Shown: in pieces, positions 1 to 64,000 of the stretch
Layout: each line of letters starts with the position of its first letter
How positions within the stretch are numbered: position 1 is the first letter of the stretch
Assembly (NCBI RefSeq): GCF_003667825.1
Contig: NZ_CP033043.1
Location: 1,675,001-1,739,000 of the forward strand
From: Metabacillus litoralis
GTDB lineage: Bacteria; Bacillota; Bacilli; Bacillales; Bacillaceae
Direction of reading: 5' to 3'
Length of the DNA stretch: 64,000 bases
Notes under the pieces: generated by a model
Database searches by the model: none
What the model saw: the letters and a program-made list of their open reading frames with translations, nothing else
Told to the model about the DNA's origin: nothing
Made by a program: the position numbers and the translations under genes

Positions 1-180
1 TCAACCTTTTGAAGGTGCATCTCAGTAAGTTCGAGAGCATATTTAAGCACCTGAATAATATCATGATCCTTAATGATGAAGAAAATAGCGGAACATGCAG
101 CGTGCCAGACTGTCATTTATATATTGTGTCCAAAGATTTGCTTATTCAGAAGCACTCATTCTGATCATATGGTCACTCAT
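1..180 (-). pseudogene. DUF3231 family protein, decayed 5' part
   Basis: Reading from a start at 180 behind an AGGAGG-type site near 192-198, the first codons give MSDHMIRMSASE, then an in-frame TAA (142-144), then ANLWTQYINDSLARCMFRY. A second stop (70-72) is bypassed by a frameshift, after which the frame resumes as IKDHDIIQVLKYALELTEMH up to the window edge. This matches the N-terminus of the intact DUF3231 protein at 43323-44339 (IRLTSSELASLWTAYMNNS and so on). The family has no assigned function; helical, ferritin-like bundles are likely. The gene is dead unless both lesions are sequencing errors. It runs off the window, so its 3' part is not visible. Confidence 0.7.
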
Positions 181-471
181 TTCCTTTATTAAACCTCCTA
201 AATATTAGTCTTAAATAGTTTTTCCAAATGTACCCTGTTTATTATTTTCAAACTTTCTTTATTTTTTATAGAACTTTTTATGCTTACTCATGTTTAAAAT
301 GCGTTTTTTCAAGGGATTTTTCATTTTGTATTTAAGGTAAACATCTCTCTCATCATTCTTTTGCATCATAATCTCAATGACTTTTGACTCCTTAACAAAG
401 ATTAAAACCTGATTACGATCATCTCGTAACCAGGTTTTAATAATGAATATCAGTGATTAAGTTTTCAATAC
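181..471. other. Intergenic stretch with terminator
   Basis: No clear gene lies here. On the minus strand an open frame without a good start runs from about 450 to 250 and ends in a lysine-rich tail. It overlaps the hairpin at 404-438, so I do not call it a gene. Confidence 0.4.
404..438 (-). terminator. Stem-loop downstream of the 52-aa gene
   Basis: AAAACCTG with TTACGA pairs with TCGTAA and CAGGTTTT around a short loop. The hairpin lies just after the stop codon of the small minus-strand gene that ends at 472 and probably terminates it. Confidence 0.55.
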
Positions 472-630
472 TTACTCCTTACCCATATAAGGAAAATAAG
501 GATATTTAATAAGAGACTTTTTATCATACTCCGGTTTTATAACGTATGTATTGGACGAAAGTACTGTTGGAGATAAACTTGAATTACCTGAACCATCGTA
601 ATAAGTTGGTTTTCCTTGCTCCTTGTTCAT
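472..630 (-). CDS. Small hypothetical protein (52 aa)
   Basis: The frame starts at ATG 630, eight bases behind an AAAAGGGG ribosome site, and ends at 472. The product begins MNKEQGKPTYYDGSGNSS and ends YPYFPYMGKE. It is rich in Tyr, Ser, Pro and Lys, with no membrane segment and no signal peptide, a composition like small spore-associated proteins. I do not recognise a family. A good ribosome site, a downstream hairpin (404-438) and an upstream extended -10 promoter motif (around 733-741) support a real gene. Confidence 0.6.
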   Translation of the reverse strand: MNKEQGKPTYYDGSGNSSLSPTVLSSNTYVIKPEYDKKSLIKYPYFPYMGKE

Positions 631-732
631 GTTTATTTACCCCTTTTCATGGTATTTATACTTTGTCGCTTTTAGGAGTATGAGTAAAAAGCACTAATGC
701 AAACCTCGCTCCTATAGAACTATTATACCATT

Positions 733-741
733 AAACTACAA
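733..741 (-). promoter_or_regulatory. Extended -10 promoter motif
   Basis: On the minus strand the sequence TGGTATAAT is a perfect extended -10 element. It lies about 100 bases upstream of the 52-aa gene starting at 630. No strong -35 hexamer accompanies it. Confidence 0.35.
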
Positions 742-840
742 CTAGTATATCCTATTTTTTACAAAAAAGTAAATTTATTAGTGTGATTTGATTTCCTTAT
801 TAAGAATATGGTTATGTAAAATATAGTGAAAAAAGTCATT

Positions 841-2121
841 TTACTCCACAATCTCTCCTGTATATTTGTTGTAATTCACTGAGATGTATCCTACAGAGCC
901 ATTTCGATTTTTCGAGACGATGATGTCAAGAGTATTGTCTTGAGATTCCTTATCGTAATAGGCTTCGCGATATAAGAACAAAATCACATCGGCGTCTTGT
1001 TCAACGCTTCCTGATTCCCGAATATCTGACATCATTGGCCGTTTATCTGCTCGTGATTCGACCGATCGGTTTAGCTGTGCCAAGCAAATAACAGGGCATT
1101 TAAAATCCTTTGCCATTGTTTTGAGAGATTTGGAGATTTCTGTTACTTGTTGATGTGAATTACCACCGTAGATTTGTCCTGGTTGAATGAGTGTTAAATA
1201 ATCAATAAAAAGAATCGGTTTTTTATTTGGATATTGATTCATCATTTTACGCGTTTTTGCTCTCATCTCCGCTACAGTTTGTCCAGAACCATCAAAAATT
1301 TGTATATGAGTTTCGTTAAGATGACCGATTACATTCGCCCAATTATTCTTCTGATTTTCACTTAGCAATCTTTTAGGATCGCGCATTTTTGAACGGTTAA
1401 AACCACCTGTTGATGCAATTAATCGCTTAGTAATTAGCTTTTCCGGCATTTCTAGGGAAAATATTAGTGGTAAATAGCCAGCCCACCCTGACATTTTTGC
1501 AAAATGAAGCATCACATCCGTTTTTCCCATCGATGGTCTTGCAGCAATAATCGCTACTTCGCCTTCCTGAAATCCTCCTGTCATCTCGTCAAGCTTATTA
1601 ATACCAGTTGTTGCAGCTTGCAAAATAGTTTGTTCTTCCCAAGGTGCCTCATAAATAGTTAACAGTGCTTGTTGTAAGGAAGTATGATCGTCAACTTTGC
1701 TTTGGTTAATTCTATCCAACTCAGCAATAACCTTAGCAATCTCCCAATCATTATGAGCCGCAACTGATAAGATGTTTCTCTTTTCCCGCTCCTTCCAAGA
1801 ATCGAGGATAAGTTTTTCCATTCCTTCAAATCTCTCTAGATCTGCAAAGGAAAGCAATTCCGCAAGATATGACATCCCACCAAAGTTTTCAAGGTCTGGT
1901 AAAGTTGTGAGTGAAATTAAGTCAATATTTTTCCCTTCACGATTCCATTCCACCATCCTTCGCATTAATTCTTGATGGCGAGTACTTGCTAATTGTTCAG
2001 GTTGAACGACCGTATCCTTTAGCAGGTAATCTGCCTTCATTAAACTACCTAAAAATGCTTTTTCAGCGATACTCATCTCTTCAAAACCCGTTACGATAAA
2101 TTCAGCATGATTTAAACTCAT
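841..2121 (-). CDS. DnaB-family replicative helicase paralogue
   Basis: This 426-residue protein has the two-part layout of DnaB helicases, ring-shaped 5'-3' DNA helicases that drive replication forks. The N-terminal helical domain covers about residues 10-120 and the RecA-like motor about 165-425. The Walker A motif ARPSMGKT is at 194-201, and a hydrophobic Walker B strand (ILFIDY) and the SDIRESGSVEQDAD arginine-finger region follow. It is somewhat shorter than the Bacillus chromosomal helicase (about 450 aa) and is not next to rplI or other replication genes, so it looks like an accessory copy, perhaps acquired from a phage or plasmid. A GGAAGGA ribosome site precedes ATG 2121. Family assignment is firm; its role is not known. 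Confidence 0.85.
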   Translation of the reverse strand: MSLNHAEFIVTGFEEMSIAEKAFLGSLMKADYLLKDTVVQPEQLASTRHQELMRRMVEWNREGKNIDLISLTTLPDLENFGGMSYLAELLSFADLERFEGMEKLILDSWKEREKRNILSVAAHNDWEIAKVIAELDRINQSKVDDHTSLQQALLTIYEAPWEEQTILQAATTGINKLDEMTGGFQEGEVAIIAARPSMGKTDVMLHFAKMSGWAGYLPLIFSLEMPEKLITKRLIASTGGFNRSKMRDPKRLLSENQKNNWANVIGHLNETHIQIFDGSGQTVAEMRAKTRKMMNQYPNKKPILFIDYLTLIQPGQIYGGNSHQQVTEISKSLKTMAKDFKCPVICLAQLNRSVESRADKRPMMSDIRESGSVEQDADVILFLYREAYYDKESQDNTLDIIVSKNRNGSVGYISVNYNKYTGEIVE

Positions 2122-2523
2122 AATAAATTCCTTCCTTAATTTTTTTCACACTTTATATACGAAAAAAAGTCGTCAGAGTAGCATATTTTTTGTAAATATA
2201 TTGTAAAATTTTTCTATGGTTAGTCAAAACAATAATGCGATGGACTATTAAAAAATACTTACACAAAGTTTAACAATTTTTTCATTCAATAACGAAAAAA
2301 TAGGATAATTTTCTCAATATAGAATCCAACTAATCTAATAAAATAAACTTTATACTAAAAAAATAAATAGATAAAACTATAAATAAATTGCAAAATACGA
2401 CAAAATTACACAAAGTTTTTTAGTAAAATTGTAGATATCGTTTAATATTAGTAAAATAATCGTAAACTTTGTAAAATGAACATTAGAAAAGTTACATGTA
2501 AAGGTATTATTGGGGGAAATGTT
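2122..2523. other. AT-rich divergent intergenic region
   Basis: About 400 bases separate the divergent helicase and L,D-transpeptidase genes. The stretch is very AT-rich with short A and T runs and must hold both promoters, but I could not define convincing -35/-10 pairs. No small gene was found. Confidence 0.4.
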
Positions 2524-3963
2524 ATGAGGAACACTGCAGCACAAACGATTGAACAAAGGCACGACTATCACACTGTTAAGTGGTATAAAAATTGGAAGCT
2601 TATCACAAGCGGTATCGGTATTATTTTTATACTTATTGTGATTGGATTGACTTACTATCAGGCAAATCATTTTAATGCCAAGATTACGATTAATAACGTA
2701 AATGTTGGTCACTTAACCGTTGAAGAGGCATTAAAGCAATTACAATCATCCGTTTTGACTAACGAAGTTTATATCGGAAATGAACTAATTTTCGATGGCA
2801 AAGATACAAAGATGGAATTTACAGAAGATGATCTACCAGCAATCAAAAAGCATTTAAAAAGCCAGTGGACATTTTTCCCTTCATTTAAATCAAAAAACTA
2901 TTTCTTAATGCCAAAAACCAAAGACAAATATCGTAGCGAAACACTTAAAGAAGAATTTGAACAAAAACTCATTTCAATGAATCAGCAATTAAAAGCACCA
3001 AAAGATGCACAAGCCATTTTGAAAGATGGAAAAATAATCATTTCAGAGAGTAGAGATGGCACTCAATACGATGTTACTACTCTATTAAATAATTATGATA
3101 AACAGGAATATATCAGCGAGATTCATCTCGACTCTTCATTTATTCTTCCGATTAAGGAAGACAGCGAGATTGTAAAAAATCAAGAAAAAAAGCTTCAGCA
3201 GCTTCTACAGGGTACTGTTGAGTATAAGGTACAAGATCAGGTGTATTCTTTAAAAGCAAGTGAGCTCATAAAAAATGCCACAGTCTCGAAAGATTTGGAC
3301 GTATCCATTGATCCTGCGAATATCACAAATAAAATAACTGAAATCGATAACTCTCAATCCACATTAGGTAAACATTTCACCTTTAAAACCCATTCAGGGA
3401 AAGTCATTTCTGTTAAGGGTCAAGGCTACGGTTGGGCACTAGATGTTGAAAAAGAAGCAGCCCTTGTTAAAAGTGCTTTCGAAAATGGAGAAAAAGCGTT
3501 ATCTGCAACTAATATTATCGGAAATGGTTGGAGTAATGAGGGCTATGGCTATAACACGCTCACAAACAACGGCATTGGCGATACTTATGCTGAAGTGTCG
3601 ATTAAAGAACAGCGGATTTGGCTTTATAAGGATGGAAAACTTATTCTATCAACACATGTGGTTACTGGTAAGCATAGTACGCAGCAAGATACTCTTCCTG
3701 GAGTATGGTATATTCTCTATAAAAGAAGTCCATACACTCTAACTGGTAGCACTGCGGGTAATCCTAATTACTCAATAGAAGTTGACTATTGGGCTCCTTT
3801 CACAAACAGCGGGCAAGGATTTCACGACGCAGGCTGGCGAAATAACTGGTCAAGCAACGCTTATCTGACAGCAGGCTCCGGTGGGTGCGTGAATGTCCCT
3901 CCTAACGTTATGAAAGAGGTTTATAATAATCTCGAAACTTATGAGCCGGTTGTTGTTTATTAG
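2524..3963 (+). CDS. L,D-transpeptidase (YkuD) with N-terminal peptidoglycan-binding region
   Basis: This 479-residue cell-wall enzyme has one N-terminal membrane helix (residues about 25-45) and a long extracellular region with two repeats of the type found in Enterococcus Ldtfm-like proteins. The YkuD catalytic domain covers about residues 345-479. The signature GSGGCVNVP places the catalytic cysteine at about residue 455, with the HVVTGKH strand before it. The enzyme cross-links or remodels peptidoglycan by L,D-transpeptidation and is usually insensitive to most penicillins. The start is taken at ATG 2524 because GGGGGAA lies just before it; an upstream in-frame ATG at 2476 lacks a site. 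The gene stands alone and shares a convergent terminator with the next gene. Confidence 0.85.
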   Translation: MRNTAAQTIEQRHDYHTVKWYKNWKLITSGIGIIFILIVIGLTYYQANHFNAKITINNVNVGHLTVEEALKQLQSSVLTNEVYIGNELIFDGKDTKMEFTEDDLPAIKKHLKSQWTFFPSFKSKNYFLMPKTKDKYRSETLKEEFEQKLISMNQQLKAPKDAQAILKDGKIIISESRDGTQYDVTTLLNNYDKQEYISEIHLDSSFILPIKEDSEIVKNQEKKLQQLLQGTVEYKVQDQVYSLKASELIKNATVSKDLDVSIDPANITNKITEIDNSQSTLGKHFTFKTHSGKVISVKGQGYGWALDVEKEAALVKSAFENGEKALSATNIIGNGWSNEGYGYNTLTNNGIGDTYAEVSIKEQRIWLYKDGKLILSTHVVTGKHSTQQDTLPGVWYILYKRSPYTLTGSTAGNPNYSIEVDYWAPFTNSGQGFHDAGWRNNWSSNAYLTAGSGGCVNVPPNVMKEVYNNLETYEPVVVY

Positions 3964-3991
3964 AAAAACTAATGAGAATTTTTTACGGTAA

Positions 3992-4036
3992 ATAGCCAGT
4001 ATCTTTGATTTCTAAGTAATCATAGATACTGGCTAT
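3992..4036. terminator. Bidirectional terminator between convergent genes
   Basis: ATAGCCAGTATCT and AGATACTGGCTAT form a 13-bp perfect stem between the convergent genes ending at 3963 (+) and 4049 (-). Confidence 0.8.
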
Positions 4037-4048
4037 GTTTGTGTAAAA

Positions 4049-5035
4049 TTATTTAAGTAATACCTCAGCCAACAAATGATAGGTTCGTACTTTATCCTCA
4101 AAATTAAACGTATTGTTAATAATCATAAATTCATCTGTTTGATAGTAATCGCTTAGTCTTTGTATTTCCTCTCTTACCTTCTGAGGAGTTCCTACAATCA
4201 TCCTTTTTCTATTTTCCATGATCTTTTCTTTATCTCTAGGTGAAAGCTTCTTTTGTTTTGGTGATGGAATTCTTGTATCTAGTCCTCTTTCAACGGCTAA
4301 AAGCCATAAATCTTGACTCACGGCGATTTCTTCTGCTTTTTCTTGTGTATCAGAACATACAACAAAAATACATACATTCGCTTTCGGGCTTGATTGTGTT
4401 TTTGATGGCTGAAAATTCCTTCTATAAGTTTCCATAGCATATAAACCGTTTGTGGGATGAATGAAATGGCCAAATGTAAATGATGTCCCCATTTCTCCTG
4501 CCAATCTGGCTCCACGATGTGTTACACCTAATAACCACATTTCAGGAAATGTTTGAATGCTTGGATAGGCTTTGACATTGTGAATTGGTTGAGAACTTGA
4601 GTTAGTGTCGAATAAATAGTCTTGAAGGTCTGAAACCTGTCTCGGAAACTCATTCATACTTTTTCTTATCCCGTCTGTTAATGCTAAACGAGTTATTGTT
4701 GATCCGCCTGGTGATCGGCCTATCCCAACATCAATTCGATTTGGAAACAGCGTTTCTAACATTTTAAAGTTTTCTGCGACTTTATATGGACTATATTGTG
4801 GAAGAAGTACACCTCCTGAGCCGATACGTATCTTTTTTGTATTTGAAGCAATTTGTGACATAAGTATCTCTGGAGAGGTCCCAACCATTCCATTTGAGTT
4901 ATGATGTTCAGCTACCCAAAACCTTGTATAGCCTAATTCCTCTGTAATTTTTGCTAACTCAATCGTATTTTGAAGAGCATTAATAGCAGTTTGCCCTTCA
5001 CTAATAACAGATTGATCGAGAACGCTGAGTTTCAT
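4049..5035 (-). CDS. LLM-class flavin-dependent oxidoreductase
   Basis: The 328-residue protein belongs to the luciferase-like monooxygenase superfamily, FMN-using TIM-barrel enzymes. It resembles the Bacillus YceB/YwcH type. Typical elements are the N-terminal LSVLDQS strand, WVAEHHN near residues 39-46, the GSGGVLLPQYSPYKVAENF block and RIDVGIGRSPGGS. It is cytoplasmic, and the natural substrate is not predictable. It stands alone, with an upstream divergent EamA transporter gene. The ribosome site is weak (GGTGTAAG). Family placement is secure and substrate unknown. Confidence 0.85.
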   Translation of the reverse strand: MKLSVLDQSVISEGQTAINALQNTIELAKITEELGYTRFWVAEHHNSNGMVGTSPEILMSQIASNTKKIRIGSGGVLLPQYSPYKVAENFKMLETLFPNRIDVGIGRSPGGSTITRLALTDGIRKSMNEFPRQVSDLQDYLFDTNSSSQPIHNVKAYPSIQTFPEMWLLGVTHRGARLAGEMGTSFTFGHFIHPTNGLYAMETYRRNFQPSKTQSSPKANVCIFVVCSDTQEKAEEIAVSQDLWLLAVERGLDTRIPSPKQKKLSPRDKEKIMENRKRMIVGTPQKVREEIQRLSDYYQTDEFMIINNTFNFEDKVRTYHLLAEVLLK

Positions 5036-5241
5036 TTCTTACACCGCTTTTCTTAAATCGTGTTGAGTAATTAGTTTATATGACATTTTTATAGTTCTCA
5101 ATTATCTTGCCTTTTCTACATACAATAAAATTTTATTTTTTTAAGATATAAATATTTTCATGATTGAATTGCTCATTTATTTCCATTTTGATATATTAGT
5201 AGAATAAATATACCAACTTTTTTATAAATATTGAAAGAGTG

Positions 5242-6171
5242 ATGTCATTGAAGAAATATTCTGTTTTACTGTTTCTTGTGTTAGCTAATTTATTTTGGGC
5301 AGGTAATTATGTATTTGGTCAATACTTAGTTGCTGAAATGACTCCTTTGCAAATGACGTTTTTCCGATGGTTAATCGCTGTTTTTCTCCTTGTACCTTTA
5401 GCACATTTTATCGAGCGGCCAAATTGGAAAAGTGTTTGGAAGGAGTGGAAAACTCTCCTTGTGTTAGCTGTACTTGGAATCATAAGTTATAACTTTCTAT
5501 TATACGAAGCTTTACAGTATACCACTTCACTAAATGCGGCTTTAGTCAATTCTATTAATCCAGCTGTTATCGTCTTATTTTCAGTGTTATTTCTTAAAGA
5601 AAAAATTCAGCTTAAAAATATGATTGGATTAATGATTTCATTATTAGGTGTACTTCTAGTGTTAACCAAAGGACAGTTACATCTAATTTTCCATAATAAC
5701 TATAATCAGGGCGATATCCTAATGATCTTTGCTATTATCGTTTGGACAATTTATTCTATAATCGGGAGAAAAACAAAAAATATTCCCCCTATCGCTGCTA
5801 CCTCTGTTTCAGTTATATTTGCGTTAATAATGCTGCTTCCAATGATTGCGGTTAACGGAAGTGATTTTAATTTAAATCTAAGTCATCAAGCACTAATCGG
5901 AATTTTGTATATGGGAATGTTCCCTTCTGTTTGTTCTTTTATATTTTGGAATATCTCATTAAGACATATTGATGCTAGTAAGGCCGGAATTTATTTGAAT
6001 TTAATCACAGTTTTTACAGCAATCATAGGTTTAATTCTTGGCAAAAGCATTTCAGTTGTTCAAGTTGTTGGTGGTGTTTTGGTGTTTATGGGGGTTTATT
6101 TAACAAGTATGAAAGTGAAGGCTAGGAAAGGAAAAGTGGAACAGATTCCCGGGGAAACTTTTAAAATATAG
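5242..6171 (+). CDS. EamA/DMT-family permease
   Basis: About 309 residues with ten predicted membrane helices arranged as two EamA repeats (residues about 8-140 and 155-295). This is the drug/metabolite transporter superfamily, which exports or imports small metabolites. Repeat hallmarks are the LNAALVNSINPAVIVLFSVLFL block and, in the second half, DASKAGIYLNLITVFTAIIG. The start is uncertain: GTG 5239, ATG 5242 and TTG 5248 are in frame. The GAAAGAG site at 5233-5239 is best spaced for TTG 5248. The gene ends just before a strong bidirectional terminator. Substrate unknown. Confidence 0.85.
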   Translation: MSLKKYSVLLFLVLANLFWAGNYVFGQYLVAEMTPLQMTFFRWLIAVFLLVPLAHFIERPNWKSVWKEWKTLLVLAVLGIISYNFLLYEALQYTTSLNAALVNSINPAVIVLFSVLFLKEKIQLKNMIGLMISLLGVLLVLTKGQLHLIFHNNYNQGDILMIFAIIVWTIYSIIGRKTKNIPPIAATSVSVIFALIMLLPMIAVNGSDFNLNLSHQALIGILYMGMFPSVCSFIFWNISLRHIDASKAGIYLNLITVFTAIIGLILGKSISVVQVVGGVLVFMGVYLTSMKVKARKGKVEQIPGETFKI

Positions 6172-6181
6172 GAAAAAATAG

Positions 6182-6231
6182 AAAAAAACACTCACAAGCA
6201 TTCATAATTCAATCTTTGTGAGTGCTTTTTT
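6182..6231. terminator. Bidirectional terminator
   Basis: A-run, ACACTCACAAG, loop, CTTTGTGAGTG and a T-run form a strong hairpin with tails on both sides. It serves the convergent genes ending at 6171 (+) and 6246 (-). Confidence 0.85.
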
Positions 6232-6245
6232 ACATTTTAGAAAGC

Positions 6246-7478
6246 TTAATCCATTCCCAATTTAAATTTAGCACGATACATTGCAGCGTCAGCATGATTT
6301 ATGAGATCCTCTACCGTTTCTCCATCTTCTTTCGAAAATGCGGCACCTATGCTTGCCATAATAGAAATTGGATGCCCCATGATGATGATTGGTTCGGAAA
6401 TGACAAACTCAATTCGGTTCATTAGCGACGTTATTTCTTCTCTTGTTTCTATATTCATTTGAAGAACCGTGAATTCATCTCCACCCCAGCGAGCAACAAT
6501 GCCTTCGTCTCCAACAGCAACTCTCATCCTTTTAGCTACTTCAATCAGAAGTTGATCTCCAACGTCATGTCCAAACGTGTCATTTACGTATTTAAACCCA
6601 TTCAAGTCAAGTAGCATTAGAGCGTGATGTTTGTCTTTTACTTCCTCTAGTAGCTGCCCTACTTGTTCCTTAAAATAACGTCGATTTGGCAGATCTGTTA
6701 CAGTGTCGTGGTTGGCTAAATACGTTATTTTCTCTTCTGCTTCTTTACGCTCTGTAATATCACGCCCGACCCCAATCGTTTGAATGATCTTTCCAGATTG
6801 ATCACGAATAAACTCAGCTGTTGTTTCAAACCATCGATATTCACCATTCTTATGTCGGACTCTACCAGTAAATCGAACTGTATCTTGATCTATAACCAAT
6901 GACTTGCGATGCTTATGAAAATTATCATTAGTATCTGGAGGGTTAAAAGATGCTCCTGGTTTTCCAATCACCTCTTCTTGAGTATAGCCAAGTAATGCCT
7001 TAACGGTTGGGGAAATATATGTAAATATGCCGTCAGCAGACATAGAAGATATAATGTTTTGAGACTTTTCCGATATTAATGTGAAGATTTCTTGAATATC
7101 TGATATTTCATTTTTTAATCCAATTTGCTCCGATATATCTTCAAATCTAATCAAACTTCCCATTTCCTTCTCGTCACTAATAAGCGGAACAATTGTCACC
7201 TTTACATATACAACGTGACCGTTTCGATGTTGAATTGCTAGTTTTGCTTGGTCCTTCAAGCCTTCCTCTGAATAATCATCGCTAACACCGGCTGTAAGAA
7301 ATAACTGCTGTAATGATTTTTGCTCCAACTCTTTTTTGGTATATCCAAAAATAGTTGATATTGAGGTATTTCCGTATAAAATAGAACCATCAACATCAAC
7401 AAGACATATACCATCTGGATGATGATCAAAAAGAAGCGGAATTGCACCAGGTTGTTCGAGTATATTTCGTTGTAACAT
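6246..7478 (-). CDS. PAS-PAS-GGDEF diguanylate cyclase
   Basis: This 410-residue signalling protein has two PAS sensor domains (about residues 12-120 and 135-245, the second ending in the PAC-like TIGVGRDITERKEAEEK linker) and a C-terminal GGDEF domain. The active-site loop reads ARWGGDEFTVLQ, so cyclic-di-GMP synthesis should be possible. The position of the usual RxxD inhibitory site is not conserved, so product inhibition through that site is unlikely. No membrane helix is present; the protein is soluble. ATG 7478 is preferred because AAAGGTGGA lies ten bases before it; an in-frame GTG at 7517 lacks a site. It stands alone. Confidence 0.85.
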   Translation of the reverse strand: MLQRNILEQPGAIPLLFDHHPDGICLVDVDGSILYGNTSISTIFGYTKKELEQKSLQQLFLTAGVSDDYSEEGLKDQAKLAIQHRNGHVVYVKVTIVPLISDEKEMGSLIRFEDISEQIGLKNEISDIQEIFTLISEKSQNIISSMSADGIFTYISPTVKALLGYTQEEVIGKPGASFNPPDTNDNFHKHRKSLVIDQDTVRFTGRVRHKNGEYRWFETTAEFIRDQSGKIIQTIGVGRDITERKEAEEKITYLANHDTVTDLPNRRYFKEQVGQLLEEVKDKHHALMLLDLNGFKYVNDTFGHDVGDQLLIEVAKRMRVAVGDEGIVARWGGDEFTVLQMNIETREEITSLMNRIEFVISEPIIIMGHPISIMASIGAAFSKEDGETVEDLINHADAAMYRAKFKLGMD

Positions 7479-7652
7479 GATTGAATGATCCACCTTTAAT
7501 TTTACATAGTCTTCCACTATTAACTATCTATGCAAACGTTAATATATTCTATTATTATATTTGTTTGTTATGATCTATAGCAAAGGAATTTATTTCTATA
7601 AATAACATCATTCTAATCTCTACCATTAAATTTAACCCTCTATATAAACGAC

Positions 7653-7683
7653 AAAAAACCGTACAGTCAATACTGTGCGGTTT
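7653..7683 (-). terminator. Terminator of the sigma-54 operon
   Basis: AAACCGCACAGT and ACTGTACGGTTT pair, followed by a T-run on the minus strand. The hairpin lies right after the last gene of the catabolic operon (stop at 7727). Confidence 0.85.
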
Positions 7684-7726
7684 CATTCAGGTTTGACTAT
7701 CAATATTGTTTTGAAACACTAAGAGA

Positions 7727-9079
7727 TTAAATGACTTTTACCCCACCATCTCCTGGTTTCTGAACATCATTTGATTGAGAAAGATAGCTATGCTTTTCTC
7801 GAATCATTAATACAGATACAGCTGCAATTAGACCAGGAATAGCTAGAGCTAAAAAGTTCACTTGTATAGCCATTCCCCATGAAACGATAAATCCAGCTAT
7901 AACAGGGCCGAAGATGGCACCTAATCTTCCTAAGCCAAAGGCAAACCCCATTCCAGTTGATCTCATAGACGGAGGATAAAAAAGAGAAACATATGCATTT
8001 CCAACGTTTTGTCCTCCATAAAATCCTATTCCTGCAAGTGCGACAAGAATGATGACTGCATAAAAATTTGTCGTCATACTTAATAAAGAGATTGATAGAA
8101 AGGCAATGAGATATAATCCTACTAGCGTAGGTCTGTACCCAATTCTGTCAGCAATCACACCAGCTATATTACTTCCAAAAAGAGCACCTATATTTAACGT
8201 GAGTAAAAACAACAACCCTGAACCGAGTCCGAATCCTGCGTTAATCATTAATTGCGGTAGCCAAGTGCCTAAGCCAAATATCATATACATATTCATAAAA
8301 AATACAACCCAGATAAAAATGGTGCTTAGCGTTCTATTTTCACTGAATAACGATTTAATAGAAGACTTTTTCTCTTCATCATTTCCATCAAAGGTTACAT
8401 TATTTGTTAAATTGAAAGTAGGATTTAATTTATGCAGAATACGTTTTAGTTCATCTATTTTATTATTTTTAACTAAGCTATTTGCCGATTCTGGTAAAGA
8501 TTTTAGTAAGAAAGGAACAATTACTAATGGGGCGCCGCCAATAAAGTATAAAACCCGCCAACCTACTTCACCTAATAGCCACATCGTCATTCCTGCTGCT
8601 AATATTCCTCCTACTTGCATACCTGAGAAAATAGCAGCTACCATAATCGCTCTATTCTTTCGTGGAGAATATTCTGTAGTAAGTGCCACAACATTAGGCA
8701 TGACTCCACCTAAACCTAAGCCAGCAATAAACCGAAAGAAACCAAATGTGTAGATACTATTAGAAAAACCAGATAAAATACTTCCAACACTAAATAAAAT
8801 AGTACAAATGATAATCACTTTTTTTCGGCCGATTTTATCTGCCATAAACCCAAATGATAGGGCTCCAACAGCAGCACCAACAAGCGCACAGCTTCCAATT
8901 AACCCCGCTTGTGCTGGATCCATTTTTAATGCTTCAAATAGGACTGGCAAAGTTGCTCCATATATGACCATATCATATCCATCAAAAGACATAATGATGA
9001 AAAGTAAGAGAAACATATAAAGATGAAATTTACTAAATTTACTTTTAGCAATTATTTCATAACCGTTCATAACGGACAT
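7727..9079 (-). CDS. MFS transporter, aromatic acid:H+ symporter family (AAHS)
   Basis: The 450-residue permease has 12 predicted helices and the hallmarks of the AAHS branch: SFDGYDMVIYG in helix 1 and the DKIGRKK loop between helices 2 and 3. Members such as PcaK, BenK and MhpT import benzoate-type acids, 4-hydroxybenzoate or protocatechuate with protons. It is the last gene of the operon that begins at the sigma-54 promoter near 16240. Its AGGAGG site lies 6 bases before ATG 9079, and it follows the decarboxylase gene by 138 bases. I infer import of a phenolic acid such as 2,4,6-trihydroxybenzoate or protocatechuate. The family is sure and the substrate is inferred. Confidence 0.85.
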   Translation of the reverse strand: MSVMNGYEIIAKSKFSKFHLYMFLLLFIIMSFDGYDMVIYGATLPVLFEALKMDPAQAGLIGSCALVGAAVGALSFGFMADKIGRKKVIIICTILFSVGSILSGFSNSIYTFGFFRFIAGLGLGGVMPNVVALTTEYSPRKNRAIMVAAIFSGMQVGGILAAGMTMWLLGEVGWRVLYFIGGAPLVIVPFLLKSLPESANSLVKNNKIDELKRILHKLNPTFNLTNNVTFDGNDEEKKSSIKSLFSENRTLSTIFIWVVFFMNMYMIFGLGTWLPQLMINAGFGLGSGLLFLLTLNIGALFGSNIAGVIADRIGYRPTLVGLYLIAFLSISLLSMTTNFYAVIILVALAGIGFYGGQNVGNAYVSLFYPPSMRSTGMGFAFGLGRLGAIFGPVIAGFIVSWGMAIQVNFLALAIPGLIAAVSVLMIREKHSYLSQSNDVQKPGDGGVKVI

Positions 9080-9217
9080 AGTGATCCTCCTTTAATTAAG
9101 CAATCTGTTTATAAATGCTATTTATTTTCTATTAAATTTTTCATCAACTTGTATGAAGTACAATTGGTCAACAGGTTGCTAAGTATAAAAAGTTAGTGCT
9201 TTACTTCCTGTCTGATA

Positions 9218-10216
9218 TTAGATAATAATCCCTAGTTTATCGATGGCATTTTTATAATAGAGTTTCTCTTTTTCATCATCTGTAAGTGGGACATTTGCAA
9301 GAAACTCCATCATATCTGGAAGCGACTCATACGGATAATCACTGCCAAACAATATATTGTCTATACCCAGAACATTTTTTGTGCAAGCAAAAGCTTCTTT
9401 ACACATATTCCCACTAGTCGTTACCATAATATTGTTTTTAAAATAGTAGCTTGCTTCTTCCTTACATTTGATTTGCGGATTAGGAAGAAAATTTAATCGA
9501 TTATCCATTCGTTCTAGCAGAAACGGAATCCCTTCCCCAAGATGACCTAGTACAACTTTTAAATTTGGTAATTCGTCAAAAAGACCTGAAACAATCATTT
9601 TCGTGATGGTAATCATCGTATCTAATGTAAAACCTAGACCTGGTCCAGCTACGGTAAAGCCATATCCATCAGTTCTGCCTCCATTTGGCAGCTGCGGATG
9701 TAAATATACATAAACACCAAGCTCCACTGCTTTCCTGAAAATTGGACGGTACAGTTCTTCATCAGGAGACGTTTCACCATAATTAGAATGAGTGTGCCAG
9801 CAAACAAATCCATATTCCTTCACACATCTTTCTAATTCAGTACAGGCCGCTACAGGATCTTTTACCGGTAAAACGGCACTTCCTAAATATTGAGTTGGAT
9901 AGTTTTTGATAACTTCTGCTAGGGCATCATTTGCCTTTTGGCATAGGAAAATGCTCTCTTCTATATCAAGTTGCTCTAGCCCTGGTGAGCTGCTTAATAC
10001 TGCCATATCTATTCCTTGTTCTTTCATTAGCTGGCTCCGCTTTTCTGCTACCTCTAATAGCTGAGGTAATAATATATTCTGCGGCATTGTTATTCCTTCC
10101 GACCAAGTTAGGACCTTGCTTGTTGGATCATATAATGGAGGTTGGTTCCTTTTTATTAAAGCATCAATAAAGCTTTGGTCATAAAAGTGATTCTCAAAAT
10201 CTATTTTTCTCATCAT
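9218..10216 (-). CDS. Amidohydrolase-2 family decarboxylase (aromatic acid decarboxylase type)
   Basis: The 332-residue protein is a metal-dependent TIM-barrel enzyme of the ACMSD / gamma-resorcylate decarboxylase family. The first metal motif is E8-N9-H10, the E-x-H form of gamma-resorcylate and 5-carboxyvanillate decarboxylases, not the H-x-H of ACMSD. Other expected ligands are seen in YLHPQLP (mid-protein His), GHLGEG and FGSDYPYE (C-terminal Asp). Such enzymes remove CO2 from hydroxybenzoates. Beside an aromatic-acid permease and a phloroglucinol-type pathway, a good guess for the substrate is 2,4,6-trihydroxybenzoate, giving phloroglucinol. Start at ATG 10216, 6 bases after GGAG. A lactonase-type role remains possible. 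Confidence 0.75.
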   Translation of the reverse strand: MMRKIDFENHFYDQSFIDALIKRNQPPLYDPTSKVLTWSEGITMPQNILLPQLLEVAEKRSQLMKEQGIDMAVLSSSPGLEQLDIEESIFLCQKANDALAEVIKNYPTQYLGSAVLPVKDPVAACTELERCVKEYGFVCWHTHSNYGETSPDEELYRPIFRKAVELGVYVYLHPQLPNGGRTDGYGFTVAGPGLGFTLDTMITITKMIVSGLFDELPNLKVVLGHLGEGIPFLLERMDNRLNFLPNPQIKCKEEASYYFKNNIMVTTSGNMCKEAFACTKNVLGIDNILFGSDYPYESLPDMMEFLANVPLTDDEKEKLYYKNAIDKLGIII

Positions 10217-10311
10217 TTTGCTCTCCTTTAATAAAAATGTAATCTACTTATTGATGTAAGCCCTTTCAATATAATATATAGCCATTGATTATTTTGAAGA
10301 AAGGTGTCATA

Positions 10312-10410
10312 TTATGATTTCTTTTTCGCTTTATGTGAAAAGTAAAACGCACAAACTGCATAAGCCAACATAACTCCTACTATTCCTAACATCCATACTA
10401 GTTCACCCAT
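10312..10410 (-). CDS. Tiny symporter-associated membrane protein (32 aa)
   Basis: The frame encodes MGELVWMLGIVGVM followed by more hydrophobic residues and a basic tail (KAKKKS). That is a single membrane helix with the positive end inside. It overlaps the 3' end of the preceding 40-aa gene by 8 bases, with GGTGAGA before its start. Proteins of this size and form are known as small accessory subunits of Na+/solute symporters. Its place right after the SSS symporter gene fits that role. It is too short for standard gene callers. Function is inferred from size and position. Confidence 0.65.
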   Translation of the reverse strand: MGELVWMLGIVGVMLAYAVCAFYFSHKAKKKS

Positions 10411-10525
10411 CCATTCTCACCTTTTTCTGAACCTTCTTATCTACTAGAAAACCCACAATACTTGAGATTCCACAAATAATACAGATGATCACAGCCGTTT
10501 CTATCGTCGCTTCTACTAATAGCAT
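10403..10525 (-). CDS. Small single-helix membrane protein (40 aa) next to symporter
   Basis: The 40-residue product begins MLLVEATIETAVIICIICGI, one hydrophobic helix, and ends in a very basic tail (DKKVQKKVRMDG). An AGGAGGGAAGA ribosome site lies immediately upstream, and the gene follows the SSS symporter stop (10541) by 15 bases, so translation is likely coupled. Together with the overlapping 32-aa gene it forms a pair of micro-membrane proteins that may stabilise or tune the symporter. I know no experimentally defined family for this one. Confidence 0.6.
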   Translation of the reverse strand: MLLVEATIETAVIICIICGISSIVGFLVDKKVQKKVRMDG

Positions 10526-10540
10526 GTTCTTCCCTCCTAT

Positions 10541-12025
10541 TTAGGCAGTTTGCTCATCCAGCTTTTGACGCTCATGTTCTTGCATTTCTTTCTCCATTCT
10601 AAAAAAGCCAGGCTTTCCTTCCATAAAATAATGAAGAGCAGTACCCAAAACAATTGCCATAATGAATGTCACAACTGCGTTCTGTAAAAATTGTAAGTGA
10701 AGAACTTTAGGTAGAGCAGAAAATGACCATAGTAGGTTGATTACCCATGTAACCCCAAGAGTAATTCCCGCTGCTTTTGTGCTTCTTTTCCAGAACAGAG
10801 CATAAATAACAACCCAAAATACAGGAACAAGCCAACCAAACAACCACGTTACACCATTAATGATTTGTGGCAATGTAAAAGCGACAGCAACGGATATGAT
10901 TCCTAAGATCACAATCATGATACGAGCTAATTTAGTCGTCCTCTCTTCACTTAAATGAGGTTCATATAATCTTCCATATATATCTTTCACAAAAATTGTG
11001 GCTGGGGCCATTGCATTCATAGCAAAAGTAGAGAGTAATGCACCAAGGAAACTAGCTAACAACCAAGCTACTAACCATTCAGGCAAAAGTGTTACTAAAA
11101 GCATCGGTCCACCCATTTTGGGCCCATATGCAGCAAATTCTGGGATCGATTTTGCTGCTAATCCAACAAGAACGGCAAACACCCCAAACATTCCATTTAT
11201 CGGTGCAGCAATCCATAGTGTCTTTTTTACTACTTTTTCACTTTTAGCCGACATCGCTGTTTGTAATGCCATTTGACTGATTCCTTGAGCAAATGGAACC
11301 GCTATCATATTTGCTAATGCGAAAGTAAACCATATAGACGGATTTCCCATTATATTGACCATGAATTCTTGACCTTGAGTCAGTGTATGATAGTCAGAAA
11401 CCTCCTTCCACCCTTCTCCTGGTAAGGCAAATGTGAGATAAATAGCTGCAACAATTACCCCCAGATACATTACAATTGTATTGACTAGATTGACCCAACC
11501 AATTTCCTTCATTCCAGCAATGATTACGTATAATATCCCTAGGACAGCTCCTAATACCATCCCTTGACGAATCGACCAACCTGTCATGGCTGAAAAAGCA
11601 ATACCGATCGTTTGAGTTTCCATTGAAAGCAATCCAAAAATAGAACCAGCCATCACACAAGCAACGGCAATCCTCAGTCTTTTTCCTAAGAGCAATTCAA
11701 TTAGCTCTGGGACAGTCGAAATTTGCAATCTTCTTACCCATCTTCCAGTAGCTAAACAAATCACACATATTAATGCAACATGAGCAAACGAAAACCACAT
11801 ACTCGCCATTCCGATATTCCATGCCATCTCCATCAATCCAAATACATGAGCTGATCCTAAAACAGTTAAAGCGAATGTCACCCCAACGATTGCAGTTGGC
11901 AAATCCCGGTTTGATAGTAAAAAGGAATCCTTTTCTTTTTTCGAAACACGAGCTAAATACAATCCAATCCCAACTACTGAAAGTATTTCATATAAAAGAA
12001 CAACAACTAATACTGTATAGTTCAT
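10541..12025 (-). CDS. Sodium:solute symporter (SSS family)
   Basis: The 494-residue permease has about 13 predicted membrane helices and the SSS-family core, with the LGSAHVFGLMEMAW region in the second helix, the Na+-binding segment with LLSTFAMNAMAPATIFVKDIY, and a charged C-tail. It imports an organic solute with Na+. It is the sixth gene of the sigma-54 operon and lies after the BKACE gene; two very small membrane protein genes follow. ATG 12025 is preferred over 12031 because GGAGG is directly against the first ATG and correctly spaced for the second. Substrate is inferred to be the pathway substrate (phloroglucinol precursor or an intermediate). Confidence 0.85.
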   Translation of the reverse strand: MNYTVLVVVLLYEILSVVGIGLYLARVSKKEKDSFLLSNRDLPTAIVGVTFALTVLGSAHVFGLMEMAWNIGMASMWFSFAHVALICVICLATGRWVRRLQISTVPELIELLLGKRLRIAVACVMAGSIFGLLSMETQTIGIAFSAMTGWSIRQGMVLGAVLGILYVIIAGMKEIGWVNLVNTIVMYLGVIVAAIYLTFALPGEGWKEVSDYHTLTQGQEFMVNIMGNPSIWFTFALANMIAVPFAQGISQMALQTAMSAKSEKVVKKTLWIAAPINGMFGVFAVLVGLAAKSIPEFAAYGPKMGGPMLLVTLLPEWLVAWLLASFLGALLSTFAMNAMAPATIFVKDIYGRLYEPHLSEERTTKLARIMIVILGIISVAVAFTLPQIINGVTWLFGWLVPVFWVVIYALFWKRSTKAAGITLGVTWVINLLWSFSALPKVLHLQFLQNAVVTFIMAIVLGTALHYFMEGKPGFFRMEKEMQEHERQKLDEQTA

Positions 12026-12091
12026 TATCATTCCTCCAAATCGTACGAATGACGATCCTCTTCACCCAATGTAATGGTGGTCACAATGAAT

Positions 12092-12132
12092 GCCTCTTAG
12101 ACAACTAACGATGATGAGTCATACTAAGAGGC
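12092..12132 (-). other. Intra-operon stem-loop between BKACE and symporter genes
   Basis: GCCTCTTAG (12092-12100) pairs perfectly with CTAAGAGGC (12124-12132). There is no following T-run on the minus strand, so it is more likely an mRNA processing or stability element than a terminator. It would separate the enzyme genes from the transporter genes. Confidence 0.5.
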
Positions 12133-12157
12133 AATTGAAATCATTGTACCTTCTGTA

Positions 12158-13009
12158 TTATTGGTTCATATTTGATGGTATTTTAAGACCTAACATACTC
12201 CTTGCTTCATCTGGAGTAGCAATTTCCTTTCCAATTTCAGCTACTGTTCTTTTTGTTCTTTCTACAAACTCTACATTCGATTTCGCTAATCGCCCTTTAG
12301 CATAAAAAATATTATCCTCCATACCAACGCGTAAGTGTCCTCCTAATGCTAATGTCGCATAAAGAATTGGTAAATGTCCCTTCCCAATCCCAAACGCACT
12401 CCACGTCGATCCTTCAGGAATTAAGCTTTTTAAGAACACTAAATTCTCTACTGTTGCCGCCATTCCACCAGCAGCACCTAACACAAATTGAAAATGTAGG
12501 GGTGCCTTTAAAATTCCTTTTTTAAAATAATAGAGGGCATTATAAACCATTCCTGCATCAAAAATTTCAATTTCCGGCTTTACTTCATGTTCTTGCATGG
12601 TTTGCCCGAGTTTTTCTAAAAACTTAGGGCTATTTTCAAAAACAGTTGAGTGCTGCCAATTCATTGAACCACAATCAAACGATGCCATTTCGGGTTTTAA
12701 CTCAACAAAAGGCTTTATTCGAACATCGTCCATTAAGCCGATCCCACCAGATGTGGTCAAATTCAGCACGATATCACAACGTTCACGAATCAGCTTTACT
12801 GTTTTTTCAAACTTTTCAAAGCTCATCGATGCGTTTCCTTCATCGTCTCGAACATGAATATGTGCAATCGAAGCTCCTGCTTGATAACAAGCATAAACTT
12901 CATCTGCGATTTCCTCAGGCTGTAAAGGAACATATGGTGTTTCTTTTTTTGTTGGCCAAGCTCCAGTAGGCGCTACGGTTAAAATGACTTTTGACTCAAA
13001 CTCTCCCAA
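12158..13009 (-). CDS. BKACE-family beta-keto acid cleavage enzyme (candidate triacetate acetoacetate-lyase)
   Basis: The 283-residue protein belongs to the DUF849/BKACE family, Zn-dependent TIM-barrel enzymes that split a beta-keto acid using acetyl-CoA into acetoacetate and a new CoA ester. The Zn ligands H50-I-H52 in AHIHVRDDEG are present, as is VLGAAGGMAATVENL. Known members cleave 3-keto-5-aminohexanoate or dehydrocarnitine. Another, triacetate acetoacetate-lyase, ends the reductive phloroglucinol pathway. The company of an SDR, a hydroxyacyl dehydrogenase and a cyclase-family hydrolase favours the triacetate role. TTG 13009 follows GGTGGGG. Family sure; substrate inferred. Confidence 0.8.
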   Translation of the reverse strand: MGEFESKVILTVAPTGAWPTKKETPYVPLQPEEIADEVYACYQAGASIAHIHVRDDEGNASMSFEKFEKTVKLIRERCDIVLNLTTSGGIGLMDDVRIKPFVELKPEMASFDCGSMNWQHSTVFENSPKFLEKLGQTMQEHEVKPEIEIFDAGMVYNALYYFKKGILKAPLHFQFVLGAAGGMAATVENLVFLKSLIPEGSTWSAFGIGKGHLPILYATLALGGHLRVGMEDNIFYAKGRLAKSNVEFVERTKRTVAEIGKEIATPDEARSMLGLKIPSNMNQ

Positions 13010-13042
13010 TTTCTCTTCCCCACCTTTTATAGAAAATTTTTA

Positions 13043-13981
13043 TTAAAGAGCTCCGAATGGATAAACACGCTCTGGAGCATCATTTACATCATCTTCATCA
13101 ATTTCTGCCACACAGCGCACCATTGACCCATCACCTAACCACCAACGAATTGGGAAGGCCATGAATTTAAAGCGTTTGCCTACAACTTTATCTAGGTCAC
13201 CACCAAGGTTTTCGATCCCAACGATACCGTTTCCTAACATGAGTTTATGACACGGTTCCCAAGTTCCTTCTAAGCCATGTTCTTCAAGTTTGCCAAAGGC
13301 TTGCATATATTTTTCTTTTCCAAATGTTTCGATGTACGTTTCTTTGTTAAATTCAGCAAATGCCTCCATTCCAAATTGCTCAATGTATTCTTCTGTTATG
13401 GTTCTTCCCGAATAGCCATCAAGATTCATTGCAAGTGAACCTCCGTTTTTGCCCATAGTTGTATGAAGAGGATGATCAAGAGCTTGCATATCCATTGCCA
13501 CACATTTTGGTTGATATTTTTCAAACCATTCTCCAGCTTCTCTTCCAGTACCACAGGAATAATGATAGTATTCCTTGCTTTCATCAAATTTTAGGTGCAT
13601 CCCTGTTCGCAAACAAACTACCATTCCTTTAAGTTCTTCTGGTTTAATATTTGCTCGTTTGCATGCATCATCAAGATGTGATGCTTTGATTAGACCCCAA
13701 CGCTCTACCTGAATATCAAGACAAACAGCATCTCCATAATAAGCATCTAAAGGCATTTCATGGGTATAACGTGCACGTCTTCCGTCAAACTCGTATTCCA
13801 TCACATGACGCGGGGCATCTGCATGTGTACCACAATGCATGACAACATCTATTTTTTGAGTAAGTACTCCACTTTTTGAAAGGTTATGCATCGTGTCAAT
13901 TTTTGGCTTTGCAAAGTACGGCCATACCGGAATATCTGCATGAAAAGGATGACTTAAATCAACTAATACTTTTTTACCCAT
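13043..13981 (-). CDS. Metal-dependent cyclase-family hydrolase (candidate dihydrophloroglucinol cyclohydrolase)
   Basis: The 312-residue protein belongs to the cyclase family (PF04199), which includes kynurenine formamidase and ring-opening hydrolases. The metal-binding signature is complete: H49-C-G-T-H53-A-D55-A-P-R-H59. In this operon it may open the ring of dihydrophloroglucinol to 3-hydroxy-5-oxohexanoate, a step done by a Mn-dependent cyclohydrolase in phloroglucinol-degrading anaerobes. It is longer than formamidases (about 210 aa), with an inserted C-terminal region rich in aromatic and acidic residues. TTAGGAGG lies before ATG 13981. The family is sure and the reaction inferred. Confidence 0.78.
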   Translation of the reverse strand: MGKKVLVDLSHPFHADIPVWPYFAKPKIDTMHNLSKSGVLTQKIDVVMHCGTHADAPRHVMEYEFDGRRARYTHEMPLDAYYGDAVCLDIQVERWGLIKASHLDDACKRANIKPEELKGMVVCLRTGMHLKFDESKEYYHYSCGTGREAGEWFEKYQPKCVAMDMQALDHPLHTTMGKNGGSLAMNLDGYSGRTITEEYIEQFGMEAFAEFNKETYIETFGKEKYMQAFGKLEEHGLEGTWEPCHKLMLGNGIVGIENLGGDLDKVVGKRFKFMAFPIRWWLGDGSMVRCVAEIDEDDVNDAPERVYPFGAL

Positions 13982-14009
13982 TGTAAATTCCTCCTAAGTT
14001 TTCCTATTG

Positions 14010-14966
14010 TTAATTGTTTTTTATTGGTTTGTTGTGATTTCTTTTCTCTACATCTATTAAATAATGGTTTAACTTTCGCCTAGATTCTATCATTTCTTCC
14101 TTTGACCATTGCCGAAAGCCCATTCCGGACTTAAAACCAAGCTCTCCCTTTTCGACCATTTCTACTAATAATGGAGAAGGCTCTGTTGAATTTTCAAGAT
14201 GTTTTAGTAGATAATGATGAATGGCTAGGGTTAAATTGGTCCCAACCATATCCGCATTTTCAATAGGCCCCAGCACAGGAAGTCTCATCCCAAAACTATA
14301 TTTAATCGATTCATCAACAGTTATTGCATCAGCAATTCCATTTTCAACAATTGATATGGCTTCACGCCATAAGGCATGCTGCAACCGATTGGCAACAAAT
14401 CCTGGTACATCTTTATTCACCCGAATTGGATGTTTACCGACTGCATTTAAAATGTTAATCGTGCGCCCTATCACTTCTTCTGAAGTGTCCTCCGTACGCA
14501 CAACCTCTACTAACGGTATTAAAAACGCAGGATTCCAAAAATGAGTTCCTAGGATTCGGTTCTTTAATTTAGCTTTTTTAGCAATTTCTGTAATACTCAT
14601 AACTGATGTATTTGTTGCTAAAATAACATGAGGATCACAAATCCGATCCAATCTCTCAAAAAGAGTTTGTTTTAAGTTCATCTTTTCTGGAATGCACTCT
14701 ACAACTAAATCAGCATCTTCTATTGTTTTTTCCAAATCATTCGAGACCTGTATTCGCGCTAACGTATCTTGTGCTTTCTCTATCGAAAAAGACTCTCGAT
14801 CTACCAACATACGTAAATCTGAGTCTACTTTTTTTATAACCTCGGCCTCTGTATCTTCAACAGAATATATCGCAACAGCAACCCCATAGTTAGCAAATAC
14901 TTGTGCGATACCGGTTCCCATTAACCCTGAACCACAAATGGCGACTTTTCTAAAATTCGTATTCAA
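14010..14966 (-). CDS. 3-hydroxyacyl-CoA dehydrogenase-family enzyme (candidate 3-hydroxy-5-oxohexanoate dehydrogenase)
   Basis: The 318-residue NAD-dependent enzyme has an N-terminal Rossmann fold (CGSGLMGTGIAQVFANYG, residues about 10-27) and the C-terminal helical dimer domain of the 3-hydroxybutyryl-CoA dehydrogenase / L-carnitine dehydrogenase group. The catalytic His sits in ILGTHFWNPA. Enzymes of this group oxidise a beta-hydroxy group to a keto group. In the proposed pathway it would oxidise 3-hydroxy-5-oxohexanoate to triacetate, feeding the BKACE. TTG 14966 follows GGGGGGAA. An alternative reading is carnitine degradation, since carnitine dehydrogenase and BKACE also occur together, but the SDR and cyclase do not fit that. 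Confidence 0.8.
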   Translation of the reverse strand: MNTNFRKVAICGSGLMGTGIAQVFANYGVAVAIYSVEDTEAEVIKKVDSDLRMLVDRESFSIEKAQDTLARIQVSNDLEKTIEDADLVVECIPEKMNLKQTLFERLDRICDPHVILATNTSVMSITEIAKKAKLKNRILGTHFWNPAFLIPLVEVVRTEDTSEEVIGRTINILNAVGKHPIRVNKDVPGFVANRLQHALWREAISIVENGIADAITVDESIKYSFGMRLPVLGPIENADMVGTNLTLAIHHYLLKHLENSTEPSPLLVEMVEKGELGFKSGMGFRQWSKEEMIESRRKLNHYLIDVEKRNHNKPIKNN

Positions 14967-15000
14967 TCTGTTCCCCCCTTGGCCGATAGCCTCCTATTTT

Positions 15001-15783
15001 TTAACCAGCCAAGTATCCTCCGTCCACGTATATGGTTGTTCCTGTTATAAAGTTACTAGCAGATGAGGCTAAGAAATTGCATACTCCCACATAGTCCTCT
15101 GGTTCACCTAATCTTCCGATTGGAATTCGCGTCAGAAACTTCGTTCTTGCTGTGTCATCCGTAAACATCCACTCTGTTAGATCAGAACGGAAAACGGTTG
15201 GCCCTATGGCGTTCACATTAATTCTGTATTCTCCCCACTCACATGCCAGTGATTTTGCCATCAAATCAATTGCTGCCTTCGAAGGGCTGTATGCTGTATA
15301 ATTTTTCATACCAAGTTTTCCTCTAGTGGATGAGACAAGAATGACTTTTCCACCTCTGCCTTGGTCCTTTAATATTTGCCCGACCTTTTTACAGTACAAC
15401 CATGTCCCTTTAATGTTGGCATCCATTATTGCTTCCCATTCTTCAGTTGGCTGTTCTAAAATAGGCTTTGGATTATTCATTCCTGCCGCACAAAGTAAAA
15501 TGTCAATCCCACCAAATTCTTTAACCGTTGCAGCAACAACATGATCAACATCACTTTCTATTATTGGGTCCCCTATATGATAGGCACATTCTAGTCCTTG
15601 AGCTTTCATTTCATCATAAAGAGATTGAAGTTTAGACTGAGTTCTTGCTGTGAGCATCACCTTTGCACCAGCATAGGCAAAGCCCCATGCTGCAGCTTTT
15701 CCAAGTGCTCCAGTTGCACCTGTTACAATCGCAACCTTTCCTTTAATATCATAAAGATTATTCACAAAGTCTTGATTCACCAC
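15001..15783 (-). CDS. SDR-family oxidoreductase (candidate phloroglucinol reductase)
   Basis: This is a classical short-chain dehydrogenase/reductase of about 260 residues. It has TGATGALG for cofactor binding (near residue 21), the NADPH-favouring basic patch LTARTQSKL, the active-site Ser in LVSSTRGK and the Tyr-x-x-x-Lys motif in AYSPSKAA. Phloroglucinol reductase of anaerobes is an NADPH-dependent SDR, and this gene stands where that enzyme would be expected. The start is more likely GTG 15783 (AAAGGA eight bases upstream) than an ATG at 15792, which overlaps the ribosome site. It follows the cupin gene by 22 bases. Reaction inferred from context. Confidence 0.8.
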   Translation of the reverse strand: MVNQDFVNNLYDIKGKVAIVTGATGALGKAAAWGFAYAGAKVMLTARTQSKLQSLYDEMKAQGLECAYHIGDPIIESDVDHVVAATVKEFGGIDILLCAAGMNNPKPILEQPTEEWEAIMDANIKGTWLYCKKVGQILKDQGRGGKVILVSSTRGKLGMKNYTAYSPSKAAIDLMAKSLACEWGEYRINVNAIGPTVFRSDLTEWMFTDDTARTKFLTRIPIGRLGEPEDYVGVCNFLASSASNFITGTTIYVDGGYLAG

Positions 15784-15805
15784 AAAAATCATCCTTTATC
15801 AATTT

Positions 15806-16144
15806 TTAGTAATTAACAACCACCAGCATTGTGGCTGGTTCATTTGTTTCGTTAATAATCGACCTACCTTCAAAAGGTGGGATAAAGATGCTATCATATT
15901 TTTTTAAGACCACTCTCTCCGTCTTTGTTTCTATGACAACTTCCCCTTCTAACACCACATAGATTTTCTCACTTGGTGAATCTTCATAAGCATAGTCAGC
16001 TCCACCATTAGGAAGAAAATGAGTCATTCCCATCCAAAACTTAGTAGCCCCTGTTTCTTCCGTGCCGTGTAACTTTAAAGTGGAACAATCAAAATGTAAT
16101 AGTGCTTTATATGGATTTACTTCGCTGAATTTAACCGCTTTCAT
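15806..16144 (-). CDS. Small single-domain cupin, first gene of the sigma-54 operon
   Basis: The 112-residue protein is a single cupin beta-barrel (residues about 35-110) with the second cupin motif around PPFEGRSIINETNEPATML. In the first motif the usual metal-binding histidines are not obvious (YEDSPSEKIYVVLEGEV), so metal binding is doubtful. It may bind a small phenolic or act as an accessory protein. A very strong site, AAAGGAGGTG, supports ATG 16144 over an upstream GTG. It is the first gene after the sigma-54 promoter. Function unknown. Confidence 0.75.
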   Translation of the reverse strand: MKAVKFSEVNPYKALLHFDCSTLKLHGTEETGATKFWMGMTHFLPNGGADYAYEDSPSEKIYVVLEGEVVIETKTERVVLKKYDSIFIPPFEGRSIINETNEPATMLVVVNY

Positions 16145-16238
16145 TTCCTTCACCTCCTTTCAAGAACGATTTTCTATCTTTACCTACTTTGTAAGTACCG
16201 AACAAATAGAAGCAACATTCTCTTTACACTTTTAGTAA

Positions 16239-16254
16239 TGCAAGTTGCGTGCCA
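16239..16254 (-). promoter_or_regulatory. Sigma-54 (-24/-12) promoter
   Basis: On the minus strand TGGCACGCAACTTGCA matches the sigma-54 consensus TGGCACGN4TTGCW at every defined position, with the GG and GC doublets correctly spaced. The first gene starts about 95 bases downstream, and an AAA+ sigma-54 activator is encoded just upstream. This promoter should drive the whole operon down to 7727. Confidence 0.92.
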
Positions 16255-16354
16255 AATCGATATTTTATAAGTTGAAAATTTGTTAATCCCTTATCATTCA
16301 ATGTTTTAACCACCTTAAACTATGCTGAAAATAATTATGATTAAAAAATAAACC

Positions 16355-16372
16355 TGATACAAAAATGTATCA
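16355..16372. promoter_or_regulatory. Activator-binding palindrome, site 1
   Basis: TGATACAAAAATGTATCA is a perfect dyad (TGATACA/TGTATCA arms). It lies about 116 bases upstream of the centre of the sigma-54 promoter, a normal distance for an enhancer site. Confidence 0.8.
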
Positions 16373-16425
16373 GGTTCTTGTCTCTATTACTCTAGTATTA
16401 AGTATTTCTAGTATGTTCTTTTAAT

Positions 16426-16443
16426 TGATACATTTTTGTATCA
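16426..16443. promoter_or_regulatory. Activator-binding palindrome, site 2
   Basis: TGATACATTTTTGTATCA repeats the dyad of site 1 in the opposite orientation. Its centre lies 71 bases further upstream than site 1. Confidence 0.8.
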
Positions 16444-16445
16444 AC

Positions 16446-16463
16446 TGATACAAAAATGTATCA
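16446..16463. promoter_or_regulatory. Activator-binding palindrome, site 3
   Basis: TGATACAAAAATGTATCA, identical to site 1. Its centre is 20 bases from site 2, about two helical turns, so two activator dimers could bind side by side. It ends 12 bases from the stop codon of the activator gene. Confidence 0.8.
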
Positions 16464-16474
16464 CCCATTTAACT

Positions 16475-18013
16475 TTACCATTCTGTTATACCTAAAGATT
16501 TTGCTTTTCTTACTACAGTTGGCTGCGTAACACCTAGAACCTTTGCTGCCTTGTGGGTACTGCCGTATTTTTTTAGTGCATTGCAAATAAGTTCTTTTTC
16601 TACCTTTTCCACTGCTTCTTTTAAGGAAAAAGTTTGTTGCACGAATTGATTTGAAGTGCTATCTTCCCCTAATGTTAAGATCACTTTATCAACATTTATG
16701 TATTGATTATCCCCAATGATCACTAGCCGCTCAATTGTGTTTTCCAATTCTCTAACATTTCCTGGCCAATGATAGGTGGTTAGAAAATCAGCAGTTTCTG
16801 GGTCTATTTTTTTCTGTTTATTATATCTTTTATTAAACTTTTCAAGAAAATAATGAAGCAACAAATAAATATCGTCTTTTCTGTCCCTTAAAGCTGGTAT
16901 TTTAATTGGAATTACATTCAATCGATAATATAGATCTTCTCTAAATAATCCTTCTTTTATTTGCTTTAAAATGTTTTGATTGGTTGCTGCAATGACCCTT
17001 ACATCTATCTTTATTGGACGAGTGCCTCCAACTCTAGTTATTTCTTTTTCTTGAAGACATCTCAGGAGCTTAGATTGTAATTTTATTGGCATTTCACCAA
17101 TTTCATCTAATAAAAGTGTCCCTCTATTCGCTAATTCAAACAATCCTAATTTTTCCTTTTGTTGCGCTCCTGTAAACGCTCCTTTTTCATAACCAAATAA
17201 TTCAGATTCTAGTAGAGTTTCAGGTATAGCTGCACAATTCACTTTAATAAACGGCTGATCTTTTCTAGAGCTATGTTTATAAACCTCACTTGCAATGACT
17301 TCTTTTCCTACTCCCGTTTCTCCCGTAATTAAAACTGTTGCATCCGTTTGTGAAACCTGTTCAATTAAATTTTTGATGTGAAAGATCGCAGGAGATTGAC
17401 CAATAAAATCTGTTTTGTTTTTATTTTCGTTAACGTATTTTAAAGCTTCATAATATCGAATATTTTCCTTTTCTTTTTCTTCAAGTTGTTCTTTTAATCG
17501 TATGAGCTCGGTCAAATCTCTCATAATCGTGTAAACTTGCTGTATTTCACCGTCATTATCAAAAATAGGGGTCCCTGTTAATAGAACCTTTTTCTTATTA
17601 GCTGTAACAGTTGATAAAATAGACACCTTTCTTTTCTCTTTTAATACTAATAATGAGGCAGAGTGACTAAAATATTTTTGATCAACAAATGTTTGTACAT
17701 GCTTACCAACAATGTCTTTCTCGTTTATTTCTGTAATTTTTGAGTAGGCTTTGTTTATCCGGAGAACAAACCCTTTATTATCAATAACAATAATTCCATC
17801 TGAAACCTCATCACCAATATCAAAGCCATCGATAATAATAGGTTTAGACTTTATTTTTTGTTTAGGCGAGCCAACACTTCCACTTATACTAAAATAATAA
17901 TCTTCCACTAGCTTTTGTAAAATGTCATTTTCCTTCATTTTTGTACAATTGGCGATCTCATGGAGCATCTTTTTATGGTCAGAACTGATTATAAGAGAAA
18001 CTGTTTCTTCCAT
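16475..18013 (-). CDS. Sigma-54-dependent AAA+ transcriptional activator with PAS domain
   Basis: The 512-residue regulator has a short N-terminal segment, a PAS sensor domain (about residues 65-175), a coiled-coil linker, the AAA+ domain (about 200-435) and a C-terminal TyrR-type helix-turn-helix (about 475-510, [19 protein letters not shown]). Walker A GETGVGKE is at 231-238, the sigma-54-contacting GAFTGA loop at 278-283 and Walker B LLLDEIGE near 300-307. It should remodel sigma-54 RNA polymerase at the promoter at 16239-16254, binding the three palindromes between its own gene and that promoter. The inducer is probably sensed by the PAS domain. TAGGAGG precedes ATG 18013. Confidence 0.92.
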
Positions 18014-18103
18014 TTGTTGACCTCCTACTATACTCTTTTTAGGGTGCTGTTATTTTACGAGTTAGGATGATTTTGGTATCTATTATGTTAAAAAAATAAA
18101 CGT

Positions 18104-18132
18104 AAGAGACCGTATGCTAAAAGCGGTCTCTT
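18104..18132 (-). terminator. Terminator after the esterase gene
   Basis: AAGAGACCG and CGGTCTCTT form a 9-bp stem; a T-rich tail follows a few bases later on the minus strand. It separates the esterase gene (stop 18163) from the activator gene. Confidence 0.7.
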
Positions 18133-18162
18133 GTTCTAATTAATTGTTTATATGCAAATTTA

Positions 18163-19128
18163 TCAAGTTCTCAACTTGTTGTTTTCTTTCTCCATTAATT
18201 CAAATTGTGTAAGCTCAGGAAGGTTCAAAGAGAATCTTTTTTCAAGCCACGCCTCTGCTTCTATAATCCATCTTGCAGCTTCTTGATAAATTTGGCTTTT
18301 CGCCTGGGCTGTAGCTTGATTGGATAGGCTTAAGCCATGAGGACCTTTTTCATAAATGTGAATTTCATATGGAATCTGTTTATCAGCAAGTGCATGAGCC
18401 ATTCTTAATGTATGTTGAGCTGGAACTAAAGAGTCCTCGGAGGTAGCCCAAAGGAACATAGGTGGTGTGCTCTCTGATACATGCAACACTGGGCTTACTT
18501 CTTTAAGTGTTTCTTCATCAGGTTCTTTGCTACCTGTAAGGGCCAGATTAGATACTTCAAAGAGCTGTTGATCAATTGGACTTTTCGGAATTGAACGCAT
18601 GAAAAGATAATCACTTAATGTGTATCCAAGAATGGCAGCTGCTGGTTTGAACATTTCTGGTTTTTCGGTGAAATATTCATGGATAATAGGCTTATCCCAG
18701 TATACGGAATACATGGCACAATTGTGAGCACCTGCAGAGAATCCGCAGATTGCGATTTTCTCTACATCTACTAGCCATTCCTCTGCATGCTCCCTTATCG
18801 TAAGCATCGCTTTACCTATTTCTCTCATAGGTGTAGGATGCATGCAGTTTTCATTCACTTCCATTTCTTTTTGAAAATCTGGAAAACCAAACTTTCCTCC
18901 CATATAGGTTGAATAACGGAGAACAAACGCATGATACCCCATGGCTGCAAACCTAAGTGCCACTGCTTCTCCTTCTCTATCAGAACAAGAAAGGTAGGCT
19001 CCTCCGGGACAGATTAAAATGGCAGGTCTTTTCTTTCCTCCCAATAATTCTGGTGAATCTGAAATCACATAGGTTGTTAAGGTCACATCTTCTCGATTTT
19101 CATAAAACGTAATCACTTCTGATTTCAT
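18163..19128 (-). CDS. Alpha/beta-hydrolase, acetyl esterase type
   Basis: The 321-residue protein has the alpha/beta-hydrolase fold with an oxyanion-hole block CPGGAYLSCSDREGEAVALR, the nucleophile elbow GFSAGA and a late His in YEKGPHGLSL. It resembles bacterial acetyl-xylan or carbohydrate esterases that remove acetyl groups from sugars. No signal peptide is seen, so it acts in the cytoplasm. The alpha-L-rhamnosidase gene lies 283 bases upstream on the same strand, and a cre-like site sits before this gene. This suggests de-esterification of imported plant glycosides. AGGAGGAG precedes ATG 19128. Confidence 0.8.
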   Translation of the reverse strand: MKSEVITFYENREDVTLTTYVISDSPELLGGKKRPAILICPGGAYLSCSDREGEAVALRFAAMGYHAFVLRYSTYMGGKFGFPDFQKEMEVNENCMHPTPMREIGKAMLTIREHAEEWLVDVEKIAICGFSAGAHNCAMYSVYWDKPIIHEYFTEKPEMFKPAAAILGYTLSDYLFMRSIPKSPIDQQLFEVSNLALTGSKEPDEETLKEVSPVLHVSESTPPMFLWATSEDSLVPAQHTLRMAHALADKQIPYEIHIYEKGPHGLSLSNQATAQAKSQIYQEAARWIIEAEAWLEKRFSLNLPELTQFELMEKENNKLRT

Positions 19129-19158
19129 GGTTTCTCCTCCTACAAATTTTCATGTTAT

Positions 19159-19172
19159 GGGAAACGCTTTCA
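19159..19172 (-). promoter_or_regulatory. cre-like catabolite-repression site
   Basis: On the minus strand TGAAAGCGTTTCCC matches the CcpA consensus TGWAARCGYTWNCW except for the last base. It lies 31 bases upstream of the esterase start. Confidence 0.6.
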
Positions 19173-19411
19173 AAAATTTCAATACAAAAGTGTATAGAAT
19201 ACAAGTTTAAAACATGAAATGCCACTTTCTAAGACTATAGTATCGAAATATTCACTAGCTAGCTATTGCGAAATTTTGCACATTCTTTATCTATTTCAAA
19301 ACATAATAAATTTTCCCATTAGAAAAGGAGATACTTTATTGTTCATATTCATAAAGTATCGTCCTCGACTATTGCAACTTAATTAGAAAAGAAGTTCATT
19401 ATAACCAATAT

Positions 19412-22288
19412 TTAGCTATTTATCGTAACCGCATTACTTTCTAGCTGGTTATTTACTAGTTTGTTGATACTATCAAGAATTTCATCGACTTGACTAGAAG
19501 TAATACCCGTCTCAGGAGTTACTTTGCATTCTCCAAATGTCATTCCCTTCATCATTTGGAAAGCAACATGTGGTGGCATTTCACCGTGCATAAAGTTCGT
19601 TAAATTTTGCTCTAATAAAGCCTTTGCTTCAGGATAGTAGATTAACTCCCCAAGGACACTTTCATGAGTAAATATCTTTTGATCTACTTGGGCTAACTGA
19701 AACGTAAAGAAATAGTCACCTGATCCGAGAGTAAACGTTGAACCTTGTTTTTCGACTCCATCTAATGTTACGTTCGTAGCTTGAGTAGGTAAGATGATGT
19801 CCCCCTCTGTATTAACTGGCACGGTAACCTTCAAAGTGACCTCATCTTGTTTAAGCTTCCATTCACTCATGACTTCTCCATAAAGTGTTTTATAGCTCGC
19901 TTTGACTTCGCTCATACCTAGTGAACTAATTTTAGGTGCAATGGTTACTTTCTTAAAACCAGGTGTCGTTTCATCAAAAGAAATACCTGCGATTGTATTG
20001 TGCATCCACTCAGCCACCGCCCCATAAGCATAGTGATTAAAGGATGTCATGCCAGAATCGTTAAACGTACCATCAGGATTCATACTGTTCCAGCGTTCCC
20101 AAATTGTTGTTGCACCACTTTTCACTTCAAATAACCACGAAGGATAATCCTCTTGTAGCAATAATCTTAACGCTGTTTCATGATATCCATATTTCGATAA
20201 TACTGAACACAAATGTGGAGTTCCTAAAAATCCAGTTGTTAGGTGATAATCATTCGCCACAATCATACGGTGAAGTTCGTGTGCTGCCTTTTGTGCGGCA
20301 TTGCCTTTTAACAGGTTAAATGCAAGTGGGATAATATAGCTTGTTTGAGTACCACCAATCACTTTTCCGTTTGCTGTTGTAAATTCCGCTTGAAAATCCG
20401 CAACAATTCTTTCATATAAAGCAAAGTACTCATCTGCATCTTTCTCAAATCCTAAAACAGATGCTGCTTTTGCTAAAATGTGTGTAGAATAAGCATGATA
20501 TGCCGTTGCAATCAACGGAATTGGAGTTGCACCAACTGGTGAATGTGGGTCTCCATCAAGCGCTAACCAATCACCGAACTGAATTTTTGCTTCCCATACT
20601 GTTTCATTTGTTGCAAGGCTTCTTACTTTTTCCACCCAAGCCTTCATACTTTCATATTGCGTTTCAAGTATTTGCTTGTCTCCATACACTTGATATAAAG
20701 TCCAAGGAATAATCGTGGCAGCATCGTTCCAACCTGAAGCTACTTGATCTCCTGGTATAATGTCAGGAATAACAAACGGTACTTGTCCGTCAGGTTTTTG
20801 ATCTGCTTTTAAGTCTAATAGCCATTTTTTAAAGAAAGATGCTCCTTGGTAGTTATAAAGAGCGGTTCCAATAAATACTTGCGCATCTCCAGTCCAACCA
20901 AGTCGTTCGTTTCGTTGCGGACAATCTGTTGGTACATCAACAAAGTTGCCTCTTTGTCCCCAAACGACATTACTATGTAACTGATTAATTAATTCATTAT
21001 CAGTCATAAATTCACCAGTTCGCTCCATATCAGAATGAAGAACTTCTCCTTCAAACGAATCTAATGGTAAATCCTCTGTAGGGTATCCTTCTACTTTTAC
21101 ATAACGAAAGCCTTGGAACGTGAAAGTTGGTGCATAGGTTTCTTCTCCATCACCTTTTGTAATGTAAGTAACCTCTTGCTTCGCTGTTCGCAGATTTTCT
21201 GTATAGAAATTTCCCTCTTTATCAAGAACTTCCGCATGCTTTAACGTAATCTTTGTTCCCTTCGGTGCTGTGACACGCATTTTCATCCTACCAACCATGT
21301 TTTGTCCCATATCTAATACTTTTTCCCCGTTTGGAGTTACGATGTATTGGATCGGCTTAAGCGTTTCTGTCACTCGAACAGGCTCGTTTTCTTGTGCTAC
21401 TAAATGAGCTGTAGGTTTTAGCGAACATTCTACAGGATCCCAGCCGTTATCATGAAAAGCTGATTCACTCCAGTTGTTCTCAAGTCTTGCATCATATGTT
21501 TCACCGTTGTAAATGCTTGATGATACAAAAGCACTTTTACCGGACTTCCACTCTTCGTTTGTTGTAAAAATTTCTTTTTTACCATCTTGATAGACTACAT
21601 GTAATTCAAGTAAAGCTGATAGGTTTTCTCCATAGTAATATGGCTTATCAAAGCCCATACCCTTATACCAGCCATCAGATAAAAGAATTCCAAGGGCATT
21701 GATTCCTTTTACTAAATGAGCAGTGACATCATATGTTTGGTATTGTAGGCGGTGATGATAGCTAGTCCATCCTGGCGTTAATAAGGCATCTCCAATTTGA
21801 TTACCATTCATATAGAGTTGATAGAGTCCCAAGGACGTCACATAAACTCGTGCTGAGCTAATGTCTTGTTCTAAGAAAAACGTATTTCGAAGGGCAAAGA
21901 CATCTTCCTCCACTTCCTGATTTTTCGGTGAAATCCATTTTGCTTTCCAACTAGCATCCTTTAAAAAAGCAGTTTCAAACCAATTTGTAGTACTCCAATC
22001 AGTAGATCTTCCGTAGTTATCTGAAATTCTTACTTTATAAAAATATCGTGTGAAGGGTGTCAAAGGTTCCCCTTCGTATTGGATATGAGTACTCTGATCA
22101 CTATTTACTTCATTTGAATCCCATACAATTCTAGTAAACTGCTCATCAAATGCTACCTTAATTTGAAAGGAAGCTTGTGTTGTGTTTCTTTTATCTGATT
22201 CAATCATCCAAGAAAATCTTGGTTTCGTTATGTCTATTCCTAAAAGAAATGGTTGGTATTCGCAAGTTAATTGACTGATTTTCAACAT
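19412..22288 (-). CDS. Alpha-L-rhamnosidase (GH78)
   Basis: The 958-residue enzyme has the multi-domain plan of GH78: an N-terminal fibronectin-like domain, two beta-sandwich domains (about residues 130-420), an (alpha/alpha)6 catalytic barrel (about 425-770, with the DCPQRNERLGWTGDAQ motif carrying the general-acid Glu) and a C-terminal beta domain. An extra helical tail of about 90 residues is unusual. It hydrolyses terminal alpha-L-rhamnose from plant glycosides such as rutin, quercitrin or naringin. With no signal peptide it acts inside the cell after uptake, likely through the divergent GPH symporter. AAGGAACG precedes ATG 22288. Confidence 0.92.
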   Translation of the reverse strand: MLKISQLTCEYQPFLLGIDITKPRFSWMIESDKRNTTQASFQIKVAFDEQFTRIVWDSNEVNSDQSTHIQYEGEPLTPFTRYFYKVRISDNYGRSTDWSTTNWFETAFLKDASWKAKWISPKNQEVEEDVFALRNTFFLEQDISSARVYVTSLGLYQLYMNGNQIGDALLTPGWTSYHHRLQYQTYDVTAHLVKGINALGILLSDGWYKGMGFDKPYYYGENLSALLELHVVYQDGKKEIFTTNEEWKSGKSAFVSSSIYNGETYDARLENNWSESAFHDNGWDPVECSLKPTAHLVAQENEPVRVTETLKPIQYIVTPNGEKVLDMGQNMVGRMKMRVTAPKGTKITLKHAEVLDKEGNFYTENLRTAKQEVTYITKGDGEETYAPTFTFQGFRYVKVEGYPTEDLPLDSFEGEVLHSDMERTGEFMTDNELINQLHSNVVWGQRGNFVDVPTDCPQRNERLGWTGDAQVFIGTALYNYQGASFFKKWLLDLKADQKPDGQVPFVIPDIIPGDQVASGWNDAATIIPWTLYQVYGDKQILETQYESMKAWVEKVRSLATNETVWEAKIQFGDWLALDGDPHSPVGATPIPLIATAYHAYSTHILAKAASVLGFEKDADEYFALYERIVADFQAEFTTANGKVIGGTQTSYIIPLAFNLLKGNAAQKAAHELHRMIVANDYHLTTGFLGTPHLCSVLSKYGYHETALRLLLQEDYPSWLFEVKSGATTIWERWNSMNPDGTFNDSGMTSFNHYAYGAVAEWMHNTIAGISFDETTPGFKKVTIAPKISSLGMSEVKASYKTLYGEVMSEWKLKQDEVTLKVTVPVNTEGDIILPTQATNVTLDGVEKQGSTFTLGSGDYFFTFQLAQVDQKIFTHESVLGELIYYPEAKALLEQNLTNFMHGEMPPHVAFQMMKGMTFGECKVTPETGITSSQVDEILDSINKLVNNQLESNAVTINS

Positions 22289-22502
22289 TATTTTCGTTCC
22301 TTTCTTACTCTGTTTGTTTCCATCATATCAAAACAAATAGAAGGAATTAATAGTAAAATAAAAGTAATGTACTGCTCGAATCAAAGATTTATCGTGAGTT
22401 GCTAAATTTTTATCTATTTTCCTATATTAATATTATCTAGACTATAATGTTTAGATCTTCGATTAGAGCAAAACACATCTTTGTTTTGACTATAGTTTTC
22501 TG

Positions 22503-22516
22503 TGTAAGCGTTTGCT
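22503..22516 (+). promoter_or_regulatory. cre site (CcpA) upstream of GPH symporter
   Basis: TGTAAGCGTTTGCT fits the cre consensus TGWAARCGYTWNCW at every position. It lies between the divergent rhamnosidase and symporter genes, so glucose repression of sugar uptake is likely. Confidence 0.8.
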
Positions 22517-22535
22517 ACTATACGATTAACAACTT

Positions 22536-22547
22536 ACAAGCGCTTGT
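22536..22547. promoter_or_regulatory. LacI-type operator palindrome
   Basis: ACAAGCGCTTGT is a perfect dyad with a central CG, typical of LacI/GalR-family operators. It lies 20 bases after the cre site and 38 bases before the symporter start. No LacI-family gene is in the window, so the repressor would be elsewhere, or this is a second CcpA-like site. Confidence 0.6.
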
Positions 22548-22585
22548 TGAAAAATTATACAGATAAACATGATAAGGAGTGTGAA

Positions 22586-23974
22586 ATGATGTCAGTTGAA
22601 ACGAATGTAACTAGAACATCTGAGGTAAAAATAAATCAACCAGCTAAAAAAGAGGTAACAACTGCTTTTAAATGGTTCCATGCTACATCCCTTAATGGAG
22701 GACATATGCTGGTACTAGCCACAATTGCTAGTTACTTCTCCGTTTATATGACGGATACAGTCGGTATTTCAGCTGGAGCTGCTGCTGGGATCATGTTGGT
22801 TGCTACCCTTTGGGATGCAATTAATGACCCGATCATGGGTACGATTGCCGATCGAACGAATTCGAGATGGGGACGTTATCGACCTTATTTTTTATTTGTT
22901 CCAATTCTTTTTACTATTAGTAGTGTATTCCTTTTCATAAATCCAACTGGATTAGATACAACTGGTAAAATTGTTTATATTGGTGGTTTGTATATTTTAG
23001 TAAATATGTGTACAACAGCTTTAACCATGCCTCAAATGGCTGTTCTTCCTGCTGTTACGAAAAATGATAAAGAGCGTAACAGTGTCATTACTTTAGGTGC
23101 AGCATTTACCGCTATTGCCTTTACAATTGGATCAACCTTTACACCACAGCTTACTGGATTATTCGGAGGAAGTTATACACCATTAATGCTGATTTATGGT
23201 ATTATCACAATCTTATGTTTTTGGGGATTGTTTACTACATCAAAAGAAAAATATATTACAACGTCAGCAAAAATTCCATTTACAGCAGATTTAAAGAAAT
23301 TGTTTAAGCATAAAGAAATTTATCCACTAATCTTAGTATGGTGTTTAGCATCAGTAGGATATGGTTTTATGTTCGCTTCTTCTGTGTACTTTATGATGTA
23401 CTATATTGGTAGACCAGATTTGATTTCATTTTATATGGGGATCATTTCAATTGGTGCACTCGTCTCTATGGTTGTCGTTATGCCAATTGCCTTAAAAATC
23501 TTTAAAACGGGTCATCAAGCTATGCTAGTTACTCAATTGATAACATTTGTTTTTTATGCAATCGCATTCATTTTCGGTGATAACTTAATCGTATTATATG
23601 TATGTTCATTTATCGCTACAGCTATTGGTGCCATGTCAAATGCATTGGTGAATATTTTAGTAAATGATACAATTGACTTTATTTATTTAAAAGAAAAAAC
23701 TTCATTAAACGGTTCAATCGCTTCCCTTAAAGGCTTTGCCCAAAAATGTGGAAGTACTATTACAAACTCAGGGATTTTAGCTTTGCTTGCGGTATCAGGA
23801 TACATTCCAGGAGCTATTGGACAGCAGCCTGATTCAACAATGTTCACATTAAATTTCGTTCGCTTTGGGATCCCTGCTATCATTTGCTTAATTATTGTGG
23901 TTTGTATGAAGTATTATCCTCTTGAAAAATATCGTCTAGAAATAGCAAAAATGAAAAATGATTCAAATGAGTAA
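22586..23974 (+). CDS. GPH-family glycoside:cation symporter (MFS)
   Basis: The 462-residue permease has about 12 predicted helices and the GPH-family marks DPIMGTIADRTNSRWGRYRPY after helix 2 and a long conserved cytoplasmic half. GPH proteins import melibiose, xylosides, glucuronides and similar sugars with Na+ or H+. It is divergent from the rhamnosidase gene, so rhamnosyl glycosides are the likely cargo. The start is placed at ATG 22586 (or 22589), correctly spaced from AAGGAG at 22574-22579; an in-frame ATG at 22544 overlaps the operator palindrome. Control by cre and the LacI-type palindrome is likely. Confidence 0.88.
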   Translation: MMSVETNVTRTSEVKINQPAKKEVTTAFKWFHATSLNGGHMLVLATIASYFSVYMTDTVGISAGAAAGIMLVATLWDAINDPIMGTIADRTNSRWGRYRPYFLFVPILFTISSVFLFINPTGLDTTGKIVYIGGLYILVNMCTTALTMPQMAVLPAVTKNDKERNSVITLGAAFTAIAFTIGSTFTPQLTGLFGGSYTPLMLIYGIITILCFWGLFTTSKEKYITTSAKIPFTADLKKLFKHKEIYPLILVWCLASVGYGFMFASSVYFMMYYIGRPDLISFYMGIISIGALVSMVVVMPIALKIFKTGHQAMLVTQLITFVFYAIAFIFGDNLIVLYVCSFIATAIGAMSNALVNILVNDTIDFIYLKEKTSLNGSIASLKGFAQKCGSTITNSGILALLAVSGYIPGAIGQQPDSTMFTLNFVRFGIPAIICLIIVVCMKYYPLEKYRLEIAKMKNDSNE

Positions 23975-24063
23975 TCGTTTTGCACATTTCTTTGAAAACG
24001 CTATCGTATAATTTGAATTAGATTGTTATAAAAGTAAATTAATATATTCAATTTCATAAGAAT

Positions 24064-24110
24064 AGCCCTTATAACCTAAGGTTGAAACCAAAGGTTTTAG
24101 GGCTTTTTTT
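24064..24110 (+). terminator. Terminator of the GPH symporter gene
   Basis: AGCCCT with AACCT pairs with AGGTT and AGGGCT, followed by seven T residues on the plus strand. Confidence 0.85.
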
Positions 24111-24242
24111 GCATAAATTTAAAATCGTGCATTCCACACAACCTTTGCTTCACTTTTTTGCCAAGAGTTGGTCTAAAAACATTGAAATGCGCACCTTTCA
24201 TTCTTCAATAAAGTTGCTTTAGCTTAAAGAAGTATATTCTTA

Positions 24243-24620
24243 CTATTCATTAAGATTTTCATAGAACTCTTGCAGAATAGGTTCGATATTTGGCTCAGTA
24301 GTGTAATAAATATCATTAATCTGATTAGGAGAAAAGGTAAAAGTATCATCTTCTTGAAAGAGAGAAAGATTAAATAAATAACCAGTCCTACTCTCTTGAT
24401 TTTCATCTGGAATGAAGTTTATTTCTTGTATTTTATATAAAAGGGCATCTATAATTTGTTTATCATTAACAACTTTTTTATCTCCAGTACTTCCATCAAT
24501 AATTTCTATTTTGGTTACATCTTCAATATCTTTTTGGTAAAGATCAGATAAAGTAACGGGATCTGGCCCGCATGCAGCTAAAATGCAAACTAAGACGATG
24601 ATATATATAAATCTTTTCAA
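24243..24620 (-). CDS. Hypothetical lipoprotein (125 aa)
   Basis: Starting from TTG 24620 behind a strong GGGGAGG site, the product begins KRFIYIIVLVCILAACGPD. This is a short signal peptide with the lipobox LAAC, so it is lipid-anchored outside the membrane. The mature part (about 105 residues) contains IDGSTGDKKVVNDKQIIDAL and an acidic C-terminus; no known domain is recognised. Longer in-frame starts exist up to 24773 but would bury the signal peptide and lack a ribosome site. It stands alone. Confidence 0.75.
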   Translation of the reverse strand: MKRFIYIIVLVCILAACGPDPVTLSDLYQKDIEDVTKIEIIDGSTGDKKVVNDKQIIDALLYKIQEINFIPDENQESRTGYLFNLSLFQEDDTFTFSPNQINDIYYTTEPNIEPILQEFYENLNE

Positions 24621-24782
24621 AATATCCTCCCCTTCCCCTAATGATTTTACCATAATAATCCATATCTCATCCCGTACAATATAATGTTTTTTTGTAAGAA
24701 AAAGCATCGCCATAACGATCCTTTCTTTATCTATTGCGCTATTTGCCTGAAACTGTTTATTAGTGCAAAACAACTTATCATA

Positions 24783-24914
24783 TTACTTATTTTTAATTTC
24801 TTCTAATAACGAAATGATCTTTTTGTTTTGCTCGATTAATGTATCGTTTTGATTTCTCATTTTCGTAAAATCGAAAAGAAATACTATTAGAATTATTGTG
24901 ATAAAGAAAATCAT
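24783..24914 (-). CDS. Small membrane-anchored coiled-coil protein (43 aa)
   Basis: The product starts MIFFITIILIVFLFDF, one membrane helix, and continues with a charged helical tail rich in Gln, Asn, Lys and Glu (ending SLLEEIKNK) that could form a short coiled coil. TGAGGTGA lies correctly spaced before ATG 24914. It is too short for routine calling. Such single-span mini-proteins are common in Bacillus; no function is known. Confidence 0.65.
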   Translation of the reverse strand: MIFFITIILIVFLFDFTKMRNQNDTLIEQNKKIISLLEEIKNK

Positions 24915-24985
24915 TTATTTCACCTCAGATAACATTTTAACTACCCCATAGTACCGCAAAACAATGCCTTTATTTCTTCTTCTAA

Positions 24986-25186
24986 TTATTTATATCCGTT
25001 AACTATTGCAGGAATAAATAAACTCAAAGCTAGGCAAATGACTGCAGCCAATTTCGTCTGTTTAATAGCTCGTTCATCCCCTAACTTTAAGTAATAGAAA
25101 AAGGATAAGCTGAAATAGAAACTAAGTACAATCAGTATTAGAGAAAGGATCTCAATCCAATTACCTGTGCCAGTAATTTTGTCCAT
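24986..25186 (-). CDS. Small two-helix membrane protein (66 aa)
   Basis: The 66-residue product has two hydrophobic helices (residues about 11-33 and 43-62) joined by the charged loop KLGDERAIKQTK. A GTGGGTG ribosome-like site lies upstream of ATG 25186. It follows other small membrane genes in this accessory region. No family is recognised. Confidence 0.6.
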   Translation of the reverse strand: MDKITGTGNWIEILSLILIVLSFYFSLSFFYYLKLGDERAIKQTKLAAVICLALSLFIPAIVNGYK

Positions 25187-25409
25187 TCAAACACCCACCA
25201 CTCATTTTAGTTGCAGTTTTTAATTAGAAATGATCAACTATACAAAACTAATTATTCCAAAAATCACCATTTTACACAATAGATTTTCGGAATAAGCTAT
25301 TTTTTTCAAGAATGGCGCTTGGTTTGTTGAATATTGCTATCATTTTTGGCTAATATTAAAATCTTGCGCTTTCAATTATGGAAAATCGTAAAGGAATGTA
25401 AGCATATAA

Positions 25410-25811
25410 TTAATTTTCTTTATTTATAGGAAGTATGGGCTCATGCTCACTATATCTTGAATACGTCCAACCCTCATTTGAGACATCTGTACAATTCTCA
25501 TCAATACATGTAAATATATAGGATTCTTTTTCGGTTTGAACATTAATTTCATAGTGAAAAATTGACGCTGGGTCAGCCACATTGAATCTACTAACCCCTT
25601 GTTTTATCGCATAAACGTTCTCTTTTGAGGCAATTTCTTTGTAATGCTCATTTTCTAATACCATTTGTGTCATTTCTCCCAAAATCTGTTGGTCATCTAA
25701 ATTAGGGGCATAGGTGCTTTTAATATAGCTATTAATTCCTAAATAGAGATTTAAAACTAGGCTAGTAGAAAACAGAATGATAAGAATCATGACCTTTGGT
25801 TTCTTTATCAT
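25410..25811 (-). CDS. Hypothetical membrane-anchored protein (133 aa)
   Basis: An N-terminal helix (MILIILFSTSLVLNLYLG, residues about 8-25) anchors the protein. About 105 residues follow outside, including a CIDENC pair of cysteines (near 102-107) that could form a disulphide. TGAGGT precedes ATG 25811. The size and layout match secreted Bacillus proteins of unknown function. Confidence 0.65.
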   Translation of the reverse strand: MIKKPKVMILIILFSTSLVLNLYLGINSYIKSTYAPNLDDQQILGEMTQMVLENEHYKEIASKENVYAIKQGVSRFNVADPASIFHYEINVQTEKESYIFTCIDENCTDVSNEGWTYSRYSEHEPILPINKEN

Positions 25812-25884
25812 TTATATACCTCACTCACTTCTTAGTAAATTAACATTCTTTTATTTTTAGCAAATCATAGGCTTGCCTGCTTCG

Positions 25885-26406
25885 TTAGCAAAAGAACCCT
25901 TTTGCTTTGGCCTCACGAAGTACTCCTTGAACAAAATCTGTCTTACCTTTTGTATAAGAAACTCTATCAAATGGATATTGCGCTGCCAAATCAAGCTTTA
26001 ATTGATGATATTGTTTTAATACATCATGATTATTTCTCAAATAGTTTCTAAACAGAATTTGATTGTTCCAATGTTCCCCCTCAAACTGATAAAAATGCAA
26101 GTGATGTGTACCAGCTCTCCACTGTCCCTTTCTGAAAAAGCGTCTTTCTGGAAAATCTGTATGATTCACAAATTCATAACCTACTTGTTGTAATGGTACA
26201 ACGTAAGTTTTAATTATTTCTAAATCATATACTCCTATAGCTATATCTAAAATAGGCTTAGCACCTAATCCTATAACAGACGTACTTCCTATATGTTCAA
26301 TAGACTTTACATTGTGATCTAATATTTCATGTAGTCTAACTTTTTCATCTTCAAACTGCTTCGACCAATTAATAGTGTAATCTTCAATTATTATTTTTTT
26401 ATCCAT
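25885..26406 (-). CDS. GrpB family protein
   Basis: The 173-residue protein is a clear GrpB/DUF1 family member (UPF0157), of the nucleotidyltransferase-like fold. It has VKSIEHIGSTSVIGLGAKPILDIAIGV (residues about 35-60), RFFRKGQWRAGTHHLHFYQ and an FRNYLRNN helix. The GST-x(n)-D pattern resembles the nucleotidyltransferase active site, but no activity is established. GAAAGGTG precedes ATG 26406. It stands alone. Confidence 0.88.
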   Translation of the reverse strand: MDKKIIIEDYTINWSKQFEDEKVRLHEILDHNVKSIEHIGSTSVIGLGAKPILDIAIGVYDLEIIKTYVVPLQQVGYEFVNHTDFPERRFFRKGQWRAGTHHLHFYQFEGEHWNNQILFRNYLRNNHDVLKQYHQLKLDLAAQYPFDRVSYTKGKTDFVQGVLREAKAKGFFC

Positions 26407-26734
26407 TTTGGTTTCACCTTTAAAGCAGACCTGGGATATTGAATTGTTCCCTGTTTTTTACAATACTATTTTACAGAATGAACGGACCTTCTTCAATCTA
26501 ACTTTAACAAGGAAAAACGCAAATGCTATGACACATTTGCGTTATGGTGCTACTTTAACATTTTTATTGTCATTTATTCAGTTGTTATGTGTAGGTTTTG
26601 TCCTATTTTCAAGAAATCGTATCAGCTCTTTGTTCACAAATGATCATTAAATATGGAAATTTTTTTAATTACAGCACTTGCTACAAATAAATTTAGAATT
26701 TCGTGAGGATCCATTAGATACCTGAAGCTAAAAA
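26407..26734. other. Intergenic region with terminator hairpin
   Basis: No supported gene. A short plus-strand frame here looks weakly like the tail of a membrane protein but has no ribosome site. The hairpin at 26516-26543 is the only clear element. Confidence 0.4.
26516..26543 (-). terminator. Hairpin with T-run on minus strand
   Basis: AACGCAAATG pairs with CATTTGCGTT, followed by TTTTT on the minus strand. It could end transcription of the two membrane protein genes upstream (27699 to 26735). Confidence 0.55.
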
Positions 26735-27229
26735 TCAACGCAATATTTTTTCATTTTTCCTCAATTTTTCATAATAGATCCCAGAGATTGTCTGTGTAAC
26801 TAAAAATACCGGAAACGAATATGAAAGTTTATATCCTTTTTGAAATGTTATAATCTCCATTTTCACAAAAATCCATTGGAAGAAGACCCCAATTAGTGCC
26901 CATCCTAGTATGTAGATGACTACGGTTTTCTTATTTATGTTTAAACCTTCATAAAAGTAAAAAAACAAATAGCCAAATGGAGCATAAAGTAGGAAATAAA
27001 CAAGATCAAATACTTCGTATCTGTTTGAATCACTTACTCTATAAAAGTCAAGCAAGCCCCCACCAATGGTAAAATCGAACAGCATACCGATCGTAACACC
27101 CCAGAATAGACTTAATAAGGTTGCCCTTGGTGTGAATTTCTTAGGTAATAAAAAAATAATTAGATAGGCAAGTAAATTAAATAAAAGTAAAGAGACTTCA
27201 TTCTTATCAAAGCTTTCCCAAAGCATCAT
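26735..27229 (-). CDS. Multi-span membrane protein (CBO0543-like)
   Basis: The 164-residue protein has about five membrane helices and the sequence LFWGVTIGMLFDFTIGGGLLDFYRVSD, with a conserved Tyr/Phe-rich second half, as in the clostridial/bacillar CBO0543-type membrane proteins of unknown function. Its ATG overlaps the stop of the preceding gene by one base (TAATG at 27229), so the two are translationally coupled and may form a complex. The family name is from memory of similar proteins; function unknown. Confidence 0.65.
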   Translation of the reverse strand: MMLWESFDKNEVSLLLFNLLAYLIIFLLPKKFTPRATLLSLFWGVTIGMLFDFTIGGGLLDFYRVSDSNRYEVFDLVYFLLYAPFGYLFFYFYEGLNINKKTVVIYILGWALIGVFFQWIFVKMEIITFQKGYKLSYSFPVFLVTQTISGIYYEKLRKNEKILR

Positions 27230-27699
27230 TAACTTGTCACCTCTTTATTTTCCATTACGTTTACGCCTATTAAATATAGATAAGCAACAATGTTTAATAA
27301 GAAAAAGTAAATGAAATCAAATGCAAAATTCCAATTCATATATTTAGTCACATGAAAATAAATCCCGCCCAAAGCTAGTAGTGATAAAAATGAAGTGGAT
27401 GAAAATAAGACGAGTATAAATCGATTGAAAGATTTTGATTTCTTAAGCAAATTCATCGTGATAACAACAATTAATGGAACAGCTATGCTTCTATTAATTA
27501 GAAATGATGTATAGTCCATTGGGTTAGTTGACAGCTTAATTAGTTTCAATTCCTCATATATAATCCAAGACCAATTCATACTGATTATTAAAGTAAGGAG
27601 AAAAACAAAAGAATTTTGCATAAACGAAAGGTTTTTTGGCATGAGCACGAAAATGAACGTTATAATCCAAGATACAAAAAAATAGATAGCAAAAACCAT
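27229..27699 (-). CDS. Multi-span membrane protein
   Basis: The 156-residue protein has about five predicted helices with little soluble sequence, and resembles the downstream gene in size and layout. The start is taken at ATG 27699 (AAAGGG eight bases upstream); an in-frame GTG at 27708 overlaps that site. It is the first gene of a two-gene unit coupled by TAATG. It may be a paralogue or partner of the downstream protein. No function known. Confidence 0.6.
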   Translation of the reverse strand: MVFAIYFFVSWIITFIFVLMPKNLSFMQNSFVFLLTLIISMNWSWIIYEELKLIKLSTNPMDYTSFLINRSIAVPLIVVITMNLLKKSKSFNRFILVLFSSTSFLSLLALGGIYFHVTKYMNWNFAFDFIYFFLLNIVAYLYLIGVNVMENKEVTS

Positions 27700-27950
27700 A
27701 AATATCACCCTTTAGCTTAAGTAATTAGCAACAATATTTAGATTCTCCTATTTACTTGTATATTATTGACACAAAACGATACTTAATCTATAAATCAGAT
27801 AAATATTAATGAGCAACTTGATGAAATACCGTAAAAAAAGGAAGTTGTTTTATTCGGTTGGGTGTCTGATGCAGTACTGCTGCCAAAGTGCAGGAACGTG
27901 GGAAAAACATCATGAATAAAAACTGTTACCTCACAATTATAACCATTAAC

Positions 27951-28145
27951 TTATTGAACACTTGCCGATGCTATTACGGCTATGCACCACATAATAAGTG
28001 TAAAAGAAATCGTAAGCCAAACTGTATTAACCGCAGTTTTTTCTTCATTCTTAACCTTTTTCATTATCGTTACTAAATTCAAACAAAATATGATGCACAA
28101 TATAGGCATTAAAAACCAGCCTATATATAGAGATGCAATAATCAT
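27951..28145 (-). CDS. Small two-helix membrane protein (64 aa)
   Basis: The product has helices at residues about 3-27 and 41-62 separated by a charged loop KKVKNEEKTAVNT. GGGAGAG lies correctly spaced before ATG 28145. It belongs to a run of small membrane genes on this strand. No family recognised. Confidence 0.55.
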   Translation of the reverse strand: MIIASLYIGWFLMPILCIIFCLNLVTIMKKVKNEEKTAVNTVWLTISFTLIMWCIAVIASASVQ

Positions 28146-28227
28146 TTATTTCTCTCCCATTGTTAAGTATTGCTGTTACTATCTGTCTACGCAATTTTTC
28201 GTACATAGCAATTTTTGTAAGATCGTA

Positions 28228-28413
28228 TTATTTTTTATTTTCCTTCTTATATTCGTATGGTTCCTTCGCCCAATAATAAAACAAAAAAATCAAGAACATG
28301 ATAAAACAAATACCTATATTGTCTATCCACTTAATCTCTTTTTTCACTATTAATTGCCAAGTAGTCAAGACTACAAAATGTACTAAAGGAAAGCTAATGC
28401 TCTTTACAAACAT
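28228..28413 (-). CDS. Small membrane protein (61 aa)
   Basis: The product has a hydrophobic N-terminal half, a second helix (GICFIMFLIFLFYYW) and the very basic, Tyr-rich tail AKEPYEYKKENKK. GAGGGGA lies about 12 bases before ATG 28413, a little far. Probably a real small gene; function unknown. Confidence 0.45.
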   Translation of the reverse strand: MFVKSISFPLVHFVVLTTWQLIVKKEIKWIDNIGICFIMFLIFLFYYWAKEPYEYKKENKK

Positions 28414-28665
28414 ATTGGTAATCAGTCCCCTCGTATGTTTATAATTAGTTTAATAACTCTAATTTCAACTTATTTACTTCGCCCGGAAGTTTAATTGTAT
28501 TTCTTCACAAATTCATCCTTTTTTAACATAATTATCCATGTGTCATTTTTTGCATATACCCTATTAAAAGCAACCTCCAAAAATCTTGAACAGGTAGTTT
28601 CACTCAACAGTATAAATTTGATTAGACAAAGTACAAAGACTCCGAAAAGTGAAAGGGTGAAAGGA

Positions 28666-28971
28666 ATGATTGTTAAAATTGAATTTAATTATGAAACCGA
28701 TACATAGTATATGACTTGCCCCTCAAAAATAGCGAAAAACCTCCGAAAATTACAAAGTGATTTTGATAAATGGCTATATAACAGAGAATGCAATCATCCT
28801 TATTGGGAATTAGCTTATATAGACGAAGAGGGAAATGAGTTTTATGGAGTTTGTTTCAATGCAGATGCTTTTGTGTATTGGCTTAACAAAGTAAGGTTTA
28901 ATAAAGGTAAAAAAGTTGGAAGACTGATAGATATTCCAAACAAAACACCTAAAAAAACGATTAAGTTCTAA
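28666..28971 (+). pseudogene. Small soluble protein gene interrupted by an in-frame TAG
   Basis: A well-placed GAAAGGA site precedes ATG 28666, which opens MIVKIEFNYETDT, then TAG at 28705-28707. The same frame goes on for 88 more codons (YMTCPSKIAKNLRKLQSDFD and so on, ending KTPKKTIKF). The downstream part has a start at ATG 28711 but no ribosome site of its own. The balanced, charged composition (HPYWELAYIDEEGNEFYG) looks like real protein. It is most simply one 101-codon gene with an amber mutation. Readthrough or an internal start is less likely. No family recognised. Confidence 0.55.
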
Positions 28972-29102
28972 TATACACTTAATTCAAAAGTAGACTGTTA
29001 TATTCTTTCACTGAACATACACTCTTTTGTTATCTGTGATCGTGATTTAGGTAAAGCAACCCCTTTATTTAAGAAACTACTTATTCAAATATCATATACT
29101 AA

Positions 29103-29322
29103 TCAGCTATTGTTATTATTACGTAAATCGTTTAATTCAGGAATATGCTTATAAATACCTGATAGCTTATTTAAAATCTCTAATTTAACTTCATTCCCAC
29201 CTTCTCCCGTAATAGCTGTATTAACAAAACCATAAGTTATTTTCAGCATCCTCTTCTGTAAGATTGTTAATAGCACCTAACATAAAATCAAACCTATTTA
29301 AATTTGAAGTTTCTTTCATCAT
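29103..29322 (-). pseudogene. Small hypothetical gene broken by a frameshift
   Basis: A GGAGG site leads to ATG 29322 and MMKETSNLNRFDFMLGAINN, then acidic residues, and the frame stops at a TAA. Shifting one base near GAAAATAAC restores a frame (TYGFVNTAITGEGGNEVKLE and on to a stop at 29103). The joined product would be about 73 residues. The length is not a multiple of three, as expected for a single-base deletion. Function unknown; could be a sequencing error. Confidence 0.5.
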
Positions 29323-29407
29323 TAACCTCCACTTCATTTTGCATTTTATCTTGACCGTTTAAGGTCTAGTACATTTCCAAATAAGTTTTTCTAATATCCT
29401 AATGTTT

Positions 29408-29674
29408 TTAACCTACGTTAGATACAGAATAAAAAGAAATAATCCCTAACACGCCAAACAATTGAATAATAAATCCAACTGAACTACAAATCAAACCCGA
29501 AGTTGCTAATCCTCCTCCGATGTAACCTGTTTTTTCTATTTCTTTTAGAGCCTTTCTTGCTATAACAATCCCGATAACCCCCAACACTAAGCCAAGAAAT
29601 GGTAAAAGTATGGAAAGAATACCTATGGATAAGGAAATTACAGAATGACTACTTGTTTTAGTTTTTCTATCCAT
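29408..29674 (-). CDS. DUF4190 membrane protein (88 aa)
   Basis: The product has the DUF4190 layout: two hydrophobic helices (about residues 14-36 and 58-84) around a conserved block GVIGIVIARKALKEIEKTG and a Gly-rich second helix start. It is probably an inner-membrane accessory protein of unknown role. GGGGTG precedes ATG 29674. It stands alone. Confidence 0.8.
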   Translation of the reverse strand: MDRKTKTSSHSVISLSIGILSILLPFLGLVLGVIGIVIARKALKEIEKTGYIGGGLATSGLICSSVGFIIQLFGVLGIISFYSVSNVG

Positions 29675-29851
29675 CAGAATTTACACCCCAATTCCCCTAT
29701 AACATAAACTCTTCTACCAAGTTGATTTTAGTGGTTAGCTTTTATAATACTTATTATACTTTAACATATATATCCAAATTAACAGCTTGCTTTGATCAGC
29801 AATTTTGCCTGTTACACTAAAACACATTACACATTTGTGCTTTGAACATGC

Positions 29852-30274
29852 TCAAATATGACTATTTCTAAATGGTGAACTGCATATATATCCAATATAA
29901 AGAAATACCTCTCTAAATAAAAAAGGGGTTTGGCTTTTAAAGGACTTATATTGCGTACTTGGGGTAGGTGAGGAATATGCTTGCATACCAATATCTTTTG
30001 CTATAAAGATAGCACGTTTCATATGTAATGGGTCACTTACAATAGTAAATGTTTTTAGTTTGTTCATTAACGCAATATCATAGGCATATATGAGATTTTC
30101 TTCGGTAATTCTCGATTTTGTTTCTATTAAAATATCCTTTTCTTCTATACCATTTTCAATTGCATAATCTTTAGCAACTTCTGCTTCAGTATAATCATTT
30201 TCACTTCCTTTACCACCAGTAAATATAACTTTTTTTACGAATCCATTCTTATAAAGCGATATATTAATTCCCAT
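29852..30274 (-). pseudogene. DUF218 (YdcF/SanA-like) protein, 5'-truncated
   Basis: The 140 residues match the middle and C-terminal part of the YdcF/ElyC/SanA family: KKVIFTGGKGSENDYTEAE, a conserved Glu/Arg region (ETKSRITEENLIYA) and TIVSDPLHMKRA. The family normally opens with a hydrophobic strand of the type VIIVLGAG about 40 residues earlier, and that part is missing. There is no strong ribosome site at ATG 30274. It is likely a remnant. Members act on envelope or polysaccharide metabolism. Confidence 0.6.
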
Positions 30275-30675
30275 TCAACACATCCTATCTAGTTACCCTA
30301 AAAGGCACAATGTAAATTAAATAATAGAATAGTTATCAGAGCATAACCAAGTTCATGAAAAGTAGTAACGAAGATTCATGTCAAAAAATAATAAAAAATT
30401 CCATAGTCATCCTTCCATGTCTACTTTATCTCAAAATTTCTCACAATTATATTTTACCATATATATCCTATTCTTCTTTGGATTTTACTAAAAAAAGATT
30501 GCTTTTCCCCATACCCTAATGCGTGTGAAACTGACTACACCATTTAATAGCTACTTTACAATTTAAAATGGTATAGTTAAGTAGTAGTGTACAGTTCCAT
30601 ATTAGAGACTACTACCTACATTTTTTCACTATATTTTTTTTACTTTAATAAAAAACTTAGGAGGCATTCCTATAT
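30275..30675. other. Intergenic region upstream of tetR gene
   Basis: About 400 bases with no supported gene. AGTAGT near 30581 and ACTACT near 30608 form a loose inverted repeat about 60 bases before the regulator gene, which might be an autoregulatory site. Confidence 0.35.
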
Positions 30676-31248
30676 ATGATAAAAAAAGATTCTAAAGAAA
30701 AAATCCTTGAAATTGCCTCAAGGCTTTTTCAATTACAAGGGTATCATGCAACAGGTTTAAACCAAATTATAAAAGAAAGTGGCTTACCGAAAGGTTCACT
30801 TTATCATCATTTTCCTAACGGGAAGGAAGAATTGGCCATTGAAGCTGTAAAATATACTAGTTTGTATATTGAGGAAAAAATTAAATCTTTTTTTGAAAAT
30901 GAGTCAAATCCAATAGCGGCTATGCAATCTTTTATTATTGATACTGCAAACCAGTTTAGGAAACCTGAGGACATTAAAGGCATTCCTATCGGTTTACTTG
31001 CATGTGAAACAGCTTTAATAAATGAGCCTTTAAGACTAGCATGTATGAACGCATTTCATAACTGGGAGCAACTGATTGTGAATAAGTTTAAAGAAGCGGG
31101 TTATGAGCAGGAGTTAGCTGAGAAAGCTGGGATTCTTTTTAATTCTTTAACTGGGGGCGGTATTATGCAATCCATTACAAACAAGGACCCTCGCCCACTT
31201 ATAGCAATAGCAGAAGCAATCCCATTACTTTTCTCAAAAAAGGGGTAG
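30676..31248 (+). CDS. TetR-family repressor, LmrA/QdoR type
   Basis: The 190-residue protein has an N-terminal TetR helix-turn-helix (residues about 8-55, TGLNQIIKESGLPKGSLYHHF) and a ligand-binding helical domain. Size and sequence fit the B. subtilis LmrA/QdoR pair, flavonoid-responsive repressors of lmrAB and qdoI. The next gene is quercetin dioxygenase and the third a drug exporter, the same functional company. It should bind the palindrome-like box at 31287-31306 and be released by quercetin or fisetin. AGGAGG lies upstream of ATG 30676. Confidence 0.85.
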   Translation: MIKKDSKEKILEIASRLFQLQGYHATGLNQIIKESGLPKGSLYHHFPNGKEELAIEAVKYTSLYIEEKIKSFFENESNPIAAMQSFIIDTANQFRKPEDIKGIPIGLLACETALINEPLRLACMNAFHNWEQLIVNKFKEAGYEQELAEKAGILFNSLTGGGIMQSITNKDPRPLIAIAEAIPLLFSKKG

Positions 31249-31286
31249 AATGTCCTGTAGAATGTTCTCCCTCTTTACCCTACAAT

Positions 31287-31306
31287 TAGACAGACCGGTC
31301 TATTTT
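31287..31306. promoter_or_regulatory. LmrA/QdoR-type operator
   Basis: The sequence TAGACAGACCGGTCTATTTT, on the opposite strand AGACCGGTCTGTC, matches the core of the LmrA/QdoR box known from B. subtilis (agaNYGgTCTATA). It sits between the regulator stop and the qdoI ribosome site. Confidence 0.75.
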
Positions 31307-31329
31307 AGTTAACGAGAGGAGAAACAATA

Positions 31330-32352
31330 ATGACTACACAATTATTTCAAGGAATACCACAAAAAAAAGTTGCTTACTTGTTAAAAAATGGAGAAGGTAA
31401 AAGATATTTGTTTGGAAGACAAGTTGCTACTGTGATGGCAGATGCTCTAAGTACAGATCACATTTTTGAGATGGTCTTACTTTCTGGAGGAAAGGGAGAT
31501 ACTTTCCCTTTCCACAAACACAATAAAACTTTTGAAGGTATATTAGTACTAGAAGGGAAACTTGAACTTTCAATTGATGATGAAATGCATCTCCTATTGC
31601 CTGGTGACTATGCTCATATTCCGCCTAATACAATACATAGTTATTGCATGAAGAGTCATAGAACAAAGTTTGTCTCCTATACTACAAAAGGTAATCTTGC
31701 CAATCTTTACTCGATTATTGGTGAACCATATGACAAGGTTGAATATCCACCACATGTAAAAAGTGAAATTCCAAATGAAAAATTTCAAGACGCTACGATA
31801 ACGACTGATATTGAATTTTTCTTTGAGATGAAACATGGTGGAAATGCAAAGCTTGTGGAGAATAATGTAGTTCCTAGTAAGTTGGCTCCATATGTTTTAG
31901 AAAACGGAGAAGGAGATCGCCTATTAACTGGCGATCAGCTACATAGGATTATTGCAACTCAAAAGAATACTGATGGACAATTCATTTTAGTTTCCTCTGA
32001 AGGTCCTATGGGTGAAAGAATTGTAGATCACTATCACGAGCATCATACTGAGACATTTTTCTGTCTTGAAGGCCAGATGACTATGTGGGCAAATGGAGAG
32101 GAAATAAGAATGAATCCAGGTGATTTCTTACATGTACCTGCTTTTACTACCCACTCTTATAGATTAGATTCTCATTATACGAAAGTGATTGGGTTATTAG
32201 CTTCTGGATTATTTGAACCTTTTTTCCGTATTTTAGGTGACCCTTATGAGCATCATATATTCCCTAGTGAACCTAAACCCTTGAGATTTGATCGAGTATT
32301 ACAAAATATTGACATGCTAGATTTAAAGCTCGCTAAGGATCTGTCAATTTAA
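31330..32352 (+). CDS. qdoI: Quercetin 2,3-dioxygenase (bicupin)
   Basis: The 340-residue bicupin enzyme cleaves the quercetin ring with O2 to give 2-protocatechuoyl-phloroglucinol carboxylate and CO. Both cupin metal sites are complete: H62, H64, E69 and H103 in the N-terminal cupin, and H234, H236, E241 and H275 in the C-terminal one. These are the same residue numbers as in the B. subtilis enzyme. It is cytoplasmic. GAGAGGAG precedes ATG 31330. It lies between its likely repressor and an exporter. The product links logically to the hydroxybenzoate decarboxylase and phloroglucinol genes at 9-16 kb. Confidence 0.93.
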   Translation: MTTQLFQGIPQKKVAYLLKNGEGKRYLFGRQVATVMADALSTDHIFEMVLLSGGKGDTFPFHKHNKTFEGILVLEGKLELSIDDEMHLLLPGDYAHIPPNTIHSYCMKSHRTKFVSYTTKGNLANLYSIIGEPYDKVEYPPHVKSEIPNEKFQDATITTDIEFFFEMKHGGNAKLVENNVVPSKLAPYVLENGEGDRLLTGDQLHRIIATQKNTDGQFILVSSEGPMGERIVDHYHEHHTETFFCLEGQMTMWANGEEIRMNPGDFLHVPAFTTHSYRLDSHYTKVIGLLASGLFEPFFRILGDPYEHHIFPSEPKPLRFDRVLQNIDMLDLKLAKDLSI

Positions 32353-32427
32353 CTAAAGAAACGAACTACTGGAAGGGAAAATGTGATTTCACCCCTCCCT
32401 TCCATAGACAAATAAATGGAGGTACAT

Positions 32428-33819
32428 ATGATTAGACTTAAAGGTTCAGATAGCGAGAAGCTCATTTTCTTGCTTTCTTTTACATTAGTTATCTCAGTTA
32501 TGAATTCTACTATGTTTAATATGGCAGTCCCTACGATAACGAGAGATTTTAACTTACAGCCTTCTGAAGCAGGATGGATTATAACAGGATATATAGTGGT
32601 CTATGCAATTGGAACAGTTATGTACGGCAAGCTTTCTGACAAATTTAAGTTGAAGAATTTGCTAACGTTTGGACTAAGTCTTTTTGCGATTGGCTCAATC
32701 ATTGGGTTTACTGCAGTCAATTTTGAAATCACCGTTTTCGGCAGAATATTGCAAGCAGCCGGTGCTTCTGTGATGCCAGCTACATCCCTGATCATTCCAT
32801 CAAGGTACTTCACTCCCGAAACAAGGGGGCGTGCCTTAGGAATCGTTTCAGCTGGTACAGCTTTAGGAACTGCAATCGGGCCTATAGTAGCAGGGCTTGT
32901 AACAAGCTTTATCAACTGGCGGTATTTATTTGTTATTTCACTTTTATCATTAATCACTTTGCCCTTATTTAGAAAATATCTAAAAGACGAAATACAAAAA
33001 CCACATGTAAAAATCGATATGCTTGGAGCTTTTTTACTTGCTGGTACACTCTCACTACTTCTTCTAACTATTACACAAAAAACAGTATTGTTCGCAGCCA
33101 CTGGTATAATATTTTTAGTTCTGTTTATTTGGAGAATACGAAAAGCAGAACAACCATTTATCCAAACCTCAGTATTTAAAAACAAGGAGTACTCAATAGC
33201 AATATTAATATCAGCTTTAAGTACTGGTATAGGCTTTGGAATTCCTTATTTAACACCTCTACTTTTACAAAATGTTAACGGAATTTCTCCATTTATGAGT
33301 GGATTAATTATGTTCCCCGGAGCGCTTACAGCAGCATTATTAGGAAAAAAGGGCGGACAATTAGCTGACTATAAAGGCAATACATACTTAATATACACAG
33401 CATTATCATGTTTTTTCATCGGATACTGCTTTCTTTCCACACTTTCTGGGCTATCAACCTATTTTATAATGCTTGTCCTAGTATTTGCATGTACAGGCCA
33501 AACTTTCATACAAATAGGTCTTGCAAATACTGTATCTAGTACTCTGTCAAAAGATCAATCTGGCATTGGGATGGGAATTTTTATGATGACAAATTTTATT
33601 GCGGGTTCCATTGCTACTACTTTGATTAGTGTAGCAGTTGAAAAAGAAACAGATACTATTCAGTTAAATCCTCTTTTAATCAATTCAAAGGGTTTAATTT
33701 ATAGTAACATCTTCGCAGCCCTAGGAATAATTGTTATTTTAATTTCTATTATATATATGATTACCTTTTCTAGTATCTTCTTAAACAAAGTAGAAAAAAA
33801 GGTATATCGAAAAATATAA
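32428..33819 (+). CDS. MFS multidrug exporter (DHA2 family, LmrB-like)
   Basis: The 463-residue transporter has about 13-14 predicted helices and the DHA2 marks: DKFKLKN loop, the helix 4-5 GRILQAAGASVMPATSLIIP block and RGRALGIVSAGTALGTAIGPIVAG (motif C). It expels drugs or flavonoids using the proton gradient. In B. subtilis the LmrA/QdoR regulators control the related lmrB. ATG 32428 is chosen since GGAGGT lies before it; an ATG at 32416 overlaps this site. Third gene after the TetR repressor and qdoI. Confidence 0.85.
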   Translation: MIRLKGSDSEKLIFLLSFTLVISVMNSTMFNMAVPTITRDFNLQPSEAGWIITGYIVVYAIGTVMYGKLSDKFKLKNLLTFGLSLFAIGSIIGFTAVNFEITVFGRILQAAGASVMPATSLIIPSRYFTPETRGRALGIVSAGTALGTAIGPIVAGLVTSFINWRYLFVISLLSLITLPLFRKYLKDEIQKPHVKIDMLGAFLLAGTLSLLLLTITQKTVLFAATGIIFLVLFIWRIRKAEQPFIQTSVFKNKEYSIAILISALSTGIGFGIPYLTPLLLQNVNGISPFMSGLIMFPGALTAALLGKKGGQLADYKGNTYLIYTALSCFFIGYCFLSTLSGLSTYFIMLVLVFACTGQTFIQIGLANTVSSTLSKDQSGIGMGIFMMTNFIAGSIATTLISVAVEKETDTIQLNPLLINSKGLIYSNIFAALGIIVILISIIYMITFSSIFLNKVEKKVYRKI

Positions 33820-33882
33820 ACTGGATCATATATATTCTAATAAGCTAGTGTTTGATATCGAATGATAATATACCCTTTGCCA

Positions 33883-33911
33883 AAAGGAGTTGCCTCAAAG
33901 ACAACTCCTTT
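33883..33911. terminator. Terminator of the qdoI-exporter unit
   Basis: AAAGGAGTTG pairs with CAACTCCTTT across a short loop, just after the exporter gene and before the convergent gene ending at 33943. Confidence 0.75.
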
Positions 33912-33942
33912 GATGATTCTTATTGACCCAAAACATAACCTC

Positions 33943-34515
33943 CTAATCTGTACGCACAACATAATCTGTTACTTTTTCATGCTTATCAAAATCAATGACT
34001 AACCATTCACTATCAATAGAAATAATCCCTCTTTCATCACCAAGATAATACACAATATTTTTCTCATTTTTAAAATATTCTGTGTCAGTTGGCGGACCTA
34101 ACAATGTTATAACTTCACTTTTAGTCATTCCTTTTAAATTATACGTGCTTAGTAAGTCATCAACTATGTACACTCTTTCTGACATACTTCCAACCCATTT
34201 TTTTGTTGTGAAGTTCGTTTTATATTCATTTATCCCTAACATCACCGTACAGACGATAAAAGGAATAGTACCCATAATTATTATAAAGTTGAGGTTCTGC
34301 TTTGCTTTCCTATCATTTTTTATATCGACTCGTTTCCTTATAATGAATATAGTTAAGAGAAATAGAATAAATGGTATGAGAATAGCAGGAACACTTATAT
34401 AACTATACGAAGAATGTGCAATACTAATAAAAAGGATGTAACCTAGATAAAGTAGCCCATAAAAATATCCAAATAAAATAGAAAAGCAACCAAACCTATA
34501 TTTGTTATGTTTCAT
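33943..34515 (-). CDS. Membrane protein with BamE/SmpA-like C-terminal domain
   Basis: About 190 residues with three N-terminal helices, a longer helical segment, and a soluble C-terminal part with the motif LKGMTKSEVITLLGPPTD. This is the small lipoprotein-like fold found in SmpA/BamE and many Gram-positive envelope proteins. The real start is ATG 34515 (TAGGAGAT upstream); a longer frame to 34602 has no site. Likely an envelope protein of unknown role. Confidence 0.65.
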   Translation of the reverse strand: MKHNKYRFGCFSILFGYFYGLLYLGYILFISIAHSSYSYISVPAILIPFILFLLTIFIIRKRVDIKNDRKAKQNLNFIIIMGTIPFIVCTVMLGINEYKTNFTTKKWVGSMSERVYIVDDLLSTYNLKGMTKSEVITLLGPPTDTEYFKNEKNIVYYLGDERGIISIDSEWLVIDFDKHEKVTDYVVRTD

Positions 34516-34680
34516 CTTTATATCTCCTATACGAAATGTCCTATTTACCCTATGAAATTTTAACATAATTATCCAAAAAATGTTACACCGTATTGGATTC
34601 AAATATCGATAGTTGAGGTGTACGCTTACACAGCCTGCAATTCATTGAAATTGGATTTTGACAAGTTGGACCATCAAACA

Positions 34681-34710
34681 ATCAAAGCACTTACCTTTAT
34701 ACAGGATAAG
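34681..34710 (-). terminator. Repeat-associated terminator (copy 1)
   Basis: AATCAAAGCACTTA pairs with TAAGTGCTTTGATT. The hairpin follows the stop of the methyltransferase gene (34739) and carries the repeated TTGATTGTTGATGA flank seen at several other places in the window. Confidence 0.7.
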
Positions 34711-34738
34711 TGCTTTGATTGTTGATGAATGTTTATTT

Positions 34739-35299
34739 TTACCTCTTCATCGCATCGACTATTAAAGATGGGAAAACCATTCTTTCTCCTTGATTTCGTG
34801 GATCATATTTTTTAGAACGAAAAATGACTCCTTGAGATCCATCCCAATCTTTACAATGAAAAATACCATTACTATCACAATATTCAAGTATGTTAACCTC
34901 AAATCCCGCTGATTCAAACATTCTAGTCAAAGTTTTATAATTATGAACGATTTTATGACTAGCAGCTGGGTGGTTTTTTGGACCAGGACCACCTATTTTA
35001 ATTATATTTTGATACTCATCATCACGAAAAAATCCATCTGGAACTGCACAACGAATATATCCATTTGTTTTAAGATACCTATAGCAAAGCTTTGCTGCAG
35101 CAATTCCTTCTTCATAAGTAAGGTGTTCCCAAACATGTTCCGCAAGAATCGCTGATAAAGAATTTTCATTGTAGCTATTTTCCCACGTGGAATGATCCAA
35201 TAAATTTAGTTGATCTTCCTGAGTATGTATCCATCCTGGATTATTATTATATTCACCCGCTCCAAGAACAACTTTTATCTCTTTTTCTTGTAACACCAT
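34739..35299 (-). CDS. SAM-dependent methyltransferase-like protein
   Basis: The 186-residue protein has a class I methyltransferase-like core: the opening strand KVVLGAGEYNNNPGWI (motif I-like), ILAEHVWEHLTYEEG (post-motif II), YLKTNGYIRCAVPDG and VFRSKKYDPRNQGER. It is of the methyltransferase-11 type, which often modifies small metabolites or sugar nucleotides. Cytoplasmic; substrate unknown. TAGGAGG precedes ATG 35299. The motif I glycines are reduced in number, so activity needs proof. Confidence 0.72.
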   Translation of the reverse strand: MVLQEKEIKVVLGAGEYNNNPGWIHTQEDQLNLLDHSTWENSYNENSLSAILAEHVWEHLTYEEGIAAAKLCYRYLKTNGYIRCAVPDGFFRDDEYQNIIKIGGPGPKNHPAASHKIVHNYKTLTRMFESAGFEVNILEYCDSNGIFHCKDWDGSQGVIFRSKKYDPRNQGERMVFPSLIVDAMKR

Positions 35300-35335
35300 A
35301 GATTCTATCCTCCTAAATATGCTAATAGCTATTAG

Positions 35336-35842
35336 TTAGAGATATTTTATATCATTCCAACCATACAAAATTTCTTTTACCTTAGCTCCGCCGATCTCCA
35401 CCTCAGTTGAATCTAGAATTATACCTCCAATTGCTTCATAGAATAAACAGGATTTATTTCCTTCTACTACCCATACAACTAAAGAATCTATATGTTGGAC
35501 TTGCAAAAAATGGACTACTGCTTTGAAAAGTTTCCTGCCGATTCCTTTTCTTTGATACTGATCAAGTAGATAAATAGCGTACAATTCTCCTTTGAATTGA
35601 TCATAATTTCCTGTTCTTTCTTTGCCTCCAGAAGCAAAACCAATAATGTCCCCACTTTCATTTTCAGCAACAAATACTCCACCGTTAGGGATAACCTGTT
35701 TCCATAATTGTTCCTTCTTTTTGTATGATAGACTTTCTAAGTATTTATCTGATAACAAGCCATTATATGTTGTTTTCCAGCTATCTATATGAACCCTAGA
35801 CATAGGAATAACATCTCTTATTTCAGCAGCTCTTATTTTCAT
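35336..35842 (-). CDS. GNAT-family N-acetyltransferase
   Basis: The 168-residue protein has the GNAT fold with the acetyl-CoA loop in DQYQRKGIGRKLFKA (Q/R-x-x-G-x-G/A). Similar proteins acetylate amino groups of small molecules or protein N-termini. ATG 35842 is used, since AAGGAG lies ahead of it; a TTG at 35857 overlaps that site. It is one of several acetyltransferases in this region. Substrate unknown. Confidence 0.82.
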   Translation of the reverse strand: MKIRAAEIRDVIPMSRVHIDSWKTTYNGLLSDKYLESLSYKKKEQLWKQVIPNGGVFVAENESGDIIGFASGGKERTGNYDQFKGELYAIYLLDQYQRKGIGRKLFKAVVHFLQVQHIDSLVVWVVEGNKSCLFYEAIGGIILDSTEVEIGGAKVKEILYGWNDIKYL

Positions 35843-35873
35843 AACCTTCTCCTTCAATTAAATAATGTTATAA

Positions 35874-36233
35874 TTATCTCGGTGTTAATGCCATGAAAGA
35901 TCCTGGGGTCAATTCTTCACTCTCAATGACAATCGCCGTTAATCCTGTCTCAGACTTGGTTTCATGCCATTCTCCTTTTGTCCAAAACACAGCTTCTCCT
36001 GCTTGTACTTCAATGTATTCTTCATTATTAGATCTAACGCTACCCTTGCCGTTTACAATAATTAAAAGTTGAGGAATCACAGCTTGATGAAATCCTATTA
36101 CACCATTCTCCTCTAAATACATACATCCTATATGAGCAGGTTTGAGTGTGTTAATAACACGTGACATAATAAAATCAGAATGAAATTGGTTTATTCTTTT
36201 CCCGACACTTTTTTTAAATGAATAAATCTCCAT
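35874..36233 (-). CDS. Small cupin-domain protein
   Basis: A 119-residue single cupin domain with a barrel of about 90 residues (VIPQLLIIVNGKGSVRSNNEEYIEV, then GEAVFWTKGEWHETKSETG). One His (in EWHE) is visible; the usual first-motif histidines are missing, so enzyme activity is doubtful. TAGGAG precedes ATG 36233. It neighbours acetyltransferases. Confidence 0.72.
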   Translation of the reverse strand: MEIYSFKKSVGKRINQFHSDFIMSRVINTLKPAHIGCMYLEENGVIGFHQAVIPQLLIIVNGKGSVRSNNEEYIEVQAGEAVFWTKGEWHETKSETGLTAIVIESEELTPGSFMALTPR

Positions 36234-36305
36234 TAAATTTTCTCCTAGTTTTTTAGATTAGATATTATTCGCTTTTTGTTTTTCTAATTCCTTTATTTAA
36301 CTGCA

Positions 36306-36340
36306 AAAAAGCTCAATTCATTTGTATGAATTAAGCCTTT
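36306..36340 (-). terminator. Repeat-associated terminator (copy 2)
   Basis: AGCTCAATTCA pairs with TGAATTAAGC, after the stop of the acetyltransferase gene at 36385. It is flanked by TTGTTGCTGAAGATC, the repeat motif shared by other copies. Confidence 0.6.
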
Positions 36341-36384
36341 ATTGTTGCTGAAGATCATAAAAGTTATTGATTAAGACTAGGTGA

Positions 36385-36885
36385 TTATTTGCTTAGTTTA
36401 TACCCTTTATATACCGCTTCCCAATCAAGAGGTCTAGCCATTCTATTTTCAATTTGCCCTATTGACTTAAAACCATATTGTTCATAAAGAGAGTGAGCAT
36501 CTTGTGTAGCAAGTTGAAAACTCGTTCCTAATAATTTAGGGTGTTCGGTGATTACACGTATTAGCCATTTGCTAAGTCCACGTCCTCTGTATTCAGTATG
36601 TACGAAAACATCACCTAGCCAAGAAAATCTTACAAGGTCAGACACAACACGTGCAAAACCAACCATTTTGGCAGAACCGTCAGTAGGGTTCCCTTCGTAG
36701 ATTCCGTAGCAAAGAATTGAGTTTTCAATTGATGCTATTACTAATTCCTTAGCAATACCCTTATTCCAGTATGATTCCTTGCTAAGGAAATCATGAATCA
36801 CTTCTATATCCAGATAACTCTTATTTGTACTTATAGTAAATCCATCATTATTTATCCAAAGTGTTTGATCGTCCTCTAGCATCAT
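36385..36885 (-). CDS. GNAT-family N-acetyltransferase
   Basis: The 166-residue protein has the GNAT core (VHTEYRGRGLSKWLIRVI, residues about 95-112, the acetyl-CoA loop). The family member is of the type with a conserved LATQDAHSLYEQYGF strand. GGGAGG lies before ATG 36885; an in-frame TTG at 36900 overlaps the site. Substrate unknown. Confidence 0.82.
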   Translation of the reverse strand: MMLEDDQTLWINNDGFTISTNKSYLDIEVIHDFLSKESYWNKGIAKELVIASIENSILCYGIYEGNPTDGSAKMVGFARVVSDLVRFSWLGDVFVHTEYRGRGLSKWLIRVITEHPKLLGTSFQLATQDAHSLYEQYGFKSIGQIENRMARPLDWEAVYKGYKLSK

Positions 36886-37009
36886 ATATTCCTCCCTCAA
36901 TAAAGTTAATTTTTCTTAGAAATACTCATTCATTCTCAATATTTCATATTACCAAATAGCTGACGCACCAAGATTACAGGATATTATTTGAATTTATACA
37001 AATGATTTA

Positions 37010-37285
37010 CAGGGTGGGGGCCATCCTATCAATCCAAACTGGATTAGTTTGGAAAATAAGTGTATAACCGTGCTAAGAAATCTCCACATAAATCACGGTC
37101 GCTAACCCTCCCATATCTCTCAGGATTGTAATCCATACTTTCCTTCGTCCTGCGTATCCATGAGGTGGAGGTTGGAAATGCTCCTTAGCTGGGTCAATTG
37201 CCCGAATGGAAAAAATATGCTCCAACTCTGCACTATTGGTGTTTGTAGAGAAATAATGTGTACTTATAGTGTTTTTCTAAAAGCT
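37010..37285 (-). ncRNA. Candidate bridge RNA region (3' flank of IS110)
   Basis: Directly after the transposase stop lie about 275 bases unlike the local AT-rich background, ending with the hairpin CCAAACTAATCCAGTTTGG (37039-37057) and the GGGGGCCATCC border. In IS1111-type elements the bridge RNA that pairs with target and donor DNA comes from this position. Limits and folding are not proven. A 67-codon open frame without a start also runs through it (see findings). Confidence 0.4.
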
Positions 37286-38569
37286 TTAAGCAGCCTGTAA
37301 TAAATGTTTTTTAGGTAATCCACTTACTAGTTTAGATCCATCAAACTCACATTGTTTTTGTCCAATGACAAACAACACACGTAGTAGCTTACAACACAAG
37401 GCAATGAGTGACTGTTGCTTTTTTAACGGCTTTTCAGACCGTGTTGTATAGTATTGATGCAAGGCCTTAAACGTTGGATTATGGGCGACTAGTGGACGAA
37501 TAGCCAAATATAAGGCTCGTCGTAGACGGCTTCGCCCTCTCTTGGTTATCCGAGTTTGACCTTTAAATTTACCTGAGCTGTGTTCTCGTAATGAGAGCCC
37601 AGCTAAATTAACTAGCTGTTGGGGGTGACTGTACTTTGTAATGTCACCTACTTCTGAGAAGAATAAAGCGATTGTGGTAGACCCCAATCCTGATATCTCC
37701 ATCATTTGTTTAGCTCCCGGAAGTGTTTCCACTAGAGCTTCAAGCTCCGTATCTAATTGTTCTACCTGTTGTTTATATAACTTATACTGGTCAAGTAGAT
37801 AATCTAATTCTCGCTTGGCAAACTGAATACCAATTTGTATCCCAATACTCTTTCGAGCAGCTTCTACTAGCTTCGTTGCTCGCTTAATTCCCACTCCTCG
37901 TTGAACATATGGCTTCCACTTCATCAACACCTCTTCCGGTGATAGTTCTTTAATTTGAGAAGGAAACGGAAACAATCGCAACGTACAAAAGGCTGCTTTT
38001 CCTTCCCAGTCTCCAAACACATCAAAGAATTCAGGAAAATAGCGTTGAATATGGTTTTGGATGCGTCCTTCTGTTGTCATCAGTTGTTTAGTAAGCTGAT
38101 CTCGTAATTTGACGCCTTCTCTTAATTCGGCATAAACACCATCTAAGAGGTTTGGTACAGAGTATCGGCCATCCTTAATCAACTGTGCAATGACACGGGC
38201 ATCCTTAGTATCATTTTTAGTAGGGGAATTGTCGTCAAGCTCTTTACTTTTCTTAACGTGCATAGGGTTTACGACGACGAAATCGTATCCTTTAGCTACT
38301 AAAAAATAAGCTAGACTAAACCAGTAATGACCAGTAGGTTCTACGCCAAGAATGACGTGATCCTTTGCATTTTCCTTCCGAAGAGCTTCTGCCCAATTCA
38401 CTAGTTTTTGAAAGCCATGCATTCGATTTTCAAAGATCAAGCGTTTCCCGAACTCGATGCCTCGGTCATCTTGAGCACGTGCAACGTGTTTGTCTTTGGC
38501 AATATCAATGCCAACAATAAGAGTTGAAGGTGTAATTTGAGAGATTTTGTGATTTTGTGTATAATTCAT
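37286..38569 (-). CDS. IS110-family transposase (DEDD recombinase)
   Basis: The 427-residue protein has an N-terminal RuvC-like DEDD domain (GIDIAKDKHV with the first Asp, GVEPTGHYW with Glu, NDTKDARV with Asp residues) and the C-terminal Transposase_20 domain (ISGLGSTTIALFFSEVGDI, then LSLREHSSGKFKGQ with the serine). This matches intact IS110 transposases in length. GAGGACTC precedes ATG 38569. It should be functional if the guide region is intact. Confidence 0.93.
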   Translation of the reverse strand: MNYTQNHKISQITPSTLIVGIDIAKDKHVARAQDDRGIEFGKRLIFENRMHGFQKLVNWAEALRKENAKDHVILGVEPTGHYWFSLAYFLVAKGYDFVVVNPMHVKKSKELDDNSPTKNDTKDARVIAQLIKDGRYSVPNLLDGVYAELREGVKLRDQLTKQLMTTEGRIQNHIQRYFPEFFDVFGDWEGKAAFCTLRLFPFPSQIKELSPEEVLMKWKPYVQRGVGIKRATKLVEAARKSIGIQIGIQFAKRELDYLLDQYKLYKQQVEQLDTELEALVETLPGAKQMMEISGLGSTTIALFFSEVGDITKYSHPQQLVNLAGLSLREHSSGKFKGQTRITKRGRSRLRRALYLAIRPLVAHNPTFKALHQYYTTRSEKPLKKQQSLIALCCKLLRVLFVIGQKQCEFDGSKLVSGLPKKHLLQAA

Positions 38570-38743
38570 TTTGAGTCCTCCTTGGTTACTTAATTAAGGG
38601 TCCTTAGTGCTGATCAGCTGCGGACACCTCGTACTATACCAAGAGGGCTCTTTTTGTTTCAATCCTCAAATTTCTTCATTACAGGAATGGCTCCTTAATG
38701 AAATACGTATATTTATAGAACTATAGATATCCTTTACTTTCGA

Positions 38744-39217
38744 TTATGACCAAAGCTCTTTTTTCATTGAGAGAACCTTAACATTTACATTATTGGGTTT
38801 ATGTACAACCTCTTCATCATAAACACTATAACCTATGGAACTATATAAATTTATATTCTTAGGTACTGTCATACGGACTTTACATAGAATTGTAGATACA
38901 CCAACTTTATTTGCATAGTCCTCTATGGAGCTTAATATCTTTTTACCAATACCCTTTCCTTGTTTTTCTGGTATGACTGATAGACGATAAAAATATAAAC
39001 CTTCATTTTTAAGTTGAAATCGCACCATACCAACAGGTCTATTTTCATCAAAAGCAATAAGTGCTTTTTCCCCTTTTTCTAATGCGTCTAAAACTGAGTG
39101 AACAGTTTCATCTAAAGCACTTGATGGCGGGCTTTCATTGTTATATTCGATAAATGCCTTAATCATTAAATCATGAACTACTGCTGCTTCTGAAGTTGTA
39201 GCAAAACGAATGACCAT
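38744..39217 (-). CDS. GNAT-family N-acetyltransferase
   Basis: The 157-residue protein has the GNAT fold, with the acetyl-CoA loop EKQGKGIGKKILSSIEDYA and a late Tyr/Phe strand (YSSIGYSVYDEE). ATG 39217 is chosen because GAGAGGTG is spaced for it; GTG 39226 and ATG 39223 overlap the site. It is next to the IS110 element. Substrate unknown. Confidence 0.82.
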   Translation of the reverse strand: MVIRFATTSEAAVVHDLMIKAFIEYNNESPPSSALDETVHSVLDALEKGEKALIAFDENRPVGMVRFQLKNEGLYFYRLSVIPEKQGKGIGKKILSSIEDYANKVGVSTILCKVRMTVPKNINLYSSIGYSVYDEEVVHKPNNVNVKVLSMKKELWS

Positions 39218-39413
39218 TTTCATCACCTCTCAACAGAATAATAATACATAAACAATAATATTTATACATAAAAAATATTAATATATATAATTAATAATCT
39301 ATCCTTAGATTTGGATAAAGAGGCATAGTCTAATTATAAATAGCGCTTTGAGTGATAACCTGGTACTTTCAGTAGTTAAATCCACTATAAGGTTAATAGC
39401 TCTCCTCTTTAAC

Positions 39414-39521
39414 TTAACTTGTGGGGTTAGGTTTTTTTGTCCTATTAAGATAAGTAGATTCTGATTCTGGCAACGTGATTATCTTTTTCAGGGGAGAAGC
39501 AACTTCTTTCTGGTTTACCAT
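39414..39521 (-). CDS. Small hypothetical protein (35 aa)
   Basis: GGGGGGAA lies five bases before ATG 39521. The product reads MVNQKEVASPLKKIITLPES and ends KKPNPTS. It is soluble, basic and Pro-rich. It is short but has a very strong ribosome site in an otherwise empty 330-base interval. Function unknown. Confidence 0.4.
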   Translation of the reverse strand: MVNQKEVASPLKKIITLPESESTYLNRTKKPNPTS

Positions 39522-39548
39522 AAAATTCCCCCCATAATATCTTTGCGG

Positions 39549-40427
39549 TTATTTAGTTTGATTCTTAAATTGTTTTTTCGGTTTATTAACTAAATAGATC
39601 CCCACTAAGATGAGACACCCACCTATTAATGTCGATAAATGTAGTGTTTCATCTAGTAAAATCCATCCAAAGATTACGCCAAAGAATGGTGCGAGGAATA
39701 AAAAGGAACTAACCTTCCCTGAATCTTCTTTTTGTAAAAGAAAAAACCAAATGGCAAATTGGACAATAGAAGCCATGATTGCCAACCATAAAATAATAAA
39801 AATTGATAAGGCAGTTAAATTAAGTTTTACTTCTTCGAACACCAGACTACCCAATAGTAGTAAAATACCTCCAAAAAGCATTTGATAAGCAGTTAAGACC
39901 CAAGTATCAAAAGAAGAACCCCACTTTTTTAATAATAATGTTGCAGTAGCCCAAGAGACGGCACTGAAAATACCCAAAAAGGTGCCAAATTGTTGTATAT
40001 CTAATTTTGCACCTAGCGTAATAAATACACCCAAGAATCCAACTAAGACTCCTAACCATTGGACTAAACGATATTTTGTTCCAAGGAATATTGTACTAAA
40101 AATAACAACCAGCAAAGGATTGGTAAAAGTCAAAATGGAGGACTCGCCTGCTGTGATTGTTCGTAAACTCAAAAAGATAGCCCCCATAACCCCAGTTGTT
40201 TGAAAAATACCAACAACTAAGATTTGAAGCCATTCCTTCGGAGCTCTTGGATGGGACCTTTTTAATAGAATAACAATAGCGCTCATTAATAAACCAGCAA
40301 TCGTGAAGCGCAATCCGACTAGAAATAAGGGTGAAACATAGTTCAAACCAATCTTACCTATTGCAAAAGAGGATCCCATTAAACCTGTAGTAATGGTTAC
40401 GAAAAGCGTAAACAATGCTTTATTCAT
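39549..40427 (-). CDS. EamA/DMT-family permease
   Basis: The 292-residue transporter has ten predicted helices in two EamA repeats (residues about 5-140 and 150-285), with the second-repeat hallmark SFLFLAPFFGVIFGWILLDE. It probably exports a small metabolite or amino acid. ATG 40427 (TTGGGGC upstream) is preferred to a TTG at 40442. It is a second EamA protein in the window, different from the one at 5.2 kb. Substrate unknown. Confidence 0.85.
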   Translation of the reverse strand: MNKALFTLFVTITTGLMGSSFAIGKIGLNYVSPLFLVGLRFTIAGLLMSAIVILLKRSHPRAPKEWLQILVVGIFQTTGVMGAIFLSLRTITAGESSILTFTNPLLVVIFSTIFLGTKYRLVQWLGVLVGFLGVFITLGAKLDIQQFGTFLGIFSAVSWATATLLLKKWGSSFDTWVLTAYQMLFGGILLLLGSLVFEEVKLNLTALSIFIILWLAIMASIVQFAIWFFLLQKEDSGKVSSFLFLAPFFGVIFGWILLDETLHLSTLIGGCLILVGIYLVNKPKKQFKNQTK

Positions 40428-40517
40428 AATAAGTAGCCCCAATCTGTACTTGTTATATTACAATTAGTTTAGCAACATTACGCTGTTTTAAAAAATAAAC
40501 TGACTTGATAAACGAAT

Positions 40518-40552
40518 AAATGCCCCACCTCATTATATGAAATGGGACATTT
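40518..40552 (-). terminator. Terminator downstream of the SDR gene
   Basis: AAATGTCCCA pairs with TGGGGCATTT on the minus strand; the hairpin lies just after the SDR stop (40595). Confidence 0.65.
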
Positions 40553-40594
40553 GCTTATTTTAAATATTTACCAACCTATCTTTTAGATCCAAGA

Positions 40595-41365
40595 TTAAAA
40601 AGCATAATTAGTTACTCCACCATCAATAAAAAGATTTTGACCTGTAATATAGCTTGCACTATCTGAACTAAACATAACAACCGGAGCAATAAGTTCTTCT
40701 AATTGACCGAGGCGTTTCATAGGTGTTCTACTTTCTAATAAGCTACGGAATTCCTCGTTTTCTAACGCAGCTGCATTTAATGATGTTTTAAAAAACCAAG
40801 GGCTTATAGCATTAACTGTAATTCCTTTTGTCGCCCATTCGTTTGCCATTTGACGAGTTAATTGAACGACACCTGCTTTACTCGGCCCATATGGTGTTCC
40901 GGATGATAACGTTAATGCAGATGCCACAGATGCCACATTAATGATTCTTCCAGAACGTTGTTCAATCATATATTTCCCAACAGCTTTGGACATTAAAAAT
41001 ACTGATTTAAAATTAACATCCATCACCTTATCCCAGTCTTCCTCGGATAAATTTAAGGTTGTTTCTCGAACACTTGTCCCAGCATTATTAATTAAAATAT
41101 CAAGATGTCCAAAATGCTCATACGCTTTGTTCACGGTATTATGCACAGATTCTGCTTCTGTAACATCACACACTAGTGCTAGTGTTTTACGACCTGTGCT
41201 TTTAGTGATTTCACTTGCCGTATTATTCACTTCTTCTTCTGTTCGAGCAACTAAGGCAACATCTGCTCCAGCTCTAGCCAAACCTTCAGCAAGTGTTTTT
41301 CCAATACCTCTACCTGCTCCTGTAATGATTGCTACTTTTCCAGTTAAATCAAACATTCCATTCAT
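40595..41365 (-). CDS. SDR-family oxidoreductase (gluconate/3-oxoacyl reductase type)
   Basis: The 256-residue enzyme has the classical SDR layout: TGAGRGIGK near residues 15-23, NNAG (LDILINNAGTSV), catalytic Ser in INVASVAS and the Y-x-x-x-K in PYGPSKAGV. The Asp/Arg pattern after the second strand (VARTEEE) suggests NADP. It resembles 3-oxoacyl-ACP reductases and gluconate 5-dehydrogenases. ATG 41365 follows GGTGGAGAGG; a longer start at 41389 overlaps it. It stands alone; substrate unknown. Confidence 0.84.
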   Translation of the reverse strand: MNGMFDLTGKVAIITGAGRGIGKTLAEGLARAGADVALVARTEEEVNNTASEITKSTGRKTLALVCDVTEAESVHNTVNKAYEHFGHLDILINNAGTSVRETTLNLSEEDWDKVMDVNFKSVFLMSKAVGKYMIEQRSGRIINVASVASALTLSSGTPYGPSKAGVVQLTRQMANEWATKGITVNAISPWFFKTSLNAAALENEEFRSLLESRTPMKRLGQLEELIAPVVMFSSDSASYITGQNLFIDGGVTNYAF

Positions 41366-42056
41366 TTTAATCCTCTCCACCTTTATCATTTATTCATTTC
41401 AATTGCGATTCCCTAGTGACAATGCCCCTGCGTGCATAAGAACTTTTTTTGGCATAATTTAAACGCCTTACAAATTCAAAAACATATATATGTATGCTTA
41501 AATTTATTTATATAATCAATTAACATTCATCAATACCACAGGATATACCTTCATTAAATAATTGTTGAGGTATTTGTTTATCCAATTTTTCATTTATGTT
41601 CAAAGTAGTGGTGACGATAACCAAGGTACTATAAACATTAACCTCAAGCTCCATTTGTTAGTCTTCAAAATATAACAACCTCCTTTTATGTACACACCCA
41701 ACCATCTACGATACAGGGTGCTATGATTATATGAAAATCACTATTGATTAATTATTTGGTTTTTTTATGACATAGAGACTTGTATTACTGACTCAAGAAG
41801 TAGGGTCACTTTTCTTGTACATACTTGTAATAAAAATGATAACTGCAAGCCCAATCATAATAACAAAGCTTATCTATAATATCTTCTTTGCTTAAAAATA
41901 ATATGCTTCTGTTAATTACGATTAACTCCCTGTTCAACCTACTACATCGTTTTCAAACGAAAAAAATAAAGGTTCTTATTAAACCTAAATCTTTTATGAA
42001 TTAATTTTAACTCCCTTAAACAAACTAGCTTTATCAGCTATAAGGATGGATGAGAC
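41366..42056. other. Long intergenic region without a supported gene
   Basis: About 690 AT-rich bases. A 20-codon hydrophobic minus-strand frame near 41800-41870 lacks a ribosome site. I see no hairpin or clear regulatory element apart from possible promoters. Confidence 0.4.
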
Positions 42057-42533
42057 ATGAAAAATGTAGGGAAGTTAGAATCAATTATGTGGAATATAGC
42101 ATTGCCTGGATTCAGCCAAATACTAACTGGCCACTATATAAAAGGCATTTTATTTATTCTTTCAGAAGTAATCATTAACCTTAACAGTCATTTTAATCTT
42201 GCAATTATGTTTAGTTTCTTAGGGGAATTCGAAAAGGCATACTCTGTTACAAATTATCAGTGGTTATTATTTTATTCTTGTTTATACTTTTTTGCGATGT
42301 GGGATGGTTACAGAACCGCAATGCCTCCAGGGGAACAGCTTTCTTTTCTTCCATTCGTTTTTTCAGCTTATTTAGTTACAGTGGGATTATTTTATTGTAG
42401 TAAATTAAAATTATTTGGTCATTTAATTGGACCGGTGTTTATGCCTATGCTCTTTGTCATACCCGGCTTAATTCTTGGATTCACTTTAAGGTATATTATT
42501 CTAAAAATATCGAAACGAGGAGATTTGGTTTAA
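42057..42533 (+). CDS. Four-span membrane protein, paralogue 1
   Basis: The 158-residue protein has about four membrane helices and starts KNVGKLESIMWNIALPGFSQ. The motif LPGFSQILTGHYIKGILFIL, with the Pro-Gly-x-x-Gln turn, recurs in the next gene, so the pair arose by tandem duplication. TM2-like or DUF5683-type proteins have the same PG-x-x-Q turn, but family is uncertain. AAGGATGG lies before ATG 42057. Function unknown. Confidence 0.7.
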   Translation: MKNVGKLESIMWNIALPGFSQILTGHYIKGILFILSEVIINLNSHFNLAIMFSFLGEFEKAYSVTNYQWLLFYSCLYFFAMWDGYRTAMPPGEQLSFLPFVFSAYLVTVGLFYCSKLKLFGHLIGPVFMPMLFVIPGLILGFTLRYIILKISKRGDLV

Positions 42534-42577
42534 TCATATACGTCCCTTTATTGATAAATTCTAAAAAAGGTAAGTGA

Positions 42578-43021
42578 GTGTTTAATGTGAAAAATAGGTT
42601 TTGTGCTGCTATTTTATCAATTCTTATGCCTGGATTAGGACAGCTGTTTAACAAACAATTTTTTAAAGCTATTGTCTTGTTATTTATCGAACATACAATA
42701 AACCGTCTTTCCCATTTAAATACAGGACTCATGCTTAGCTTTAATGGAAACCATCAGGAAGCCTTAAAAATTCTTAATTATGAATATGTTTTATTTTATC
42801 CAGGGTTATATGTGTTTTTTATATATGATTCAGTTATAAATGCTGAAGCAAAATATAATAAAAACTCTGCTTTTTACTTTTGTCTATCTGGCTTAGTAGG
42901 GACATTTGGTGTCTTATATGGTAGATATATCCCAATGCCCATGATCACAGTAGGAATACTCATGATTTTACTTATGTTAATTGGTACTTATGTTAGCTCC
43001 AAAGATGAGAAGGTACATTAA
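42578..43021 (+). CDS. Four-span membrane protein, paralogue 2
   Basis: The 147-residue protein aligns along its length with the preceding gene (LMPGLGQLFNKQFFKAIVLL; HLNTGLMLSFNGNHQEALKIL) and is 45 bases downstream. Start codon GTG 42578 has AAAAAGG in good position; GTG 42587 is an alternative that would match the paralogue's N-terminus (KN). No terminator separates the two, so they are probably co-transcribed and may form a heteromer. Confidence 0.68.
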   Translation: MFNVKNRFCAAILSILMPGLGQLFNKQFFKAIVLLFIEHTINRLSHLNTGLMLSFNGNHQEALKILNYEYVLFYPGLYVFFIYDSVINAEAKYNKNSAFYFCLSGLVGTFGVLYGRYIPMPMITVGILMILLMLIGTYVSSKDEKVH

Positions 43022-43322
43022 GTATTTATGTTTCAATAGTGTATTACTTACTAAAAATTACATTTCTTTCACCATCTTGTTACGCTTATTCAGTCAAAAA
43101 CGTTAAACGGATCATACAAAAGTGATCGACTTTAAAACAAATATAATGTAGCTACCATTAACTATTACTATGGAGCAAGTATCCTATTGCTTTTTACCAA
43201 TCTTTTTAGATATAAACCACCGCTACCCCTAGTAATAATAATGCCACTCTTCACTTACATTTATATTTTTCTTATTTTAGGAGAAATTAGATATATCAAT
43301 TAATAGCTGGAGGTTTATCCTT

Positions 43323-44339
43323 ATGGAAATGGACCACAATATTCGTCTCACTTCATCAGAATTAGCTTCACTTTGGACAGCATATATGAATAACAGTATG
43401 TCTAAATGCGTACTAAAATATTTTAAAGCAAAAACACAAGATACAGAAATTAGTTCAGTACTAGATCTTGCAATAGAAATATCAGAAACAATGATTAAAG
43501 ATATAACAGATATTTACGAAAAAGAAAACCATGCTATACCTGTTGGTTTTAACGAGAAAGAAGATTTAAACCTTAATGCACCTGCACTATATTCTGATAC
43601 ATTCCATCTGAAGTTTGTTCATAATATGGCAAGACACGGGATGACCACCTACGGAGCATCTTTCGCTGGATGTGCTCGTTCAGATGTAAAGGAACTTATC
43701 TCCAAAGCAATTGACATGACAAGAGATTTATATAACAAGTCATTAAGTGTGTTATTAGAAAAAGGATTATACTCCAGAGCTGCTTCTATTCCAATACCCG
43801 ATAAAGTGGAGTTTATAGAAAAACAGGGCTATTTAACAGGATGGTTCGGAGAAAGACGTCCGATGAATGCTATTGAAATTATGCATTTTTATAACAATAT
43901 GGAGCGAAATGCCCTTGGCAAAGCATTGTTGCTAGGTTTTGCTCAAACAGCTAGCTTAGAAGAAGTAAGAAACTTTATGGTTAGAGGTGCTCATATTGCA
44001 AGCAAAGTTGTAGAGTTTATGGCTCATATCCTATCTGAAGAAAATCTTTCAGAAACGCCAACGATGGATTCAGACGTCTTAAAATCAACCACTCCTCCCT
44101 TTTCAGATAAACTCATGATGTTTCAAGTATCCCTATTATCTGGAATGTCACTTGGATATTATGGTGTAGCTTTAGGTACGGTTTCAAGACGTGATTTAGG
44201 TTCTAAATTTATGCGTATTACGATGGAAGCTGTTCAATATGCGGAGGATGGTGCAAATATTATGATTGAACATAAATGGATTGAAAAGCCGCCTTCTTCC
44301 ATTGATAACATTGAAATTGCTAAAACAAAAAAGAAATAA
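43323..44339 (+). CDS. DUF3231 family protein (intact copy 1)
   Basis: The 338-residue soluble protein consists of two related halves. The first has SDTFHLKFVHNMARHGMTTYG and the second has SDKLMMFQVSLLSGMSLGYYG, with shared SDxx...YG-x-x-x-x-x-x-x-RxDL patterns. The halves probably each form a helical bundle of the ferritin-like kind. DUF3231 proteins are common in Bacillus and sometimes linked to sporulation or stress, but the function is unknown. GGAGG lies upstream of ATG 43323. A second intact copy (56295-57299) and a dead copy (1-180) are in the window. Confidence 0.88.
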   Translation: MEMDHNIRLTSSELASLWTAYMNNSMSKCVLKYFKAKTQDTEISSVLDLAIEISETMIKDITDIYEKENHAIPVGFNEKEDLNLNAPALYSDTFHLKFVHNMARHGMTTYGASFAGCARSDVKELISKAIDMTRDLYNKSLSVLLEKGLYSRAASIPIPDKVEFIEKQGYLTGWFGERRPMNAIEIMHFYNNMERNALGKALLLGFAQTASLEEVRNFMVRGAHIASKVVEFMAHILSEENLSETPTMDSDVLKSTTPPFSDKLMMFQVSLLSGMSLGYYGVALGTVSRRDLGSKFMRITMEAVQYAEDGANIMIEHKWIEKPPSSIDNIEIAKTKKK

Positions 44340-44801
44340 AGAAGCGGCTATTGTTTAAATTCAATGTGAGATTCTTTAAATGTCGCAGGTGGTTGGAAAG
44401 AAAATTATTCTTCGTTCCGGTTGATTTACTGCATCCTTTATTACACCCCTAGGTTGATTTTGTCCCAAACATTAACGATATTTGGGACAATTTAGTTATT
44501 TATGTATTCTATTATTTTCTTTCTGCTTACAAAATGAGAAAGACTTACAAAAGGTGAGCTAGGTAGTAGTAGCATCGTTGAGGCAGCATTTCGAGCTTTA
44601 TAAAGAGCACTTAAAATAAAGGAAATCCTGCCCAACCTTTCCTTCTATTAATTTTGTACGCTGCACTCTTTGGCAATTAGATGGAGCTATAGGCTGAAAA
44701 AGAGACTTATTAAACTATTCTGCGATTAGCTGAAGAAAATAAAGAACAAAAACAGCCATAATAGCACATCTTTTTCATCTATTGAGCCTATTTGAAGTTA
44801 G
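44340..44801. other. Intergenic region, no supported gene
   Basis: About 460 bases with only the hairpin at 44460-44490. No frame with a ribosome site was found. Confidence 0.4.
44460..44490 (+). terminator. Possible terminator after DUF3231 copy 1
   Basis: TTGTCCCAAA pairs with TTTGGGACAA over a short loop. The following sequence is T-rich but has no long T-run. Confidence 0.45.
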
Positions 44802-45425
44802 TTATTTAACATGTAAATTTTTTACATTTATTTTCATTAATTTAGCGATCTGTTGCTCATCTGTATTGGGGTTTTGTTCAAGTTGATTAATAACTAGCTC
44901 TTGTCTCTGTAAAGAATGGTTTTGACTTAATTTAACTTTTCCTTCTATCTTATTGATCTTTATTTTAAAACCTTGAACTCCTTTGTTCATACCAGCAAGA
45001 AACTCGGCATCTACATCCTCCAATCTATATGTACTTTCAGGAGTTTCATATTTTAATACCATATCATGTAAAGAACCTATTAACTCATTATCATCTTCTA
45101 ATAGTTCAACTTCTCCTTATACATGAACTGTCACGTAATTCCATGTTGGTACTGCTTTATTCGTCTCATACCAAGATGGTGAGATATAACAATGAGGACC
45201 ATGAAAAATAGCTAAAACTGTTTGATTTTTAATATCCTGCCACTGAGGATTTGGACGAGCAAAGTGCCCATATAAGTAAGAATTCTCCTTGTTTAAAATT
45301 AACGGTAAATGTGTTGCAAATGGCATTCCATTGTGTTGAGAAAAAAGAGTCGCAAAACTATGTTCTTTTATAACGTCGTGAGCCATCTTTTCATCTGTAA
45401 TCTTAAAATATTTTGGAATATACAT
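44802..45425 (-). pseudogene. paiB: PaiB-type FMN-binding negative regulator, nonsense mutation
   Basis: The frame from 45425 gives 102 residues ([20 protein letters not shown] and so on, with the [10 protein letters not shown] strand), then a TAA at 45117-45119. Without a break the same frame continues [20 protein letters not shown] to a normal C-terminus at 44802. Total 207 sense codons, the usual PaiB length. A single TAT-to-TAA or TAC-to-TAA change explains it, since PaiB proteins have Tyr after this Val. PaiB represses degradative enzyme and sporulation genes in B. subtilis. It lies downstream of paiA in the marR-paiA-paiB operon. Confidence 0.85.
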
Positions 45426-45448
45426 CGTAAGCCACCTTTCAAGAAATG

Positions 45449-45970
<522 letters not shown>

Positions 45971-45989
45971 TTATGTATCGCTCCTTATG

Positions 45990-46442
45990 TCAATAATTTC
46001 TCTTGTTTCCTTTCTTAACGAACTCCCAATCAACTTCCACATTTCCCCTTACTCTTTGTAAAAGATTAAAAATAGTCTCCACTTCAATTTCAGAAAACCC
46101 CTCTAATGCAACACTATTAGAATGTTCATTTTCTCTTTTTATAAAGGGATAAAGATTTTTCCCTTTCTCTGTTGGAAAAAGTTTTTTTATTTTTTGATTA
46201 TGTTCATCGTTCTTCTTTTCAATAAAACCATTTATTTCAAGTTTTTTTATAGCACGTGCCGCTGTTGTTCTATCTACTTTTATCATTTCAGCTAGCTTTT
46301 CCTGAATGATTCCTGGGCTTTCACATATTCTCACAAGGTACAAGTATTGCCCTTTTGTAAGCTCAAACTCTTTAAATTCTATATTACTTATAGAATCTAA
46401 AGCTCTTGCTATCATTCCAATTTCACGAAGAATTTCCTTCAT
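45990..46442 (-). CDS. MarR-family transcriptional regulator
   Basis: The 150-residue protein has a winged helix-turn-helix (about residues 30-95, IIQEKLAEMIKVDRTTAARAI, then the wing GFIEKKNDEHNQKIKKLFPTE) flanked by dimerisation helices. It is the first gene of the marR-paiA-paiB operon and probably represses it, through two TTGTTG-like dyads in front of its own start (46464-46481 and 46512-46529). TAAGGAG precedes ATG 46442. Likely ligand is a polyamine or small phenolic; unknown. Confidence 0.85.
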   Translation of the reverse strand: MKEILREIGMIARALDSISNIEFKEFELTKGQYLYLVRICESPGIIQEKLAEMIKVDRTTAARAIKKLEINGFIEKKNDEHNQKIKKLFPTEKGKNLYPFIKRENEHSNSVALEGFSEIEVETIFNLLQRVRGNVEVDWEFVKKGNKRNY

Positions 46443-46463
46443 AACATACTCCTTAGCTTATTT

Positions 46464-46481
46464 TTGTTGTAAATGCAACAA
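46464..46481. promoter_or_regulatory. MarR-type operator, proximal
   Basis: TTGTTGTAAATGCAACAA is a dyad (TTGTTG/CAACAA) 22 bases before the marR start. Confidence 0.75.
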
Positions 46482-46511
46482 ATATAGGTTACCTTAACTA
46501 TATACCAACTT

Positions 46512-46529
46512 TTATTGTAAATGCAACAA
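46512..46529. promoter_or_regulatory. MarR-type operator, distal
   Basis: TTATTGTAAATGCAACAA repeats the proximal site 48 bases away. On the minus strand a TTGCAT inside it and a TATAGT 18 bases further on form a plausible sigma-A promoter, so binding at both sites would block it. Confidence 0.7.
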
Positions 46530-46585
46530 AATATTCAGTCACATTAACTGTAGTGACTCTGATTTACATATTGCAATGCCTAATT

Positions 46586-46649
46586 AAAAAACCGACAATT
46601 CGGAATTAAAGTGGCTTTAAACCACTGATCCTGAATTGTCGGTTTTTTT
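46586..46649 (-). terminator. Terminator of the DAB operon
   Basis: CCGACAATTC pairs with GAATTGTCGG, with extra inner pairing (AAGTGG/CCACTG), and T-runs on both sides. It follows the last gene of the DAB operon (stop 46702). A similar stem (CCGACAA/TTGTCGG) stands upstream of the operon at 52543-52612. Confidence 0.85.
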
Positions 46650-46701
46650 AATTAACTGACCCTAAGTCTTTTAAAGATCTCCCTTTATTGATTTTTTTAT
46701 A

Positions 46702-47064
46702 TTAAAATTTTTTCTCGAGATCATTAAATAATTTAAATATCATCACTCGTTCACCTGTACGGGTGCTAATATCAGTATGAAAACTTTTCACTTTTTCTTC
46801 AGTTATAGTTAGTATAATATCTATAAGATCTTCTATACCTGACTCAACTAACTCTGAACGAGTTTTCTTTATCGTTAACATTCCCTCTTTTGTTTCACAA
46901 ACGGCATATTCAGCTGGTGTTAAAACCCCTTGTAGATTTACAATTATCATATCCCGTACTATATCTGTCTTAACAGATACAGATCCACGCCCTAGAAAGT
47001 CCTTTTCCCATTGTGTAATTGCCCTACTTATCTCGGATTCACAAGACCCTTTAGATATTTTCAT
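46702..47064 (-). CDS. ybcI: DUF2294 protein (YbcI-like) of the inorganic carbon operon
   Basis: The 120-residue protein belongs to DUF2294, known in Bacillus as YbcI and in cyanobacteria with carbon-uptake genes. The features are RGSVSVKTDIVRDMIIVNLQG, LTPAEY and FHTDISTRTGERVMIF. Start at ATG 47064 (TAGGAGATG upstream); an ATG at 47085 would lengthen it by 7 residues. It is the last gene before the operon terminator. It may be an accessory or regulator of DabAB. Precise function is not known. Confidence 0.85.
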   Translation of the reverse strand: MKISKGSCESEISRAITQWEKDFLGRGSVSVKTDIVRDMIIVNLQGVLTPAEYAVCETKEGMLTIKKTRSELVESGIEDLIDIILTITEEKVKSFHTDISTRTGERVMIFKLFNDLEKKF

Positions 47065-47234
47065 ATTTAATACATCTCCTAGCAAACAATTAAATTAGTT
47101 TATCCCCATATGCTTTTAATATGTGAGACGATATTTATTCTTAAAAAATTAGTGCCAGTCGTAAATCCTCCATTCAAAAAAAATCCACTAAATACATGGG
47201 TTAGATAGACAAGACTAATTTTTCTAGCTTAAAT

Positions 47235-47525
47235 TTAATAATCTCTAATCACATGACCTTCATACACACCTTCAATATCCAATGTAGTTTCACTGTTTCT
47301 TGAGACCTCTACAATTTTGGACAAAATGTTTTCTTCCAACATTGAGTGTATATGTAAAAATCTAATAACACCTGTTTGAGTTTCCTCAACTTCTTCATAA
47401 GATTTTAAATGATAAACATCAATTGCTTTTCTAATTACTCTTTTAATGCATTCTACATTTTCATAATTAAAATTACTAATTTCTTTTATTGTTTCAATGA
47501 CAAAATCAGTTAAATTAGTTTTCAT
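47235..47525 (-). CDS. ybcH: YbcH-like small protein
   Basis: The 96-residue soluble protein (ISNFNYENVECIKRVIRKAID, then HIHSMLEENILSKIVEVSRN) has the same length and place in the operon as B. subtilis YbcH, between YbcI and YbcF. It has no recognised domain. AAGGAGAG precedes ATG 47525. The symbol rests on position and length, not on a sequence alignment. Confidence 0.6.
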   Translation of the reverse strand: MKTNLTDFVIETIKEISNFNYENVECIKRVIRKAIDVYHLKSYEEVEETQTGVIRFLHIHSMLEENILSKIVEVSRNSETTLDIEGVYEGHVIRDY

Positions 47526-47683
47526 TAAACTCTCCTTTTAATTAGGATAAACCTCATTCCCCTTATTCAAATAGAAAAGATTGTTCACCTAAGTTGAAAA
47601 CTATTTATATATTAAGGTGCATTGAATGTCCTACCTTCCATTCCAAAATGACAAGTGATTATTAGGTAAAGTTTGACTCTGAT

Positions 47684-48181
47684 TTAGTTATTAAAAACCT
47701 CAACATTTGAGATTTTTCCATCTTTATTAGTTACCATTAAACCTTGAACTTTAACATTTGACGGCACTAATGGATGATGACGAATGATATTAACACTATT
47801 TTGGATATTGTCACTACCATATTCTTTTCCATTTAGCCACTCATTGACCGTACCACCTGAAAATTCAGGTCTGCAATTTTGAAAAAGATAATCCAATGTT
47901 TCTATTTTGCCTTTCATTGATTCAAGTTGAGTTTGAACATTAATTTTGGGTGTCCGATTATCTTTTGTTCCTACAACAAAAATTTCCTCAACATTTTCAT
48001 GATAAATGGCAGTAATAACAGACCTCATTATATCTCCATAAGGATGTGAGATTACGGTACCATAGCTTTGTAACGTTAACATATTTTCTGGTTGAATATT
48101 AGTCACTTCTTGTAAAATAGGTTCCAACCTGTTTTCAATGTCCGTTAAAAATAATGCTTTTTTATTTTCATCTAAATTCAT
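47684..48181 (-). CDS. ybcF: Beta-carbonic-anhydrase-like protein without zinc ligands (YbcF-like)
   Basis: The 165-residue protein keeps the beta-carbonic anhydrase core (ALFLTDIENRL at the usual Cys-x-Asp-x-Arg strand, then IMRSVITAIYHENVEEIFVV before the usual His-x-x-Cys). Here the expected Cys is Thr, and at the second site VGTKDNRT replaces the usual VCGHSDCG, so the His and Cys ligands are lost too. It should therefore not be a normal Zn carbonic anhydrase. ATG 48181 is chosen from AAGGGGTG. It lies downstream of dabA and may act as a structural or regulatory subunit. Confidence 0.78.
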   Translation of the reverse strand: MNLDENKKALFLTDIENRLEPILQEVTNIQPENMLTLQSYGTVISHPYGDIMRSVITAIYHENVEEIFVVGTKDNRTPKINVQTQLESMKGKIETLDYLFQNCRPEFSGGTVNEWLNGKEYGSDNIQNSVNIIRHHPLVPSNVKVQGLMVTNKDGKISNVEVFNN

Positions 48182-48256
48182 ATCGTACACCCCTTCTTTA
48201 TTTTTATGAATTCATTGATTTAGTAACAAATCATTTGATAAATGTTATTTTAGAAG

Positions 48257-50881
48257 TTACCAGTTTTCCCAACGTCCTTCTGGATCAACACTAGCCAGTC
48301 GAACCCATCCATTTTGAACTTTTCCTCGAAATGCTGAATCATTATTTAATAACCGTTCAACATATACTCTAGGTGCTTGGATGACAATTAGCAAACGAAG
48401 AGGAGAATGATAAGCCTCAAAATCTGTTTTCATGACGGATTGCCAGGGTAGTCCGGCTAACAAGTCACTTGCATTTCCCTGCATAACACCGAGACCTGCT
48501 GTAACAGTTTGAGTTGCTTTATTTCCGCTACCATAATAATTAGGTGCAACCGTTGAAGCGTAGTATTGTAGATTAATCCATTGGGTCACCGTTCCTGGTC
48601 CCGCAATAATGTTAGCTAGAAGATCACCACTTTCATCCTGCTTCCAATCATAATTATGAAGGAAAGCTCTTCCTTCCAAGTCACAATCCTGAGTTAGTTC
48701 ACGTTGGCCGATAATAAAAGCGGCATTACGAGCTAATCCCCATTCCGGACGTATCTCACTCCAATCTTCTGCAAATCGGTGTGCCTCAGCCTTCGGATTT
48801 TTAAGTTGCGATTGAACATTCGGTAATTGGACTAGACGTTCCGCATTTGCATTTTGGCTTACGTTCGGCATAATAGCTTCAATACGATCAAATGATTCTT
48901 GTGCAGATTTGGTAAGTTCAGGAACATAAATCCAATGTAATTCATCCACCGTTGTTTTATGCTCAGCGGCTACGAAAACAGTGTCCTCAGGGATTTTAAT
49001 CCCTTCAATAGATAGCCTTTCTCTAACCTCTGGAAGGTTACATAATGTAGCTAAAACCCTTGCATTGAATCCACCTGCCGCTCCACCGCAGGCACCACAG
49101 TCGAGAGCAGCGGCATAAGGATTATTGGTACTTTGACTACCATGTCCGCATATGACGACTAAGGGTGCGAAATTCTCTGTTAGCCCCATCATTTTTAGAG
49201 CTTGGTGCGCATAATTCACTTTTTCTTCTTCAAAAAAACCAACAGGTATCTCCGCTTCTGTGTTATGAACATGATTAAGCAAGAGCTTTGTATTAGGTTT
49301 ACGTAACCAATTCTCATGAAGATGACGCATGAAACGACCGGTTCCTCTTGGTACAAAACTACGTGCTACCATTTGTAGACTAAGCCAAGGTCCACTTAGC
49401 TCAGGTAAAAGTAAACTCGCAAGTACATTTTGTTTCATCGTTTTAAATGTATTACTTAAGGAATTAACGGCCTGCTTACGTTGTTGATATAATTTCAGTT
49501 CATTTTCATCTGTGGACTCTTTAATTTTGTGCTGAGGCTTTAGTATAACCGGCAAGGAAGCATGACTGTTATTACTCCCGAGTTCACTAGTCGCAATCGG
49601 TAAGCCAAAAAATCCAGCAATTCCGATCGTTTCAAATGGACCTTCTTTTTCAAGTTGACGACGAAAAGGTTCTGATCGTACATCAATGCAAAATGCAAAT
49701 TGAGCTAATACCGTATTTTTATCTTTGGTCTCTTGTTGTTTAGAGTTAATCTTCTGGCTTAATCGATCTGTGTGTGTTTGTTCCCAAGCTTCTAACCAAA
49801 GCTTCCTACAAAGCTTCTCATCAAAGCTGTAGGCAAATGATAAATATTCGTTTTGTTCAGCAGCTGACATCTGTGACCATTCCTCAATTGTAAGTTCCCC
49901 ACAATGAATCCATGATGCTAAAAGAGGAGTAATCGAAACTTTTTTCTCAGATTGTTGATTTGTCAGAGGCAAATAAGGCTTTATAAGAGCACACTCCATG
50001 GAAATCCTTACTGCTAAATATTCTGTTAGGAGTGCATGTTCATGGCTAGATTGTTGGGACCGCCAAAGCATCATCCCGGCCCACCCAGGTAAGGAGAGCA
50101 AATGACCTTCAAGATAAGGTTGGATTTCTGTTTCAGGGATTTCTAGTGCGGATAACGCTTCTTGTAAAGCCATATGTGCATCTTTAGGCCAACCTTTTAA
50201 ACTTTTCCGTTGCTTTTTACTCAGTGCCGGATCATATTGAATAAGACGCTGCCACGCACGATAAAAACCTTCCTCACGATTTGGCATTGTCCAACCTGCC
50301 TGAGAGTCATCAAGATATAATTTACACCACTTGATGACATGATGATCGAGTATATTGACTAACCTTTCCCCATCCTGATTCTCTATATGCGAACTTAATG
50401 GTTGCATTGGAGTATTCTCGATGCTGTCCGTATTCAGTCCACTAAGTTCATGTGTCAATTTTTCAAGCTTATGTGATGAAAAGAGGTTAGAAGGTAATGG
50501 ATCTAATTTTAGTGCATTATGACAAAATCGCTCCTGGACGTCCCTTGGGATATGAAAGGAATGTGAATCAAGCCAACGATGTAGACTCATTTTCACAAAA
50601 TCTTCATCAATCTCACCCTTACTCTTTGCTGACAGGATCATAGACGCACTAGGGTATATATCAACATCTCGATTATTTTTTAACCAACCTGCAACCTTGT
50701 CAAAAGATTGATTTTCAAGTCCCATCCACGGATTACGTGCTGCAAATGTAGAAATAGGCCAAAGAGGTGCAATTACTCGGCTAGCAGCTTCAATTAAAGT
50801 GTTAATATCACTTTTTTGAAGATTAATATTCATATCTTCCAGTTTTTCATTATCTTTTGTTAAGACAGATGTTCTGCTCAT
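48257..50881 (-). CDS. dabA: DabA, inorganic carbon transporter zinc subunit (YbcC)
   Basis: The 874-residue protein (UPF0753/DUF2309) is the cytoplasmic, beta-carbonic-anhydrase-like subunit of the DAB bicarbonate/CO2 accumulation complex. The predicted zinc site is intact: C398 and D400 in FAFCIDVRSEP, H580 in CGHGSQ and C595 in ALDCGACGG. It couples CO2 hydration to the cation flux through DabB. Its ATG overlaps the stop of dabB by one base (TGATG at 50883-50879), with GGAGG inside the dabB tail, so the two are translationally coupled. A GTG at 50884 is an alternative start. Confidence 0.95.
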   Translation of the reverse strand: MSRTSVLTKDNEKLEDMNINLQKSDINTLIEAASRVIAPLWPISTFAARNPWMGLENQSFDKVAGWLKNNRDVDIYPSASMILSAKSKGEIDEDFVKMSLHRWLDSHSFHIPRDVQERFCHNALKLDPLPSNLFSSHKLEKLTHELSGLNTDSIENTPMQPLSSHIENQDGERLVNILDHHVIKWCKLYLDDSQAGWTMPNREEGFYRAWQRLIQYDPALSKKQRKSLKGWPKDAHMALQEALSALEIPETEIQPYLEGHLLSLPGWAGMMLWRSQQSSHEHALLTEYLAVRISMECALIKPYLPLTNQQSEKKVSITPLLASWIHCGELTIEEWSQMSAAEQNEYLSFAYSFDEKLCRKLWLEAWEQTHTDRLSQKINSKQQETKDKNTVLAQFAFCIDVRSEPFRRQLEKEGPFETIGIAGFFGLPIATSELGSNNSHASLPVILKPQHKIKESTDENELKLYQQRKQAVNSLSNTFKTMKQNVLASLLLPELSGPWLSLQMVARSFVPRGTGRFMRHLHENWLRKPNTKLLLNHVHNTEAEIPVGFFEEEKVNYAHQALKMMGLTENFAPLVVICGHGSQSTNNPYAAALDCGACGGAAGGFNARVLATLCNLPEVRERLSIEGIKIPEDTVFVAAEHKTTVDELHWIYVPELTKSAQESFDRIEAIMPNVSQNANAERLVQLPNVQSQLKNPKAEAHRFAEDWSEIRPEWGLARNAAFIIGQRELTQDCDLEGRAFLHNYDWKQDESGDLLANIIAGPGTVTQWINLQYYASTVAPNYYGSGNKATQTVTAGLGVMQGNASDLLAGLPWQSVMKTDFEAYHSPLRLLIVIQAPRVYVERLLNNDSAFRGKVQNGWVRLASVDPEGRWENW

Positions 50882-52413
50882 CACTGGTTACCTCCTTGAG
50901 ATAAATATTGTTTAAGGTAGTTTGGATGACTTTCTACTGACTTTGTTTTTGCTTCACCTAATTGTACTAACCAAAGATAGAGTACTGCGAAGGAAACAGA
51001 TGAACGATTACGGGCAGCCCACATACCTATAGCACTTCCAAGTAGTAAGAGACATACGACAAGGATCACAACTGACATGGGAGGCTGAACACTTTGATAA
51101 ACAGTTGTATGCAACAACTCATAGAAGAGGTTATGAATGATAAAATATACGATGGCAGCTCCTCCTAAAAATGATAAGCCGGCAATTCGACCAATTCTCC
51201 CCTCTCCTAAAGCTATGAGCTGTGTCCAAGAAACGGACAATGACCACGCTAAGATGAGCGCACTAATCAATTGATAACCTTCTCCAGGAGCCATGATCCA
51301 AAAAGCAACTCCTACAATTAAGCCTAAAGTACGCCCAGCCATGATCCATAAATAAGATGACCTTTCATTAACGCGAGTCGATACTTTGAAACTACTTAAT
51401 GCCGAACCAGCCTGTAAAAACAGCGTAGCTTTGAACAAACCATGTAAAATAAGATGAATTATGGCTGCTAAATACGCACCTAAAGCACACTGAATGAGCA
51501 TAAACCCCATTTGTGCAATTGTTGAGCCTACTAGCTGACGTTTATAATCAACATGGACTAAACTAATTCCAGACCCAATCAATACAGAAATACTTGCAAG
51601 AATAAGTAAAATAATTGAAGCTAGATCACCACTAAAAAGGGGTGAAAATCGAGTTAACATAATCCCACCTGCATTTACTAAACCTGCGTGCATAATCGCA
51701 GAAACAGGCGTCGGAGCAACAACAGATTCAATTAACCACCTTTGAAATGGCCATTGAGCTGCAGGAATTATCACTGCTAATACAATCAATAAATTAATCC
51801 CTGTTCTCTCCCATGCTTCAAGTTGAGCTAAATTTTCATTTGTTAGAGCAAATGATAACTGCCATTGACCTGTACCTTGAAAAAGCCAAATCACAGCGAA
51901 TAATAATGAAAACCAACTTAATGTAAATAAGCGACCAGAAACCTTGGCTGCTTCACTAGCTACTTTCCACCCACTGTTTAAACTTATAAGTAGAGTTAAC
52001 CCGACGAGAGTTGCTCCCCAAGAAATGATCATCAAGCGGAGATCGCCACTTAACCATGCTATTGAAGCAACACCTGTAGTGAATGTAAATAGTGTGAAAT
52101 ACTTACGATAAGAACGATCTCCCAATAAGTAACGTACAGAAAAACGCTGAATGATGAAACCAATTAAAAGAACAAAGAAAGCCATTAACCAAGCTAAAGT
52201 GTCTAGGTACCAAAGCCCAACAACTTTATTCCCACTAGTATTAACGAGAGCCAATAAAGAAACTAAAGGAGGTAAAGCAACGATACCGATATGAATGCGA
52301 ACAAAATTCAATGGTACTCGTGGGTGTAAAAACAATAGTCCACTTAGACCAGAGGCAATCAGCATAATAAAAAATAATGCTAACAATGATGATAAACTCA
52401 GTGAAACAAACAT
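50881..52413 (-). CDS. dabB: DabB, proton-conducting membrane subunit (NdhF-like)
   Basis: The 510-residue membrane protein has about 14 helices and belongs to the NuoL/NdhF (complex I antiporter) family, without NADH modules. It has the typical charged residues in membrane segments, as in PTPVSAIMHAGLVNAGGIML and LHGLFKATLFLQAGSAL. It provides the cation pathway that powers DabA. Short relative to NuoL, as for DabB. GGGGAG precedes ATG 52413. It is the first gene of the operon dabB-dabA-ybcF-ybcH-ybcI. Confidence 0.93.
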   Translation of the reverse strand: MFVSLSLSSLLALFFIMLIASGLSGLLFLHPRVPLNFVRIHIGIVALPPLVSLLALVNTSGNKVVGLWYLDTLAWLMAFFVLLIGFIIQRFSVRYLLGDRSYRKYFTLFTFTTGVASIAWLSGDLRLMIISWGATLVGLTLLISLNSGWKVASEAAKVSGRLFTLSWFSLLFAVIWLFQGTGQWQLSFALTNENLAQLEAWERTGINLLIVLAVIIPAAQWPFQRWLIESVVAPTPVSAIMHAGLVNAGGIMLTRFSPLFSGDLASIILLILASISVLIGSGISLVHVDYKRQLVGSTIAQMGFMLIQCALGAYLAAIIHLILHGLFKATLFLQAGSALSSFKVSTRVNERSSYLWIMAGRTLGLIVGVAFWIMAPGEGYQLISALILAWSLSVSWTQLIALGEGRIGRIAGLSFLGGAAIVYFIIHNLFYELLHTTVYQSVQPPMSVVILVVCLLLLGSAIGMWAARNRSSVSFAVLYLWLVQLGEAKTKSVESHPNYLKQYLSQGGNQ

Positions 52414-52542
52414 AAAAAATTCTCCCCTAAATATAAAAATGATTTATTAAAAGTCATTAAAGTATTTTCATATATTTTTCCTAAAAAGTTATACATTTTA
52501 TTTGCTCTTTACGATTATTTGAATAAATTGTATTTATTAAAT

Positions 52543-52612
52543 AAAAAAAACCGACAACTTCAAGATTCAATGATGATTTAAAATCATTGAATCTTGAAAA
52601 TTGTCGGTTTTA
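52543..52612 (-). terminator. Strong hairpin upstream of dabB, possible attenuator
   Basis: On the minus strand CCGACAA plus a long TTCAAGATTCAATGATT arm pairs with its complement and TTGTCGG, ending in eight T residues. It lies about 130 bases before the dabB start with its T-run facing the operon. It either ends an upstream transcript or is a leader attenuator. Confidence 0.75.
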
Positions 52613-53288
52613 CTTCAACTAACTTCAACGAAGTTTTTTGAAGAACTACCTTTTTTATGTTCAAAAATAAATTGTACTTATAATTATTCTTCTTTTTAAA
52701 AATCGGTATATCTCTAATCTTACATCCTAAATTATGAAATATAACGATTTACGTTACTTTTTCGTCCATATACTTTATAAAGCTTTTTCATCCAATCAAT
52801 ATGAAAATATTAAAAGAATGCTAAAGCCATCATTATTGTAAGAATGTAAAATAAACATCTATCGAATATTAAATCAATACTATAATATACCAAATTATGC
52901 AAATTGTCAACAAACAAATGCTTTATAACTTTCCCTTTCAAATATTTCAACCGGAAAACTATGTAAGTAACACATACATAATTCATCTGTGTTGAATATA
53001 AGATCGTAAGCGTTCCTTAGGTTTTCATGATATTAATCTTTAAAAATAACAAAAAACCGCAAGCAATCTAGACTCACGGATTATCTTATTATTTACGTTA
53101 TTGTTTTAAATTTGAGCCCTTCATCATATTTGCTTAATATTAAGCTCTCCCTGCCAAGTTCCTTCTTCAGATCATTTATCAATCCAACCGGTTGTTGTTC
53201 CGCAATATTGCCTTATATTTATAAAGCAGCTAACAGCGCTTTATTTTAAGTTGTTAGCTCTCCTGTTACAGACTACATAACAAATGTG
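52613..53288. other. Intergenic region without a supported gene
   Basis: About 680 AT-rich bases with short scattered frames but no ribosome site with an open frame. It may hold the dabB promoter. Confidence 0.4.
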
Positions 53289-53462
53289 TTATCTAGTTAA
53301 CTTTCTTTTAATTATTGTTCCGTAATGGACTATTAAATACCCAAAGCAAATCCCCAATAATATTACTGCTCCCCAATAAACGAGTGGAGCTGAGTCAGGA
53401 TTGTATGATAGAAGAAAAGATAATCCTAATCCTACAACTATATATAAAGTTATGAACCTCAT
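53289..53462 (-). CDS. Small two-helix membrane protein (57 aa)
   Basis: The product reads MRFITLYIVVGLGLSFLLSY, then NPDSAPLVYWG and a second helix, ending in a basic tail KRKLTR. A GGGGGAGAGG site lies about 18 bases before the ATG, rather far, so an in-frame non-ATG start further up is possible. It is too small for routine callers. Function unknown. Confidence 0.55.
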   Translation of the reverse strand: MRFITLYIVVGLGLSFLLSYNPDSAPLVYWGAVILLGICFGYLIVHYGTIIKRKLTR

Positions 53463-53834
53463 TATTTTTATATAAATTAACCTCTCCCCCTAACATTTAT
53501 TATATACTTATTTTACCATCTCCTATCAGATACATGTAAATGTAAAAAAGCGCGCTCATCCAAATGCGCCTTTTCAATTAACTCTGGATTGTTTTTTTAC
53601 ACTAACTCATTCAGAAGCTTTAACAAAAGTAAAAACACTTTTAGATTTCTTGATAAATAGTTTCAAACATGATAAAGACTACACATCCTTATTCATGAAT
53701 GAATGTCATTTGAATGCTGAAGATAACTCATAACTACTTTCTCACAATTCAAAGTAAGCAAATTTACAGTTTGAAACCTACCTTATATAAATTAGTATTA
53801 TAGGAAGGGAGTTTATAGGAAGGGAGTGGTAAGG
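53463..53834. other. Intergenic region with hairpin and tandem ribosome-site repeat
   Basis: It holds a GCGC-stem hairpin (53544-53575) and a direct 15-base repeat at 53799-53827 just before the next gene. No gene otherwise. Confidence 0.5.
53544..53575. terminator. Hairpin with A/T tails
   Basis: AAAAAGCGC pairs with GCGCCTTTT around GCTCATCCAAAT. Tails on both sides allow it to stop transcription in either direction. Confidence 0.5.
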
Positions 53835-54023
53835 ATGGATTTTATTACTAAGAATGAATTATATATTTACATAGTCTTGGTGATGATCTCAATTTTTTCT
53901 TCATTTATTATAGAAAAAGGTCTTATTAATGATATTATAATCGTCACTGTTTTTCTGACTGTCTTGACCATTAAACTAATTGTTATTACTAAAAAAGAAA
54001 AATTAGATAGGGAAAATCATTAG
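53835..54023 (+). CDS. Small two-helix membrane protein (62 aa)
   Basis: The product (MDFITKNELYIYIVLVMISI and so on) has two helices and ends in a basic tail KKEKLDRENH. A GGGAG site lies eight bases before ATG 53835; an in-frame GTG at 53826 overlaps it. The ribosome-site region is a 15-base tandem duplication (TATAGGAAGGGAGTT twice). Function unknown. Confidence 0.6.
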   Translation: MDFITKNELYIYIVLVMISIFSSFIIEKGLINDIIIVTVFLTVLTIKLIVITKKEKLDRENH

Positions 54024-54293
54024 TTCATGATTTACGATGGAGACATCTGTTTTGATGATATTGATAATTAGATATTGTAGGCGACGTTCCGTACACAGTT
54101 ATATTTTTTAATAAGTTCTTGAGCTATTATGCTTGAACCTAGAACTCCATCAAAACAAGTTATTTCATTGTATCCCCTTTAAATTTGCTTTTTTTCTACT
54201 AACTTCCTACCATATCATTGAGGCTCTTTTTTATAGTCGAGTAGAAGAGAGCCTCTCTACCTTACGGTAGATTGTGTTCTCCCCGCACCCAGA

Positions 54294-54326
54294 ACCGTGC
54301 TTGCGCAATTAACGCACACGGCTCCT
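54294..54326 (-). ncRNA. Group II intron domain V
   Basis: GAGCCGTGTGCG, loop and GCGCAAGCACGGTTC form the hairpin typical of catalytic domain V in bacterial group II introns. Confidence 0.8.
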
Positions 54327-54369
54327 CCTAGTTACCATTCACATAATGTAGCTAATCACTTTTCTTAAA

Positions 54370-54690
54370 TCATATATGTTTAACCTTAACTCTTGCGTAA
54401 GGTAATGGGTATTTATTAAGAAAGAGTCTGAATTTATCCCAAGTAATTGATTTCCTTTGACTTCTTCTATTGAGCCATTTAAACAGTAATTTACCAACCT
54501 TCTATGTTTTCTTTAAGATTTTCACTATATTGTTCTTTAGTTGTACCATTAACCCCAGTTGCCTTTTTATTAGTAGCTCATGATGACATTGAACTAATGA
54601 TTGCACATTTAATAAATGCGCAAGAGATGTAAATTTCATTTTAGGATCAGATTTTGCTAATTTTGCTATCCTTAGTAGTTTTGTTTCCAT
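54370..54690 (-). pseudogene. Group II intron reverse transcriptase, N- and C-terminal ends only
   Basis: The N-terminal part reads METKLLRIAKLAKSDPKMKF, then SLAHLLNVQSLVQCHHEL; a one-base shift restores NKKATGVNGTTKEQYSENLK. At about 54505 it jumps to the enzyme's extreme C-terminus, LFKWLNRRSQRKSITWDKFR (20 residues shown), ending ARVKVKHI. All palm, YADD and thumb sequences are gone, so about 300 residues were deleted between the two points. A dead gene. Confidence 0.85.
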
Positions 54691-54773
54691 TTATTATCCC
54701 TACCTCTGTGTGTAGTAAATGTGTCCCTAGTAAGGGTGACAACTGGTAGCTAGCCTTTCCTCAATCGGAATAT

Positions 54774-55118
54774 TTACTTTTCATCTAGAAAATGTTGATA
54801 GCTTTCCACATAATATGGTGATTTATCTTTTTCAAGAATGATAAAACCGTTTTCTTGATGAAAGTGATACTCATCTAGAAATGAGTCATTAACTTTATAA
54901 TAGATTGTTAATCCAGAAACATTTTTATCCTTTTTAAACCTTTCAATACTTTTTAGAAAAAAGTCTGCTTCTGACACTTGTTTTTCGAAACCAATTATAT
55001 AATATTCATTAGAATTAGCAGGTATTAAATCTTCAAATTCTTTTGGTACCTTAGATGTGGAACATCCCGATAATATTAGTACAATAATCAATGTTACAAA
55101 TTGAAGAAGCTTCTTCAT
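54774..55118 (-). CDS. Hypothetical lipoprotein (114 aa)
   Basis: The N-terminus MKKLLQFVTLIIVLILSGCS is a signal peptide with the lipobox LSGC, so the protein is lipid-anchored. The mature part (about 95 residues) has FKKDKNVSGLTIYYK and a charged tail and resembles small Bacillus lipoproteins of unknown function. AGAGGGAT precedes ATG 55118. Its stop codon is right next to the group II intron remnant. Confidence 0.75.
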   Translation of the reverse strand: MKKLLQFVTLIIVLILSGCSTSKVPKEFEDLIPANSNEYYIIGFEKQVSEADFFLKSIERFKKDKNVSGLTIYYKVNDSFLDEYHFHQENGFIILEKDKSPYYVESYQHFLDEK

Positions 55119-55540
55119 CAGATCCCTCTTTCTACCAATTATTTTAGTAAATTATGAAATCACAATTTTCACTAAAGAATTGCGCGTTTATTGCTGATCC
55201 CTTGGTGTGATTCAAAACTTTCTGATTCCAAGAGAGACTTATGGTTTGACACAATTGAAGAATTAGGATTTAACGATATTCATTACATACATTTAAAAGG
55301 CACATTTCAAAATGAAATGCACCTCACTTTTAAAGATCACTAATAACCGAATTTTAGCTTCTTTCATAATCTCGCTTTGATTGCTGAAGATTAATCTTTG
55401 ACTAAGCACCCGTTACTTTAAGTACACTTTTCATATTCTTTATATTATGCTGTTCTAATTTCGATAAAACATAGTTTACGCTTATATTTAAAGTGCGTTT
55501 TATCTTTTTGTTAATAGTTGAAAATTATTATGAATTCTAT
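55119..55540. other. Intergenic region with coding-like remnant and repeat
   Basis: From about 55184 to 55342 the plus strand has an open frame (KLSDSKRDLWFDTIEELGFN and so on) with no start or ribosome site, possibly a gene fragment. A repeat copy with the GATTGCTGAAGATT motif is at 55371-55392. Otherwise nothing. Confidence 0.4.
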
Positions 55541-55952
55541 TTATTTATATGCTTCATATTTAAGTTGTATCTGAGGGTTTTCTTTTAACAATAGGTCAAT
55601 AAATTCAGATTCATTTTCTGGAGAAATTCTGATTAAATTGTATGTAGCATAGTATATATTTAACCTATCAATGGGGAGAGCAGGTGAGGTAAATATACTT
55701 TTTACTTCCCTTACTTTTCTTATCTCTTTTACATTTAATTTCCATTGAAATGGTCCACATTGAACTTTTAATAGATCATCCTCAATTTTATATCCCGTTC
55801 CAAACCATATCCAAATTAAAATTCCAATACTAATAATTCCAATTAAATAGTAAGCTATCTTAATAACAATTAGCTATGTATCAAAAACGATAAATACCGT
55901 TCCCCAAATTGCTTATAAAATACAAAATGTCTCTTTTAGATTGAAAGAACAT
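55541..55952 (-). pseudogene. PH-domain (YyaB-like) membrane protein, frameshifted
   Basis: From ATG 55952, behind GGAGGAG, the frame gives MFFQSKRDILYF and then shifts. The rest continues in another frame with a TAG stop, followed by LIGIISIGILIWIWFGTGYK, the strand LLKVQCGPFQWKLNV and a C-terminus ending QIQLKYEAYK at 55541. The layout (short start, two hydrophobic segments, bPH_4 domain) fits YyaB-type proteins of unknown function. At least a frameshift and a stop are needed to explain it. The length is not a multiple of three. Confidence 0.6.
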
Positions 55953-56294
55953 TCATACCACTCCTCCTCTCTTTAAAGAAGTATACGAACAAAATCGGGA
56001 AAGGTTTCATTTATACCCTTTACAATAAACTGAATCTTCTTGTGAAAATGCGATTCGCAATTGAAGTTAGTTGTTTTTAATCTTATCCAAAATTATAAAG
56101 TTCAATATAATCCTAAGCAGTATCCTTATTCAACAACAGCATTTTCATTGTTGAAGATCATTTCTTATTCATTCACTATTTCGAAATGCCAAATATCTTT
56201 CAAAACACACATTTTCATTTTTGTTTTCTAATTTTACCAGTCCATCCAAATAACTTATCTAAGAATTGGGTACCATTTATTTGAGGTGATTATT
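55953..56294. other. Intergenic region with a repeat copy
   Basis: About 340 bases. A copy of the dispersed repeat (CATTTTCATTGTTGAAGATC) lies at 56140-56159 and the DUF3231 ribosome site GAGGTGA at 56283. No gene. Confidence 0.4.
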
Positions 56295-57299
56295 ATGGAT
56301 AAAGAAAGTCTCAATCTCACGTCTAGCGAAATAGGTACATTGTGGGGTCAATATATGAATGGTACTGCCGTTGACATCATAAATAAATATATGGTCTCGA
56401 TCATTGAAGACAAAAAGATCAAACTATTATTTGAGGAAGCTATTAATACTTTCGCAAAACAGAAACAACAAATTACTATGTTTATTGAAAATGAAGGATT
56501 TCCAATTCCGATTGGATTTACTGACTCAGATCTTAATAAAGGAACTAAAAGACTATTCACCGACATATTTTGTTTACACTATTTACATATAATAACTCTT
56601 CATGGTCTATTGGGTCATTCTACATCCCTTAGTTCTTCAGTGAGAAAGGATTTACGAAACTTTTATGATTCCTGTGATCATGATGGCAAAAAAATGTATC
56701 ATCAAGTAACTGATTTATTACTTGAAAAAGGACATTTTCAAAAGGATCCTTACTTTTACCCAGAGACAAACCCTGTATTTATTTCAGGAGGACAATTTAC
56801 AGATGGATACTTCGGTGACAAACGCCCTTTAGCTGCAACCGAAATGATTGCTCTTTCCCTTAACTTAAAAAAGAAAATATTAGAAAAATCTCTTTCGATA
56901 GGATTTAGTCAAGTAACACAAGATAAAGAGGTTAGAAAATTCTTAAAGAACACTCAGAGAGCTTCTGATAACCAGATCCAATCCCTTGGAAAAATCCTTA
57001 ATGGAGATAATTTACCTGTTCCGATGTCCTGGGAATCAGAGGTTACCACCTCTCAAGATCCTCCATTTTCGGATAAGTTGATGCTGTATCACATTGGGTT
57101 CTTATTACAGGCTTCACAAAATTATCATGGTGCCGGTCTTGCATCAGCAATGAGATCTGATCTAGTAGTAAATTATGAAAAAATAATTTTAAAGAATTTA
57201 ATGGTTACAAAAGATTGGTTTGATATTATGACAAAAAATAAGTGGCTAGAGCAGCCACCACTTGCTCCAAATCGAAAAGAAATAGCAAAAGATAAATAA
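56295..57299 (+). CDS. DUF3231 family protein (intact copy 2)
   Basis: The 334-residue soluble protein has the same two-half build as the copy at 43323. The first half has TDIFCLHYLHIITLHGLLGHS and the second SDKLMLYHIGFLLQASQNYHG. The N-terminus LTSSEIGTLWGQYMNGT matches the other copy and the dead one at 1-180. Start ATG 56295 follows GAGGTGATT; a GTG at 56286 overlaps this. The family function is unknown. Confidence 0.88.
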   Translation: MDKESLNLTSSEIGTLWGQYMNGTAVDIINKYMVSIIEDKKIKLLFEEAINTFAKQKQQITMFIENEGFPIPIGFTDSDLNKGTKRLFTDIFCLHYLHIITLHGLLGHSTSLSSSVRKDLRNFYDSCDHDGKKMYHQVTDLLLEKGHFQKDPYFYPETNPVFISGGQFTDGYFGDKRPLAATEMIALSLNLKKKILEKSLSIGFSQVTQDKEVRKFLKNTQRASDNQIQSLGKILNGDNLPVPMSWESEVTTSQDPPFSDKLMLYHIGFLLQASQNYHGAGLASAMRSDLVVNYEKIILKNLMVTKDWFDIMTKNKWLEQPPLAPNRKEIAKDK

Positions 57300-57720
57300 G
57301 ATTCTATAAAACTCATGTCAAAGAGCGAATTTTAATTTGTCCATATCAATGTAACTTATTAAATATAATACTAAGGGAGGAACAGCTCCTGATATAATCT
57401 TTAGTAAATGGTGTTGAAACCATTGAAAAGCTACTTAATCACAGAAACTTTTTCTCCTTCAGGGCTATTACTCGTTCGAAGGGTAATACTTATTTATTAG
57501 CACTCCCTATGATATGGGATTTTTGAATACTTTAAAAACTGAGGCATTTAACTTAACGGGTTCTTTTGAGAAGTAGAAAGCATCAATTTCAACCAAATTA
57601 GTAAGCATATTTACACTATTTTTGGGTAGTCAATTTGTAATAAAAAAAAGCAATGGAATTCGTTTCATTGCTTTTTTTCTATTTTTAGGATAGGTGAGTC
57701 AAAGATTTACTTGATATTAT
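57300..57720. other. Intergenic region with decayed membrane-gene fragment and terminator
   Basis: Positions 57491-57553 resemble 63718-63783 (same CACTCCCTATG...ATATGGGATTTTT...GAATACTTTAAAAACT pattern), so this is a worn copy of the same gene tail. The bidirectional terminator at 57642-57679 follows. Confidence 0.5.
57642..57679. terminator. Bidirectional terminator
   Basis: AAAAAAAAGCAATG pairs with CATTGCTTTTTTT around GAATTCGTTT. Confidence 0.8.
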
Positions 57721-58315
57721 TTAATTTTGTATAACTATGTCAGCTTGTTCTAATGGAGTTTCAACCTCCATATAATAATCTTCGGCTTTCCAATATCTAT
57801 TTAGAAATTTTTTAATATTGGTCTTAGTGACTTCGCATTCACGATTGAATCTCATTTCTCCCGAACTGTCCAAATCTATTATAATATCGTAAAAATTTCT
57901 CCAAACTTTTCTTTGTAAAAAATACTCCTTCGATAACAATTACACAAGTATCAGGTACCTCAGTTATCTCCAAGCTCTGAGTATCAGACCCGTAATCATA
58001 ATTGAGCAATTGCAATTCATTAGATTTTTTTAGTTTTTGGAAGAGATTTTCTTTTAACCACTTAACATCCCATTGTAATTTGTAATACTCAATCCACTCT
58101 CCGTAACCAGTGTTGTAACGCCTTTTTTTCTCAACAATGTAATCATCTATATGAAAAAGGCAAACTGAAATATTTTTTTCTTGAAGATGCTGCACAACTT
58201 TCTTTGTCAGTGTGGTTTTCCCAGAACGGCTTAGTCCGGCTATTCCAAGAACGATTCTTTGATCTTGTTCAGGCCTAGGAATCTTATTAATTATATTTAG
58301 TATTTTATGTTCCAA
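57721..58315 (-). pseudogene. Uridine/nucleoside kinase-like P-loop protein with frameshift in a T-run
   Basis: From TTG 58315 the first frame gives the kinase N-terminus with the P-loop GLSRSGKTT and CVIVIEGVFF. The reading continues correctly only after removing one T from the T6 run near 57926-57931 (VFLQRKVWRNFYDIIIDLDS, then RYWKAEDYYMEVETPLEQAD). The joined product would be about 198 residues, the usual size for this family. It is probably broken, but phase-variable slippage or a sequencing error are alternatives. Confidence 0.75.
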
Positions 58316-58455
58316 ATATATCCACTACTCTATATATACATATCATATTTTCTTGTTTAAAAATAGCTGAAGAATTTATCTTCAGCTATTGCATATAAGT
58401 CTCTATTCTAAATGGAACTCCCTGTATTTAGGACTTTACTTGCTTACATTACTAG

Positions 58456-58605
58456 TCACACTTTCTTAAAGAGTGCATCTTCAACGTGTTCTGGTATAAA
58501 ATTTGATAACCTACCACCTTTGAAATAAACTTCTGGATCACTTAGCCCAGTTAAGCTACTTAGTTTCATAACATCAGAAAGGCTCCATCCAGTTATATCA
58601 GGCAT
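58456..58605 (-). pseudogene. Fragment of a PASTA-domain protein (penicillin-binding protein tail)
   Basis: The frame encodes MPDITGWSLSDVMKLSSLTG, the opening of a PASTA domain, and about 29 more residues ending EDALFKKV. Upstream (58606 to about 58725), a different frame gives a sequence ending LLYASKVEIKTEGKK, as would fit just before a PASTA domain, joined by a frameshift. So it is a remnant of the C-terminus of a high-molecular-weight penicillin-binding protein or similar. There is an AAAAAGGA before the ATG, but a functional 49-aa protein is unlikely. Confidence 0.5.
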
Positions 58606-58780
58606 TCCTTTTTACCCTCTGTTTTTATTTCTACTTTTGAAGCATATAGTAACCCTGTTAAGCGCTTTTTGTAGAATCCAAATTCGTTATTAAAAGTATG
58701 GTTGTACTGTACAGCAATTGACACTGTTTTTGTTTATCTTCTATTTAACTCATAATTACGAATTAATTCAGCAGCGCAAT

Positions 58781-59284
58781 TTAGATAATTCCTACTTTAT
58801 CACTTCTTCTTTCAAGCAGGACAGTATCTCGCCACACGCCATCCATGTATCCTATACGTTCACGTCTTCCTACTTCTCGAAATCCATGTTTTTTATGTAA
58901 TTTAATACTACCGACGTTTTCGGGGAATATCCCAGACTGTAGCATCCAAAACCCATTCTTTTCACTATTTTCAATTAAGGAATCCAAGAGTAAACTCCCA
59001 ATTCCCTTGCCACTTTCTTTTAAACTCACATAAACACTTACTTCTCCAACTCCAGAATATACACTCCTACTTGATATTGGACTTAAAGCAGCCCAGCCCA
59101 CAACTTTTCCTTTTGAACGTGCCACTCTTCTACAATTATTAATATGGGCGTTGTCCCATTCCTCCCAAGAAGGAGCTGTTTTCTGGAAGGTTGCATTTCC
59201 AGTAGAAATGCCCTCAAGATAGATTTTTCTTACTTGTTCCCAATCATTTGATTTCATTTTTTCTAAAACTATAGTACCTTTCAT
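58781..59284 (-). CDS. GNAT acetyltransferase, phosphinothricin-type
   Basis: The 167-residue enzyme resembles the PAT/Bar family: WEQVRKIYLEGISTGNATF, VVGWAALSPISSRSVYSGVG, the acetyl-CoA loop KESGKGIGSLLLDSL and GFREVGRRERIGYMDGVWRD. These acetylate amino groups, e.g. of phosphinothricin or methionine sulfoximine. ATG 59284 is preceded by AGGTG. It stands alone in a decayed stretch. Confidence 0.82.
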   Translation of the reverse strand: MKGTIVLEKMKSNDWEQVRKIYLEGISTGNATFQKTAPSWEEWDNAHINNCRRVARSKGKVVGWAALSPISSRSVYSGVGEVSVYVSLKESGKGIGSLLLDSLIENSEKNGFWMLQSGIFPENVGSIKLHKKHGFREVGRRERIGYMDGVWRDTVLLERRSDKVGII

Positions 59285-59389
59285 ACTATACACCTACTCT
59301 AGTTTAATAAGTAATACATTTCAATTAAACTAGTAAAAATCCTTTTTCTTCACATTTTGTTCTTCTCCCATCGGGTTTCAAACTAAAAT

Positions 59390-59420
59390 AAGCACCTTCC
59401 TTGTTCCAGAAAGGCGCTTT
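59390..59420 (-). terminator. Repeat-associated terminator (copy 3)
   Basis: AAGCGCCTTTC pairs with GGAAGGTGCTT, right after the MFS stop (59435). The flank GATTGCTGAA is the dispersed repeat. Confidence 0.7.
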
Positions 59421-59434
59421 GATTGCTGAATTTA

Positions 59435-60655
59435 TTACTTACCAAGTGAATGATGTAAATACAAAAATGAAGCTACTGTGGATATAATTCCACCTAAAAT
59501 AATGGTCAGATTTGTTCCAATATTATTAGAGAGAATCCCAGCTAGGAATGCTGATACAGGCATAGAAATCCATGTCATAAATCTGCTTGTCGCCTGCACT
59601 CTTCCTAAGAGATGATCGGGGGTTAGGGATTGCCTTATCGTAACAATACATGGATTCATCATAGATGAGGCAAATGTTCCTACAGCATTCAATATAATTA
59701 ACCAAATGTAACTTGTAGACATACCAAACAATACTATGGATAATCCGCCAATTAGAGAAGCAAAGAAAAGGATACTGCGATACGTGAAAGATTCCCTTAC
59801 CTTTGTTGTTATTAATGCACCGCATATAGCTCCTATCCCACCTATTGAAATCAATAGACCCACCTTTTCTGACGACAAGCTTATTGTATCTGTCAAATGA
59901 AAAACCATCATCGTTAAAAACATAGTAGTACCAAAAACAGAAACTAACATTGCTAAATTGGTAAACAATATAGGCTTGGAATGGAACACAAATTGAAACC
60001 CTTCTTTTATATCTAACCAAAAGCTATTTCTCTTAAATTTCTTACTATCCTCAGATGTATTCATGTTAATGCTTAATACTGTTAGGAAGGCAATAAAGAA
60101 GCTCATACTATTGATTAAGAGTGCATATCCTGGATTATATAAGCTTATAATCAAGCCTCCGATTCCTGGAGCAACTAATACAGCTGTATTGAAAAAGCCT
60201 GTATTGATTGCATTAACAGAATGCAAATCACTTTTACGTACCATTTTGGGAATAGATGCAAACTGTGAAGTGTTATAGATTTGGCTTAAAACCCCAATAG
60301 TAAAAGCACCTGTATATAAAAACCACATATCTAATATTCCAAAAATAAAGAGTAAGCCAATTATCCCTACAATAATACACCGAAGCAAATCACAGAAAAG
60401 CAATAAATATTTTTTATTAAATCTGTCTGCAAGAACACCTGTTAATGGTTGGAAGAGAATAGGAAGCCTCTCAAGTGCTGCAACTATTCCCATACTTAAT
60501 GGTGATCCTGTAATAGACAAAACTATTAGTGGAATAGCTAAAAGGTATATTTGATCTCCGCAAAACGAAATTAAGTTGCCTCCAATAAATCGAAATACTG
60601 AATAGTTCTTTCTGAGTTTAGGAATAGAATTCATTTGTATTGCTGGATCGACCAT
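59435..60655 (-). CDS. MFS transporter (EntS/enterobactin-exporter-like)
   Basis: The 406-residue protein has about 12 predicted helices and the MFS_3 type look: RFIGGNLISFCGDQIYLLAI, FNKKYLLLFCDLLR, and a long loop before helix 7 (SEDSKKFKRNSFWLDIKEGF). Members expel drugs, siderophores or other natural products. It lies 18 bases downstream of an ArsR-type regulator gene, probably co-transcribed. GGGGGAGAG precedes ATG 60655. Substrate unknown. Confidence 0.85.
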   Translation of the reverse strand: MVDPAIQMNSIPKLRKNYSVFRFIGGNLISFCGDQIYLLAIPLIVLSITGSPLSMGIVAALERLPILFQPLTGVLADRFNKKYLLLFCDLLRCIIVGIIGLLFIFGILDMWFLYTGAFTIGVLSQIYNTSQFASIPKMVRKSDLHSVNAINTGFFNTAVLVAPGIGGLIISLYNPGYALLINSMSFFIAFLTVLSINMNTSEDSKKFKRNSFWLDIKEGFQFVFHSKPILFTNLAMLVSVFGTTMFLTMMVFHLTDTISLSSEKVGLLISIGGIGAICGALITTKVRESFTYRSILFFASLIGGLSIVLFGMSTSYIWLIILNAVGTFASSMMNPCIVTIRQSLTPDHLLGRVQATSRFMTWISMPVSAFLAGILSNNIGTNLTIILGGIISTVASFLYLHHSLGK

Positions 60656-60673
60656 CCAAACTCTCCCCCTTTA

Positions 60674-61720
60674 CTACTTATTAAGAAATCGTTCAAACTC
60701 TATCGAAAGACTTTCTAATGCATTAAATTCTAGACAGTACTTAGAGTTGTTAATCGAAACAATTCTAGCTGATCTAAGAATTTTCAGATGATGGTGTATC
60801 GTTGATTTGCCTAAATCTATCTTTTCGGTTATCTCCTGTAATGTTAACTCCTTCTCATTCAGTAGCTTTACAATTCTGAGTCTTACTTCATCCCCTAAAG
60901 CTTTATGTTTTAAAACAAGAGAGTTATCAGGTACATAACGATTACTAGGATTAATACTTTCATTTGCTACTGGATAATAAAAGACCTTGGTTCCTTCTAT
61001 ATCAGCTTCTATATTCCACGGACGATAAATAAATTGAGGAATTAATAATACTGTCCTTACACTAGGTTCTGGTAAGTAGTTGATTCCTCCTGTAGCCCAC
61101 TTCACTAAATCCTCAGGAGACATTTGTGAGAGCATTTGTCTTTTAGATTCATAGTCATTTCTCAATATAAAATTAACTGATGAAAAATCATCTTTTTCTA
61201 TAACTTCGTTATGCCATCTTGTCATTACATTTATCAGATGCTCTTTCAAAAGCTCTTCGTCAATATTACATATGAAGTCTATGTAGTTGGGCAGGAATTC
61301 ATTGTTTGCAGTTAAAGATTTCAATTGAGCTATCGCAATCTCTTCTCCATGTGAAGCATTCACTCTAGTTTCTTCTGTTTTATAGCCTGTAAATGGGAGA
61401 CTGATATACTTCAATTCCTGAGAAGAGAGCTGTTCTATATATGCAGTAAACTCAGTCATACTCTTGAATGATTGCATATGAAGTATTTGAAGTAGAGCTT
61501 TCCAAGTATTATTTTCTTCAACATACTTTAATTGTTTTATTAACTCCTCAGATAATGAGCTCTTTAAATTCACTAAATAATCTTTTGATAATTCTAATGT
61601 GTTAATTAAAGATTTATTTGTTATGGCAGCAATTCCTAATGCTGTTTCCCACAACAATGAGTATTCTAGTTTGATTTCATATGTTTCTCTTTTTCTATTA
61701 GTGATATTAATTACGTCCAT
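60674..61720 (-). CDS. ArsR-type winged-helix regulator with large N-terminal domain
   Basis: The 348-residue protein has a C-terminal ArsR-like winged helix (about residues 265-345: ALGDEVRLRIVKLLNEKELT, then DLGKSTIHHHLKILRSARIV) and about 260 N-terminal residues of mostly helical sequence, as in DUF5937-type sensors. The latter probably binds a drug or other ligand, or acts as a dimer scaffold. The transporter next to it (59435-60655) is the likely target. GGGAGG precedes ATG 61720. It is much longer than ordinary ArsR proteins (about 100 aa). Confidence 0.82.
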   Translation of the reverse strand: MDVINITNRKRETYEIKLEYSLLWETALGIAAITNKSLINTLELSKDYLVNLKSSLSEELIKQLKYVEENNTWKALLQILHMQSFKSMTEFTAYIEQLSSQELKYISLPFTGYKTEETRVNASHGEEIAIAQLKSLTANNEFLPNYIDFICNIDEELLKEHLINVMTRWHNEVIEKDDFSSVNFILRNDYESKRQMLSQMSPEDLVKWATGGINYLPEPSVRTVLLIPQFIYRPWNIEADIEGTKVFYYPVANESINPSNRYVPDNSLVLKHKALGDEVRLRIVKLLNEKELTLQEITEKIDLGKSTIHHHLKILRSARIVSINNSKYCLEFNALESLSIEFERFLNK

Positions 61721-61929
61721 CTGTATACTCTTCCTCCCATTACCTCTTTTTTACAATTTTATAATATCAGCTATATATTTTCAATAAATATAGAATTTAA
61801 ATTCTAAGTTTATCAAATGAAAAGGTAGCGTTTTTAAGAAATATAAAAACGCATTTCATATTTATGAAACGCGATTCGTTTGTTGAATAACAATATTATA
61901 AATAGGTACTTTCATTTCTAAAGAAGTAT

Positions 61930-62337
61930 TCATTCCTCGTAATCCCTAATTATTTCATCTAGTGATTTGTCGTAATCATCCAAACTCCTTTGGTATTCAT
62001 AGATGATGAACATATTTTCCACTACATATAAATTGTGAGAAACCATATTATATTTTTCTGTTTTCCTTTTAAAACTTTTACTTGCCTCTTTGGCTAATAA
62101 ATTACTTGGATATTTATAAATATGTAAAAAATCGCCGTCTGTAACTTTCAGATGTTGAGGGCTTTTTCCCAGTTGTCTATTATCAAACATGGATCCATTG
62201 TTAATTGTCACTTCTTGATTCTCAAATTCTACCTTGCTTAGATACTCTTTAAACTTGTCGATATTCCCTTTATATAAAAGGTAACTTAAAGCTAAAAGAC
62301 AAACTAAAGTCAGTAGAATGAATTTAAACTTCTTGAT
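61930..62337 (-). CDS. Membrane-anchored hypothetical protein, apparent ATC start
   Basis: The first visible ATG in frame is 62211, but sense codons extend to 62337 with a clear membrane helix (KKFKFILLTLVCLLALSYLL), directly after a GGGGG ribosome site. The codon where a start would be expected is ATC (62335-62337), with no ATG, GTG or TTG. The remaining protein (135 residues) is charged. Either a rare ATC start or a lost start codon is possible, since the family presumably begins MIKKFKF. Confidence 0.55.
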   Translation of the reverse strand: MKKFKFILLTLVCLLALSYLLYKGNIDKFKEYLSKVEFENQEVTINNGSMFDNRQLGKSPQHLKVTDGDFLHIYKYPSNLLAKEASKSFKRKTEKYNMVSHNLYVVENMFIIYEYQRSLDDYDKSLDEIIRDYEE

Positions 62338-62724
62338 AAAGTAACCCCCTTTTCAACGTTATTCAGCTATTTATTTAATAACAGGCATCCTCTTTCCTTA
62401 CTCTTAAATAAAAGAAAGAAAAATTTAACTTTTATGTACTAGTTAGCTATTTAATTGGAGCGCTTATAGTTATGCAAGCTTTTAATGGAACTTTAACTTC
62501 ATCAATGTTAAATATGAAATGGGAATGTTTAAGGAAGATTAGATCATTTATGTTGAATGGCTATGTTTAGGATTAGGGTATTGTTTGGAACTCTATATTT
62601 GTTATCGATAATGAAGTGAATTAGATAGAGATATTTTCACATTTTATTTAAATCTATATTCTCATGATATTAACAAGAAAGAAGATAAATACTGTTATAT
62701 ATACAACTACTCTGCTCATAGTCA
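62338..62724. other. Intergenic region, possible gene fragment
   Basis: From about 62454 to 62560 the plus strand is open (LIGALIVMQAFNGTLTSSML) with membrane-like sequence but no start or ribosome site, perhaps a piece of a permease gene. No other feature. Confidence 0.35.
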
Positions 62725-63180
62725 TTATCCCCTTTTCATATTAGACGCATTATTTCTTATCACTTTATAAATGAGAACAATAAAAAAGATACCCACTACA
62801 GAAAATAAAATAATCTTAATAAACCCTTGTTGTCCATCAAAAGGACTTTTCATTTTATATTCTGCTTCTCTATTTGCCTTTATATATTGTCCATTTTGTC
62901 CTTCAACTGCTATTGCTTGGTCTGTACTTATACCTTTAATTGAATAGTATTTAGTCCCTTGCTTATAAGCATTAGAGAAGTTACCAGAATACTGTTCCAT
63001 ATCCGAATACCTTGTAACATGTCCTATTTCATTATCAATTTCCGTTACATATTCATCACTTATCACATAAATATATTCATCCCAAACTACAAATGGATAA
63101 GCCCAAGATGTTGCTAATATCTTATCAGGAAAAAAGAACATGAATAAAACTGCAATAGATATTAAATGTTTACTTTTCAT
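62725..63180 (-). CDS. Hypothetical exported protein with C-terminal membrane helix (151 aa)
   Basis: The N-terminus MKSKHLISIAVLFMFFFPDK looks like a signal peptide with cleavage near ILATSWA. A beta-rich middle (YAFVV-like strands, TRYSDMEQYSGNFSNAYKQG) follows, and then a C-terminal helix (IILFSVVGIFFIVLIYKVI) with a basic tail. So it is likely a type I membrane protein. ATG 63180 follows GGGGGATT; longer starts lack a site. No domain is recognised. Confidence 0.65.
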   Translation of the reverse strand: MKSKHLISIAVLFMFFFPDKILATSWAYPFVVWDEYIYVISDEYVTEIDNEIGHVTRYSDMEQYSGNFSNAYKQGTKYYSIKGISTDQAIAVEGQNGQYIKANREAEYKMKSPFDGQQGFIKIILFSVVGIFFIVLIYKVIRNNASNMKRG

Positions 63181-63859
63181 CCAAATCCCCCTTTCTTTAA
63201 TTTGTCGTTTATGGTTAATATAAGTTTCAATGAATAATGTCATGCAGGATAAGGCAGCTCCGTTAACCTAAGTTTAATATTCTCCATTCTGGTCTTAATG
63301 AAAAAGAACACAAATAACTGTGCTCTTTTTTATAAATAACTATTTAAAAGAATCGTCCCTGCTTAAAATAGTTTTTCCCCGTTATACAACTTTGTTTCTT
63401 GAATTACTACCTGCATAGTATCTTTAACCTTTTATGTATTTTGGAAACCAATCTCTTGGAACTGTTTTTTCAGTTGTGACAGGGATTGCCCATTCACCTG
63501 ATTTACTTTTTTCCTACTTACGGCCTGAGTGTATCTAGAATCCACGCGTTGCTATTATGATGTGTTGTATCCATTCTATTTCACCTTGTTTAAGCCCTAA
63601 TACGATAAAGAGCGCACATTCTTATTTAAGAAAGGCGCTTTTAATTGCTGAAGAACACTTTTTATTTAACAGACTTCCTAAAACAATCGACAACTTTTTA
63701 ATAGCTCTTTTTGGTGCATATTTATGGGCACTCCCTATGCATATGGGATTTTTTGAATACTTTAAAAACTGGGGCATTTAACTCGTTCTTTGTAATTTTA
63801 GATAAAGCGCAGTTCAATATGTTATAATTTTACAATATGACATATTTGGAGTGTGTAAA
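63181..63859. other. Decayed intergenic region with repeat and gene tail
   Basis: A dispersed-repeat copy (63609-63654) is followed by a worn membrane-gene tail (LPKTIDNFLIALFGAYLWAL, ending FEYFKNWGI at 63781) shared with 57491-57553. No ribosome site and no full gene were found. Confidence 0.5.
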
Positions 63860-64000
63860 TTGATTAGAAATACACCATTACTACTAGCGTTATTTCTTGT
63901 AGGTCTAAGTTTAAGAAGCATTACAACAACTGTAAGCCTACCTCCATTTATCTATTGGACAATGCTATTATTTTCTACAGTGCTTCTTATTTGGAGTATG
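63860..64000 (+). CDS. Membrane protein, start only (runs off the window)
   Basis: A TTTGGAGTG site precedes TTG 63860. The 47 visible codons give MIRNTPLLLALFLVGLSLRS, then PPFIYWTMLLFSTVLLIWSM, i.e. two hydrophobic helices. It is a membrane protein cut by the window edge. Family cannot be told from this part. Confidence 0.6.
   Translation, partial: MIRNTPLLLALFLVGLSLRSITTTVSLPPFIYWTMLLFSTVLLIWSM

Follow-up and report, generated by a model that had tools for sequence, protein, structure and literature searches.

Does a Bacillaceae genome encode a dedicated route for the breakdown of phloroglucinol, a key intermediate in flavonoid and tannin breakdown, or are the enzymes in question look-alikes from lysine, carnitine or sugar-acid catabolism? 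The question is raised by a minus-strand operon in Metabacillus litoralis, located in the 64,000-nucleotide stretch of contig NZ_CP033043.1 that we analyzed (the window). A first-pass annotation had described an SDR, a 3HCDH-type dehydrogenase, a PF04199 cyclase, a BKACE enzyme, two permeases, a decarboxylase and a cupin. A check of ORFs and Pfam domains confirmed this description: all minus-strand ORFs claimed for the operon open where they had been placed, with the domains assigned to them. Judged by its sequence, the operon is very likely dedicated to phloroglucinol catabolism, in the order cupin-PGR-TfD-DPGC-TAL, with an activator beside it.

15806..16141 (about), minus strand: small cupin of a single domain that lacks the canonical metal histidines; fifth gene, conserved
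15001..15783 (or 15792), minus strand: putative phloroglucinol reductase (PGR), an SDR matching 5g4k
14010..14966, minus strand: putative (S)-3-hydroxy-5-oxohexanoate dehydrogenase (TfD), 3HCDH-type, catalytic residues kept, CoA contacts lost
13043..13981, minus strand: putative dihydrophloroglucinol cyclohydrolase (DPGC), PF04199, Trp20 and Tyr22 as in CsDPGC
12158..13009, minus strand: putative triacetate acetoacetate-lyase (TAL), BKACE family, Trp18; PF05853, E 1e-107
10541..12031, minus strand: sodium:solute symporter (SSF/SSS), candidate importer; PF00474
9218..10216, minus strand: amidohydrolase-family (Amidohydro_2) decarboxylase (DEC), proposed to act on 2,4,6-trihydroxybenzoate; 3s4t, E 1.9e-45
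7727..9079, minus strand: MFS transporter similar to aromatic acid/H+ symporters; 352 bits with TIGR00895, short of the cut-off of 418

What identifies the four core enzymes? Comparison with solved structures sets the SDR apart from sugar dehydrogenases: its best solved relative is 5g4k (E 1.8e-84), and the next SDR follows at 2.7e-45. We take 5g4k/5g4l to be the phloroglucinol reductase structure cited in the 2023 pathway paper; the entry name says just SDR. The two proteins share 134 of 257 residues (52%) and differ in the cofactor pocket, where the TR(S/N) motif of PGR at the NADPH 2'-phosphate is matched just in part by the operon's SDR (T-A-R-T, with the Arg kept and Thr in third place) and reads T-G-R-N in 5g4k; this partial match counts against the assignment. 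The PGR structure cited in that paper is from Clostridium sp. ATCC BAA-442 (PMC10470551). Both DPGC residues of the cyclase, Trp20 and Tyr22, are invariant across 29 homologs, and the protein is predicted from its sequence to be a DPGC that opens dihydrophloroglucinol in a Mn-dependent manner. By alignment, the dehydrogenase retains the catalytic Ser121, His142 and Asn193, while the CoA-contacting Lys56 and Asn221 are replaced by Ser59 and Arg228, the combination that distinguishes TfD. In the BKACE enzyme, Trp18 aligns with the Glu of 2y7d; the enzyme has the Trp that in TAL replaces Glu14 of Kce.

The same data bear on the look-alike explanation, which draws on the best NCBIfam labels of the operon (Kce at 333 bits, 3-hydroxyacyl-CoA dehydrogenases and gluconate 5-dehydrogenase). 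All of these labels fall below their cut-offs, the diagnostic residues differ and DPGC is conserved as a neighbor, which makes such an origin very improbable. Lysine Kce was rejected for the BKACE enzyme, given a score under the cut-off of 382 bits and the replacement of Glu14, which binds the 5-amino group, by Trp18; a carnitine-pathway identity was rejected for the dehydrogenase, which scores far under the carnitine models. Membership among carnitine, lysine or aldose enzymes, named at the outset as the finding that would speak against phloroglucinol, was thus not encountered for the BKACE enzyme, the dehydrogenase or the SDR. Nearly all residue and homology tests that could be run, with only two PDB-based comparisons standing in for the characterized C. 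scatologenes proteins, support the proposed equation of SDR with PGR, cyclase with DPGC, 3HCDH-type protein with the triacetate-forming dehydrogenase and BKACE enzyme with TAL. The four-step pathway gains further support from co-location of the core four genes in 51 of 80 related loci. Gene identities, diagnostic residues, the promoter and its palindromes, and the conserved neighborhood are read directly from the DNA.

Enzyme activities, the inducer and the substrates of DEC and the transporters are what we infer. The importers would take up phloroglucinol or its carboxylic acid, and DEC would probably convert 2,4,6-trihydroxybenzoate to phloroglucinol. PGR would then reduce phloroglucinol to dihydrophloroglucinol with NADPH, DPGC would open the ring, TfD would oxidize 3-hydroxy-5-oxohexanoate to triacetate, and TAL would combine triacetate with acetyl-CoA to yield acetoacetate and acetoacetyl-CoA. 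This chemistry is already known from the 2023 reconstitution of the Clostridium scatologenes pathway PGR-DPGC-TfD-TAL (PMC10470551). The Metabacillus operon resembles that system in its four enzymes and nearly all diagnostic residues, and the clostridial cluster likewise includes a regulator and an MFS transporter. It differs in that its gene list includes neither the thiolase nor the CoA transferase of the clostridial cluster. The operon's cupin, decarboxylase of this type, SSS symporter and predicted sigma-54 control are not discussed in the part of the paper available to us (PMC10470551).

How is the operon controlled? The region upstream of the cupin gene holds the following elements.

16475..18013, minus strand: sigma-54-dependent activator (PAS, AAA+, HTH_50), likely the dedicated regulator; PF00158, E 2e-73
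16426..16463, no strand: pair of neighboring TGATACA-N4-TGTATCA palindromes, candidate UAS bound by the activator, from enrichment and conservation
16355..16372, no strand: third palindrome, inside a stem with 11-bp arms ahead of a T-run
16239..16254, minus strand: -24/-12 (sigma-54) promoter TGGCACGCAACTTGCA, ~100 nt upstream of the cupin start

The -24/-12 site TGGCACGCAACTTGCA is a single perfect match; shuffled sequences average 0.04 exact matches, with at least one in 4 of 100 shuffles. Together with the adjoining activator gene, this site would mark the operon as sigma-54-dependent. The activator reaches the cut-off of none of the named NCBIfam activators shown. Three perfect palindromes lie between 16355 and 16463, and none of 100 shuffles contained three or more sites at up to two mismatches. 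G342 has three palindrome sites at the same place with changed letters. The shorter form ATACA-N4-TGTAT is concentrated upstream of the clusters' sigma-54 sites: 17 copies fall within these 7.8 kb and 11 within the remaining 1.33 Mb. The tie between this palindrome and the sigma-54 sites of these clusters is new here. The stem that holds the third palindrome may double as terminator of the activator gene. In the proposed mechanism, the PAS/sigma-54 activator would sense phloroglucinol or a related phenol, bind the palindromes 100-210 nt upstream of the promoter and drive transcription of cupin-PGR-TfD-DPGC-TAL, probably also of SSS-DEC-MFS.

Of 71 testable loci, 17 have a relative of the activator at 45% or more next to the cluster, and a -24/-12 promoter is found in 12 of these 17 as against 4 of the other 54. 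Activator control is not universal, because in those 54 loci nothing close to the activator is encoded nearby. Clostridial clusters, too, repeatedly combine a close sigma-54 activator and a -24/-12 site, which rules out sigma-54 control as a Bacillus-only trait. The first-pass annotation had called the arrangement largely undescribed. This was overstated with respect to the pathway and its wide distribution, both in print, and to the recurrent sigma-54 control; the activator, decarboxylase and cupin go undiscussed in the accessible portion of the pathway paper (PMC10470551).

The cupin is present in 64 of 69 testable loci, and its status as a near-constant fifth gene of phloroglucinol clusters is new here. 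Metal-dependent cupins have a conserved HxH plus a second-motif His. In 65 sequences of this cupin, the corresponding places hold Glu/Asp, Tyr/Trp and Arg, a pattern unlike that of metal-dependent members. H16, Y61, E91, R93 and N97 are invariant across 45 sequences. The predicted structure (pLDDT 96) has numerous fold matches that name no function; TM1459-type small cupins and the polyketide cyclase RemF are ~20% identical, and their canonical metal histidines are not kept. The word "cupin" is absent from the main text of the pathway paper, as far as available, and the pathway runs in vitro without any cupin (PMC10470551). With low confidence, we suggest that the cupin assists the first steps, perhaps by handling the keto tautomer.

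Could the operon serve a different phenol? The best match of DEC, 3nur, has no assigned function, and its nearest named solved relatives are gamma-resorcylate decarboxylases (3s4t). DEC shares family and length with the gamma-resorcylate/5-carboxyvanillate decarboxylases 3s4t, 2dvt and 4icm and is remote from them (158.9 bits against 3s4t); their metal-site pattern ExH, H, H, D is readable in the DEC alignment. By homology we propose a gamma-resorcylate-type enzyme for the non-oxidative decarboxylation of a 2,6-dihydroxybenzoate, and from context 2,4,6-trihydroxybenzoate is the probable substrate, phloroglucinol the product. The relationship could also suit an operon for resorcinol, orcinol, an acylphloroglucinol or another meta-phenol or cyclic diketone, with DEC acting on gamma-resorcylate or orsellinate. 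Yet the SDR matches phloroglucinol reductase, and the DPGC, TfD and TAL residues fit the phloroglucinol set. Resorcinol reduction is ferredoxin-dependent (PMC10470551), and such a reductase is absent among the operon's Pfam assignments. We regard this alternative as improbable, and phloroglucinol remains the preferred substrate.

DEC occurs only in some clusters; in G342, L004 and L044 it lies within the cluster or next to it. In favor of its role, the 2 of 80 family genomes that hold DEC are the ones that hold DPGC; against it, a search of 50 DPGC genomes gave DEC at 59% or more in only 2. Records of Priestia filamentosa and Heyndrickxia coagulans contain relatives of both DEC and the cupin. 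L004 bears the NCBI label Bacillaceae. The symporter was seen only in this genome and G342. Of the "dedicated decarboxylase" and "two importers" described earlier, the ORFs and the Amidohydro_2 domain were confirmed; the decarboxylase label derives from homology, and the MFS protein is the one permease that resembles aromatic-acid/H+ symporters.

Where might the trihydroxybenzoate come from? Four genes outside the operon may point to a flavonol.

18163..19128, minus strand: esterase, nearest model lp_1002-type arylesterase, possible depside hydrolase; NF052620, 179 bits, below the cut-off of 300
19412..22288, minus strand: alpha-L-rhamnosidase, possibly deglycosylating flavonoid glycosides; PF17389, E 4.2e-121
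30676..31248, plus strand: TetR regulator with LmrA/YxaF-like C-terminal domain, adjoining the quercetinase; PF21993, E 2.5e-26
31330..32352, plus strand: quercetin 2,3-dioxygenase (QdoI type), possible upstream source; 2h0v, E 2.2e-157

As in Bacillus subtilis, the QdoI ortholog (527 bits against 2h0v) has a TetR of the QdoR/LmrA family beside it; unlike there, it shares 64 kb with a phloroglucinol operon. The operon might then be the lower half of a flavonol pathway in which the two rings are opened by different means, one by an oxygenase and the other by a reductase. The rhamnosidase would free quercetin, QdoI with O2 would form the depside 2-protocatechuoyl-phloroglucinol carboxylic acid, its described product (PMC8481877), the arylesterase-like protein would split the depside, and DEC would feed phloroglucinol into the reductive pathway. 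All four genes lie in the window. G368, the genome of L004, combines an operon that includes DEC with two QdoI homologs, one of them ~8 kb from a rhamnosidase homolog. Against this, QdoI is 13 kb away with unrelated genes in between; G368 has QdoI and operon on different contigs; G342 lacks QdoI although its cassette is complete; and QdoI often occurs where the operon does not (in 7 of the 21 genomes listed for the genus and 31 of 80 for the family). Neither this genome nor G342 yielded an intradiol or LigB dioxygenase to process the protocatechuate half, and B. subtilis QdoI is described as detoxification (PMC8481877). A search for phloretin hydrolase (PF18089) gave no match in this genome or any control genome. 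The quercetinase, rhamnosidase and arylesterase-like gene could supply trihydroxybenzoate, though we consider the full flavonol route possible but doubtful.

The operon most likely represents a complete gene set, with its own regulator, for oxygenase-free degradation of the plant phenol phloroglucinol. Copies of the Bacillus type fall within the Clostridia, suggesting that the operon was acquired horizontally from anaerobic clostridia. GC content (0.32-0.39 in the cassette, 0.30-0.39 around it) gives no clear sign of foreign origin, and the single DPGC hit of a plasmid search is a 2.6-Mb Acetoanaerobium entry, perhaps a chromosome under the wrong label.

A broader proposal joins three parts: the metal-free cupin as an unrecognized fifth component (e.g. 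a tautomerase giving the keto form to PGR or DPGC), an activator/ATACA-N4-TGTAT regulon that Clostridia have in common with Bacillus-type bacteria, and a hybrid flavonol pathway in some Bacillus-type members, with a dioxygenase for one ring and a reductase for the other. As a whole we hold it to be rather unlikely. The cupin and the promoter/palindrome pair provide two experimental entry points into the pathway, the regulation of which is undiscussed in the available part of its discovery paper (PMC10470551), and the palindrome could help to find further regulated genes. If the copy outside strict anaerobes is a working one, oxygen-independent ring opening would also exist in Bacillus-type soil bacteria.

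The operon lies on the minus strand, and the intergenic stretch between the activator gene and the cupin gene holds three palindromes (TGATACA-N4-TGTATCA) and one -24/-12 site, a perfect match; shuffled windows average 0.04 exact matches.

16475-18013, minus strand: sigma-54 activator gene, first in transcription order, ahead of the intergenic stretch
16254-16239, minus strand: -24/-12 site

Downstream follow the cupin, a short-chain dehydrogenase (SDR), a 3HCDH-type dehydrogenase, a PF04199 cyclase, a BKACE enzyme, a sodium:solute symporter (SSS), an amidohydrolase-family decarboxylase (DEC) and an MFS transporter, ending at 7727. Elsewhere in the window, an IS110-family transposase occupies 37286-38569, and a DabA-type inorganic carbon transporter gene adjoins a proton-antiporter-type gene (48257-52413).

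Do the four central enzymes carry out phloroglucinol degradation? In a search of solved structures, the top relative of the SDR is 5g4k/5g4l (E 1.8e-84; the following SDR, 2.7e-45), with 134 of 257 aligned residues identical to 5g4k. The PDB names 5g4k as an SDR-family protein and nothing more specific; we take 5g4k/5g4l to be the phloroglucinol reductase (PGR) of Clostridium sp. ATCC BAA-442 cited in the pathway paper. Residue tests for the pathway enzymes came from the accessible text of PMC10470551; the cyclase carries Trp20 and Tyr22 of the test given there for dihydrophloroglucinol cyclohydrolase (DPGC), with identical numbering. By alignment, Ser121, His142 and Asn193 of the dehydrogenase (TfD) match Ser117, His138 and Asn188 of the C. 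butyricum enzyme, its Ser59 and Arg228 stand opposite Lys56 and Asn221, and Trp18 of the BKACE enzyme, the putative triacetate acetoacetate-lyase (TAL), stands opposite the Glu of 2y7d. The TR(S/N) motif of PGR is partly matched (TART in the SDR versus TGRN in 5g4k). The first-pass annotation had set carnitine-, lysine- or aldose-pathway enzymes against its own assignment; we rejected such readings, as every lysine, carnitine and sugar-acid NCBIfam model scores under its cut-off.

A genome scan yielded 298 stretches encoding a DPGC relative, of which the best 80 (L004-L083) were retained. With the window proteins as queries (at least 45% for TfD, at least 50% for DPGC and TAL, one strand required), PGR, TfD, DPGC and TAL occur together in 51 of these best 80 loci; in many of the others, contig ends interrupt the locus or TfD is more distant. 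The hosts are chiefly Bacillota, with Bacteroidota, Fusobacteriota, Actinomycetota, Pseudomonadota and Spirochaetota also represented. Four DPGC relatives (L035, L020, L023 and L041, the last three on short contigs) have no PGR, TfD, TAL or cupin in the available DNA, and may act on a different substrate. The 5g4k match, the diagnostic residues and this conserved company bear out the earlier assignment of the four enzymes to phloroglucinol steps.

The promoter recurs as well. Matches to TGGCAYRN4YTGCW across the 80 loci, 1.34 Mb in all, number 30 on the operon strand and one on the opposite strand. The reduced palindrome ATACA-N4-TGTAT has 17 copies in the 7,800 nt lying within 260 nt upstream of these 30 sites, versus 11 in the other 1,333,305 nt; a reversed control motif gave 0 and 1. 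Thirteen of the 30 sites have an exact copy upstream, and 21 do when at most one mismatch is allowed. Nine loci with less than 1500 nt of upstream DNA were left out; of the 71 that remained, 17 encode an activator relative (at least 45% identity over >80%), and a sigma-54 site lies within 2 kb upstream in 12 of these 17 versus 4 of the 54 without one (reverse strand, 0 of 71). Since those 54 have no activator relative nearby, other regulators must serve there. Sigma-54 sites elsewhere than at the cupin operon are also preceded by the palindrome (L007 17882, L021 5533, L039 2130, L059 20517); they are candidate additional regulon members. No open-access paper pairing phloroglucinol reductase with sigma-54 was found.

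At up to one mismatch, the full palindrome occurs at seven places in the window's genome, three of them at the operon; no sigma-54 site was found in the 3-kb loci around the remaining four. Copies of TGATACA-N4-TGTATCA with an AGCT-type centre at G000:C1:3677061 and G000:C1:4993010 in this genome, and at G342:C1:3474747 in G342, a related genome carrying the same cassette, fall inside long reading frames that belong to unrelated genes, and none has a sigma-54 site. An exact reduced copy at window position 19182 lies directly upstream of an esterase gene (start 19128), with no sigma-54 site seen next to it; chance expectation in 64 kb is about 0.5 at the 80-locus background rate.

Among solved structures the closest to DEC is 3nur, to which no function has been assigned, followed by gamma-resorcylate and 5-carboxyvanillate decarboxylases. 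We propose 2,4,6-trihydroxybenzoate as its substrate; the term trihydroxybenzoate decarboxylase was not found in the literature searched. DEC occurs in 1 of 398 class genomes, the window's own; at family level it is in 2 of 80, precisely the two with DPGC. Among 50 of the 80 DPGC genomes covered, six have matches, within the cluster only in L004 (75%) and L044 (59%); the other four are relatives at 41-45%. Priestia filamentosa and Heyndrickxia coagulans have one DEC and one cupin relative each; within each species the two contigs match in length and are presumably one and the same. In L004 (genome G368), DEC and MFS stand apart as a unit of their own; a -24/-12 site lies 138 nt upstream of it, preceded by imperfect palindromes of the TGATACA type, so DEC and MFS are probably regulated together with the main operon. 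Also in L004, a CoA-transferase beta subunit-like gene (7296-7808, by eye) comes first behind the sigma-54 site, ahead of the cupin, and at 18972-20762 the phloroglucinol cluster has a GH2-like glycosidase (by eye) and a sugar MFS gene nearby.

Could flavonols feed the operon? Four genes of the window bear on this:

in the window: QdoI-type quercetinase, that is, quercetin 2,3-dioxygenase (2h0v, E 2.2e-157)
in the window: TetR regulator with LmrA/YxaF-like domain
in the window: rhamnosidase
in the window: arylesterase-like protein

According to the accessible text of PMC8481877, the QdoI product is 2-protocatechuoyl-phloroglucinol carboxylic acid. This compound is the natural precursor for the substrate we propose for DEC. 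However, G342 has the cassette and lacks QdoI, of 80 family genomes, 31 have QdoI (17 with strong matches), mostly without the operon, and a search for intradiol and LigB dioxygenases that could handle the remaining half of the molecule found none in the window's genome or in G342. We regard a flavonol source as a possible extension that ranks with the rival readings, not as the main claim, which is phloroglucinol degradation.

DPGC is present in 1 of 299 order genomes (the window's own) and 2 of 80 family genomes. In a quick DPGC tree of 85 rows (no bootstrap; SH-aLRT support), a single clade (99) unites the proteins of the window, G342, L004 and a Neobacillus MAG; it sits inside a set of 11 rows (96), in which every other named member is a Clostridia-type anaerobe. 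The G342 cassette is 77-98% identical to the window's, by protein stretch, and retains the -24/-12 site and, with altered letters, the three palindromes; of the window's flanking genes, none of those tested lies within 40 kb of it. The scattered occurrence, the nested position in the tree and the differing genomic sites suggest that the cassette was acquired horizontally. In G342, the matches to the dehydrogenase and to the activator are each split over two reading frames (L084 17106-18040 and 19550-19999; L085 3-1087), a sign of decay or assembly errors.

The cupin and the palindrome/promoter module are two conserved features for which we found no description. The first-pass annotation had called the arrangement largely undescribed; this goes too far, since the phloroglucinol pathway is already known. 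Its presence in the window is well supported, and what is new relative to the known pathway is the window's set of DEC, SSS and activator.
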